From Tubulanus polymorphus (lineage: Eukaryota; Nemertea; Palaeonemertea; Tubulaniformes; Tubulanidae), in contig NC_134025.1 of NCBI RefSeq assembly GCF_964204645.1, positions 23,776,001 to 23,840,000 of the forward strand: a DNA stretch of 64,000 nt, in the 5' to 3' direction. A program made the position numbers and the translations under genes. Below are positions 1 through 64,000 of the stretch, piece after piece. The notes under the pieces were generated by a model. It did not search any database. It had not been told where the DNA came from and saw nothing but the letters and a program-made list of their open reading frames with translations. Position 1 is the first letter of the stretch. Each line of letters begins with the position of its first letter.

Positions 1-957
1 GTCATGGGGCATTTTAGAAGGAATTCATTCCTAGTTTCCATAAAATCAGTATGAGGAACTGCACTCAAATCATTAAATTCGGTTTTGTACAGTTCTGCAT
101 TGGTGGAGCCAAAAGGCCAAATATGATCGAGTTTTTATGGCAAGCATAGGAATAACCAATACATGTACAAGGTAGTGCTTTATATATTGCGTTTTCCATT
201 TACAAAATTTTCAAACCCTGCAATAACAAAATTCTGTATGTGCTTTGTATAACAGGGGTTGAATAAGAGGAAAAATAAATAATTTATAAAACAATACAAC
301 ATGTACATACAGCAGACACGATATAATAAATAATCTATACATATGACAATATACACATAATATACGAAATACATGTACATGTCCTACAGAAATTTACAAA
401 TAATCAGTGTTCTATTGCACAGACTTAGCCTATTTCATCCTCCGAGGATCTCAAGTACATAAGAAAAAAGCATTCAACACCTAACAATACCACCACTTAA
501 ACTGGAACATAGTACACAGTTTTTGAAGATATAAAATTAAATGGGCAGTAGGTTCAATTTATCTTAGGTTCTGGTTCACTTGGTGAAATGAGTTTTTAAA
601 CATTATATGGAAATTACTTAGTATTGATAATGTTTTAGATCATGGGAATGTAGTTTGATGACACTACAATGTACAGGTATTTCTATGAAAATCTTTAAAC
701 CGCTAACTGAAATAACACCTGCTTTGTTTTGAATCATTCAGGCTACAGTTGACATTTGATGTCAATTCACAATGTTTAATAAACAGATTTACAAAATGAT
801 TTCACGTGAGTTCAATCATTATGAAGACATAAAGTTCAAATTCTCTGACTTTTAATGACAAATTTGTTTTTCACAGAACTAATCGAGATTTAACTCTTAT
901 TCTTTCGGAGTACTGTAGTTTCTCTGAAGAGAATCGTAATATCACATTATTTTTGTA
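1..957. other. Downstream and 3' UTR of the Pez gene
   Basis: No coding exon is visible. The 3' UTR of the minus-strand phosphatase gene must lie here. ATTAAA-type minus-strand signals are possible at 851-856 and 773-778, but no canonical AATAAA was found close to the stop, so the transcript end is undetermined. Very AT-rich at 220-420. Confidence 0.5.
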
Positions 958-3531
958 TCATATCAGTCGAGTGTTTTTCAGGTATTCAATAAGCGTTTTA
1001 TACACGAAAGTATACTGGCTCACAGTTTGTACCATGTGCATCCGTTGACCTCGTAATGTTGCTAACACAGTTGGCACGTCAACACTCTACAAGTCAAAAC
1101 ATACAGAAAAATATGTGTTAACGCTGTCAAATGGAATGTTCATAAACATGTCAATCTATTCAAGCAGCACAACTTACTTGATTGAACTCTAAACATGACT
1201 TCATTACTTGGACTAGTATGGCGACACCTGCTCGGCCAACTCCGGCACTACAATGGACTAGAACTGGATGTTTCTTTATTTCCGGATTCTCGATTGCCAA
1301 ATGACGATTGACAGATTCTACCTCCTCTAAAAATGCTACAAAAAAGAAATACAAAATATTCAAAGGTACCAATACGCTCTACATGGAAATACCATGTTAT
1401 TCCATTATGATTCAACAGCCCAAAAATGTTTTACATTAAGTCTGTGCGAAAAGAAATGCGAATGTTCACATTTAACTGCAATATCACATATTAGTCCAAC
1501 CAACCTAGGAATCCATGGACATCCTCTGGACAACCATGATCTGGCCAGTCCGTGTACTGTAGATGCCAAATGAGCCTCTCTTGTTGAGATGGGATATGTT
1601 GCAAATTAATACCATTAGTAACAAAGCACAATGAATCATTACTGAACTGTAATGTCACTTGATACTGCAAATATAAACATAAAAATGAAAATTAATTTGT
1701 ATGTAAATTCAATATGTTATCTATTCAAAAGCCAAATCTATTCAATTCAGAAAACTTACATCGCCAAATATTAATCTATGCTTAGGTCCAGGTGTTTGAG
1801 GCCAATACGGGTAGCTTTTCGATTTACCAAGCTCGTGTATGAGAGTGAGCATTGCGATTATATGTATGTCTTGATCCCACACGAGTTGCCAGAAATCTTC
1901 GCAAGTCTTTTCCAACGGCGCTTGCGCAGCGATGTACCACATGTCTTGACCTTTCACACGTACCTGACGGAAGAAAAAAGATTCGAAATGAGGGAATGAT
2001 AAAATTTCAACAGATGTTTTTGTTTGATTTGATTTTGATGAGTTTTCCATAAGTAATTGGGCTAACATTATTTTAGTCACAATTTATCTAACAGTGAAAT
2101 GCATTTCCATACACCAATCATATTCAAGAAATTATACATGATCTCTATAATATATGAAAATATGTCATATAGCTAGCTTGAAAAAATATCTACAATGTCA
2201 AAGTAGTGTTGCCATTGCGAAGACAATTTAAAAACTTGTTCAAGTCTACAGTAAGGTACCTAATGCAACATTTTATAATCAATACATTGTTGACAGCTGT
2301 ATCTCAGCTGGTTTTTTATGCAAATGCAAAATAGGTCCTATGACTCAAAAACCTTTCATGCATACATATGCTTATAATATAATGAATTAACAGAATACAT
2401 GGAATAATATGTTATCTAAAAATTCAAATCCTAATGCATTATTGAACTGGAGGTTCCATAGGATCTGAGTTAAGTTTGACTCCGAGAATTCTTTTCCTAT
2501 GCTTTACTTTTTAAAAGGGTCTTCTCTATTACAGGTTGACCACTTTCATTTGACAAGCTTTCTCCCTGCCTGACTATTCCCTGTCTATTCCCTGACATGC
2601 ACATTGTTTTTCCCTGACTTGATCTGCTAAGAATCCCGCTGTCAGATACATAAGACATGGAGAGAAAGTGTTTGATATTGCATACGATTTAGCAGTCTCA
2701 ACAAATTTCCCTGACTTTCCCCTGATTTTTTGCTTTTTTTTTTAAACAAAATTCCCTGACTTTTTTAAAGAAAAGAAAATTCCCAGACTTTTCCCTGATT
2801 TTCAGGTTAAGTGGCCACCCTGTATAAGTGATTTTCCTCTTACCCTGATATGAGAAGCGTTTATGTAACCGCTGGGATTATTAGCTCGTGGTTTTAATCG
2901 CACTCGTGAGCTGTCGTATGGGAGTACATCTTTAAAACGGTTCCGTTCTACGTTATCTGGCAGTTGAGCAACTCGACATTCAGCAGTCGTCACTTTCTTC
3001 GGTATTTTCTCGAATTCTGTAAAAACTTGTCCTTCGTCGACTTTGTTCTCGAGCGTTTTTCTCTACGATACAAAATGCAAAATACACAGTTTTTTCGTGT
3101 TGATTAAGCCTCTGCTTAGGGGTGGTTCAAGGAAAATTGGAAGGTCGCGATCCAGAAGAAAAGAAAGGAAATATTCTCGGATAAAGCAGCTAAGTCAATG
3201 GCAACTAGTGGGTCTCTCTCTCGTGTTATATATTTCTCTCTTGTGTCAGATATTTCTGATGAAATAAATTCCATAAGATAAGATGTAAATTACGAGAGGA
3301 TGAGTGTCAAATTTATAGGTTTAACGACCTCTGTCGTTGGCTCAATCATTCTATCAAGATCATGATTAGGCTCAGATCAAAGATACGGTAGTAGGATTAA
3401 CTCACGCGATCATCTTTTGGAGCCCTTGTTTCATCATTCTGAGCAAACATCATTGTCGCCCTTGATATTGTTAAACCATTCATCGCAGCCATTTTCAGCG
3501 GACCCATACTTCTTCTTTTAGTTACTGCCTC
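958..3531 (-). other. ptpn14: Pez exons 14-19: tyrosine phosphatase domain
   Basis: Exons 3406-3531, 2844-3062, 1760-1963, 1505-1664, 1178-1335 and 958-1086. In order they give [16 protein letters not shown] (a conserved pre-catalytic motif), the substrate loop [15 protein letters not shown], the WPD loop [15 protein letters not shown], the catalytic loop [10 protein letters not shown] (Cys codon 1250-1252, Arg codon 1232-1234) and the Q loop [13 protein letters not shown]. Cys, Arg, WPD Asp and Q-loop Gln are all present, so the domain looks catalytically equipped. The substrate loop is closer to the canonical KNRY form than the one I recall for human PTPN14, which has Ile at the aromatic position. 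Confidence 0.95.
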
Positions 3532-4724
3532 CTGGAAATATTCAGGACAAAACATTTGTTTCATCACATATGAATATCAGACATGATTTGATGGAGAACC
3601 CCAAGAAAATGTTAAATCAATACTAAACATATCAAAATAAACACAATGTTCAAATGAAGCTAAGAATTTTCATTAAAAAACTCTATATAAGGGAGGGTAC
3701 AAATAGTATGTATGGCCAATTTTGCTATTATTGAAGTGTTATGGTAGATTTACTGTAAGTTATTATCAAATCAGACAGTTTTTGACGTGTTTTAGGATAT
3801 ATCTCGTCCATAAAATAAATACATTTTTAAAGAGGCCGATGTGAGAAAAGTACATAGGTTCATTTTCGCGACCCCATAGGAAATTAACAAATTATTTTTT
3901 TCTCCAACGCCGAAATCGTATATACTATCTAAAACGCTCCCTTAATGAGTGATCAATTGATAATATGGAATTTTACTTGACTAAAAAGTCGAGCTATAGG
4001 GGGACAAGTTCTGTTTCAATACATCTTATGCACAATTTGTGGTACCATGAGGTTTAAGCTGCTACCTTACAAGTCTTACGCTCTAAACATCTATATCTTT
4101 AATACCCGATAACCAAGGTAACCAAATGATTCATAACGAACCAGTAGGAAGTCAAATCGTATAGCTTCAGCAACTCCGGAACCGCTGACCTTTTGATCTA
4201 CACAAAATTGGCTAGCATTAATTGCTGGTTCAGTCGAACATTTTTGTTTAAGAAAATTTATATTTAGCCATTGTGGTTGTTGTAACAAGTGGCCACAATT
4301 CTATACTTAATGGTATATTTCATTCTAGAAATTCTAAATCCATCTTTGAAAATGAATATATATATTCTGAGAGTTCTGTTGTCTGTAACAAATAAAGAAA
4401 GTAAGAATAAACGATCCGGCGACCTTTTACTGAAATTATGTACAAAATTGGCTACGAAATGGGCCCAGTAATAGTTGATAATGATTGGTAGCATCATCAT
4501 ATAGTCTTGATGCTCTAACCGTCAACCCTTAGACAAAGTATATAGCTTTTATAATACGTTGTCTCTGCGCCCCGCCTAACAACTGAAGATGTTCGGTAAT
4601 AAGCACAAAATTGGAATCCGCTGCATCAGCAAAGTAGCTGATTAACTAACATTAGTGAATACTATAAATTCCATACATAATTAACACACCCTCCAGGGTT
4701 ACACATTATACGTATGTATACATG

Positions 4725-4797
<73 letters not shown>

Positions 4798-4799
4798 TT

Positions 4800-4859
<60 letters not shown>

Positions 4860-7800
4860 ATAGATTTATATATAAATGATCAAAGCTTCATAAATAATAG
4901 GCAATTTTGTTCCTTGATTTAATCAATACTGAATATTTCCGAAATTCCTAGAATTATCGATTCGACTGCTGGAATTGAATATTCTCGAAACACCTGTTGT
5001 TAAAACGCATTTTATAACGCACTCGTGTTATAGAAGTGTTTACACTACAAGCAATTAATTGATTGATTATCTATATGGTTTTAACAACAATGACACTGCT
5101 GTGTATGCCCGCATATATCAATACATGCCCGATCAAAATTTTCCATATTATTCACAATCGATAGAATCTTTCTCGTCGGTGACAGGAATGCTTCGAAGGT
5201 GTTACAATATCCGTTAAGAAATTCGTTCTAGTCAATATGTTTTATATACCCACCTAATTTCTAAATATTTCTTATTGGTTAGATCCGTTTATGTCCCGAC
5301 CTGCCTTACTTGTTAATAACACTCTGATTAGCATCTGATGTATTTTAACTAATCTGTCGTCCAAACAAGTATAATTTTTGGCCACTGAGTAGACTATAAT
5401 TAAATACCACGACAGTTTATGCCCAGTGATCCTAGATAAAGCATGCATGCCTATATATACCCATAACTAATTCATTCTATTGAGAAAACATTTTTGTCCC
5501 AATAAATCCATTCTATCAAAAAATAACACAGATTTAGTATAAGTCCCGATCAATCTCTCACCTTTTCCGACTCGAGGCGACTTTTTGTTATAAGTTTATT
5601 AGGTTGAATGTTATCGAGGCAAACATACTGTTCACTATTATCAACGCTAGATGCTGATTTAATACTAGTTTTTTCCTCTTTGCCAACGCTACCAACAGCG
5701 CTACCTTTTCGACTACGGCTCTCGCCATCGGAACCGCTGTTATGATGGTTTCTGCAACTAGATACGTCTTTCCACTGTTCATTTTCGCTATTGTCGTCGT
5801 CGACGTAGCCAGTCGATCCGGTTTCAGTTTTCGTGGAATCATTTATCGAGTCTTTTGGCCTCAATGTTACGGCCCATCCGTGTGGCGTGCCGTTACTCTC
5901 GACGCTGTCTCGCTTACCCAGAATGCCGCTGTCCGTGGCTGGACATTCGGGCGGATTAGGAACGCGCACTTCTCTGCGGTAAACGTTGCAATCTTCCAAA
6001 AAATTAATCGGTTTCGTTCGTTCCTCGCCGGGATTGCTCGCGTTCCGGTTATTGTTCGCCTCGTTCTGCTTTTGACGATCTTTCTTCTTCTTTTTGCGAA
6101 ACGAAATGTTGCGAATTTTGATATTGAACGGGTCGTGCTCCTGAACGGTCGAGTCGGCCGCGCTTCCCTCCATATCGATGACGACGACTCGTAAACTCTC
6201 TTCGATATAACGCCAGTAGTATATCAAACGTATGCGTACCCTTTACGCTTGGATAGAATAATCGAGCGCGTGAACGTTGTCGTTCAGTCACAGAATGAAA
6301 ATTATACTCCGGCTTGCCGATCAATAATCCATGAATTGATACAACATCATCTATAATTCTCGACTGGAGACGGCAATAATTACGAAACGTATTCCATACA
6401 GCGTCCAAATTAATTCCTTACTATTGATTATGTCTTATACGCGTGCCTGCTGCCTAGATCAAGACCGACGGCTATCCGCTAGACTTTCATCTACCCTACC
6501 TGACAAAAACCCTTTGTTCCTACAGGTCAGACACAAATATCCTATGTCAAACCTCTGCCTATTAGGCATATTTCGCTGTAAGGCGAATAGCTTCGAAATA
6601 TTCGCTATACGTATGATTCGTATGCACCATATGTGGCCACTACTCGACGCACGTACTGTTGACTACGTCATTTTGTCAGGGCGAAACCTCCAACTCCCCG
6701 GCACAACGATGTGAACTGCATGCACGCACGCGCGGATATATATGCTAACAACAATGATTTGTCACCTGGCGGATGGCATTAAATGTCAATAAAATTGTAC
6801 AATCGAATCTCATTTTGTTTACCAACATACACAACGTAATGCCACCCATACACTGAGGGTAATGTCAGTCAGTCATCAGTGATTTGTATGGTTAGCCTCA
6901 GGGTAGCACATGTATGTCTTTTATTTATAGATTTATGCGTGGATATGAAGAAATCAATACCACGCGTGCATCATAATCACTAATCGATATACAGGAAATT
7001 GAATCAGAAAAATATGAAACTGGCCGAAAACAACGTTTCTTTTTCATAATCACACATCATTAATAGACATTAATCCATATGAACATTCTGCATCAGGTAG
7101 ACATCAGTAAATATTGTATAAGACTGCCATCAATTTCATATCTCCAATCTTTATAGATTCAGTTATTAAATCCTCTTAAGAATCAATAAATTCCGAGCTT
7201 TTCAATGTTCACCGAGATCTGTCGCCATTTGTGATTCGATCCATTGTAGAAATATAGAACCGATGAAGCATCAGAGCGAGAGCAATTACTCAGTCAGAGT
7301 AAGAGTTAATTAATAAATGATTCAAGTACTATGGCCATTGTCACAGTTGGATTCATTCACAGTTATACGCGGGTGTTTCTACTTTATACATCCATTAGTT
7401 GAATACAGAAAATTCTCAGTTTTACTTGCAATTAATAGAGAAGTCACATGTAGAGCTACTTTGCGTTAACAAAACACTTGAACATTAGAATTGACATATA
7501 TAATGCACTAGACACCACCGATAGAAATTCAAACAATACACGTGAAAGCTTAATACATAATATCGAAATTCTTCCATGGCTGTTATTAAAATGACCCTGA
7601 GAAAATCTCTCGAAATAAGGGAGATAAAGACACTTGATAAAGAGGCCTAGTACACTACAGGCTATAGTCAAATAAACAAACGTTTTCCTAACTCATTATC
7701 AATTGAGTGGAATAAACACAAAGGTGAACTATTTTATCATGGTAAACCATTTCTCCTAATACCTATCTACGAACACTTGAAGGTTTAAAGAAAAATTCCC

Positions 7801-10800
7801 AAGTTTGAATAAAAGATTATTACCTAGCCTGCATGACTATGAGTGACATTTCATGCCTTTCTTCATTTCACACTTAATTGTGGCATTGCATTTGGAACGA
7901 TAGATAAACAGACACAAGATTTAATATTCAGAGTACCAAAGTTAAACTCACCTCATCATCATTGTCATCATCATCATTTTTCTCTTTACGTCTGCGATAT
8001 TTCACTTGTTCGGTTGTTGAAATTTCTTCTTTGTTCGATGATTCTTCTTTTACATGTATTTCCTCATTTTCCTCTACCGCATCGCGATGTCCAACATCAT
8101 CAGCAATTTCAACGGGTATTTTGGCATTTTCTTGCGCCGGTTTTTTGCAGGTCATTTCCGAAGCTATCGCAGCATTTTGTTGCTCGACAATTTTCGAAGA
8201 TTGAGTCGCTTCGACGTCTTCGGTTTTCGCGATCATAGGAACTGGTGCCGATACCGTTTTGAAATGACCGGCTTTTTTATGAATGTCGGCTAAATTCGAA
8301 CTCGTTTTCAGATGAGCCGCTTTGACCGTTTTCATACTCGGCGAATTCGAACTGTTTTTGCCGTAACCAGATGCCGACGCGTAAGCCGAAGATAATCTGA
8401 CCGTGTCCATGCCGTGATTCGATTCGTCGCTACTATCGGAATGTAATTCCACGTTGTCGAGCAAGCACAGCGCCGGAGGACAAGAAACATTCAACTGTTC
8501 AGATTCAGAAACATACTCCGGCTTATCGAGCTCCGACGCGCAAATTCCTGCAGATAACGCATCATCATTCGCGTGATATGTGATATCTAAATTCGCGATC
8601 TTCTTCTCCGTATCGAGCACCGAATTCGAACCGTTCGAAATCGCCAAATTGTAAAGTTCGGGGGCTACGTTATCATCATCAACTGCAGCGTCACTACCCT
8701 GCGAATTACCAGCGAGAAGCAACTGACTCAGATCGATATTTCTCTGCGAAACGAGATCCGGTTGCGGGTTAAGATTCGGGCGGATCGTATGGCTCGCTAA
8801 ATCCGGCGTGCTGTTGCTCGGGAATCGCGGATACGGCGGCGGAGGTTTCATGCATTCGTTCAACAACGTTTGCGTTATCATCGTTTCCGACGTGCTCAGC
8901 TGGTTCAACATTGCCTGATCGCGACGCCGCAATCCCGAGCAATTGTACGTCGGTTGCAATATCAAACTGCTGACGCGTTCGACCGGCCGACTCGGTACGT
9001 AGCCGTTCGCCGGTATCGTATGGGTCGGCGGAGCGTAAGCCGTCGTCTGCACGACGTATTCATAACCGGTCGGATGGTGAATAAACGGTGTCGAGTAAAC
9101 CGGCTGCATGGTCTGAGCGACGTCCGGTTGGCTGTGATTTTGTAAGTAAACGTTCGAGACTCCCGTTGTGGAGATATCACCCATCGTTAAACTATGCGAT
9201 AGTTGTATATGATTTTGTTGTTGTTGTTGTTGTTGTAGGTGGCGTTGCAACATTACCGAATCGTAATCCGGGGCCGGTCGATACGCCGGTAAATTCGCGA
9301 GTCGCTGGCTGATGTTTTCCTGCGATCCGAGCACGACTTGACCCTGCGTTACGCTGTAAATACTGCCGCTTACATTATTCACGCTGCCATTGCTACTCGC
9401 TTCGATGTTGCGGACAGGTTGGGACGTTTCGAATTCGAAAACTGCGGACGGGTCAGCAGGCTGAGTGGTCACACCTAAAAGAGATACAATTAAAGTATCA
9501 CTGCATAAATTTACCTTTTCAATTAGTGATCAGTCAGTTTCCATAAGTCATTCTGATGCTTTTTTCACAGATATACCAATGAAGACGAAATATTTCAAGG
9601 ACAACACCCGCAATTTCTGTAAAATTTACAGATTTCTTCCAAAACAAGCCAACTCCTTTCTAATTTTCCCTACAGATCTGCATTGATCTCAGAAATGATC
9701 AAAATGAATCAAAAGTTCGGAAATCTGACTAGGGTCAGAAAATTTGTCATCCCTGTACACACAAATGAATTTGTGCTTACCTTGAGTCATGTAATGTATA
9801 TCCAGATTAGTATTTGGTTGCACACCTTCAACAACTGTAGGCTGCAAAATGAATGCTGACTGCAATGAACCTAAATTCTGTAAAACTTTATAGTATAATA
9901 CTACAATATTTTTTCATGTGATAAACATTAACATTGCTGACCTGAATCAGACAATGATAAAACAATTGCTCTCTAATTAACCCGATTTAGCATAGATGTA
10001 TTAAATTTCCATCCATTATCAGTGTTATTTAAAGCTAAATAGGCAGATTTTTACTTTCAGTACTTTTCAGTAATACACTGTGTATTGTAAATAATGGCCT
10101 GTATCTTCAAAGTATATAACATCTGATCTGATGGTGGAAGAATTCTGACAATCAACTGGATACAAGAAAATTTTAGTACATACCGATTCTTGGGCCGGAA
10201 TAGCGTTCTGAGCAATTCTTTGAATGTCCCTGTCGGAAATGAATAGTACATATGACATTACTACATGCATATAATTTTTTTTCATTTCACAAAATCTAAA
10301 ACCGACTCTATTTTTTACTAAATAAATTGATGAAGGCATATCAAGAGGAAAAGGTTATATGACCATGACCAATAGTGATAGAAATAGGGTCATCATAACC
10401 GATAAATGTAGATTTCATTTAATGTAACATGATTAAGATAACAATAAATAAACTTACGGAACTGCCCTTTTATCAGTATTACCAGTCATCTCAGCATTCG
10501 TTGAGGATGGCTCCACTTTCAGGCTGAAAAAAAAACAAGTTTATATCAAAAAGTTTATATCAAAGAGTTGTTATCACTTCACGAATTAACTTGATTCAAG
10601 TACCGGTACATTACATACAATTATATCCATCAGGGCCCAGTTTTATAGACTGGTATTCCAGGGGTTGAAAATGAATTGAGTCTATAAAACTGGGCCCTGA
10701 ATAAAGGTTTGAAATTCATCGTATGTCATACCTCGTATTGGATATGAGCGCACTCTGATCATCTCTGAAAAATTGATGTTGTAAAACACACATTCTCCAC

Positions 10801-12665
10801 ACGTACTTTGCGACCTCCGGATCATCCTTTAATTAAAAATCGATAACCATTATATCAACTGCATTATACAAGTCATGGAAATTCCGAGTTCTTCAACTGA
10901 TTTTCGCGCACCATATGTAAATTAACAGTCTGTTGGTCGAGGGCTGTCTGGATGCCAAATGTTTTCTTATTGTGTGTGAGGTGTCGTATATCTTGCCATC
11001 TAAAAACATTAAAGAATGAATTACCCAGTAATCAATGCGGAGGATAAAACAAAACTAACAAATGAATATTTCACTCATATAATCTTACTTGAAATAAAGT
11101 GTTGATTGTCCGGAGATTTGCTTCACAAATATGCCAGCAAACGAAGCCCCAATTATCAGATCATTGCCCGATTCATCCTGAAAATAAAATGACAAGTCTT
11201 AAACCCCGTGGCTTATTTGCATGTCTTGACTTGTCCAGAAGTTATGTTCAACCTAATGACTGGTCTAAGTTGATTTGAGGTTATTCATACAGTTGAATAG
11301 TATAATATGCGGAACAAATGCGGTATCAATTTTAGTTCCAGATATTCAGTCAATGACGACTTCTGCTGATTAAATCTTACCTTCGCAGGGTAACATTCAA
11401 CACCATATCCATCAAGTTGTTGCACCTCCAACAGATATTGTAACTCAGCAGCAGTCGGGTCGACGCCGTGTAAACTGCCATATGTGTGCAGTGTGCTTTC
11501 CAACAGTTCGTTCAGACTCTGCTCATCGCGACTTAGATTCTGGAGAGATAACAGTCCTCCGTTAGTCTCAGAGACTTTACAGTTTACTTTGAACTGAACA
11601 TATAATATCATATCAGAACATATCAAACTGAACATAACATATTACATTTTAGTCCATCCTTAAATCTCAAATTAAGACACACCCTTTTTAATAGCTTATT
11701 CTTAATTACTTTTTTATGTCTCACAGTTGTTTTACCATTTTTTTTTATTCATTGATCTATATTGTTTATGACAAAGAGCATATTCTATATGGGAAGATAT
11801 GACTCTAGCAACTATCTGAATGCACGCAATCCTGTTAAAATACTGTCGTCGCTGCAAATTGCAAATTTTACCTTTGGAAATGAGATGACTTGTTTATATT
11901 CTCCGACCCTCTCAGAGAGAAAATCACCGAAATCAGCTGAAATAGATTTATACAATTTTCAATCAACACGTTGTGATGTACTGCATCAAAGTAGACAATT
12001 AATTTTCTTGACAATGCTTGGCACTTAGGACGATAGCTCATAGTCTTAAGGACTCGTACCTTGAGCACTGTAGCTGGCTAATAAAACAGCGTGTTCTGGT
12101 GTACAAGGCAGTCTTCCTTCTATTACATCAGATTTCAACTGCAAATAGTAATAATACCTGAAAATGGAAAAACAAATTTTGAAAACCGAGCATTTTGATT
12201 TATAAAATTTTGACACAAGCATCAATTCTTCGATTCTTACCTGACCATCTCATCAGAGATATTGTGAACATCAGAAACGTAAAATGTTACACCAAAGAAC
12301 AGCGTCGGGGAGTGGTCATTTTTTTCCAGTTGTTTTTTCAATGGTTTATCAAGATCGGTCCAATGAAGACCAAGTTTCTTGTTGAAGTAACGTAGTCCGA
12401 AATATTGCAACTGAAAATATAAGTAGGTGTCCATACTTAATTGTACTAGACCAACGGCTATGGTACAGTTATCTCAATTTAATGGACCTACCTCGGACAA
12501 CTCGATTCTTGGTGCGATATTTTCGAGACATTCACGACCGGTACTTTCAGCGGTTAGAGTACATTCGATGACAGCATTGTCGAGCAGTCTAACACAGACA
12601 ACGTAGAGATTCTTCGAAGACACGTGATAGCGTCGTGTTCTCTTCAGGCGCAATTTAAACGGCAT
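958..12665 (-). CDS. ptpn14: FERM-domain non-receptor protein tyrosine phosphatase, PTPN14/PTPN21 (Pez) orthologue, 19 coding exons
   Basis: Minus-strand gene rebuilt from 19 exons; every junction has GT/AG and the phases add up to about 1402 residues with one stop (958-960). The start [19 protein letters not shown] and the end [10 protein letters not shown] closely match the ends of vertebrate PTPN14/PTPN21. Order: FERM about residues 20-312, long low-complexity linker 313-1071, phosphatase domain about 1120-1400. Known role of the family: cortical and junction-associated phosphatases that restrain YAP/Yorkie through PPxY motifs. The linker keeps a PPPPY motif (about 8830-8846) followed by STPDLASH, as in vertebrates. 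Vertebrate proteins are about 1180 residues; the excess is linker. An acceptor at 12683-12685, just upstream of the ATG, implies a separate non-coding first exon. The catalytic loop reads [10 protein letters not shown], with Ala where Ser/Thr is usual. Residue numbers depend on the exon 13 boundary. Confidence 0.96.
2545..2815. repeat. Dispersed repeat rich in TTCCCTGA words, inside Pez intron 15
   Basis: The phrases TTCCCTGACTTTT and TTCCCTGATTTT recur at least six times between 2575 and 2800, ending in GTGGCCACCCTGTATAAG next to exon 15. A similar TGTCCCTGA-rich stretch lies at 57745-57885, so this looks like a degenerate family of interspersed repeats. Confidence 0.5.
4722..4860. repeat. 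(TA)n microsatellite in Pez intron 13
   Basis: Nearly uninterrupted TA dinucleotides over about 135 bp, broken only near 4796-4810. The open frame through it (Tyr-Ile repeats) is an artefact of the repeat. Confidence 0.97.
5562..10523 (-). other. ptpn14: Pez exons 9-13: linker with PPxY motif and polyglutamine
   Basis: Exons 10458-10523, 10184-10229, 9781-9841, 7952-9474 (1523 nt) and 5562 to about 6140. The big exon carries [14 protein letters not shown] and KPPPPYPRF, both family-typical linker motifs, and a run of CAA/CAG glutamines near 9217-9240 (seen as TTG repeats on the plus strand). Exon 13 is lysine-rich near its start ([11 protein letters not shown], possible nuclear signal) and has no counterpart I recognise in vertebrate proteins. 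Its 5' limit is uncertain: phase-0 acceptors exist before 6140 (GTTCAG, best pyrimidine tract) and before 6197, and an in-frame ATG at 6173 could instead mark an internal promoter. Its donor at 5561 joins phase 0 to exon 14. Confidence 0.8.
10631..10699. mobile_element. Miniature foldback element in Pez intron 8
   Basis: A perfect 21-bp inverted repeat (10631-10651 and 10679-10699, outer word CAGGGCCCAG) flanks a 27-bp spacer. The GGGCCCAGTTT word recurs at about 28888 in this window, and GGGCCCAGTTTCATAAA-like words are common in marine invertebrate genomes (recalled, not checked). Most likely a tiny MITE-type insertion; as RNA it would form a long hairpin within the intron. Confidence 0.75.
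10732..12665 (-). other. ptpn14: Pez exons 1-8: FERM domain
   Basis: Coding exons in transcript order: 12492-12665, 12241-12410, 12060-12157, 11872-11936, 11381-11539, 11089-11177, 10912-10999 and 10732-10826. Phases at the ends are 0, 2, 1, 0, 0, 2, 0, 2, all consistent. Recognisable family segments include [56 protein letters not shown] and [20 protein letters not shown], matching the three FERM lobes of PTPN14 in order. The exon 7 donor is a GTG after ATG at 10912, chosen because it joins VNLHM to DDPEVAKYV in frame. Confidence 0.93.
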
Positions 12666-15505
12666 TGTAGTCTATCTCATTTCTGAAATAGCAAAAAAAG
12701 TCAGCAGAGACTGAGAAAGTGGCATTAAATTCATTTTAGTGTCACCAGGACTTATGATTACCACGGCACAGGTAGGTGATCTTACATATGATTAAGTTGG
12801 AGATCTTAAATCAAAGCTCTTCCCCCGCATCAGTGTCTTACACTTCGCAAAAAAAAAGGAACTTGCCCAGACTATTTTTATTCTCTCGCTCAGACAGTGG
12901 TTTTTTATCCAATAAAAAACGTTTGATTTCAAACATATTACCAATATCTAATTTTGCGAAAAACAAGTATTCCCAGATTACACCTACCCTGTATTACTGG
13001 CTATGATGACTCACTCGTGTGGATATTTAGTCTGAGACAAGAAATGATGATTAATTCTGAAAATTCCAAATATTTACAAGTGTTTTAGTATTAATTGTTG
13101 CCACTAGTCGTTGATTTGGCAGCACCTGCTGGAAGCATTTTTGAGCCCTCCTCTTTATAATTTGTCCCTCGTGTAGTATGGAAATGGCGCTTTCATTCAA
13201 GTTTTGCCAAGTTTTTTACGTCTCGGCTAGCTGCACAATATCAATGACTGATTCTAGTAGAGCCTTTTGAAGATGGATCCTTCTGATCTAGTAGATCACG
13301 TCACCTGGTCACGCAGTCACGGAACGGGCATCTTCATCTTCTGCTGCTTAGTCAAGTGCTTGGAAGTTCAAGTGCTTGGCCTTGGGCCCTTGTGGTGGCT
13401 CTGGCCGTCGTAGCCGTAGGCGTAGGGCCTGTGTACGGGTACGAGTGCCTTTACATTCCACCCAACAAAAAAAACACTAAAAGTCCACTAAAATCGTCAG
13501 TGACGGTAAAGCTGAAAACCAAAGGAGCAGAGATGAGCCGCATCCACGGCAGCCTCGGTCTATAGAGAGCCAAGAAGGCGAAGGTGGAAGGGGCAGTAAT
13601 CAGTTTTGGAAATGATCTCTTTTTGAGCTCCAGATTGCAATAAATAGCATGCCTAAGGCTTAGACATAAAAAAATTTCGCATCTCCCCCAAAAATTTGGT
13701 CCTTGTCTGACCACTCAAAAATTCATGGCTACCACGATACTATCCCCACAAACATTTCCAGAAGAGCTGGTCTACCCTCTTTTTGCTTCAAGTGTTTGCC
13801 TTGTTGGGGATATGAATATCATGCTCTTTTCAAGATCTTTACCCCTGTAATAGGATATAATACTATGTACCTACAACTTAAATCTACCCCTGAGTCAGAA
13901 GTTCGGGCCAAAATGAAATGGCACTTGTAGGCCTTCCTAGAATGCAGGAAATGCTTTAGATCCGCCCCACTCAATCTAGTCTATTGGTGTCAGCTGAATA
14001 CAATTTTTTTAGTTGCATAAAGCGTAGCACATTTGAGCTTCACAAATTACAGCCAATTTTCTAGCTTGTATATGCTCGTACAATATCCTCTCCTATTGTC
14101 AGCGCTATAACTTTCACCTGATTTTTGAAGTCGTCGTGATCTTGTTTTGAATTCTTTTCACCAAAAAGCTAGTAGCGAGACAATCGTTCGAATTTAGAAC
14201 TGGCAGCGAACCGGTATAAGTGTATATAGACAGTTGACACTAATAGTCTGTGATTATTCTATTTTCACAGGCATACATCAGCAAATAACATGCATTGATC
14301 TCGATGTGCATATCCAAAAAGTTTTTTTTTTCGGATGTCTTGATCTCGTTAGCCTGTGGTAAGTAAAATTGTGTGTTAAGTCATTGAAAGTTGATGTATT
14401 ATGATGATATTAGATGATTCTTTGACATTTGATATCTGATCCTATTTCATTTCTAGCTATTGTTGACCACTTGTCCACCATAAATAAGTCAAGAAGTGTC
14501 GACCTGTATAAGTGGATCCTACTGTGTAAGCATTCGTATAGAAAGAATTTCTATTTGCTTTGTGGGGGTTATTTTTCAAATCTTTATCGCTAATATCGAT
14601 GATCAAATTTCAATTTTCAATCATAAGATTATCTTATTCCGATATATATGCAAAGAAAAGTGAAACTATGATTGAAACCCTATGATTCAATTAACTTTTA
14701 AATTTCACCTCGGGTAACTTCTCTAATAGAAAAAAAGATGCATTCAGATATATAATTGGAATCTCTCGGTATTTTTCAAAGTTATTTTCTAGGTTATGCT
14801 CAAATGATTCGCATTAGATAGTCAAGTATAGTTGAGCTATTGAAATTTAATAGGCCTGCACTGAACAAAAAATCTCCCCATGAGGTTCAAGTCATTTGTC
14901 AAAGTATTTTTTGCTTTACTAGATATTCTTTGAATTCACTTTGGATTAGATCAAAGCTTTTCATTTTCTAATGATTACCGGTATATACTATACTGTATAC
15001 TATAAACCTAAATCTAGACTTTGCAATTAAACAGATTTTAGATAGAGATCCCAGTCCCTAAGCTCTGATTGCTTAATCCACACTTCAAATGATATAGGCC
15101 TACGCGAAAATCTATATTTTTCCTAAATGCTATTTATCTACTTCAAATTTTTCAGAAGACATGAATATATCTAGATTCAATATGTATTTTTTGTTGTGTG
15201 ATAGAAACTAATTTGAATGATACTTATAATACATATTTATATATTCAGTACGCAAATGAATTAATAAGCCATATACAGTACGCAAATGAATTAATACGCC
15301 ATTAATTATTTCTGAATAGGTTTTCTCAAAGCAAATTATCGAGCCATACGTCATTGATTGCCACTTGCCACTGTGTGGTTAAGTTATATTTAAGTGTTGT
15401 ACGTGTGTCCTTATTAAAAGCTCGCCTCTTAACAGGATTTATTAGCTCGAGTACCAAAGCCATGAAATAAGTCATCTAAATCCAGGTGATTAGATATCTA
15501 TTTGT
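12666..15505. other. Intergenic region between divergent genes
   Basis: Lies between the Pez start (minus) and the SAM/RA gene (plus), so both promoters and their non-coding first exons should be here. No coding exon is supported. A 46-codon frame from ATG 13273 and a GTG-started hydrophobic frame at 13356-13565 show no family resemblance. A tandem 30-bp duplication sits at 15246-15303. Confidence 0.5.
15246..15303. repeat. Direct duplication of about 30 bp
   Basis: CAGTACGCAAATGAATTAAT occurs twice, 30 bp apart, with one base difference in the trailing part (AAGCCAT versus ACGCCAT). ATGCAAAT-like octamers (CGCAAATGAAT) are part of it, but function is unknown. Confidence 0.8.
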
Positions 15506-18500
15506 ATGTTTTTAGATGAATTTTCAATGATGTTCTCCAAACAGGAACTGGATGGTCATCCAGTTGAGAACTGGACGGTGAATGATGTACAAAAGTGGAT
15601 GCTATCAGTCAGTCTTCAATCTGTTAAACACATATTTGTCAGTAAGTTCAACCACATTATTTGCACAGTGCCTTTTTGTAAGTTGGATTAGGATGAATTA
15701 TCATTATCTTTAGATGAATGAACTTTAATGAACATTACGTAATCTTTTTTAGGCTATGGCATTGATGGGAAAACTTTGCTTTCAATTGATAGAGAATTCC
15801 TAGGTAATTTATAGAGTTTAGAAACAAAACGCACTGAGAGGATTTTTGACCATACTGTGCAAGCCTTTTAACTAACAACTGATCTGATTGAGAGGTTTTA
15901 TAAAGTGGTTTAAGGGGTCTAAACGGATTTAAGCAATGATACACTTACTTAGCTTAAACAGTAATAACTAGAAGTATTATATTGTTGAACTAAGAATGAC
16001 TATGTATAAGTGTGGCGGCATGAAACAATCATAAATGCATATTTGCACATGCACAAGGTCTATGTGGAGGTATATTTCATTTCATGATCATATATACGTA
16101 CAGGTCAGCTATTTTATTTTTCAGGGCAACGTGGAATTTACGAAAGAGACTTGCAGACGAAAATTCTTAGCGCTATTTATGAGGTTAAAGTTGCCCATGG
16201 AGAAAGTAATACGAAATTGAACTTTTCTCTGAGGGATTCAAGTAGACTGCGTATAGAAACTGCTGCTGCGTCGAAACAACAGCCTGTCTCTATGGCTACG
16301 AAAAATCTAATTCAGCCTGATTTGAAAGAAAAGACGATAGAAATGCCTGTTAATTCAGAAGATATTGACGATTTGGATAATGAACAGAATTGTGTTTTGG
16401 ATAAGAACCAGAATAACATAAATAAATCAGTGGAGTCTCTCGATATGGACGTATTGAACTGTAATAACAAACTACATGATCCGATTGCTGAGAATTACTT
16501 GGATATTTCTCATGCGGTGTCTTTGGATTGCTTGCGCGATACTCAAGAGGTTAATTGCGATTTATCACGTTTCTCAGCATCAGCTGACGTTCTTTCATGT
16601 GATAGCGCTGAAGTTGCTGGCGAAAACTTTGTCGTGAACGAAGAAAATACTCCTAGTGAAAGTATTCGAAACAATAATGAAGATAAACATGGACTTGGTG
16701 ATTCAAGTACTGTAGAACTGGACACAAAAAAGAAAACAACTGATAAATCTGAAGAAAGTAACTTTATCTCAGACGCATCCAATTCGGTTATAGATGGGTC
16801 GTTACAGCCGCCGGACAACTGTAATTCTGATGAAATTGAAGTAAGTGCTTAATTAACTAATATAGAGAATCCAACTCTTATATAACGAGAAAGATGACGT
16901 CCGAACAGTTTCCTTTAAGCTAATGATTTATTGATTGGACATTTTAACTATACCCTATAGACATCTTCAGGAATACTGAGTCCTCAGAAACTTTTAACAC
17001 TTATCTTTCCATGGACTCTAAAACAAAGTACATGATCTCTCATTATAGAAATGTGGGATCCTCTATATATCATCTCAACACAGACATATTGTTTCATCAA
17101 TGGTTTAATTAGCTTACTTATAGTATCCTCTGAAGACCATTTTTTCAGAAGATTGTAAATAATTTTGGTAAAAACTTTTAATTAGTCAAGAATTTTAGTT
17201 AATTTTGCGTTATTGAAATTACTGATTTACTCTATTGATATACTTACCAATAGAGCATAGATAACAGTTAGGACTCACAATGAACGCCTTAATTGGTAAT
17301 TATCAACTGGGGTAAATCCTTATCTATGATTGCAAATTATTATTTTAATTATAGGCAGTGTAGTTCTATAGGCTGTACAGCTAAACAAACCCTATTGTTT
17401 GCTAGCAATTCGTCACAGGCGACCGAGTCTCGTGCGCTCGAGATCATAAAAGCCAGTACTGCTTACAAAGCATAGTTTGGCATGAGTCCTGCAAATCTTG
17501 ACAAGCGTGTTTTAACGTATTGAATCACAAGTGTCCAATTGTCACTGTACATATATACGCGACACATTGTAATTCCCGCATGCAACCCGGCAATTTAGCT
17601 TATAGTAGATTTGGAAGCTCAAAAAGTTATGTAACAGTGTTTAATACTGGTGACCGTATAAGGCTACAGATATACTTATATCTTGAGAAGTTAGTAGGAT
17701 ATACTACGTACAAATATGGCAAAGGATAAAGATAAAATCTTTGTAAGTAAATTAAATATATTACATTGTTAACTGATATTATAGGTCTCAATATGTATAC
17801 CATATATACACAGGCATGTTTTAAACTACAAAGTCATATCAACTTATTTAATTTGGTTGATGCTTATTGTTTGGTCCTGATCCGTCTATTCGCATAAGCA
17901 TATGTGACAATGACAATGAACAATGGTGGGAGCATTTTTTGTATCCCTCTACTACTATCTCTACAATTCATAGCACAAGTCAGATATATATGCATAGTCA
18001 TAGGCGTGTTATGAATCGCAATATGCTTATCGCAGTTATTGATTAGAACCATATTGAGGTTAATATATAAATTCTTTCGAATTAATGAAAATAACTTGGC
18101 TAGATTATAAGACAAGTCAAATAGGGCTGTACTTGTCATATTGATGTTTGCCCCATCTATTATTCAGTACAGATAGAAATTCTGAAACATGGAAAATTTG
18201 ATTGAGACGATGGCTTCAGATAATAAGTATTTTTCCTGATTCGTGTGTTGATAACCCATCTTCACTTGGACTGCTTGCCCTGGGCGATACGTATTTATTG
18301 GCGGACTACTGTAAATGTTGGATGGGTTTTTCCATATCAAGATATGCTTCCTTTCAAGGAAAAAGAAATGAAGGTGTAACATGGCTCTTGAAAACGTTTT
18401 CTATGCTTATCGCCCATTATCCGTCTGAAAATTGAGGCAAGCGAAATAATAAAGCTTGCTTGTCAAAATAATGTTGCCATAACAAGCCTTATGAAATCAG

Positions 18501-21500
18501 ATTAATCTTAAGATAACGTACAGCTATTCATGTTATTTCTTAAGATACGTACCAGCAAAAATATGTGATTCACGGTGTAGAAATATAACGGGGACTTATG
18601 ATAAAACTCTTATGGCTTCAATTTTTGTAGAACGTAGTTTAAGATGAATAAAGCAAGTTCTGCAGTAAAATTATCAAATTGGTTTAGTTTAAACCGAAGT
18701 ACTTATGAATGTAGATCAATTGATTGGGCATGAGCCAAAATGTCTGCTATCACGTTGTTGTAGTATTATGAGGTAAAACTCGATACCTGAGGTATTTATT
18801 AATCATATATATTATATTTCATTTAGCATATGTTCATGCGGGAAAATATTTGAAAATTTTTTATTGGATGAAAAATCATCGGAACTAAACAGTATGCACG
18901 TCTATAAGCAAGCTAACTCTTTGATAAAAGATAGTAAACTGGTCAACTTTTAGAAAAAGCTAGCCTGAGCATATATATCTGGTTAACTATCGAAATGTTA
19001 TACCATTGACCAACTGCTGTATGTAATCACTAAATGTTCTGAATAATTGATAATAGTGCTCGGCGTGTTATTGCATTTGTTACTATGTCTTGATCTCGAT
19101 GAATAATTCAGTGTGATATTTTATTATGGTCGTAGGGCTCAATTCAGGTTGATGGAAGCATCCTGTCATCGGATCTACACACGAGAACGTTCGTTATATC
19201 GAATAAAACCACTGCCAAAGAGCTGATCAGTCTTGTGCTGACCAAGTACAACATGGCCAGCCGCGATCCAAACCTGTTTTATCTCACAATGGAAACAAGC
19301 AGTAAAAATACTGGTAAGGAGTTATGTACCTGGTCATAGCAGTCGAGAAGTTTGGGCTAGCTTCTATTTTGAAAAGACCTCACATCTCTGCTCGAACTCT
19401 CATTCTTGACAAGAGCTATACGAAATATTTTCTTGTTAGACCTTGACTTTTTGTATACACTTTGCTGCATTTCCGTGACAATCCATATTTCTTTTGCTTA
19501 ATTATTGTAGAGAAACCAATTCAAAGTGTGGTTACGATAGGTGAAATGAGCTGTCCATTGGACATCCAACTTAACAACAACAAAGATACAAAGTGAGTTA
19601 TATCAGAATTAAATTGCCCTTTTAAGGTAAATTAGAAAATGTTGATGATGATTTACGTATCTTTTACAGGTTTTGTATTCAGATGAAAAGTGGAGGCTTA
19701 GTAAAAGTGTATGACAGTTGTCTGACACCAGGGGTAAATTTCCGATTTTGGTTTATAATGAAAAATGTGTCTTATGAAACGCTTTTAGGCTAGAAAAAGT
19801 GTTACCTTGTTGCTCGTAATCGGCTGGGTCACTGGTTAACTGCAATAAAATTTGTAATCAGTTCATTTCTGTCGGGTCTATCATTGTTAGCTTGATCATG
19901 ATTTGGAAAAAAAGTTATGCATAGGGTACAGGTCAACTTTTAAGCTTGGCAAAAATGAGAAACAAGGTATCAATTTATTTTTGTCATATTCATTTAAGAT
20001 TGTTAAATGTCAAATTTTTAATATCGATTGCAGTCATTCTATAAAAGTATGTTCATATCAAAGAAAACCACATCTAGAGAGCTGATCAAATTGTTGTTAC
20101 ATTATTACAAATCTCGAGAATACGTAGATGACTTTGTCTTGATGGAAACCGATGACCAAGGAAATGGTGAGTAATAGGAATTATGTGCTGCTACATCAAG
20201 GTCGGGACTGAAATCTTTTGTGATTTATGCTCAGTTGAAGCATCAAACCTGGTACCCAGGTGAGACCTGAATATGACTACTATTTGGGAGTTTAGTTTCT
20301 ACTCCCAAAAATATCCACCCTCAAAATCATAATAATCTCTAACACAGTTCATTTTCAATTAATCTACTATTTTTTAATGTGAAATTACTCTTATTCTTTG
20401 TGAAAACTACAATGAGAGATATCAGGTTGTCCAGTCTCTCAGGTATAAATGATTAGATTGTCATGGCAATTGAATGCGGACATTTTTAAATTCACCCTCT
20501 TAAGTCCAATCAGCTTAGTTGCATTAGCAAATATGATACAGTGTTTGCAATAAGCAAATAGTCACATATTTGATATTGAATATCATATATTTATGTGGTT
20601 ATGTGGGAAATTGGTGGTAAAATTTAGAAATTTTCAATAGAATAGGGCATGCTTTCCTACTTTTCCTATTTTCCAATTTAAAAAGTTCTCCTGATCCTTA
20701 CTTTTTATTTTTTCACATCTTTCCTAAAAAAATCCTATTTTTCTTCTATTTCTGATGGTACAGGTGTCATCACACTGTCAATCATCTTTCTGCAAAAGCC
20801 CTACATTGACAAGGATTCAGCCACTGAATCAGCATTCTTGAATTCTGTTAGCTTGACAAGCATCAACAGCCTTTTGGTTGATGACCGGTCAAGAGTGCCT
20901 TCAATGCATAATCCTGATCAAGTAAAGGTATCAGCAGTGGCAGATTCAGGGGAATTCCTGGGTGTCTGGAGTTAAAGAATGATATCAGAGACCCCAGATG
21001 TCCCTAAAAACAATGCACTTTGGGCATTCAGCAACTTAGAAAAATAAATTCCTTATTTTCCTCATACTATGATTCAAAAGGTGTATGCCTGTAGAAATGA
21101 AGAAGATATGTGTTGTTCCCGTCAGCGTACTGAGAGTAATTGTTATTTGGACCCCTTCTGTTTTGTACAACAGTATGAATTATTAGATTCAGTTTCGGAA
21201 TTAACCATTGGCTTATGTCCAAAGAAAAAGCCTACATTTGTATAAAATAATCAAGCAGTCATTGTTTCCTAGCCACAAAAGCCCTCGTGCGAATCTTAAC
21301 TGAGGCATGGTTTAGTGACCACATTCAAATGCTATTTATAAGGTTGTGGCTTATTGAAACAAATGTATCAATCACCTTGCTCTTTATGTGTAGCAGTACT
21401 GCAAGGAAAAACAAGACATAACAAATGTGTTTAGCCTATGTATTTCGCAAAGATCTTATGTTTTGATGTATAGTGTTTATAAAAATTCACATTTCGTTTT

Positions 21501-24500
21501 AGAATTAAGGAGATTGTCGGAGAGTGAATGCCCTCTTATTACTCAGCAGAGATGGAAGTCAGAAAAATGTTTTCAGCTCAAAAGAATTGGTAAAAAGAGT
21601 AATTCGGTGAGTTTGGCTTATTGAAATTCAACATTATGTATGATTTGATTTAGATATTGGATAGATTTTATGTGAAATGATGAGCGGTGACATCAAGGAA
21701 CTTCGATATACAATTTCTTATGTACAATGTAAAAAGCAAGCTACACCACCGTAACAGTATTCTAATTGGTCTCCAGCATAGTCTAAAAAGCATTCTACGT
21801 ATACTATTTTTTCATACCCCATGTTGTTTTATTTTCGACTATCAAGTAATTAGAATGTGGCCCTATATACTGTCTTGCATTTTGAGTTGGGTTATTCAAG
21901 GGATTAAACGTATAACATCATCAGTGTTTGATTAAGGATTGTTAGATCAACAAAATTTTGTTCACATACGTCCATGTGTTTTATTCATGTACAAACTTGT
22001 CTAAATCCAAACAGGTATGTAAATTACAATGTTTGGGTGTTGTTGGCAATTCATTTCAAACTTTTGTGCTTAATTTTAGGTTCAGCGATCACGCAGTTTT
22101 GGGGGAGTATCTGAACACGGTAGAGAACACTTGCAAGCTGCTTTAAAAAGATCAGCTCAAAGAGTAAGTGATGAATTTCTCATTAGATGTTTTTAGGCAT
22201 GTATTTTTGGGCAGGTGCCAATGCAAAACAAAAGATTTCAAATCAAACAGTTTTGAACATAAGCATTGGCTCAAATTTTCACCGTCAAATATTTATTGCT
22301 AAACGAATCAAATACTTTTATTCAAACATTAAATCCTATACACTATTCACAACTATTTCTTTTGTTTAAATTATGTATTGCGTTTACAAATGGTCCCGGT
22401 GTCTGCTGGAACAAGCCATATGGGTAGACCTATCGCTGAGATTCCATAGAATTGGGTCACAAAGTGTGAAGTTGACGATCAATGTACAGTACTGTCATAG
22501 TCGTTGATTTTCAAACAATATGCCAATTGAACAGCACTGCAGGACAGTGATTTAGTTCATGTTCGAGTAATATAACTCTTGTCTTATTTATGAATACAAG
22601 ATCGTTTACTGCAGTTGAGAGTGTTAATATTTATTTCTGTTTATGCTGTTCTTCAGAGAAAGCAACGCTCCAATTTTCTCGGAGTCGAAGAAAATACAGT
22701 GCCATCGGATGAAAGAAATGATCAAATAGAAAAATTACGTGGCAGTTTATTGCAACTCCAACAAGATAAGAACAGTGTATTCTTCAGTAGTCAGCAGGCT
22801 GTAAAACCAACGATTGATACAGCGCCGAGGGATCTACTCCGCGAGAAGATTGAGAATTTCAAGAACATTAGGTCAAGTTTCCAAAAAACAAAAACAGACA
22901 ATACTAAACGTGAAATAGAATCTAAAGCGAAGCCAGAACCAAGTTCGGTTGTCAAGGAAGAAGCAAGGGTGAATACCGATTCGAAAAATTTGAATGACGA
23001 TGAATTATTGCAACAGTCAATAAAGGAACGTAAAGTAAAATTGGAAGAAACATTACGAGCACGATCAGCGAAGGCACGCTTCGTAAAGATATCTGAAAAC
23101 GATGAAGGCATGAACGCCGAATTGCCTGAACACGTTCATTATAAGAAAGAGCAGCCCGATAAAGTTGATAGGAAACAGAATAAGCGATACAACACTATAC
23201 CAGGAGATTCAGTAGACGATCCAAAAAAGGTCTTGGATATACAAGAATTTAAAGGTCGGATATCTGAAAAATTGTACTCATTGAGCAGACAGTCATCAAA
23301 AAAGAAAACAAATCAAGTTGCTGGCGACGATTCTAGTGAAATTACCAATAAACTGACTGGTAGATCAGATGAGATAAACACGGAATCTGAAATACAACCA
23401 GCAAGCATGTCGAATGTTGCAACCACAATCTCGGAACATGAACTGAAAGCCAAAGAGAATTCAATTAAAGAAGTTTTAGCTGAAGAAAAAGCGAAGCTTT
23501 TGAAGGCAGTTAGTCATGGTTCTGCTACCCAACAGGGTACTTCTGTGGCAAACCGATACAAACCAAAATCAGTATCTCTGAGCAAAAGCAATGCATCGAC
23601 TGATACAAAGCAACGATCGTTCTCATCTACTGGCAGTGAATCTCCCATCAAAACAGTTCAGTCTGAAATAATGAGTGCCAAAAATTTGAGAAACTTACGA
23701 ATGCCAGTTGCAGTGCGTCCAGTTCGAGCTGTAGCCAAAGAAAATACTGAAAATATGAGTAAATCTGCGGCAACTCCAAGAAACGATGGAGAGATAACCA
23801 AAGATGGATTGCTAAAATCATCTAGCGAGGCTGAAAATAGTAAAGCGAAACAACTGAAGGATAATGATGACTCAAAAGCAAAAGATGAAGCTGAATCAAA
23901 TAGACTTGGTGGTGCAGCTGCGTTATTACGTAAAAAGAAAGGACGGCGATGCTTGCCAACTATTCCTTTGAGTGCAGATTTAGAAGAGCGAAAGCGTCGC
24001 ATCGCAGAACATGCTCAAATAAAGCTTCGTGCTTATTCTAGTTCTCGAGCATCCTTAGCGAGCGTAGATGATGTCAGCGAAGCGAGTACATTAAAGAATA
24101 TCGATAATATAGAAAGTGAAGCTGAAAGCATTCCAGAGCAGTTTAACCTGGAAACGAAGAACAAGAAACAGCAGAAGAACTCGTTTACCAAACAACACAA
24201 TTCTGTTGCCGATTCCGTCAATGCCTGGCAGGAGAAAGCAATGGCCGAAGTCAAGGAAACCAGTGCATATGGGTATGAGTCTAAAACTAGTAATATCAGT
24301 CCAAAAGACAATCTACCAGCTTTATCTATAGACAACGAATGTGAAAGCATTCCGGAATATCTATTATCTCCATCCAATCCTGATGATGCATTGGATGGAT
24401 TTGTTTATGATGCGAATATATCTTTTGATTTCGAATCGGTTACATCCAGTCCGAGAGAGAGTAATAAAGGAAAACTTACGGTGTCAAAAAGTAACGGTTA

Positions 24501-27227
24501 TGAAAACAATATTGTTTCCGAACTGAAACTGGATTTAAAATGTGATAATGCTCAATGTTTATTATCTGATAGTAATGCAGGTTTATTATCTCGTTTTAGT
24601 GATAAACAACCATCTGCCGTTAGAGATTCCAGTGAAATGAACGATCAGACATCAGCATCCAAGGGAAGCGGGAGTTTTCCCAGAACTCCGGGAGATGGCC
24701 AGGATTCAAAAGGGACTATTCTTTATAAAGAATCGTTTGTGAAAAATCTCAATACAGAGTTTAAAAAAGGTCCTGTCCATAAGAAATCTACAGTGTCTAA
24801 TCCGCAGACAATCAAATCAACTATAAGTCGCATTGAAGAAAAAACTCAAAACGTACTTTTAAATTCACAGTCAAATGAAAGAAAGACTGATCTGGGTGCG
24901 AAATCCGTGGTTAGTTCGGAAAAACCTCATAGTTCTCTTAACCAAATGTCTCTAGTGTCCGAAAGACGGAAAGCTAGAACTAGAAGTACAGGGTCTGTGT
25001 CAAGCAGTCGACCAACTTCTAGTAAATCATCACTGAGTAGGTCAGCTAGTGTTAAAACAAACACAGTCGTACCACGACAAACTTTAGTTTCTAGGCAGAG
25101 CAACGTGAATATGCCTCAGAAAACACTTGGCAGACATCCATCTAATAATTCGTTATTAAGTGAATCCGAGACATCCGGTTTTGCTGATCAGGATTACAGT
25201 CACTCGTCTCGGTCATCGAAAGTAAGGAATACGCAAAACTTGAACCGGTTTGCCGATTACAGCCCGGAGCATTCGGTGAAAAGTTTCTCCGGATCAAATC
25301 GTGTACCGCAAAGCGCGCGTGAGCCGAAATCCTACACGTCGTTCTCAAATCCAGCTCCATTGTCTGCGCGAGATCCGCCTTCGAATGCCGCGCGCAAGAT
25401 AAGCAAGACGGGTCATTCGCAGGAAGAAATATTACAGGCGAAACAGGCTCTGTTGATGTATGCCGCTGAGCCGGTCACACCGCGATCGTCGAGTCGAATT
25501 CTAGCTATCTCTCCGCAAAAAAGTGCAAGTCGTAGTAACGGTGAAAATACTCCTCACAATCAGTCAATGTATCAACTGCGTATGACGCCCGATTCTGAAG
25601 CAGCAACTACACCTCATAATATGACATTTTCAACTCCTCAGATTGCGAAATATCCGAATAAGTCGGGAGAGAAAGGGCAGGAATTGGACATTAATCGAAA
25701 CGTCGAGTTGCAAAGAATACGGCCATCTCTTCACGATGTTGTGCGTACGTGTGATCTGTTTACGGTCGAAGTTACGAAAGGAAACTGTTCGAAATTTGGT
25801 ATGAAATTGTTCGAATCCGTGTTTATCGATGCCGGTGCATCTCCGAAACGCCAGTCGCTGAGATCGCCGAAGGGGAAACGTCCGATGATTGGCCAGAATA
25901 ATAGCGCTTTCAAGCGTGTTCGCACGAGCAGTGAAAGCGAAGTTAAGTCGATCATATCGATCGATTCAATTGAGGAAAATAGCGCAGCGCAACGCAATGG
26001 ACATTTACAAGAGGGGGATCATATAATCGAGATCGACGATAAATTTGTTCTCGAAGCTCACGTCGCAACAGCTCAAGCATACATTCAGAGAGCCGGAGAT
26101 GTACTGAAATTAGTGGTGGCGCGTATCAAGGGTGGAACATCTACGTCTAATTCTATATTGGAGGTAAGATTTTACATCCATTTATTCTGTTATTTAAAGA
26201 TATTTTCCATTACATCACTTAATTTCAGGAAAAATAATCGTTCTTGGTTGTTTGGGATAAGAATCAGGTTTCCTTCTTTATTGGTCATTAACCTGATATG
26301 AAATGTTTGAACTTAGGGGTATTCCAGGGTGCCTCAGTGTAATTGTGTGTCTTTCCAAAATTGAAGTTCTTTTCAAACTTCTTTTTTTGATATATACACA
26401 TATCGTGAATAGAAGTACTAGTGAAATATATGGAAATTCGCCCCAACCTATTACATATATGTGTGCACTCTCAATATTGTGATTGAATGAATGAATGAAA
26501 ATGAATTTACTCAGGCAATGAGCTTTGTATGATGAAATATATATATAAATTCTAAGTGTAAACACACGCAGTACAATTATCTCTGCAGCAAATAAAGTGC
26601 AGTTTTTCCAATCATATGAGAAGTATAGAATCATTCTATAAAATGAATTGGCATACATAGACCTGTTTATACAGTTCCCGGTCTTGTTTAGTTGCGTAGC
26701 TCTATGAAGCGACAATTAATGGTTGAGTGTATGTAAATCACACAATCACAATGATTCATACAACGCTATTTCCATAACAAGGGTTTCATAAAATATTCCT
26801 GTATATTTCATTAACCCTTAATTGATGCACAACTGGTATTTTTCATGATTTGAAAATCTGATTATGGAGGTATTTGATTCGTCATGGCCATTATACATGC
26901 CTACAATCACTCCTCATCAAGAAATAAAGAATGATAAGATACCCTTTACATAACTGATAAAAATGTATTCATAACTGTATTCATAAACATCATTTTTTTT
27001 TTCAGGGATCGAATCTGTCTGAACAATCATTTGATATCAGGGAAGAGAAAGATATGTTAAAACTGAAATACCAGAGTCTTATGTTAGAATCTCAACAGAA
27101 GGACAAACTTATTGAAGAACTACGCAGTATTATCGTGAAACGAGCTCAGGTTCGCCAAATCAAAGATGGAATGAAACCTTACAAACTGAACATCGATGAT
27201 CTGGAAGAAGAATGTTCTGCTGTGTAA
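15506..27227 (+). CDS. SAM-RA-RA-PDZ scaffold protein, family not recognised
   Basis: Eleven exons with matching phases give at least 1745 codons to the stop at 27225-27227. Order: SAM about residues 17-75; disordered acidic segment to 301; RA1 302-409; RA2 410-488; very long Ser/Lys-rich disordered region 517-1545; PDZ about 1548-1675 with a roughly 50-residue insert; short coiled coil; C-terminus EECSAV. RA domains bind Ras/Rap GTPases and PDZ/SAM mediate assembly, so a membrane-proximal Ras-effector scaffold is the inference. It recalls afadin/Canoe (RA-RA-FHA-DIL-PDZ), but I see no FHA or DIL. The start is uncertain: ATG 15506 is in frame, but a good acceptor (AAACAG) sits right before 15545, so the true first exon may lie upstream. 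Numbering assumes ATG 15506. Confidence 0.88.
15545..16840 (+). other. SAM domain exons and acidic linker
   Basis: Exons 15545-15641 (phase 0 to 1), 15753-15803 (phase 1 to 1) and 16125-16840 (phase 1 to 0). Together they read ENWTVNDVQKWMLSVSLQSV, then YGIDGKTLLSIDREFLG, then QRGIYERDLQTKILSAIYEV, the five-helix pattern of a SAM domain (VxxWL-like start, GIDGxxLL, LGI-like loop). The remainder of the third exon is acidic, low in hydrophobics and probably disordered. The donor of the first exon was set at GTAAGT (15642) because it restores the SAM reading. Confidence 0.85.
17716..17742 (+). other. Candidate alternative first coding exon (MAKDKDKIF)
   Basis: Inside the 2.3-kb intron before RA1, ATGGCAAAGGATAAAGAT starts a 9-codon frame ending in phase 0 exactly at a consensus donor GTAAGT (17743). 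The next exon (19136) is entered in phase 0, so a transcript starting here would encode MAKDKDKIF joined to RA1 and would lack SAM. A CATAAAAG box lies at about 17445, some 270 bp upstream. No transcript evidence is available. Confidence 0.45.
19136..19733 (+). other. First Ras-association domain (RA1) exons
   Basis: Exons 19136-19313, 19511-19592 and 19670-19733, phases 0-1, 1-2, 2-0. They encode TRTFVISNKTTAKELISLVL, then IGEMSCPLDIQLNNNKD and KFCIQMKSGG. This follows the RA/ubiquitin-like pattern: a beta hairpin, a helix after the TTAKEL turn, and the ECPLxIQ-type strand seen in RASSF, RalGDS and afadin RA domains. Confidence 0.85.
19787..19906. repeat. Dispersed repeat copy in an RA-gene intron
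   Basis: AGGCTAGAAAAAGTGTTACC to TTGATCATGATTTGG matches 43782-43901 (AGGCTAAAAATGATACC to TTAATCATGATTTT), sharing AAATTTGTAATCAGTT and CGGGTCT. One copy sits inside segment B copy 2 and the other 24 kb away in the intron after 19733. Confidence 0.75.
20034..21606 (+). other. Second Ras-association domain (RA2) exons
   Basis: Exons 20034-20166 (phase 0 to 1) and 21503-21606 (phase 1 to 0) give KSMFISKKTTSRELIKLLLH, METDDQGNE and LRRLSESECPLITQQRW. The LRRL-SESECPL segment is the classical RA strand. TTSREL matches TTAKEL of RA1, indicating an internal duplication. The open stretch at 20764-20935 between these exons does not fit in phase and was left out. Confidence 0.85.
22080..26163 (+). 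other. Short exon and 3.5-kb exon: disordered region and PDZ domain
   Basis: Exon 22080-22163 (28 codons) and exon 22657-26163 (1169 codons), both phase 0 at each end. The large exon is rich in Ser, Lys, Glu and Asn with basic Ser-Arg stretches (around 24960-25060), as in cytoskeletal scaffolds regulated by phosphorylation. Near its end, FTVEVTKG, FGMKLFES, then after an insert ISIDSIEENSAAQRNGHL, EGDHIIEIDD and GDVLKLVVARIKG form a PDZ domain. The carboxylate loop is FGMKL in place of GLGF, and the insert (about 25826-25950) is basic and Ser-rich. Confidence 0.82.
27006..27227 (+). other. Last coding exon: coiled coil and PDZ ligand
   Basis: 73 codons from acceptor TTTCAG (27005) to TAA. 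A heptad-like stretch (MLKLKYQSLMLESQQKDKL, then IEELRSIIV) predicts a short coiled coil, and the protein ends CSAV, which fits the class I PDZ ligand x-S/T-x-hydrophobic. Confidence 0.88.
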
Positions 27228-28351
27228 CTTTCCCGATTATAGAAATTACATTGCATCTACATTCTTGAAATTTTGGAAAATAAATGCCTTCAAATTCGTT
27301 AGACTTTCCAATCTATCCAGAAACCAATAGGCCTATGTATCCAAAATATTCCATATCATTAATTTCCTAGTTTCCAAACATTGATATAGGTTTTAAACTC
27401 TGAAATTAATTAGAATATGTGTGTATCTAGATGTGTGTACTGTTAGGGTAGTCCAACACCAAAAATCCCTGTTTATCCATCCATTTCAGAGGTATAATTT
27501 TTTGTAACCATACATGTACAATCAGTATTGTAACTGTATCCTCATACATTTTGGTGAAATAGGCATTGCATTGAATTTTTTGTAAGCATTTAAGTAACAC
27601 ACGATGAAAATAGTTTGTTAATGCTTTTGTATTGAACATTATGTTCATTTTAGTGAAAGGTGTGGACTATGCATTAAATTTGCATTTTGATATTTTGTTA
27701 ATATCAAGGAAATTATTGTATACACTATGTAGCAAAGGATTGTTTATAAAGTTGCATGCCCTGTTCATTAGGCTTATTGGTATGTAAATGAACAGCTCAA
27801 GTAGTTGTCCGAGTATTGCTTTAAGTATGCCTCCAGAAATAAAAATTCCTTCTAAATTGCAAACTATATTTTGTCAAACAACTACAAACTTGTAGAAACA
27901 TCGTGTACATAAAAAAGAATTGATATGCCAAAAAATGAAATTATGAATTGCAGTGAATGCAGATAAAATATTAACATTTTGTAGGCTACTATTCAATATT
28001 TATTATTTCAAGCAACCGTCCTGAGAAGTCTTTCATGTTAAAGTTTGTATCCTATTTTTAGAATTGACTTTTTAAGGTATTCTCGTTTACGTCTATTTAT
28101 TAAAGAATCGTTATATATTTAAATTCTTGATTTTTACAAAAGAAATTCCAACTGTGATTATTTTGTTTCCTGTGAAGATTTCAACTACTAGTTATTAGAA
28201 TAGAATACACCAATATATGCTTTAGGTTAGGCTGTACATTTATTTATTGTATCAGAAATTTTATAGAAATGAAATTAATAAAAAATTGTTATAATCGCGA
28301 TTCAAGGGTTTTTATCAGTATTTTTCTGATAAGAGGACAGTTATATACATT
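27228..28351. terminator. Overlapping 3' UTRs of convergent genes with poly(A) signals
   Basis: AATAAA signals for the plus-strand gene occur at 27279-27284 (52 nt after the stop) and 28277-28282. TTTATTTATT at 28239-28248 gives AATAAA signals on the minus strand for the gene ending at 28352. If the distal plus-strand site is used, the two transcripts overlap at their 3' ends. Confidence 0.6.
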
Positions 28352-28772
28352 TTAGCCTGTAGCCGTAGGAGGGAGTTTTATTTTCATGGGTCCTATGCAA
28401 ACATAACAGTCTCTATTAGCTAGCTCTGCAGAGAAGTACTTCTCGGCGCATTCCTCTGCTTTCTTCCCAACCAGGAGAATATCGGTATGGAACTCCATCT
28501 GGTCGCAGTTCAAAGAACAGTTATCACAATTGGACTTTTCAACATGTTTGACGACAATTTTCTCTGCATCGTCATCAGGGATGACAGTTACTTCGTAGAA
28601 TGATAAATTGTCATTGCAGCATTCATGGAAATTGTGGCTCGGCGTTGAGTGAGGTGTTCCTATTAATCCGAATTGTTCTCTATTCTCTGTAATTAATCGT
28701 CCTTGGAACCATGGCAATGACGAGTTTTTATCTTCGACAAAGCACAAGTGTGCAATTCCTTCAACCGCAGAC
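28352..28772 (-). CDS. Last exon of an unrecognised cysteine-rich protein (partial)
   Basis: An open frame of 139 codons ends with TAA at 28352-28354 and starts at a clear acceptor (TTTTGCAG before 28772). It begins SAVEGIAHLCFVEDKNSSLP and ends GPMKIKLPPTATG. The frame has ten cysteines, including CC, CDNCSLNC and CYVC, no signal peptide and no membrane segment, and codon use looks coding. The first base completes a codon from the previous exon, so the gene continues upstream (higher coordinates), but I could not find the preceding exon. I do not recognise the family. Confidence 0.65.
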
Positions 28773-29943
28773 CTGCAAAAATTATATATTTGATGATAAA
28801 AGATGATTTTACTATAAACAATTTATTCAAAAGTGGTGTTCTGTACCAATTAAGTAATACAACAATGTAAACTCAAATATATTCTCCAGGGCCCAGTTTC
28901 ACAAAAGATAACTTTAAATCGATTTAATTTCTTTGTTAATTCAGTTTAGATTAGTTTTCAGTTTATCGATCATGTGTCGATTTCAGATAAATTGTAAACT
29001 AACGAGTACAGAAACCGATTGCCCGGGTTGTTAAGCTACACTTAATGAGTCAATTGACTCTCAATGTATGTATCGAATATAAACATATTTTGAGGTCAAA
29101 AAGAGATTAACTACATGGTAAGGTTAATGTAATTGGGTTGTTTGTAAGCTGGTGAATTAGACAAGAAAAATAAACAATAGCACATGTCCATAGAGAGGCG
29201 TTGGACCGTAACGTGCTGCCATCTTGTCGTGGCGTTAGACTGGTCGCCTGTTCAATTCTGCGCCACCTGCATTCGCAGTCGAGCTCAGACCACTATTCCA
29301 AAATCTTCTATATCCTATAGTAAAAACAAGAAATTCGAGAGGAGGGGTCCCAGTACAGGAATGCCAGTACATCCGAGCCCAATATCTAAGGGAATCCCCC
29401 ACCGTGTTTGGTACCCTTACTCCAAGCAAAAAAGTCCAGGGAATCCCTTATTTCATCATCAATCTGTCTCTCAGGATCAATGGATTTCATACATATAACC
29501 GAGGCTCCCCCTTCCTTCTCCATTCAGATTAGATATTTTTTGAAATTTACATTTTTATAATGGACACTAACGTTTTGTAAAATTTGGTGGTTGTTTATTT
29601 CATGTATGTTTAGATATTTCAGTCACAGATTTATTTGGAATTTCAACCTGAATTGAGACAATGAATTCTGAGATATTTTCACCATCTGTAGAACTCTGTT
29701 TACAGTGGAAGATCGTTTTAACAATTTATCAGTTATTACAAAACTAGAATTTCATTCCAGATAAGACAATATCAATTATTTCCATACTTGATATAACTAA
29801 TTATAACTAACAGATTTTCTGGTGCCCTGAAGTTCGTTGCAACGAAGTTCCGCTGTATAATTTTCTAAATTCAAAGAATGTTTTACAGACTTTTCGACAT
29901 CAATAATTAACCACCAAGAAATACTTTCTTTTTATTATTTCAG
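28773..29943. other. Repeat-bearing non-coding stretch
   Basis: Either intron of the minus-strand gene or intergenic. GGGCCCAGTTTCACAAA near 28888 belongs to the foldback family also seen at 10631. An open frame at 29184-29498 has no family resemblance and lies in sequence resembling a dispersed repeat. Confidence 0.4.
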
Positions 29944-30077
29944 GTGGCTGGAAAGAAAGGCGAGAGTCATTGATGCGAGGGTCAATATCGAACGTACATT
30001 ATTTCACCAAGAAACAAAGATTAGGAACTTGGGATTCACCAGAGAATTTTGACCACATTACAACAGCGAGCGTATGA
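29944..30077 (+). CDS. Candidate terminal exon, unknown gene (partial)
   Basis: Acceptor ATTATTTCAG is followed by 43 codons (GWKERRESLMRGSISN at the start, FDHITTASV at the end), a stop at 30075-30077 and AATAAA at 30125-30130, 48 nt later. That arrangement fits a last exon. Entered in phase 0 instead it would give VAGKKGESH and stop, which would fit as an alternative end after the exon ending at 26163. No homology recognised. Confidence 0.35.
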
Positions 30078-31419
30078 ATTTGTACGAGGCAAATTGAAAA
30101 TTACAACTTTCATTGCATTGTGATTAATAAACTCAATATTATTATTATCATTTACTGAATGGTTTTTCTTTTGAGTTTATTGTTCTTCTATCAGAGGACC
30201 GGCATCAATGATGACATGATTTTTGTAGGCTTAAGCAAAATTTAACACTTAATGCGGAATAAAGTGGCAGGTGGCAGTTTTTCACTTAGTGAATTGCATC
30301 AATGCCTAATCATGACTTGTCTGACGTATCACAACTAGTATCCTCATGGACAGACTGACCCGCGCATGATTTGATACCGCCATATACTCTTTGACCAAAA
30401 TCAAAAATGGGATAAGAGTAATTTTGAACAAGAAACGAAATTCTAATTTGGACTTTCCTAAATTTACATGATGATGTACCATTTAATCCAGTATCAAAAT
30501 TAAAGAAAACAATTTGGTTTTTTTTCAAATTATGAGTGGTAAGCATGAAGTTTTTGGCAAAATTTCAGAGTATCGGTGCTCCAAATAATTAAAAAAGCCT
30601 AATATATCTCCCCTCAATTGAAATAAGGAGTTTTTTTTAATGAAAATCTGTCTATTGACGGGATTCTGTGATTAATGATGATTAATCGTGAATACATGGT
30701 ATTAGTGGGTTTTCCCCCAATGACTCAAATAGACCGCTTTCCTCGTGCATGGTGTGGGTCAGTTATTTCGGGGTACATGAACTGTCCGTTACGTAGTGAC
30801 TAATAATCTAATTTCATTAGTAAATGTTTACGCGGATTCTATGATATGAAGACCTGTGTTGGTGTGAATCTTTAACTGAAGTGCTATCGGTCGGTATAAT
30901 TTATAAATTATTCTAGAATTTAAGAAAAAAACAGGCGGCGGCTTATAAATTCGGAAGTAGCTGTTGGGAATCAAGTAATTTATTTCATGGTCTTATTAAA
31001 GTTCCTCCACTATATTGTTCAGCAGACTACTGGCGCGTATTCAACCCGGCGGTGGAACCTTTCATAATGTAAATCCATTCAACAATAGAGACACAATTGC
31101 GGTTTTTCAGAGTTGTTGATATCATTTATACGCGCTATCGTATACGTCGCAGGCTGACCACGGTGTACACAAGCATAGACCATTCACCTCAGCTTACTCA
31201 CACTGTGAACATGCTACCGTGGATTCTCCTCCTGGCGATCTTCGCTGCGCTCCCGCTCCTGCTTCCTGAGGAACGACGTCTTTATGTTTTATGTGTTACT
31301 GTTCGTCTCCGTGCTGTCCTGTACTGTTCCGTGTTAATTAATCCGTTCTATTTTTCAGGATTTAACCCGTTTTATTTTTCAGGGCCGATTTCTCCGTCGA
31401 ATTTCAACGTTTGCTGGAA
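30078..31419. other. Non-coding, no supported gene
   Basis: Two short hydrophobic starts occur at 31211 (MLPWILLLAIFAALPLLLP) and 31282 (MFYVLLFVSVLSCTVP). Both look like signal peptides but run into stops or the repeat at 31420, so neither is called. Two TTTTTCAGG acceptors follow at 31357 and 31380. Confidence 0.4.
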
Positions 31420-32100
31420 CAAAACTAATGTCCGAAAGCATCGGCTCTCCTTCGCCGGTCATGTGTCGAGGATGTCAGACAAAGAGTCGGTCAGGAAATG
31501 GCTGCCCTCTACATGCCCTCATACGGAACACGAAAACCAGGATGACGAGGCCTCACTCTCCCCACGTATCAACAGAGTGTGCTTGGTGACGTCAATGACG
31601 GGCAAGTCAGTCGGATTGCACGGGTTAAAAGTGGAGTGGTAAAGCTGGACTGTCTACTAGTATTCATTGATTCCTTTTCAGGAATTGCTTCGGACAAAGA
31701 TTTAGTCTTGTCTTCCTTTGCGTTCTAGCATTCATTGATTCCTTTTAAGGGATTGCTTCGGACAGGGATTAATTTCCCTGTCTTCCTTTGAGTGTTAGTA
31801 TTCATTGATTCCGCGTGGGTTGCTTCGGGCAGGGCTTCTTGAGTGCTAGTGCGGGCAATCCAGTTGCACTGCCCTATTTTTGGCTTGGGCAATTTGATTG
31901 GTTTGTCAGTTACTGACGTCACCCGGCACACCCTGTCGGTAAATGGTGAAAGTAAGGCGTGGTCATCTTGGTTTTCGCGTTCTGTGTGAGGGCGTGTAGA
32001 GGGCAGTATATTCCTGGCTGGCTCTTTGTCTGGTGTTCTCGGCATGTGACCGGCGACGGAGAGCTGAAAAGCTTTCAGACATTAGTTTTGTTCCGTACCA
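31420..32100. mobile_element. Inverted pair of non-LTR retrotransposon tail fragments
   Basis: The plus strand at about 31425-31645 and the minus strand at about 32095-31850 encode clearly related peptides: RLSFAGHVSRMSDKESVRKW versus QLSVAGHMPRTPDKEPARN, followed by LPSTCPHTEHENQDD versus LPSTRPHTERENQDD. The RLxFAGHxxR pattern is typical of the region after the reverse transcriptase domain in LINE-type elements. Both arms are short remnants. They face each other around a tandem repeat, so the whole can fold on itself. Confidence 0.7.
31655..31852. repeat. Tandem repeat, three units of about 65 bp, between the inverted arms
   Basis: Each unit starts ATTCATTGATTCC and contains TTGCTTCGG(A/G)CA and a GTCTTCCTTTG(C/A)G or similar end (31660, 31729 and 31799). 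The third unit is shorter and more diverged. Confidence 0.8.
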
Positions 32101-32143
32101 GGTTTTCATCGCTCTTCTCTTTTTTTTCATTTCAGGACTCCCA

Positions 32144-32477
32144 AGATGAAGAAGATGCTGAAGGCGACTACAACGAAGACGATGCCAAAAAAGAACACTG
32201 AACGCAGCAATATTGAAAGTTAAGTTGATACACATGTAAATTACGATGCGTGATACAGAAAGGATTGTGTAACTACAGAAAATCGTTCTTTTACTCATTT
32301 CAGGTTAATCCGGAAAGGCCCATCTAAAATCTGCCCACCAAAAGTGCCCACAAAAGACTCCACCTTGAAGTACCACCAAACACCGAAAGACCTGCCGCAA
32401 CCGAACCTGGCAGTCTTGACCTCATTCTGCATGGCAACAGGAATACATACATACATAAAGCTAAGTTGATTTTTCAT
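32144..32477 (+). other. Two acceptor-led open stretches, possible exons of an unknown transcript
   Basis: TTTTCATTTCAG (ending 32134) leads into DSQDEEDAEGDYNEDDAKK and a stop, and TTACTCATTTCAG (ending 32303) leads into a Pro/Lys-rich frame beginning LIRKGPSKICPPKVPTK that ends with TGA near 32470. Phases do not link the two cleanly, and no poly(A) signal follows. They could be a non-coding or repeat-derived transcript. Confidence 0.25.
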
Positions 32478-32638
32478 ATCTGGGGTAGAATGGATAGGCG
32501 CTGGTCAAGCTCACCATCTCCGCACTACTTTATTGAAGCTCTGTGGCCGGTAGTAAATTGAAATATAGCTAGGCAATGATTGCTTGAATATTTACAATAT
32601 TAGACGAAATGATTGAGTGAGGTCCCTTAAATATTCTT

Positions 32639-33330
32639 TGGTCTGATAGTTAAAATGTAGATTGGTCAGTTATTGATTAAAAGATTTTGTAAGTACGTAC
32701 AATTAAGGTAAATTCAATATCGATCTTATGTGACATTTCTAAATTATTCGAATGTACCGTAGATATTTCAGGCCTCATATGACTATTGTTTAACTGACAA
32801 TCAAGATATAGATTGGATAATTTACTAATTAGCAATCATTCAATATCTTGTAATGTTTGATGAGACATTCTTTTGGTGTAGATATTTCAAGGCCCCATAT
32901 ACATTTAGGCCAGCTTTACTTAAAGATATATCAATTAAACTTTATCATCGGTTGATAGATTTTTCTTTACAAATAATATATTGATAAATTTATAAAGATT
33001 GAGGCCATACTTTACAGTATATACTGTGTGCTGCCTCACACATAACAGTAATGAATTTCATAAGATAGTGTCTAGGGCTCTATCGAGGTCTGGTGTTATA
33101 TGGGGAAAACTATGGACTACGGGTCTTTATGAAACAGTGATTTGGTCTCAACACTTTGATAAATCCAGAATAAACCAAAGCTTTAATTGATTTAGTTCAT
33201 TCCTGAAACACTGCGTCTTGTTTTGGACAACGCATGATAATTGTTGTTTGACTGATAATTAGCATACAGCCAGGAAAAATTGCTTAGATATTCACAATTA
33301 AGATGAATTCAATATTTGATGTTGGATCAA
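32639..33330. repeat. Segment A, copy 1 of an old tandem duplication
   Basis: Alignable by eye to 41662-42380, with shared runs such as TCGAATGTACCGTAGATATT, TTTCAGGCCTCATATGAC, ATAGTGTCTAGGGCTCTATC and ATATGGGGAAAACTATGGAC in the same order and spacing. Confidence 0.8.
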
Positions 33331-34115
33331 AAACTTTTTATATCATAAATATTTATTGAAATATAGCTGAAATATATAATATATTTGAGCACATCTATAA
33401 GTGAATCAGTCTCATTGACTGATTAGTTCTGTATAGCCAACTGCCGCGCTTACGACGACTAGCCATGCTTTTCATTATTGGAAAAATTTACTCAAACCTA
33501 ACTAATTCAATTTATATCTAAAAGCCATACTGTGTGTCAAGTGACGGATATTAGATATAGTTTAACTGAAAATTAGAATCTAAGATGAATTACTCATTAA
33601 CGTATTACTTAGATCGATTAAGGTTAATTCAATTGTTATGTGAAATTATTTCTAATTCCATGGACATTTAAAATGTAGCTGATACATGTGTATCTGAGCA
33701 CATTTAGTTATCTGTATCTAAGTGAACCTATGGTGTCTTCATACAGCTGTATTAGTTTTGATACATATTGCCAAAATCATTTAACGCAGATTTACTTCCG
33801 ATCAAATCTGTGCACAAATACATTCCTGGATTTGGAAGGGGGGAATATTTCAATTTCACTGTGTATGTCAGATTGAAAGCCTTATTCTGACAGGATATCC
33901 TAAACTCAGGTCTTATTCCTCTTGCTAATAGCTCTCTTATACTAACCCCTCTTTCAAATTATTTTCTAGCATCATGACTCGCACCGCACCAGGGAGGTCC
34001 GGTCATAACAAGGTCTTTTGGTCCTTATACACAGTGTACTATATAAGGGAAATAAAGATTATATAGCCATTCGGCCAAGGGAATTTCTAATTTACCACTA
34101 AAAGTATGCTTTTTA
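33331..34115. other. AT-rich repeat-derived stretch without a gene
   Basis: Contains further degenerate pieces of the same family as segment A (GTAGCTGATA, TTAATTCAAT words) and nothing coding. Confidence 0.4.
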
Positions 34116-35380
34116 GCCCACTTGGGACTTTAGTCCCAGCGGGCTATTGCGTTTACTTTTTGTCCGTCGTCCGTCCGTCCGTTCGTCCGTCCGTAGACGG
34201 AATCCAGTTATTTTGGGAAGTTTTGAAGACGCTTCCAGGTAATGTCTTGATATTTGGGTTACACATGTATCTACCCTAGACACATCTTCAGCCCAAAAAC
34301 TGGCCCTGTCAGAATCAAGATGGTCGACTGGCAGCCATTGTTGTTCACCAAAATCAGCACTTTTTACACATTTTTGAACTTTTTGAGGGAAATTTTGAAG
34401 ACGCTTCGATCAATTACCTTGATCTTTCAGATATATGTGAATCCCCCCAGGGCCCATCAGCATAACAAAAATTGGGTCGGTCGGACTCAAGATGGCCGTC
34501 CTATGACCTTTTTAGTGCCCAAAAATGTTAATTTTGGCCCGAATTCTGAGTCCTGTAGCTTCCTACTGGTTGGCCATTTCTCATTACAATTTGTGATGGG
34601 TATTCTTTGGAAAGGGATGTTTTATACCTGAGACAGGTATTTTTCATCAGCCAATTATGACGCAATTGGCGGCCATCTTGGTGTCACCAGTACTCATTCG
34701 TAAGTTGGAAAAAGTTTTTCCACATTATATTGATACCTAAGCGTATTTTGCTACCACAATGGATTAGAAAGTTGTAGCTCATAACGTGTTCCAAGATTGT
34801 GGTGAGTTTCAAGGTAATTGGATTTCGTATATGGCCACCAGGGGGCGTTGAATAATACAATATCTTAGCATTTCTTTATTATATTCATATCAATGCATAT
34901 TTTGTAACCACAATCAATTGGAAAGTTGTAGCTCATGACATCATCTATGATTGTTGCGAAGGACATAAGTTTTTCTATATGGTCACCAGGGGGCGTTGGA
35001 TAGTAGAATAACTTAGTATTTCCTTATTATATTGGTACCTAGGCATATTTTGTTACCATGATCAATTGCAAAGTTGTAGTTCGTGACATATTCTATGATT
35101 GTGGTGAGTTTCGAGGTCATTGGGTTTTGAATATGGTCACCAGGGGGCGTTGAATAGTAGAATGACTTAGTATTTCCATATTAGATTGGTAACGAGGCAT
35201 ATTTTATTATCACAATCAATTACAAAATCGTAGCTGTTGACATGTTCTATGATTTTGGTGAGTTTCAAGGTCATTGGATTCTGTATATGGTCACCAGGGG
35301 GCGTTGAATATTGAAATTGTTAGATTGTTGAGCATTTGAAACCACTTCCCAAGTGGGCATGGTGTCCCTGGACCCCTAGT
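34116..35380. mobile_element. Non-autonomous DNA-transposon-like element with 12-bp inverted ends
   Basis: GCCCACTTGGGA at 34116-34127 is the exact reverse complement of TCCCAAGTGGGC at 35347-35358. The left end also folds internally (AGCCC with GGGCT, GGGAC with GTCCC) and is followed by a GTCCGTCC tandem. No transposase frame is present. The open frame at 34254-34631 shows no domain. The right half is a four-unit tandem array with CTCF-like motifs (listed separately). Confidence 0.7.
34715..35325 (+). repeat. Four tandem 150-bp units, each with a CTCF-consensus motif
   Basis: Each unit holds a block like TTTTGTTACCATGATCAATT, AAGTTGTAGCTC and ATTGTGGTGAGTTTC, then CACCAGGGGGCGTTG. The motif starts at 34835 (CCACCAGGGGGCGT), 34983, 35137 and 35291 (TCACCAGGGGGCGT), that is at spacings of 148, 154 and 154 bp, all in one orientation. 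The first matches 13 of 14 positions of the known CTCF core consensus CCASYAGRKGGCRS and the others match 12. Binding is inference. Confidence 0.85.
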
Positions 35381-36715
35381 TTATCTTAAATTTTTGATGA
35401 ATTCAAATAGTGACGAATTCACCACATCTGAAATTCTACTCATGTAGATTTTCAGGCTTCATATAAATATTGTTCAACTGACAATTAAAATATAGCTAGT
35501 ATGATTACTAATTAATGGTTCGCTTAGATACCTAGAATTTAATTAAAATTAATTCAATGTAATGAAACTGTGAATGTAGTGAAACTTATTCAAAATTGCA
35601 CAGAGGATGAGACGACTGTATCGTGCAATGTCATCTGCGTCTAACTGGGCCACATGTGTGTGTGGGATCTGTTGAATCAGTTAGGTTTTGGGGGATTCGG
35701 GTTTAGTTAAGCTAGGTATCAAAAGCTCTGATGCAAAATTAGCAGTTCAAATAGTGATTAATTCAAATTCGTACCAGATCTGAAATTCTTCTCGTGTAGA
35801 AATTTCCAGCATCATATAAAATATTGTCCGAGACAATTTCAATTAACTTATTGATTAGGTATCTAATTCAGCATCTTCATATAAGGTAAAAGTGCTCAAA
35901 TCTAAACCATAGGGGTCGATAAGACAACTGTATAATTTAATATTGATTGATATATAAAGAATACTGGGTATGTTTTAACTCTGTCTCTTGTGCATGGGAT
36001 TTATTGAATCTTTAAGGCTTTGCAGAATTCTGGATTTGTGGGAATGATTCAAGGTTTTTTAAATCTGTAGAACCATGTTACTTATAGGATCAGTGTGCAC
36101 AATGCTGGCAGCGCACTCATTCTTCAGTTAGTTATATTATCATGATTACAAAATCATTGTATATATTAGGAGCAATATTTAGAATTAATGAAATGGATTA
36201 GAATACCATTCACTGGGTACAGATGTCGCCATCTGTGGGTAGAAAACATCTTTTAAGTTTATTAACTGATGATGAAGTAAATTTGATAATACGAACATGG
36301 TTTAGCTGACAATCGAAATGTATATAGGCAAATATTACTAGCAGGTTTGCACTGTATGATGGGCCTGGGTTTCAATAAAAGACACATCAAGAATTTCAAG
36401 AAGATAGAAGAGAAAACAGTTCAAAAACGATTTGATAAGATTGATTATGCATTGCTAAATTTGTTGTAACTCTGGTATTCCTAGAGATGACTATAGATGC
36501 TTTAGTTGAATTGTTGCTAAACTATAATAATCAACCATTGCTTAGATATTTAGAATATAGATGAATTACTATATGAGTTGAATTTCATAAATATCATTTA
36601 AGACTATTATTAAAATCTACGTATCGATCCATATTGCTGATCTTATATATGAATTGACATGATAATCATGATCAGTGATATTCGAAAGGATTTTCAGTTC
36701 AAAAGGTTCTGCTCT
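35381..36715. other. Degenerate dispersed repeats, no gene
   Basis: TTCAGGCTTCATATAAATATTG with GTTCAACTGACAATTAAAATA at 35450-35495 and a weaker copy at 35808 belong to the same family as 32770, 37710 and 41784. No coding exon supported. Confidence 0.5.
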
Positions 36716-37330
36716 TTTCTTCAGCTTGCCGTTTCAGACTGATTGGAAGATAGTTTGAATGAACCGGAATCGAATTTCCCAATTATGTACTTCGATTTCA
36801 GACATACTCGAGAAAAACTACAATAAACTGAAAAATTTGACAAATTTAAACGGTGAAAATGACAAAAAAATTAAAGCTAGACAAAATTCTCCCACCTTGT
36901 AAACTTTCGGACTAGTTACATGAAAAAAGACCAAATATTGTAAAATATAGTTATTTCCAAAATCTCGATGTATTAAATTAGGCAGAAAAAAAATAGATAA
37001 AATTATTAAACCTTGTAAACTTTCGGACTAGTTACATGAAAACAAGACCAAATATTGTGAAATATAATAATTTCCAAAATCTTGTTGTATTAAATTAGGC
37101 AGAAAAAAAGTTAACCCCAATCAGTCACTTAATATGTGCTTCGACTATTTAAACGGTGAAAACGACCAAAAAAATTGAAGTTAGACAAAATTATTAAACA
37201 TTGTAAACTTTCGGACTAGTTACATTAAAAAGAGACCAAATATTGTAAAATTATCTTCAACCTCGTAATATAGTTATTTCCAAAATCAGAATTAGGCAGA
37301 ATAAAAGATTGTTTGAATGAACCGGAACCG
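36716..37330. repeat. Local tandem repeat block
   Basis: GTAAACTTTCGGACTAGTTA begins at about 36898, 37016 and 37203 (118 and 187 bp apart) and is each time followed by ACCAAATATTGT. AAACGGTGAAAA begins near 36851 and 37148, and GTTTGAATGAACCGGAA near 36750 and 37312. Confidence 0.8.
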
Positions 37331-38049
37331 AATTACCAATTATGTTCTTGGACTTTAAAAAAAAGATCTGTAAAAACGACCGCCGATCACGCAACTATAT
37401 CTGTACTTCGATTTCCGATTTTGAAAAAAAACCGCCGTATCGCTCCCGGCAGGTGTGGTAGGTTTGTAAGGGACACCAACTCGAAAAGTCAAACGAGAGC
37501 TTGAGGTCAACAAGTCATCAAAAATCTGCCAATTAGAGAAGAGTGCACAGAAACCAACCGACTTAGGAGATCCTCGTCGATGATGAAACCAGCAACTATG
37601 AGAAAGAGCGACCAGCTTAAAATCAACTACTCATCTGAAATCTATGGATTTGAACAACCCACAGAAGAATCAAACTCATTAGATGGAATTACCGGTACGG
37701 TATATAGAAATTTCAGGCCTCATATGAATATCATTTGATAAGTGATTATCATCGAAATCTATTTACCTGTCCACATGGCTGATCTTAGAACTTTTATCTT
37801 TACTAGTCTTATGCCTCGGAGTAATAAATTTTTCAAATGATTACTCCAAGCTTAAACATTGATGAACTAGTCCTACTACTGCAATTATTTATTGGGGTTT
37901 AAATCGGCAATTGACGTCAATGAACCTAATTCTGATTTTGGAAATAACTATATTAACTAAGTGAAAAACACGGTGGCTTGTAATTTGAAATGACATGTAA
38001 GTTATGATAAATCTGTCTAAAATGTTTTGCTTTCTTCACTTTGTTTCAG

Positions 38050-38246
38050 TTAAACTACATCCCGCAAATAATGGCCTGAAGAAGACACAAGTAGACAAAT
38101 ACCCATTGACCAATTTGCTGATGAAAACTGCAGAAGCCCAGATGAGAAGTTTAGGAGCCAGCGACGGATCAATCACTCAACGATGGAATCTTCTACAATC
38201 GGTGGTTGATTTCTATAAAACATTTTATCAGGAGCAGCAGAGATGA
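38050..38246 (+). CDS. Candidate terminal coding exon, unknown gene (partial)
   Basis: Acceptor TTGTTTCAG leads in phase 1 into 64 codons ending in TGA: KLHPANNGLKKTQVDKYPLT, then NLLMKTAEAQMRSLGASDGS and a helical amphipathic end VVDFYKTFYQEQQR. Composition and codon use look coding, unlike the surrounding sequence. An AATAAA (38660-38665) lies about 410 nt downstream. The upstream partner exon is not identified. It sits inside the enlarged first copy of the tandem duplication, in sequence absent from the second copy. Confidence 0.5.
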
Positions 38247-39344
38247 TAGTGTATCTTATAAACACTGATTCGCGCAGCAAAGATAATGGATTATCTCATA
38301 AAATCTGATTCAGGATAAACACCGAAGCAGCAAAGACAATGGTTTATCTCATGAACACCGAGATCTAGCAGCGGCAAAGACCTCTGTAGTAAAGTATTGA
38401 TTTTTTTTACTAACATCACCCTTTTTCAGACCATTCTGATAGGTAACATAGTTTGAAAAATTTACCTGATTGCGTGGAATGGAGTATGAAAATAGTTGTT
38501 GAGTCGAATATTGAAAATAGTTAGATAATTAGGTTCCGTTGGCCTGAGAAAGGAACTCTACGTTTGAATATTTCAATATAGAGATAACTATTTTATAATG
38601 AGTTTGTAAAAAGATGTGTCATGTGTTTTGCAATGTGACAGAAATATCCTTCTTAGAGTCTAATAAAAGCTAAGCTCCATTAATTCACGATATTGGTCCT
38701 GGATCTTTGGTTGATAGATAAGTCGAGTTAGGTTAGTCACTAGGAGTAAATGGTCGCGTCGAGCGCCTAGTTTTGAGTTGTAGGTCTGTTGAGTTAACGC
38801 CTAAACTGAGATATAGTTTCATTGTGCTTACCATAGTTAAACAGAGTCAACACAGTGGCTTTGCCCTGTAGATATCACATGGTTAGGAAACATAGAACAT
38901 AACGTTCTATGTACAAATAATAAGTATTTGCAGAATTGTAGATGTACTAATTTGATGGCATTGATATTTTCGAAGGCCCGTGTAACCAATTTGAGAAATG
39001 AATCATATATGTCGATTTTCACATGGAGTTTTAACTTTGAGCCTCCATCAATCTGTTCGATGCTACGTATTTGAAAGCAAAAGCTTTATCTAAAAGGAGA
39101 CCATTATTTACATTTGAGAGGTAAAGCTAAAGTTATAGCTAGGACTAATTTTGAACGTTTTAACATTGTTTATAGCTGTTTGAACTTCTTTTATAATAGT
39201 GGGTAAATCCATATCACGAGATGGCTCTCGTGAATAATCACTTAGCTTCAAATCGGGTGTATAATGATTATTAAGAAGCGACAGTGAATTAGTAGTGCTT
39301 TTTAAAAATGGGCCCAGAACTTTACTGTGAAAAATGCCTGCAGT

Positions 39345-41230
39345 TGTAAATAGAGGAGTATAAATAATACATGATACAAAATACATGTGCATGAATAAAT
39401 AAGAAATACCAATAAATAAAAAATTATAAATAATAGATAGTAAATAATACAAAATAAAAGTTCATAAATAAATGAATAATATTTAAAAAAAATTAATATA
39501 ATAATAAGCAACAATACAAACAAACAACAAATTAATACTCTATTTACATGAAAAGGCATTTTTTCAAATATTTATCAATAAGGTTTTTTCATTTATCGAA
39601 CAACCTTCCCTAAGTATAGCGAAAACCGGAGATCTTTTCTGTTGTTGTTTTTAGCGTTCTATCAACTCAGTTACTGTAATAAACAAAACAAATAACTATA
39701 AACCTTAACTAAATCGAATACACTTAAAAAAATAACTGATATGATAGAATGCTTTGAATAACTGTGATGAAAGATCGACCCGTCCTTAGAACTAGCTGCG
39801 CTCAATCACTGCTGTGACTGTTTATTGTTATACTGGGGTAGACTTACGGGGCAGACTTACTATCTAAAATCATGTACATACATTTTACTTTTTAGAAAGA
39901 ATCTAAAACAGCTATAAACTTAAGTTATTGATGTTATTGATTAGTTACCGATTGTATAATTATGTTGATGTTTTTAAAACTGGAAGAAAAAACGTCAGAA
40001 TAGTTAGTATTTAATGCCAAGGTGCTTGAAAATCTTTGTCGGGGCAAAGTTAGCAAAATTCTAGTTTTCAAGTGAAAGTAATGTTTATGAAAAAGAAATT
40101 AAGAATGATAAATTGATACTCCAAGATTTCTGGAGTGAATCAGTATGTTTCATCTCTAGTTTTAACGCTTTATGTTAGAGACTGTTGTAGAGATTGTAAT
40201 ACAGTTCACGTGTTTGTAAATTAGGAACTTACATGATGATTCCTCGATTAAGATATTATTGTTGTGTGAATAAAACATTGTACATTTTCATCATTCATGT
40301 TGAAACTTTTCAGTTGTTAAGTTTTATAGCAACTATTTCACTTTGGTGCTTATCAGTCGTTCATAAAATGCTGATTTAATTAAGGCCCTGTCGAAAATAG
40401 AGGATAACTTGTGGATGCAGTGCTAATTGTTCAATCGTCCTAGCTTTGTTTTGATTATCGGTTTAACCGCGTCTGTGTGGGGCCTGTAATGTCTGGACAA
40501 GAAGAATTAGTTGAGCTTTTTCTTGATAATTAAATGTCATTTGAAAAGTTGACACGGTAGATTCATATTTCATGAAATATAACAAAGTGTCGGTTATATT
40601 GACCTCATGAATTGTCAAATTCATAATCTTAGACTTTCAGACTAGTCCAATTTTCTATGTTTTATGGATAAAAATTTATAATTCTTTGTGTATTTATGTT
40701 ATTTTGCTATTGATGCAAATTGTATAAAATCAGTAGTAGTGGAAATGTATTGTATATTAAAACTTCGAAATACTTTACATGTTACTTTTGTGGTTTAGAG
40801 TTATTACAATTTCATTCATAGTAATAGAAATAAAATAACTATTAAAATTTGAGAAAATAAGCTAAAAGTTAATATGTTATGTGAAAATAAAATGATGTAA
40901 AAATGTAAATCAGATTTATTACTTAATCCTACGCTTTCCAGAGTATTTGGCCAGGTTTATCTCTGGTTTTAGTGCGGGGGCCATGGACTCTTACAGTTAG
41001 AGTCCATGGTTGGGCCATAGACTTTTCTGTTTTAGAGTCTATGTTAGGACCATGAGCGTATAAACACTCATTTATAGTTTATACGCCTATGGTGGTTGGA
41101 CGTTATTTTTGAAAGTCCACGTGTTTGAGGAGCTTACATTATAATTACTCGAGCACTCTTGGCATTTTGTATAATTGTTGTATGAGAATAAATATGATTG
41201 ATTTTGAAATTTGTTAAGTTTAATATAGCA
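39345..41230. repeat. Segment B, copy 1 of the tandem duplication
   Basis: Collinear with 42500-44290: shared AATAAATA-rich start, CTTTCTGTTGTTGTTTT, AACTATAAACCTTAACTAAA-type line, CATATTTCATGAAATA, CCAGAGTATTTGGCCAGG and GAGAATAAATATGATTGA at the end. A poly(A)-type AATAAA at 41189-41194 closes the unit. No coding frame supported. Confidence 0.8.
40938..41094. other. Run of four hairpins, copy 1
   Basis: Four inverted repeats in a row: 40938-40966 (CCAGAG with CTCTGG), 40981-41009 (CCATGGACTCT with AGAGTCCATGG, 11 bp), 41016-41043 (CATAGACT with AGTCTATG) and 41056-41086 (GCGTATAAAC with GTTTATACGC, 10 bp, extended outward by ACCAT with ATGGT). Loops are 8 to 17 nt. Same run in the second copy at 43992-44142. 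Confidence 0.85.
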
Positions 41231-41661
41231 ACTCTTGGATTGAGGCCTCAATCGATTTAGGAATTATGAAACTGGGTCCTGGGTATTGTTGTTGACCAAT
41301 CAGTTTCACCCAGGATCCCAATGGTATTTTTTCCCCAGGGGCTTGTATATTGTTATTTTATATACATTATACATGTAGGCACTGGATTAACAGATTATCG
41401 TTTTTACACTACCTACAACTCTGATACGAGCCCCTGTGTTTAATTCTTGCAATCTACTTCATCCAATACATAATCCCACCAACTGGTCCGCTGACAAGCT
41501 TTTACACGTTCGGAAGACATGCTTATGTGATTATATCAACGCTAAAGAACCAATACGACTTTGTGATTTACACTAGGCCCGTTCACAGTTGTTGACGCTA
41601 TGACCAGCCAGAAGTACAGCGGGCCTAACTACGATTCAAAAATCAATTTTAGGCCTACTTT

Positions 41662-44290
41662 GGCTGATAATTAAAATGAAAATTTGTCAGTTATTAATTC
41701 AGATTTTTTAAGTATGTACAATTAAGGTAAATTCAATATCTTATGTGACATTTGAAATTTTTCGAATGTACCGTAGATATTTCAGGCCTCATATGACAAT
41801 TGTTTAACTGACAATCAAGATATAGAGATGGGACAATTTACTAATTAATTAACCAATCGCTTAGATATTAGCAATCATTCAATATCTTATAATGTTTGAC
41901 AAGAAATTCTTCTGGTGTAGATATTTTAGGGCCCCGTATACATTTAGGCTGGCTTTACTTGTAAAATTAAACTTCGTCGGTTAATAGATTTTTTTACAAA
42001 TAGTATATTGATACATTTATAAACATTCGGGCACTTTACAGTATATATTATGTGCTGCTTTACCCATTGCATTAATCAATTTCTCCGCGGAAACATGTAT
42101 AAAATAGTGTCTAGGGCTCTATCGAGATCTGGTGTAATATGGGGAAAACTATGGACAGTGGATCTTTTAGAAACTATGATTACGTCTCAGCATTTTGACA
42201 AATCTAGTATGAAACAAAGCTTAAATTGATTCAAATCATTCCCCAGAGCCATACTATGCGCCTTGATTTGCGCTATGATTATTGATTAACTGACAATTAT
42301 CATATATATAGCTAGGACAAATTGCTCATTATCAAATGGCTTAGGTATCCGCAATTAAGATTCCGCAATCAATATTTCATGTAAGATCAAAAACTATATG
42401 TAATACAGCTCCATAATATAAATGTCGTTAAACTGACAATTTAAATATAGCTGATATGATGTATAGCTGATATAGCTGATAATTCCTGATGATGTAGATT
42501 GTAATAAATAGTACAAAATACATAGAACATAATTAAGAAAAATACATTAAAAAAACAATAAATAAAAAAATACATAACAAAAAATTAAATTATAAGTAAT
42601 AAAAATAAACAAAACCAACAAACAATTAGTAAATACTCTATATAGGGCCTTCATCATCAGGCATGTTTTCTAATCAACTTAATAATTATTAAAGGTTCTT
42701 CTTTCATAGAACAACCTTCTCCGTGTTTCCCAACCTCTTGAGATCCTTTCTGTTGTTGTTTTAAGCATTCTATCGGCTCAGTAATAAACAAAACAAATAA
42801 CCATAAACCTTAACTAAATCAAACACACTAAAAAATATCTGTTTCGATAGAATGCTTCAAATAACTGATGAAAGATCATGCTTCCATTTACCTATATATC
42901 ACACCCTATCACTGCTGTAACTGTTAATTGTTTTAGGGATAATATCTGGGAGATACATTTTACTCTTTTTCAGAAAGAATGTTAAACAGCTATAAACGTG
43001 ATTAGTTATCGATAGTAAAATTATTGTCATGTTTTCCCTGAAATAACGTTGTATTAAATGAGCGAACTGATAATGTTTGAAAACCTCAGGTAAAGTTAGA
43101 AAAACTCTAGTTATCTTGTAAAACTCCAGTTATCTTGGAAAATAATTTTAATGGAAATAAAAATAAAGATTGATTAGCTAATCTCAAGCTTTCCAGAGTT
43201 AATCTTTAGGTTTTATCTCTGATTTTAATGCTTTTCTGTTGAACTGTTTTTTTTCAAATACAGTTCACCCATTGGTTAATGAAGAACTGATAATTCCTCG
43301 AATACAAAGCAAAGTTTGCAAAATTTCAGTTTTCTTGTAAAAATAATGTTAATGAAATGAAATTAGAGATTGATTATTTGAATGAATTTGTGGTTTTATG
43401 TCCAGCTTTAATGTTTATATGCTGGAGATATGTTTTGCAGTTTTTTGTAAAAACAGAAATCTTTCTTACATTGTCATTTGCTCTGTATAGTTGATATGAT
43501 AGAATGCTTCATATTTCATGAAATAATCAAGTGTCACTTATGCCCGGTGACATCATGAAATGTCAAATTAATAGTCTTAGACGTTCAGACTAGTCCCAAT
43601 TGTCGGTGTTTTATGGATCAAAGTTTACAATTCTTTGTGTAATTTTGTTATTTTCCTATTGATTCAAATTGTATGAATCAGTTGCAGTGGAAATTTGAAT
43701 AAAAACCTTGAAATACCTTGCATGATATGTGATATTAAAAGCTAGTAATTTTATTATTGAATAATCTAAGTCATTATTATAAGGCTAAAAATGATACCTT
43801 GTTTTTCCCGATCGGTCGGGTCATTTCATAAATCAATGAAATTTGTAATCAGTTAATTTCTATCTGCCGGGTCTGTTATGGTTAGCTTAATCATGATTTT
43901 AAAGTAATACCTTGGTAGATAGGTGGCCGGCCGGGTCAAATTTTAAAGAGTAAAAATGTAAATCAGATTGATTCATTAAATCTTACGCTTTCCAGAGTAT
44001 TTGGCCAGGTTTATCTCTGGTTTTAGTGCGGGGAGCCATGGACTCGAGAGTCCATGGTTGTGGGCCATAGACGTTTCTGTTATAGAGTCTATGGTTGGAC
44101 CATGGATGTATAAACTCTAGTTTATAGTGTATACGTCCATGGTTGGACTGTTTTTGAAATACAGACCACGTGTTTTAGGAGCTTACGTTATAATTCCTCG
44201 AGCACAAACCTGGCATTTTGTATAATTGTTGTACACTGTATGAGAATAAATATGATTGAAATTCTTTATCTGGTTAGCTAATCTGAACTT
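41662..44290. repeat. Copy 2 of the tandem duplication (segments A and B adjacent)
   Basis: 41662-42450 matches 32639-33330, and 42500-44290 matches 39345-41230. The two parts are directly adjacent here but separated by about 6 kb in copy 1, so copy 1 has gained the sequence holding the transposon-like element, the 36.7-37.3 kb repeat block and the candidate exon at 38050. It ends in the same AATAAATATGATTGA phrase near 44246. No gene. Confidence 0.78.
43992..44142. other. Run of four hairpins, copy 2
   Basis: Same order as copy 1: 43992-44020; 44036-44057 (CCATGGACTC with GAGTCCATGG, loop shrunk to almost nothing); 44065-44094 (CCATAGAC with GTCTATGG, one base pair more than copy 1); 44100-44142 (CCATGGATGTATA with TATACGTCCATGG, one T-G pair). 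Loops and flanks differ from copy 1 while the stems persist. Confidence 0.85.
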
Positions 44291-44849
44291 TGTTAGTTCA
44301 CCAGTCAGTGGTTTTTGTTATCTTGCAATCCACCTCTTTTTTTAACCCAATATTCCCACCAATATTGTGCGGAGACGAGGATGTCCGGAAAACATGATAA
44401 TCGGATATTGGCAATACAGCTTACCAATTCAACCCGGACACACTAACACTTGTTGACCGGTTAGAAGCGAGTGTTGAAGAGTAATTACGAAATTAGCAAT
44501 CTTTTTGATTGTTATTATAGCCATCAGGGGCGGATCCAGACCGTATTGTCCAATACATTGTTTGTACGGTCTAAAATTTAAGTGCCCTTCGGCAATATTT
44601 TGTGACGGCATATATTTCACCACCCGCTAATTTGATATTTCCACTGATGATCGGTTTGATTTTTATATACAGAAGCAGAGTCCTGAATAGTTAACTTTGC
44701 CTTTAAAAGTGGCACCCAGTATCCTTCTTTTGGTGTTAACATTACATGATTAATTACATGAGATTTGTGTTTCTCTTGTAAAAATCATTGTTTTTATTTT
44801 CTTCATGCTTTCGGTAAATGTAGCTGATGACCTCCTGATCGTTTCTAAG

Positions 44850-45066
44850 GTTCGAACCCAGTAATTACTGATACTGGTTCAGAGTGGTCCTGATGCTGAA
44901 TAGAGGATGCACAAGGGTGTCCCGGGTTCGAACACAGTAATTACTGATCCTGGTTCAGAGTGGTACTGATGCTGAATGGAGGATGTATAGGGTTCAAACC
45001 CAGTAACTACTGATACTGATTCAGACTTGTCCTGATGCTGAATAAAGGATGTACAGGGTGTCCCGA
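44850..45066. repeat. Three tandem units of 65-75 bp starting with a tRNA B-box-like word
   Basis: Each unit reads GGTTCGAACCCAGTAATTAC (44850) or a close variant (44925, 44990), then TGGTTCAGAGTGGTCCTGAT and GAATAGAGGATG. GGTTCGAACCC differs at one position from the Pol III B-box consensus GGTTCGANTCC. No A box or tRNA fold was found, so this may be a decayed SINE piece. Confidence 0.65.
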
Positions 45067-45434
45067 CCGTACAGTCCTGCCGCTATGCTCATCGTTAGCG
45101 GGATTTTCATACACTAACTAAAGTCAACTCTGGCAATCGACGTGCTGTCCAGATCGTATACACAGGGACGCGAGTATTATTTCTAGAAAGCGATGAATAA
45201 TCTCGGAGCCAACCGTTTCTCGATAAACAAAATACTAACCACACCATGAAACGGTATTTTGAATTTACCCCTTCTGAAATGAACGTACAAATTCATATGG
45301 AATAGAAGAATACTAAATCAAATTTTAGAATCTTTAATATTTGGTTCAGATTCTATTAGAAAGTGTGATTTGTGAAATGGTCGTTCCGTTTCGTGTTTAC
45401 GCGTATATCATTTACCGGTGTGGGTTGAGTCAAC

Positions 45435-45520
45435 ATGGCGGATTCTGATTTATATCGTTGACAAGGAAAACAACAAAGTATTCGTAATTAAGTCTAATTA
45501 ATCTAACCGAGTTTGCTTTT
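45435..45520 (+). other. Possible 5' exon with short upstream frame
   Basis: CAACATGGCGG has a strong start context but opens only eight codons (MADSDLYR, stop). The sequence then runs to a consensus donor, TTTTGGTAAGTG, at 45521. It could be a non-coding first exon for the plus-strand gene whose 5' UTR exon begins at 51046. A second CAACATGGCGG start at 46331 behaves the same way. Confidence 0.3.
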
Positions 45521-46350
45521 GGTAAGTGATTATTACAGGTTTTGTTGACGCAATGTCTAGATTTACCGTATAACAATCTTCAGGAATTGTTTAATCGATA
45601 GGGCCTATCATTATAAAGATGTTAGATAGGCCTTACTAGATAGGACATCTTTGACTTTTAGTTTAGACCTTTTAGTCCTGAAAAATTCCATTTTTAGTCC
45701 TAAAAAATTCTTCTACACCAGTTTCTTCTGACTTCCTCCTTATTCCTTACTTACATTCATCAGTTTTGATACGGATTTTTTTCTTGGATTCTAATGCGAG
45801 ATTTACAGTCATCTCAGACCCGAGTCAAGCTCGTACCCCCTTTCAAAAATGGCCTATCTATGCTCAATTTTTATTTATCCTGTTTTTAAATTTCCTGACA
45901 TTCCATATAGCAAATAAGATTTTGAGAAACATCAGATTCTCTTCACAGTTTTCTTCTTGATTCATGGGTTTTCACTTAACCGATAGGCCCTATAATTATA
46001 TCAGACAGTAACTTGTCTAGTATAGGCCTAAAAGTATGGGAACCCAAAATTTATAGGCCTATAGCATCTTGCTGGTGTTCACATTATCAAAGATAGTAAA
46101 TACTGTAAAAACATTATAAGGAAAAGCGTTTTTTTCACAGAAAGCATAGGTATGTCTGATATCATCATAAAAGGAAGAAGATTAATATTTTTTGCTAATG
46201 TGTCAAACATAAAATATATGTTACAGCCTTGATTCAAAAATTGAAAACGGGGAAATAGGACAGGTGAAAAGCTTGTCAAAAGGCAGGGAAAAGTTATCCA
46301 CAATAGGGTACGAGTTGAACCCAATTCAACATGGCGGCAAGCAGTCAGGA

Positions 46351-46390
46351 TTCTTCTGCATCATCAGTTTTTCTTCTGCATCATCAGTTT
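46351..46390. repeat. Exact 20-bp tandem duplication
   Basis: TTCTTCTGCATCATCAGTTT occurs twice head to tail, immediately after the ATGGCGGCAAGCAGTCAGGA start at 46331. The 20-bp unit shifts the frame of the short Ser-rich peptide begun there. Confidence 0.9.
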
Positions 46391-46450
46391 AGATGAACTT
46401 GAAACAAGTGGTTAGTCTGAAATAAGGTTTAAGTTCAATTGATAGACCTT

Positions 46451-46916
46451 AAAGCTAAGCATACACCGACAAAGCGACTGGAGACAACTAGTTGCTTGTG
46501 AGCGAGTACCCGCTCACATCGAAAATCTAATGAAAACCTGCAACTGCGTGGCTCATGCCGGTCGCTAGGTCTATAGCGCACACATCGACAGCAACTGAGA
46601 TGTGTAATCTAGCAAATATTCTCAGGGCATCTCGAATCGCGTGACAAATTGCTTTGTTTTAGTCAGTTGCAACCATGTGTTATTGATTATGGAGCGCCCA
46701 CATCGACGAATATGACAGCAACTGAGTACAACTAGTTGCTCAAAAGTAGAACATGGGCAACTGGCTGGAACTGGAGACAGATGGACGCTAACCAGTAAGC
46801 TAGCTCACAACGACACGTTCGAGCAACTGATTGTATCCAACCAGTTGCTCTCATGCGCCGAAAACTGCCCGGCAACTAGTTGTCTCCAATCGCAGTGTCG
46901 TTGTAGGCTAGGCTTT
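46451..46916. mobile_element. Foldback MITE with about 45-bp terminal inverted repeats
   Basis: AAAGCTAAGCATACACCGAC to GGAGACAACTAGTTGC (46451-46495) is matched in reverse complement by GCAACTAGTTGTCTCC to GTAGGCTAGGCTTT (46872-46916), with about 80 percent identity. The CAACTAGTTG palindrome recurs at both inner edges and again near 46727. The element is 466 bp with no coding capacity, so it is non-autonomous. Confidence 0.85.
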
Positions 46917-49900
46917 AGATTAAAAATCATTTTCAGTAGGAATTCGTTTATTTTAGCACATTTCAGTGTTACATTAATAAATGAAAAGTTCTGTCGGTAG
47001 ATAGGCCTATATCAATCCACAACTGGACATCTTTATTAACTGGTTGAATGTTATAAGTAAACTGAGGAGTCTTTGAGAAATGTTTACATACAGACAACTG
47101 ATGGGTACTAAAAAAAACTCGGCGGCATCTATTTACGTATCTAGGTCTGAATAGATTTACCAGACAGAAGAAAAACTGTTTTTTTTAATTAAAAAATAAT
47201 ACTGAGGAAGTGTAGGCTTTATGGCGTTATTTAGAAGGTTCGCATAATGAGGGTAGACTTAAATAAGATGAACTTTTATATGAGGACACTGTTATCTATT
47301 TCAAGATTACGATTTCGAGAGGTAGTAAGGCTCAATGTGCTAAGTGATTGTTGATTGCTTCTTGATAATACGACCTAGGCTTTTTTAAACAGACAAAAAA
47401 TTAATTATTTTTAAAGTTAAGTTGAAAACTGCTATTTATGCATTAGTTTAATGCTTATTAAGCCCACCTTAGAATTTAAGGATGAAAAAATATCAAGTAT
47501 TTTAACAGGCCCATGCCAATCTTTTTTGAGGGGTAATTCTATTTTTTTTAAAAGGGTACTTTCCCTGGAAAAGGGACACTTTCACTTTGACAAAGGTAAG
47601 ATCTAAATATGAATTTTTTTTCAACCTAAACTTAAACAAAAGAAAATCAGAGTACCAAGGTACCTGAATGAAGGATTTGAGAATAGGTTTCTTGATTTTC
47701 CAAAAAATGGCTTTTTGAAGAGCACTTTCAAACGTTTAGAGGCTTCGTTCACTACCCCCTCCCCTAGGCACAATGATTACTCAACTGTTCAAGGATTACT
47801 CAAAGACTTAACTATTATTATTTCCTCAATGTTCATTGATTTATATAGTAGTGTTGGTTTTCTGTCAAATAAGGGTTTTGTGATAGGCCTAGATATACTT
47901 CTATTATAAAATGTATAAATCGATCAAGTTGAGTTTACTAATATTGATAATGATAATAATAAACACCTATACCGGTAATTGATTAGATTTTGTGATTCGA
48001 ATCAACCTCTCATGAACTAATTCACTTCACTCAACCAGGATGAAACATGCTTGAATTAGCCTAATAGGCCTACAGAAATTATTACTATTACATTATTAGA
48101 TAAAATCAATTTATTGAACAAACATTTTCGAACATTCAACGCTTTAGGAAGTACGCTTCAGGAAAGGAACATCTAAGGGTCGGTTTGGATCGGAGAAAAA
48201 AATCAGCGCTCGGTGAAGTTTTCTTTTCGCGTGTAACGAAAATCAAATAAACGTGTCCGACTGAAATGTCGACTGATCCTTGACATGCGTGTGAAGGTAT
48301 ATAATGTAGGCGTTCGTTCGTTGCCACAGTGGGAACAGGATTGGTATGTATATGCAGGCATTCAGTAAATGGAGACAATTTGATTGTCACTGTCATTAAT
48401 CGTAGGCCTGTATAGGGTCCCTCAGTTTTAACTGCGGTGAAGTACTGTTTAAAAAGCACTACCGTATATATGGGTCATTTGTCATTGTATGTACGTCGTA
48501 CTATACGGATTAAAAAGGTGAGTGTTGGTTCTAGTATTTCGGGGGAAAAAAAACGTCTGTGGTCAACGGATTTTTTCTACATTCATAATGTTATATTATA
48601 ACAAATTGGTACGAATTTCTGTCACCGTGAATATCTAGTCAAAAACTCATCGAATTCTTCAAATGAATCGGACGGAATCAGAATGATGATGATATTCCAA
48701 AGTCGAATGAATAATTCGTCGTATCAATAAGGATATATTTTTAAGGACTATGACATCGTAAATCAGAGCTAAATAATGACACTAGCTTCGGTAAGTGTGT
48801 ACATATATACTAATAAATATTATCCGAATTAGCGAAATTGTTGCCTCGCTATTCCAGGTCAAGGCATCGAGTTCAACACGAATGAATTTATGCCTTTGAA
48901 AAAATGCCCGCTTTTTTTCGGCACTTTTAACATTCGGAAATGGATGCGTCAAATATTATGTCATTCATGCTCAAAAAAGTAGGTTGTTGCGGATTTAGGT
49001 TATCTTGGCTCGAAAACGGAGGCATGAAAGGAGGCATTAGGGATACTACACAACATCATCAGTGTATAGCAGAAACTACATAGACCCGCATTTAGATAGA
49101 TAAGAGCTTTATCGGCATCGCAGAACTTAAGTACAGCGGACCGTCGGGATAGATAGAAATTGATTTTGTGGCTTATGGCTGGGTTTGTAATTACGATGAT
49201 TAGGTATATGTGATGCAAAAAAATGCAACGTTTATATATATGTGCCATATATTTGTCTGAAATCATACATTATTCAGTCTATTCATTCATTATATGTGCT
49301 TTGGAAAACAACTACTTAAATGTCACTGGTTTTCAAGCCGGAGGAGTATATTCAGTTCTCGTCGCCATCAATCGAACGAGGTATGGCGAAATCATCTTGA
49401 AATTACGAGTTCATGAATATTTGAAGGATATTCGTCGCGCGGTAAATATTTTTGTCACAACCGACGTTTCAGCTAGTAAGTAGTATTACCCGAGTATATA
49501 GAATAGTCATGAAACATTAGTCATAGTTATGGTTAGATCTTAATGATGTTGACGCACTCTTCTTTCACTGCAAGTGTGTTTGAAATAAGTAGCACGTTAT
49601 CGAAGTGATGTTTTACGCCATCATCGACTCGACGATGAACGACGAGCTATTCGCCATAAGTCGGCTACAAGTCTCCGTTCGATATGACGAGTCTTACAGA
49701 ACTAGATATGAATATATTTCTCGGGCGAACCGAGTTTTAAACGTGCTACACAATGTATGAATCATTGCGCTGTGCGTTTTATGCGATTAACGCCGCTCTC
49801 ATCCTGAACAAATTTCAAATCAATCATTAACGGCGCTTGTAAAACCCAGCCTTAAGGCCGACTCCCAATGTTCAATTATATGTTCAGTCAGAATGTGCCG

Positions 49901-51045
49901 AAACATGACTCAATTTTCCAACTTATTAATCATTATAATGGTGATTATGTCTCTACACAGTAATGTAACACTGATATCGGCCATGCAACAAGTTTTACAT
50001 GATGATGATACACAGGCAGCACGATAACTGTCAGAATGAGTTATATTGTTTTGATCGATCAATCGGTTCATGTCCGCGGTCATCTCTGTAATAGCGTTTT
50101 CTATTTGAACAACCTAGGGACTACGGTAATGCAGTTTGCTCAATTCCAGTTCGGGAGAAATTCATATCGATCGCGTATCGCATCCAGTTCCGCAGGGCGT
50201 CGGTTTTTAAGTTTCATTTTTGAATTTGAACGAGATTCAGGCTAGAGCTGTACGTAGCGGGGGCCATTGCCCCACCAAAAATTTGGAAAATTGCCCTCTT
50301 AGCAAATATTGTTATATCTAATAGAAATTTAATGTAGATCCTTCAATTGGGACTGACAAGCATTTTATTACAGTTTTTGTTAGGGCATAATGAGAAGATA
50401 TATCAGGATTCAGTGTTTCATTCAAGGAACTGCCCTTTTTCGGATATCTCGGCCCCAACATTCAAATGCTAGGTACCGGGTACTACTGCCCTGCAGGTAT
50501 TTCCAAGGGATATCTACTACTTCTTGAATGGCAAAAGTAAGAGAGCTTTTCTGCTTGGTCGTATTACGAACGTAAGTGTATGTAGTAGGCCTAATAGATT
50601 CACTGTTTACTGCGGTATGTGCACTTTTACAAGGATTATTAGAATGTCATATAAAGATTAGAAGAAGCAATTAATATGTAAATGTTAAAGGCAAAGACTT
50701 TATGATCAATACGCCGGTATGTATCGAAGACAAAGTACTGAAAGCTTATTCCGATGAGAGTCTATTCAGTCAAATGGCAACGTTCAAACTTGATCTGACC
50801 GCAGATATATGCAACATTGCCGGTATATTTAGATTGATATTTGATATTTACAATGATTTTCAATTTTGTGATTAGCGATTATTTGTTCTCTAGTAGCGAC
50901 TATATCGTTCTAGACACAATTAGTACTCGAGGTATACATAAAGCTGGTTTAACGCGATGAAGCGTCGTGTGTCGCAAATTTGCGCGAGGGTTTAAAATCT
51001 AATGGAATAGAGTGGTTATAAGTGTAACTTCTGATCTCATTGCAG
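46917..51045. other. Intergenic or intron upstream of the neurabin-like gene
   Basis: No coding exon supported. Sequence becomes richer in CG dinucleotides after about 48 kb, suggesting approach to a promoter. The frames at 48136-48459 (minus) and 49223-49483 (plus) show no family resemblance or convincing splice context. Confidence 0.45.
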
Positions 51046-51130
51046 ATGAAGCCTCCGATTTTCTGAGCATTCCGTCGTTTGCTTAAGATTTCTGCTCGAA
51101 ACATCGAAAGAAACTGACGTCATTCCAACT
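51046..51130 (+). promoter_or_regulatory. 5' leader exon with a tiny upstream open reading frame
   Basis: The acceptor TCATTGCAG (ending 51045) is followed at once by ATGAAGCCTCCGATTTTCTGA, an upstream frame of six codons out of frame with the main start at 51131. Such a frame can lower translation of the main protein; this is inference. Confidence 0.5.
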
Positions 51131-53445
51131 ATGAGTACGAGCATGGATCGGAGGAATATCCTGAGCAGTTCGCGGTACCGCAGCGGCAGTCGCGAACAGG
51201 AGCTCGACGATGAAGACCTCGAATTTCATAATTCGTTGAACTATGGTTCGAAGGTGAGCCAGTTGAAGAACATGTTCCAGATGGGTCAGGTCGGCGTCCT
51301 CCATTCGGACGAAGGCGAACGCGAGAAGAGTCCTCGTCGGGAGGTGCCGGCGGCGGTCGTACGCGGCAGCCCGCAACGCGACCAGTCGCCCGATCACAAA
51401 CGCAAGCGCGGCAACGTCGTCGGCGACAGCTGCGTCAATAAATCTCCGGCCGCGGTGAACATCGAGCGTGGCTGCGACTCACTGTCGACGACCGATCCGA
51501 ATAAATATTTCGAATCGACCAATCACGTTCAACGTTTCAACATCACGCGCGCGATGTTCGCGCGTATGGAAGAGGAGAGTAAGACGCCGAGCAAACCGAT
51601 CGAACTGCCGAGGAGACGTGTGAAGGTCTCGCCATCCCGACTCGATCAACAGACTCCGAAATCGGGATCGACGGGTAATTTGTTAGACGAGCGAAAACCG
51701 CGTTCGTCGTCCGATCCATCAGAGATGGAATGCATCGCCGATAACGCAAATTATTACTATCCCGGGAGTACGAGACAATCTGTTGAACAACCGCGAAAGA
51801 ATCGCAGTAGCAGTACGGCGGACGTGAGGCTGTTAGACAGCGGTATTAACCCGCTCGACGCCCGCAGACAGTGGCAACAGCGGGATACGGTCGGGAAGAA
51901 AGTTCGACCGCAGGTTCCCGTGCGTCCGAATACGAACAACCGAACGAACTACGACCGTCAGAATTCGTCGGAACAACCGGTCGTAACGATGCGCGACAAA
52001 TCGGCGATGTCCGCGAAACAGGCGGCCGATCGCGTGTCGAACCGGAAATCGCTCGACGAGGTCGAACGATACAAACTGCATCGAAGTCCGAGTCCGGATC
52101 ATCGTCCGATCATTCCGCATCCGTACGATCACAAGAATTTTGAGCACGACGGCGCCGAGCACGAGCAGTACCGCGTGAAACGCGCGAGCCGCAATAACGA
52201 CGAACAAATGACCGGCGGTCACAAACACAACGAGATTAATCCAGCAGCAGAGATTCAGAAGAATTACTACCACGCGGGACGAGGAGATGCCGTCGTTGAT
52301 AATAGGAGGAATTCGACGGAAACGTCCGGTTCACGGGAATCGCTCAGTAGTACCGGCTCGATCAGACAAATGTGGGAACGGGGCGAGCACGTCGGCTCGA
52401 GGGATTCCCTGACGGGCGTTTCCTCGGGGAGAGAAGGCAGTATCGGTTCCCGGGAGTCGCTTTCGGATGTTTCGCCTCCGAAAGCGAAATCCGAAGACGT
52501 CCAGCGATACGGAAAAGTTTGCGCTTATCCTCGCGTGCGCAAAGACATCGACACCAACGGCTCCTTGCCGCATACGCATTCGACCGCGAGCAAAGACTCT
52601 TCGTTTTTCGACTCGTTCGAGCCGGTCGGTCGACCGGAATCGGTCAATTCAGTTTTTGAATCACCTTCGCAGCAGCAGCAGCAGCAGCAGAACGTCCCCG
52701 TAATGTTGCCGGAAGTGATCGAAACTCGCGCAAATTTTGACGTCAATTTTCAACCGAATTACAACGATATTCCATACGACACGGTGTCCGTTACGTCGCA
52801 AAGCAGCGTAACTTCTTCTGTAAACGACGATGCGTTTATCGTCGCCGAACGGAACGTCGTCAGAAGATCACAGCCGACCCCGGTGCAAGCCGATGTAAGC
52901 GCCGATTACGATATTCCGCGTCGCGACGAAGACGGTGGTAAATATCCGATTCCGATCGAGACGGTTGCCGACGCCGACAGCTCCGTCATGCAAATAGTTC
53001 TCGACGAACCGAACCAGAAACAAACCGAAGACGACCACGTTTACGATATCGTCAAAGTTGCCCCGCGACCCGTCGAAGAACCGACTTCGGCCGATTTCAA
53101 TGACGACGGCGACGAAAACGACGGAATACGCTCGTGGGCGAAAAATCGCACACGGTATTCGCCGCGCGTGCTCAGTCCGGACGATCAGAGCGCGTCGTCG
53201 ATTTCGAGCGAAACAGATTCGAGTCCGTCGAAACGTATCTCCGACCCGTCGTACGCTGAGTACGATCTGATCAGCGGTAACGTTCTGGTGGGCGCGTCGA
53301 TCAGCGGCGCATCGGCGGCGTCGAATCGAGACAGCGTCTGCACCGAATACGAACCGATCGACGAGAATAGTCCGACCGTAGAAAACGCGCCGGTGCTCAC
53401 TAAAGCACATCGCATCGATGAAGAAGAACAGCAATATTTTGACAG
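51131..53445 (+). CDS. Neurabin/spinophilin-like actin-binding scaffold, first coding exon (partial)
   Basis: 771 codons and 2 bases from ATG to a donor (GACAG then GTGAGT). The N-terminus holds NYGSKVSQLKNMFQMGQ, comparable to the YGSNVxRIKNLFMQMG actin-binding segment of neurabins. RFNITRAMFARMEEE is comparable to their FTETRKMFERS, and further short motifs follow in the same style: SIRQMWERGE and ESVNSVFES. Repeated SRESL/SRDSL motifs and a CAG glutamine run (52671-52690) also occur. Neurabins bundle F-actin and recruit protein phosphatase 1 through later exons (RVxF, PDZ, coiled coil), which are not in the window. The motif style is also seen in eplin-like proteins, so the family call is moderate. 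CpG and GC content are high, as in the exon at 56777. Next exon expected beyond 64 kb. Confidence 0.65.
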
Positions 53446-56400
53446 GTGAGTTTCTTAATCGCTTATTTTAGGCATTGGATATTTTGCAGATGTGGCATTG
53501 TTTTAGTAAGATGAACTAATAAAAACAAAATCATTTTATTAGCTAAGAGTTAGGTTTCGTTAGGGTTACAGTCGAGAGGGTCCAGAGCATTAGGGTTAGG
53601 GCCCATTTTACAGCTAGGGTAAGGTACAGTTGAGCGCTATATATGTAATTAAAACATTCCGAGGAAAACTTGATAAGGAGATTATTTCAGATGATTTAAC
53701 CCTTGACGGAGTTCGATAGTTTTCTGTTAGTATCTAATAGCATAGATGAAACATAGGAAATACATTAAGTCAGACTTAACCGATGATTACCTGATGGAAC
53801 TAACAGTCAAATTCTTAATCCAATTAGCAATTAAAAGTCCCTTGCCGGAATCCAAAAAACTGATGGCATTGTCAGACTTGCACTTGCAGACTTCATTGTC
53901 CCCTGTTGAATGTTCATCTGAATGTAGTGTTTTAGAATCGTATTAATTTTTCATGATGATTCTATTACGTGTGTTGAAATGTGTGTGTCTATTTAAGTAC
54001 GTATTATACATTTAACTTTTTATCACTAGATGGCAGACCTGTTGATTGCACTCGATGGAAAATCAATGATATCTCGTGTGTAGTGTATATATTGTTCGTA
54101 TACACCTCTCATCACTGCTTAATTCAATTACATTGAGCTTCTATCAGATTTTCATGTTCCCAATATGGATGAATACGGATAGATTGTTTATGTCTGCCTT
54201 CAGAACTAATCCATAGTCCAGAAGTACCTTTTACTGGGGGGGGGGGGGGAAGGGGAGAGTAATCAAATGAAATAAATTGATATCGAATATTTGTTCTGCT
54301 TTATTATTGCGTTAAGATACAAATGAAAATATCGTGTACATTCCTGTGGTATTCGTAAATTAAGGTTTTTACATACGCACTCTCTACATAAAGTTGTTTC
54401 GTATTTTGCACGAGAAGGCTCGATGTCATCTCGAGTCCAGTCGAGAGTTACTGGAATTAATAGAAACCCCCCTGAAGTAGCTGGCGCGGCGTACTATGAT
54501 AAAAATCTGATTCTATATACGGTCAATATGATAAAGATCCTCACAACCAGTGTTCTCCACGTATGCTGGAATTTTAAAGGGGCAGCATTCATTGTTAAGT
54601 GTATTACATCGTTGCTGCTGAAGTAGCAAGGCTTTCATTCCCCCTCCCCCCAAAAAAGATACAGACATTAGGCCTAAGCTTAATGTTGGTATAATCTTCT
54701 TTTTTCGCATTAGCTCGATATATTTCAAAGCAATCATCATCGTCGATAGAATCTTGACATATGCTTTGTTAGGGGCAGCAGATATTTTTCGAGGAGTGGC
54801 TGATTTTCAGAGGTGGACGTAAAAATGAAAAGGGTGGCTGCTGGCCTCTGAACACCGACGCCTCATTGTAGTAGACATCATTTTATCAATGTTTTCGCCG
54901 AAGATGATTTATGGTTGGCTCGAATTATTATATCAAATTGGGCTGTATAATTTTTTCGCCATTCGAGGGGGGCCTATATTTACTCCGGACCTATATAAAC
55001 GTAACTACCACCAACAAAGGCGCTAAATTGTGACCTGATCAAATTAACGACTAACTACACTCAATGTTCATTGAAGGTAGTTTTCTACCTTGGCCGATAT
55101 TTTGACTGCAGAACACGTTACATTATCCCGCGCTACCACCGCTCGAGTGTATGATATGATACTTTACGCAAGATATTTGATACTTCGGTAAGCTCATGAA
55201 ATGATGATTTTATTTCGGGAATTTTTCTCAGAAAATAGAATTTAATATGATACACCAAAGGTCGCATCAAAAATACATATTATAAAGAGTATGTATTTTT
55301 GGTCGCATGCATAGCGTAGATCTATTTGAATCAGTATAATGTAACTGACCTCGCTGAAAATAGATGAAATATTGTTATTTTTTATGTCAATTTGTAGCGA
55401 TTGTTTGCGTCATTGACTGCGTCAATAATTTCACAATTTTAATTGCTCTTGGTCGTATGTCTACCCACACATGCTGGCCATATGGTGTACATAATAGATA
55501 TATACATGTACACCTGCGGCTAATGTATTCATATTGCGCCACCATCCGATCCAATTCGAAAGCGCTGGTTTTTCTCAACGCGTGTCTGTTAGCGCGTTAC
55601 GTGGATTATGCGTTAAGTTCCGCGTTTAAATTTCGTAATTTAGTGCGATGTCGTTTCATTTTATGAAATCGCGGATTTGTCAGAATGCGGATTTGAATTT
55701 TTGCATGAACTCGCCATGCGACCAGCTGTTACGCTCTGCATCCTGAATGGATAGCGATTTCGGAGTATTAATTCCGCATAGTTTGTACATAAATGACAGG
55801 ATCATTTAGTGTATCGCGATCAACTATTGACATCTATTCATTAAGTTCCTGGTTGTTATATATTAATTTTACTCCGATATTATATAGCTAGGTGTATGTA
55901 TATATACAAGGATGTATATGTGTCCTTGCGGATTGTGGATTATCAAATTCCGTGCAGGATATGAACAATCTCAGGTGGATCGATGTGCGCGTTGAAAGCA
56001 GGTTGACATTTAGTTTCCTATGGATTGACAGACTCATTAACCGTACATCGTCTCTGTGTGTCTCTCTCTCTCTTTCTCTCTCTGTCTCTCTGTCAGCTGA
56101 TAGAAGTTGACAGTGTTTCACTCTACTGATCAATAATCCAACTCTACACAGCTACAAAATTGAACTTTCTCTCTCTCTCTTCGTCTCTTTCCGTTACAGT
56201 TTATGAATTCATCATCATCATAACTGATGATTATTCGAAATGTATATTTGTCTTAGAATCGGGTACCAGCAACGTTACTAAATTCCACAAGAATCCGCCA
56301 GGTTCCCTAGTGTACAGCACGACGACAATACGCGGATTTCTTTCTTTGAATAAAATCTCATATCTCATATTCTCAAGTTTCACGTACGATAATTGTGCCA

Positions 56401-56776
56401 CATATAAACTATAAAGATTAATCCGACCTGATTTTTGGATTGGAATACCAAAAAACTGAGGTCGAAATTAATCGAAAATGAACTAATTTCGATCGAGTAG
56501 GTCTGATATCTTAGTGGCGCCATCTGACGGGACCGGTACCCCATTCTAGTTCCAGTGGACACAGAAGCCGTTGTTGTGATTGTTTGACTATGTGATGATA
56601 GACGACCGCGCCTGCTGGTGTATGGGCGTGATGTCACATTTATGGCGCGATGATTACGAAAAATGGGATTGAGTTTCTCGGACCAATCGTCGTGTTGGCA
56701 GAAAGTAAAGTACTCGAAATTCACGCGAGTTTTGAAGCGTACGGAGTGCCTCGCTGAAGAAGTTGATAATAGTAAC
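53446..56776. other. Intron or intergenic stretch with simple repeats
   Basis: Contains a GGGTTA/TTAGGG-like stretch (about 53555-53610), a run of 14 G (54236-54249) and a CT-rich tract (56053-56092). Open frames at 55364-55666 and 55387-55578 overlap on opposite strands and show no homology. CG-rich sequence from about 56480 probably belongs to the promoter of the next exon. Confidence 0.5.
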
Positions 56777-57675
56777 ATGGGTCAATCGACGAGTGCTGAG
56801 AATAAAGTTCCGGCGGCGGAATCTTCTGATGAAGTTAAAGCGGATGGCGACGGTAAAAATAGGCAAATAACCGGTGCAAGGTCTGCCGCCGAGTCCGAGA
56901 CTGTTTTACAGTTAGATACGCATACCGGGTTGAGCGAAACTGACGTCGATGTAAACGTGAATTCCGGCGAACCGATACGTAAAACTCAGATTAATGAAAT
57001 TGATAATACTCACCATGGAACTACTAACAACAGCGCTCGAGAAAACGCCGAGGAGCGAATAGACAGTTTACACGAACACGATGCATCTAATGAGATATCG
57101 GCGATCGCGACGAACACGTCCGCGGGTCGACGCGACGATGAAGATCCGAAGACCGTCGGCGATTTGTCTGTTTCGAATTCGCGGACGAATCGCGCGATCG
57201 ATCTCGGTGCCGACCAAAAAGAAGTGGCACCACCTGCGGCGAATGATCAAATCGATCCCAACGCAAACGCGAATGATGAAGAAACGTCCGTCGATGATGA
57301 AAACTTGCGCAACGTTCGCGTTGTAAACGAGACAAACAGGCCGGCGCTGATTGAATTCGCGCCCGTCATTGCTGTCGTCGATACCGTACACGACAACGGG
57401 TTACAACACGTCGGCGACGATATTTCCAAACAGCCGATCATCGTCGATATTCCTTTGAATTTGGAGGTCGTGGACGGCGTCGAAATCGAATCAGAAAATC
57501 TGTCACGAGATCAGCGCGATGATTACGATGACGACGGCGGCATTCTCGATAAACGCGATCGTATTTTGCAGCCGCTTCAAACGGAGAGGAAAGCCGTCGA
57601 TGTAGAACGGTATACGGTGGTCATCGGTGCGTTAGATGGGCTTTTCGCTAAAATGAAAACGGTGTCAAAACATTG
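56777..57675 (+). CDS. Acidic first coding exon with N-myristoylation-type start, unknown protein (partial)
   Basis: 299 codons and 2 bases from ATG 56777 to a consensus donor (CATTG then GTAAGG). MGQSTSAENK fits the N-myristoylation pattern (Gly2, Ser6). The protein is rich in Asp, Glu and Asn with no hydrophobic segment, ending ERYTVVIGALDGLFAKMKTV. The frame is open for 38 codons upstream, and a CAG sits at 56701, but joining the exon ending at 53445 there gives an immediate stop, so a separate start is preferred. It ends in phase 2, like the exon ending at 53445, so both could splice to a common downstream exon. Family not recognised. Confidence 0.65.
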
Positions 57676-60600
57676 GTAAGGAGGAAGAAGACCACTTTCG
57701 TTATTCTTATTATGTCTGTAATTGATACTACTAGTCTTACTTGCCAACTGTCCCTGCTGGTGTTTGTTTGATGCTATTGACGATCTATTGCTGTCCCTGA
57801 AACAATTTCTACTGTCCCTCTAGAAAATTGTTTTAATTCATTTTTCCTTAACGTGTCCCTGAAAATTTACTTTTTTGTCCCCGATGTGGTAGGTTGGTAG
57901 GTCTGTAATTTAGAATTCACATGGGACAGAAATGAACCGAGGCTTATCTGAAGTCTAGACCTAGTTAGTAAGAAACCCCTAACCATTATATGAACGTGGA
58001 TAATAACAAAAACATAATGAAAGATGAAGCCAGCAAGCATTAAACTTCATTGGAGTTTACCAAAATGTTTGGTAAATAAATGTTTGGTGTTTCGTATGGT
58101 TTTTAGGCTTTACACTTATGGATGTACATTTTAGATAGGTATTTATGATTGTTGCCCATCTGTAACAATCGACAAGGATGAATGAAGCTTCCACCTCATC
58201 TCATAAGATGATTGAACGAAGAGGCAAATTATTCTACATCGATACCCAATATAGCCATAATCAGTGCCTAATTGACTAATGGCAGTATATGGCTCTCGGT
58301 CGTTCTGTAGACACCAGTCTTATCCCACCATTAGGCATTAAATAATAATGCAAGGCTGATTAACAATCTAGCAATTGTCTCTTTCTAAAAATAAGGATAC
58401 GAAGGACTTGGAAATATTGCTATAGATACTCCAATAGTATCGTCATAGCATTCTGAGCCATCCCTTTCGCTAGTAGTGTCTGGTTCCGGATGGGCTTGAT
58501 CTTCGCATTGGATGTCCATCATCTATCGTTACGCAGGCTCGAAATGAATTTATTTTTCGTGCGATGAAAAAACTCTTTTTTAGATTAAGTAGATCGCTAA
58601 TCAGTCGGCCAAGTGAACCGTGAAGTGTGCGTCCTTGAAATAACAGTCGTTCGCGGTTAAAGAATAGCTTCAATTTACCGTTTAAATTATTCATATGCGG
58701 TAATTCTCCGACGCTTGGCGGCTTATACAAACAATCCGTTGAACGAAACAATTTTTGTATGCTATTCGATCGAGCTCAGGTGCTAGTTCAGTAACGCCTT
58801 CATTAACTTCCGTTAGCGCTACGTTTTTTTTCTTTTTTAGGCGGCGCAAATTTTTTTGCTCATTAGCCGCGCGCGTATATGCAACTTACTTATTACGCTC
58901 ATTCATAAATTGCTTTTCATCATATTCGTAATAACCTTGAATTCTTCTAGCTCGATATAATAACGAGAGCATTCCGTTTATACGTGGTAAATCACGGTCT
59001 CGCGCTTCAGACGAAGTTTGCATTCGTCTATCCCTACGGCTTGCGGCGTCCGATGACTTCACGTCCCACTGCGGCTTATACACTATAATAGTAGTCGTGA
59101 GTATTAGAGCGATCGCCGAAGTTGTGGACCGGGTTCGACGGATTCGGGTGATCGCGTTTCAAACGGATTTTGGTGAAACAAACAATGAGATATATCTCGT
59201 AATACGTCGATAATGTATGTACAGTAGGGATCAGGAAATAATGACGGTACGTCAGCGACGGTGTCGTCGTCGTCGTTGTGGATAGAGCAGACGAACCCGG
59301 AGAGAACCACCGGCGATAAAAGATTATACTCATAGGCTTATAGCCGGGCAACATGGGATCGTCCCACTCATGGCAAATACAGGATACTGCATATGGATAG
59401 GATGTGATCATTATAACGTGTCATCGAGGTAAAGTAGTAGTCGATGTTGATAAGACGAATGAAATTAGATCACACGCGAATTCATTCAAAAAAGAACGGA
59501 TAAGGCCGTATAATACACTAGGGGGTTAGATTCAATTAGTTATTAGAAGTTCAGGAAAAGTTGTGGGCTCAAACGAACAGGAAACTTATTCAGCATGAGA
59601 TTTGTTTTGGACGATTCAGAAATGTATCGTTTGATACCGAGTGAATGATCATATAGATGGTGGTTGTTGTTGCTCAAATGTTGGTTGATATCGTAGAACC
59701 TAATTATTGAACATATTGACTGGTTCAGTCCGGTAGGGTAGCCATAGTGATAGCTGCCTTATTCGGACACCGCAGTGTTCGGCTTAATTTACGATCGAAC
59801 CGTTACTTGAATATATATTCATATCGCGGCAGTTTTGTAACTGAGAAAATATCGTAGTTTTATATACACAGATTAGTGTTGCACGAGTGAGAGGAATTAT
59901 TATTTCGTTAGATATTATTGCTGATTTTGTCGCGATGCCGGATTGCCTCACAGTTAACCCGTGTATTGTATCACGGCTGTGTATGGCGCGATTGCATTTG
60001 TTGCTGTTGCTGTCGCGTTGACAGGTATTGACTAATTTGTCTCCGCTATCACTGCCCATTTTTAGTCATAAACCGCTACCTCGTCGACGGTCGCGGCGGT
60101 AAAGCTCTGCGGATTAGTTTTATGGTTTTTATTTTGTGTCGACATATTCATCTTATTTCACATTTCGGATTAATTGAGGACTACTTACTGTATACCGTTG
60201 CTGGTTAATGGTCTTTTATAATTCTATTCGTATCTTATTCGAGGTAAGATATTACAGTTATCCCTAAATTCTTATCAAATAGCTTTGTACTTTTTTAGTA
60301 TTCCTTGCTTTTCATCGAATGTGTCTAAGAAGTTCTTTTTTTAACCCGTAGATTTTAAAAAGTTGGTTTAAAATGTTATCTCCACGCAACATGTGCTTAC
60401 ATCGTGAGCCCTATAAATCTATTCTTAACATATGATCTTAGATTTTACTCTCCTTATGAAATAACTTAGTATAGTGATAAACGAAGAATTGTTAAAATAT
60501 TTGTTTCTATCAGTGAATATATCATTTATTTCTCATATTTGAATAACCTGTTCTCTACGGAACAAGCTTCGCACTCTGATGAGCGTTGTCCGAGAAGATC

Positions 60601-62219
60601 ATTTACCCTAAAGATTTTCATTCATTCTACGAACGGATGACGCAAAGATTACCTTCGCGTGTCTCGTAGCAATTAAATCAACACACCAGAAATTCTTACT
60701 GGGCGTTGCTATCAAAGTGAGGTGATACATCTCGTCTATGCGCGGAATAGATATTAGCGATTGGTAATTAGTTCTCCATCAGGCAGGTTAACAGGCCTTC
60801 CCAACTTCTTTTTTTTTTTTTAACGGTAGCAAAAGATCTAACCGAACGGTTATTCTTGCTTATCTGTTCTGTCGGCGTCAAAATCTACTCATCTTTTTAA
60901 ACTTCCTAAAGCTCTTCAGCGTTGTGAATTTGGCTGCCGGCCTGTTTGTTATATTTCTCCGATCAATCAATGATCGTTCCATTCTGATAAAGCGTCCCCC
61001 TTGATCCTAACATTATCTTCGCGTTTCATGAAATTGCGCGACAGATATTCGTATGGGGGGGTTGTTTAGATATCGTTACGAAAATGTCAAGCAATATTTA
61101 TCGGTGGCACCGACTAAGCATTCGTCGCGATAAGTTTCTTTTTAATCAGCCGAACTGCTGAATGCTAACGTTTTGAAATAAATCGCCTCGCTTAAGACAG
61201 CTCATTTTCACAGCGGATGAGTCCTATGGCGAAGCATTATCTATTTAGTTAGCATACATGGGAATGATGATGTTTGACAGAACGCGAGAGGCCCGTTTAA
61301 TGGCAATCCTGTTCGACGCCGTTGGGTAATAAACTGTACTAGAAGAAGCCCATTAAATACAACGAGCCGCGTAACTTCGCCGTTGTCGGAAATTTGTTTT
61401 CAGAGATCAAAGCATGAACATACCTTAACTACATAGCGTGGTAGCTGTTGTTTTTCTCCCGATTCCGAAGAAGATGATGATGATGATATCTCGTGCCTGT
61501 TTCATGGTTTACCTCTGAGCTATTTCATTTTACCTCCGGCGCGCACGTGGTCGTGGATATGCGCGTACATAGGTCTATCTGAAGCGCTTACCCCGTCGAG
61601 ATACACCGGATGTTCAGTGTATGTAATGTGCGTACATCGCTAAGTCTATAGTCACATTCCCGAGCGCGCGAGCTCCGGGTAAATGCTAACTCATAGCCAC
61701 AAGAATGTCACGATTATCCTAATTATCATTCGGAGTATTTGACTATAGTGCTATTTACCCGTTCTATTCGATTAGTTTTATGATACGTATGAAGGTATAT
61801 ACATAAATATCTATCGAACGAGAGAACGTTCTCAGTTTTTGCGGAATTTCGTCGGATATCGCGTAGCCTGAAAGTCGAGTTCGCGACGGTCGGATTTTAT
61901 GTCGGAAAATGGTGCGGAATATTCGCAGCGATTTGAGTCGTAAAGAGGAACTGCGCGTACGTCGCCGTAGTTCCGTCATACTGTCCGTAGTCGGGTAAGT
62001 CAATCGTAAGCCCTCGAATCGTCGATATTCCAACCTTAGAAGGGCGTCGGAAACGACTGAAAAATATTTTCAGTCCATTTTTTCTGTCGGTCCGGATATA
62101 TTTGCGAAACGATTTGCCGGCGTGACCCATAAAAGATTTTTAAAAGTCTTTTGTTTCAACGCTAGTTATGCCGACTGAATCTATTAGTTTCATTATATAT
62201 TTGACATATTTGATAAAAT

Positions 62220-62259
<40 letters not shown>

Positions 62260-64000
62260 GACATACACTAAATGTAAGCTATGGTTTCTATAAATTTTTC
62301 ATGGCTTGATATTGTCTGGCACTAAACATGGTTGACTGTCATCTTCTACTACCGATGATCTTCTGAGTTTATCCGAATTACATTTCGATGATATAAACGC
62401 ACCGTTTTCATATGGCTTTTTGTATGAATGAATGAATACGAGCGTAGCCGACTAGAAAAACCGGCGACAATCCGGATATACGTGGCCAATAATACAACAT
62501 CATACGACTTCTGCTTATTCCGACTCGGCGCTTCACTTCAAATACGGGAAATGAAACTAACTACATCTACATATTATTAGATCCCGTACTGACGATGCTC
62601 AAGGAAGGGGTGAGAAAATGGATCGACATAACAGAATTTTATGGATTATGATATTGAGAATTCTTAATTCTTTCGAGTGTAGCCCCGACCGCCTCGAAGT
62701 CTATAGTTCTTCTCGTTATGGAGTTGAAATTATATACTCAGGAATTGCCTGAATGCCGACGCCGAACCTCGAAGGGAAAAATTCACTTTTCGAAACAATT
62801 TCCTGTCTCTTTCTTTTCAGGAATTCTCATTAACGTCGCTAACACCGTACCCCACGTGTCTGTCTTGTCAATTATGACGTTAACTACCATTCGAATGATA
62901 AGGGATGCACGCCGACGACGACAGCTTCTCGTAACAGAAGCGTTCCCGATAATTTCTCGGCGGTGCCAGTTATTTTGCGTCTATCTTCAGAAACGAGATG
63001 ACGTATTATTATGATCTACGCATCCTCAGGTATATTCGACTGTAGTCGTTTTCGTCGTATTTCATGAAGAGCGTTCATCCGTCCGTCTGCTCGTTGCAGA
63101 CACCGGAATACTCCGTAAACGGCCATCATTTATTCAAATATGACTCGTCGAATAAGGAGATGTTTGCAGTTTTGACGCAGCCGATATATTAGATATTTGT
63201 CCTGATCTTCAGAGCATTAATGGCTTCCGGTTGGCGGTTAATGCCCTGAATTACCGTCGGCTTCGGCGCGAGTGACTTATCCATATGATTTTGCCGCGTT
63301 CGATTGCATTTCGGATTTCTGAATATACGCGCAGAGTTTTTTTGATCGTCGGTTTCTCGTAATACTGACGGTGAATAAAAACGTTTAGCGCCTTCGATGA
63401 TTTTCTGTACAATCGATAAAAGAGCATCAATCTTTGATCGCGGCCGCGTTTGATTCTTTTTGTCTGGCATTTAAGGAACAATTTTTCGGCGATGTATTGG
63501 TAATTCATCCATGCGCCGTGACAAATCATGTTACTGAAATAAATGATATCATTTGTTATTGTTAAGCTATGTATAGGCTGACCTTTTGCTTCCTGCGCCG
63601 ATGCATCACATTTAGACTAGACACTTCATTTTGGCCTTATTAGGCACAGCGGTTTAATCGTATATGTTTAGGTGATTGAATCCGCGGCAATAACTTTCCT
63701 TCTATTACATAAATAAGTTCAGAAAATTAGAGTGATCGTAATCGATGTATTCATAAACAGTGATTATCGTGAGCCTTGGCATTCGGCTTTTTGAAATGAT
63801 ATTTGTTTAGCTGACTGAAAGTAAACCGCAGGGATGAGACATTAACAGAAGTTTCCGCTTCCTTCAATATCGGTTCTTTATACCGGTACCTCTAACAGTT
63901 GTTTCCGCTTTCGATATCTGTTAGTTGTACCTCTAACCGTTCTATCCGCCGTTCTTTTTATCGGGGAAAAGGTCAAGGTCATTATATTTCGTCGCTTTCA
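57676..64000. other. Probable intron, CG-rich in places, no supported exon
   Basis: Includes a TGTCCCTGA-rich dispersed repeat (57745-57885), a 14-nt T run near 60808-60821, and an (AT)n tract (62222-62258). Several minus-strand open frames (58470-58751, 58886-59083, 59104-59310, 61897-62130, 63189-63529) have arginine-rich content with weak mutual resemblance; see findings. None is called as a gene. Confidence 0.45.

Follow-up and report, generated by a model that had tools for sequence, protein, structure and literature searches.

A putative SAM-RA-RA-PDZ scaffold gene with an afadin-type RA pair in Tubulanus polymorphus

The gene and its neighbourhood

The window (the whole stretch of DNA analysed, 64,000 nucleotides of contig C1 of Tubulanus polymorphus) carries on its plus strand an 11-exon gene model that starts with an ATG at 15506 and whose stop codon ends at 27227, the limits already given in the initial annotation. 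Joining the exons, as proposed there, yields a protein of 1,758 aa with consistent phases and a single terminal stop. The exon borders were read from the sequence by eye and then checked by joining and translating; all 10 introns are GT-AG, and the phases agree across the 11-exon join (window 15506-27227, +).

15506..15641, +, exon 1: start Met (modelled) and first part of the SAM domain; donor gtaagt after tca
15753..15803, +, exon 2: middle of the SAM domain (exon join)
16125..16840, +, exon 3: end of the SAM domain and an acidic linker of ~210 aa, probably disordered
19136..19313, +, exon 4: most of RA1 (exon join, Pfam)
19511..19592, +, exon 5: later part of RA1 (exon join)
19670..19733, +, exon 6: end of RA1 and start of RA2 (exon join)
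20034..20166, +, exon 7: core of RA2 (exon join)
21503..21606, +, exon 8: end of RA2 (exon join)
22080..22163, +, exon 9: beginning of the long linker (exon join)
22657..26163, +, exon 10: low-hydrophobicity linker of ~1,030 aa and PDZ domain (exon join, Pfam)
27006..27227, +, exon 11: charged tail, possibly coiled-coil (by eye), ending in EECSAV and the stop
15563..16186, +, spliced over exons 1-3: SAM domain, aa 20-83 (Pfam SAM_2, E 7e-9)
19136..19688, +, spliced: RA1 domain, about aa 302-394 (Pfam, E 1.1e-11)
19695..21585, +, spliced: RA2 domain, aa 397-481 (Pfam, E 2.6e-14)
25753..26130, +: PDZ domain, about aa 1549-1674 (Pfam, E 2.9e-9; N-terminal border by eye)

The SAM domain, the two RA domains and the PDZ domain, previously recognized from the letters alone, were thus all recovered by Pfam (the E-values of RA1 and RA2 come from separate scans of each RA). 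The same search (E up to 1; aa 1-516, exon 10, and aa 1545-1758) matched neither FHA nor DIL, for which a search had also been suggested, nor CRIC, PH, SH3, or ankyrin. A candidate exon at about 20771-20938 (which reads GVITLSIIFLQKPYIDKDSATES...) was rejected by eye: with it the frame into exon 8 breaks, whereas a direct join of exons 7 and 8 completes the RA domain properly.

The putatively disordered stretch between RA2 and the PDZ domain comprises ~1,060 residues, close to the ~1050 noted before, and has a low hydrophobic content (0.21 vs 0.30-0.44 in the SAM, RA, and PDZ domains). Two features had been overlooked. The PDZ domain, of which Pfam matches the later part only (profile 24-80), contains an insert of ~40 residues (about aa 1573-1612, borders by eye) after an FGMK turn, with the K-F-G-M turn retained (by eye), and the C-terminal tail ends in SAV, the usual form of a class-I PDZ ligand. 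With a first helix B residue read by eye as Val, the PDZ domain would presumably have little preference for the SAV tail of the protein itself. Folded as a single sequence, the PDZ domain gave no usable model (pLDDT 32.6).

The open frames exceed what chance would give. Exon 10 lies in the longest stop-free frame of the window (1,235 codons); in 40 order-2 Markov windows, such frames reached at most 214 codons. When exon 10 alone served to train the codon usage, exons 1-9 in spliced form scored +0.10 per codon in the modelled frame, whereas the best plus frame of 2,000 background draws reached a maximum of -0.17 per codon (the draws came from window 28-50 kb, which also supplied the background counts and may itself contain genes). 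Among plus-strand frames, the modelled one ranks first in 11/11 exons, including the training exon; among all six frames it ranks first in 9/11, with a minus frame slightly ahead in exons 2 and 6.

Upstream and head to head with this gene stands a PTPN14/PTPN21-like gene (FERM and phosphatase, named by eye; window about 1163-12671, -), two of whose large frames had no Pfam match. Pfam found no family in any of the seven neighbouring open frames searched, and one of these frames, compared with the PDB, gave no match. A codon-usage scan marked a coding-like segment of 44 codons upstream of the gene (13481-13612, +). Downstream lies a gene read as neurabin/spinophilin (window 51050-53449, +, and on to about C1:23861000), with its N-terminal exon in the window, a split PDZ at C1:23848.5-23850.1 kb, a coiled coil, and a SAM domain at C1:23860380, so that two genes with SAM and PDZ domains are located near each other. 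A search of the whole assembly for COX1 found no match, and the mitochondrial genome therefore seems to be absent from the assembly.

Kinship of the domains

The two RA domains share 35% identity and have relatives among solved structures. A PDB search with the RA pair (E up to 10) matched four sequences in all, namely RADIL (listed as FLJ10324; E 7e-5), afadin (0.003; the match is read as afadin RA2), RASIP1 (0.004), and, weakly, AFD-1 (0.42). A two-row RA profile gave seven matches, with these four in unchanged order and, besides them, two weak matches to PLC-epsilon and one unrelated chain.

Within the genome, a search with the RA family gave eight matches, which include RA1 of the gene and both RA domains of afadin; the other five were read as myosin IX, two RASSF-type genes, PLC-epsilon, and a further locus (L012). 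In pairwise comparisons (400 shuffles; for three of the other RAs, scores are lowered by the use of exon pieces), RA1 scored 85 with RA2 and 79 with afadin RA2, whereas the remaining pairs involving RA1 or RA2 scored 19-50, with none above 50 among the RAs found in the genome. The pair is therefore afadin-RA2-like, led by RA1. RA2 reached 48 against afadin RA2 and 49-50 against three others, and its scores are alike (43-50) with the RAs of afadin (RA1 and RA2), myosin IX, a RASSF8-like gene, and PLC-epsilon, so that the link to afadin rests mainly on RA1 and the PDB search. The TT(A/S)(K/R)EL turn singled out by the initial annotation is indeed present in both domains (TTAKEL, TTSREL) but is no special signature, because similar turns occur in other RA genes (TTAREV in L013, MTAKEV in L012).

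A genome search with the RA pair gave seven matches, five of them the gene's own exons; the other two were afadin RA2 (E 7.7) and a match with an E-value of 8.7, indicating that there is no close paralogue among the matches. Viral and prokaryote contigs scanned with the RA pair contained no relatives. Exon-by-exon genome searches missed the gene's own split SAM domain and its own RA2, as well as the PDZ and FHA domains of afadin, and the absence of a match in such searches therefore carries little weight.

In both RA domains of the gene and in afadin RA1, the loop after strand 3 holds a phase-1 donor, whereas afadin RA2 has its intron elsewhere. Donors in this position were seen in five RA domains, two of them putative (window 19313, window 20166, L012, L013, and L015). 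The intron was rejected as proof of descent from afadin; because the putative donors of L012 and L013 occupy the same place, it looks like an old RA-domain intron and may be ancient.

The SAM domain is closest to those of neurabin (E 2.2e-4), DGK-delta (2.6e-4), and Shank2 (1.3e-3) in the PDB. Among the genomic SAM matches compared (20/24; names by reading), it is nearest to neurabin and Shank by raw score. A local origin from the neighbouring neurabin gene was considered in this comparison, in which neurabin scored 88 (a partial match) and Shank 86, with Z-scores of 14.9 and 16.9, respectively. The PDZ domain matches the PDZs of InaD-like, ZO-1, and MUPP1 and is not specifically afadin-like.

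Novelty of the domain combination

The domain mix is unusual, and each of its parts is of a familiar kind. The combination had been described as one that cannot be assigned to a named family. This holds in that none of the named families tested fits, but the RA pair has kin, and the description of an RA pair of afadin type set among other domains fits better on sequence grounds, because the pair is closest to afadin RA2 and to the RAs of RADIL/RASIP1.

There is a considerable chance, if slightly short of even, that the gene belongs to an ordinary animal protein family that is already catalogued yet unnamed and known from many invertebrates. Every domain is common, and absence from the literature searched proves little, although no such protein is named in that full-text literature, which was covered in part and with few terms. 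In the sections available, a 2024 paper describes Canoe/afadin as unusual in its tandem RAs and names PLC-epsilon beside it (PMC11698047), and a Ras effector review names no SAM-RA-RA-PDZ protein (PMC7915224). The accessible parts of the literature on fly CG12424, a putative SAM protein, hold no domain information. More tentatively, and with the odds rather against it, the gene could stand with afadin and PLC-epsilon as a third kind of tandem-RA protein, in which an afadin-RA2-type domain was duplicated in tandem and combined with SAM and PDZ. Such a SAM-clustered Rap effector would act alongside afadin in this group of animals and might have been lost in vertebrates. A second afadin-like tandem-RA family without the FHA/DIL core would help to separate the role of the RA pair from that of the rest of afadin and would extend the biology of animal junctions or synapses by a possible Rap-controlled scaffold.

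The studied gene is not the afadin of this genome, an identity that the initial annotation had named as one possible refutation. The same contig carries a separate RA-RA-FHA-DIL-PDZ gene (C1, 8.72-8.75 Mb, minus strand), in which Pfam identified RA1, RA2, and DIL (E 1.1e-23), and FHA and the PDZ end were read by eye. Between the PDZ exon and the C-terminal exons of that gene (C1:8733037-8724545; L024-L025) extends an open frame of ~2,830 codons; in fly canoe, an alternative exon of 718 aa replaces the disordered region (PMC10399776). A DIL search of the genome recovered the DIL of afadin, which showed that the control worked, and found none in the studied gene; the other two of its three matches are pieces of one gene on contig C12 read as myosin V, and no additional RADIL-like gene with a DIL emerged. 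None of the 12 matches of an FHA search of the genome fell in the studied gene, and the FHA of afadin (seen by eye) was also missed.

It is unlikely that the gene arose by duplication of afadin, with loss of FHA and DIL and gain of SAM. This origin would agree with the tandem RAs followed by a PDZ in the order found in afadin, with the closeness of RA1 to afadin RA2, and with the location of both genes on contig C1.

The predicted SAM-to-RA junction rests on phase and on the need of exon 4 for an upstream coding exon. That the locus holds two genes, one coding for a SAM protein from exons 1-3 and the other for an RA-RA-PDZ protein that starts from a separate first exon in intron 3, is quite improbable: intron 3 is the longest of the model (2.3 kb) and read-through past the exon 3 donor reaches a stop after three codons (16852), but the gtaagt donor of exon 3 is at phase 0 and matches the phase 0 acceptor of exon 4, the first ATG within exon 4 falls inside RA1, and intron 3 holds no open segment of at least 30 codons above the codon-score threshold.

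Proposed function and comparison with known scaffolds

The locus is probably a single gene for a multivalent Ras/Rap-responsive scaffold in which, as judged from its sequence, tandem RAs of the afadin type are placed in another domain setting. The Ras/Rap-effector scaffold proposed at the outset is still the best guess, with GTPase binding as a predicted property. GTP-bound Rap1 or another Ras-family GTPase would dock on the tandem RAs and bring the protein to a membrane or junction, where the SAM domain could self-associate or pair with another SAM protein, the PDZ domain could take hold of a membrane protein by its C-terminus, and a second PDZ scaffold could hold the SAV tail. Activation of the GTPase might thus lead to a membrane-cytoskeleton patch of the kind that afadin/Canoe builds, here assembled in the absence of the FHA/DIL core. 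Canoe RA1 and RA2 both have micromolar affinity for active Rap1, and in models the second RA strand pairs with switch I (PMC11698047), so that, by analogy, the tandem studied here should bind Rap1 or a relative. By contrast, afadin RA2 without its N-terminal helix was a very weak H-Ras binder and did not bind Rap1 in an earlier assay (PMC11698047).

Several families combine some of these domains. PLC-epsilon also has two RA domains, but no phospholipase/catalytic or RasGEF domain was found in the studied protein by Pfam, and the one RA piece of the genome's PLC-epsilon that was compared scored 19 and 43 with the studied RAs. Ste50 and ARAP have SAM with one RA, and ARAP also PH, ArfGAP, and RhoGAP domains, whereas the studied protein has two RAs and a PDZ, with GAP and PH not found. 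CNK (SAM-CRIC-PDZ-PH) shares the N-terminal SAM and the PDZ but differs in its CRIC and PH domains, neither of which was found here, and is not known to have an RA. RADIL and RASIP1, whose RA sequences are among the best solved-structure matches, have one RA with FHA-like and DIL domains; the latter two were not found in the studied protein.

Shank comprises a ubiquitin-like N-domain that binds Ras/Rap, ankyrin repeats, SH3, PDZ, a long disordered region, and a C-terminal SAM. It resembles the studied protein in joining a Ras/Rap-binding module, a PDZ, a long low-hydrophobicity region, and a SAM in one scaffold. It differs in domain order and in its ankyrin repeats and SH3, which were not found here, and the genome has a separate Shank gene (by reading; SAM at C1:25813316, L034). 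The PDZ of Shank1 also has an unusually long loop (PMC9068651).

The likeness to afadin/Canoe includes the tandem RA domains, the PDZ further on, the very long stretch of low hydrophobicity, and an RA1 that is nearest to afadin RA2. By contrast, FHA and DIL were not found by Pfam, and the studied protein adds a SAM domain and a C-terminus in the form of a PDZ ligand. By analogy, it would serve as a GTPase-linked scaffold in the manner of afadin or Shank, yet its domain composition places it outside both families.
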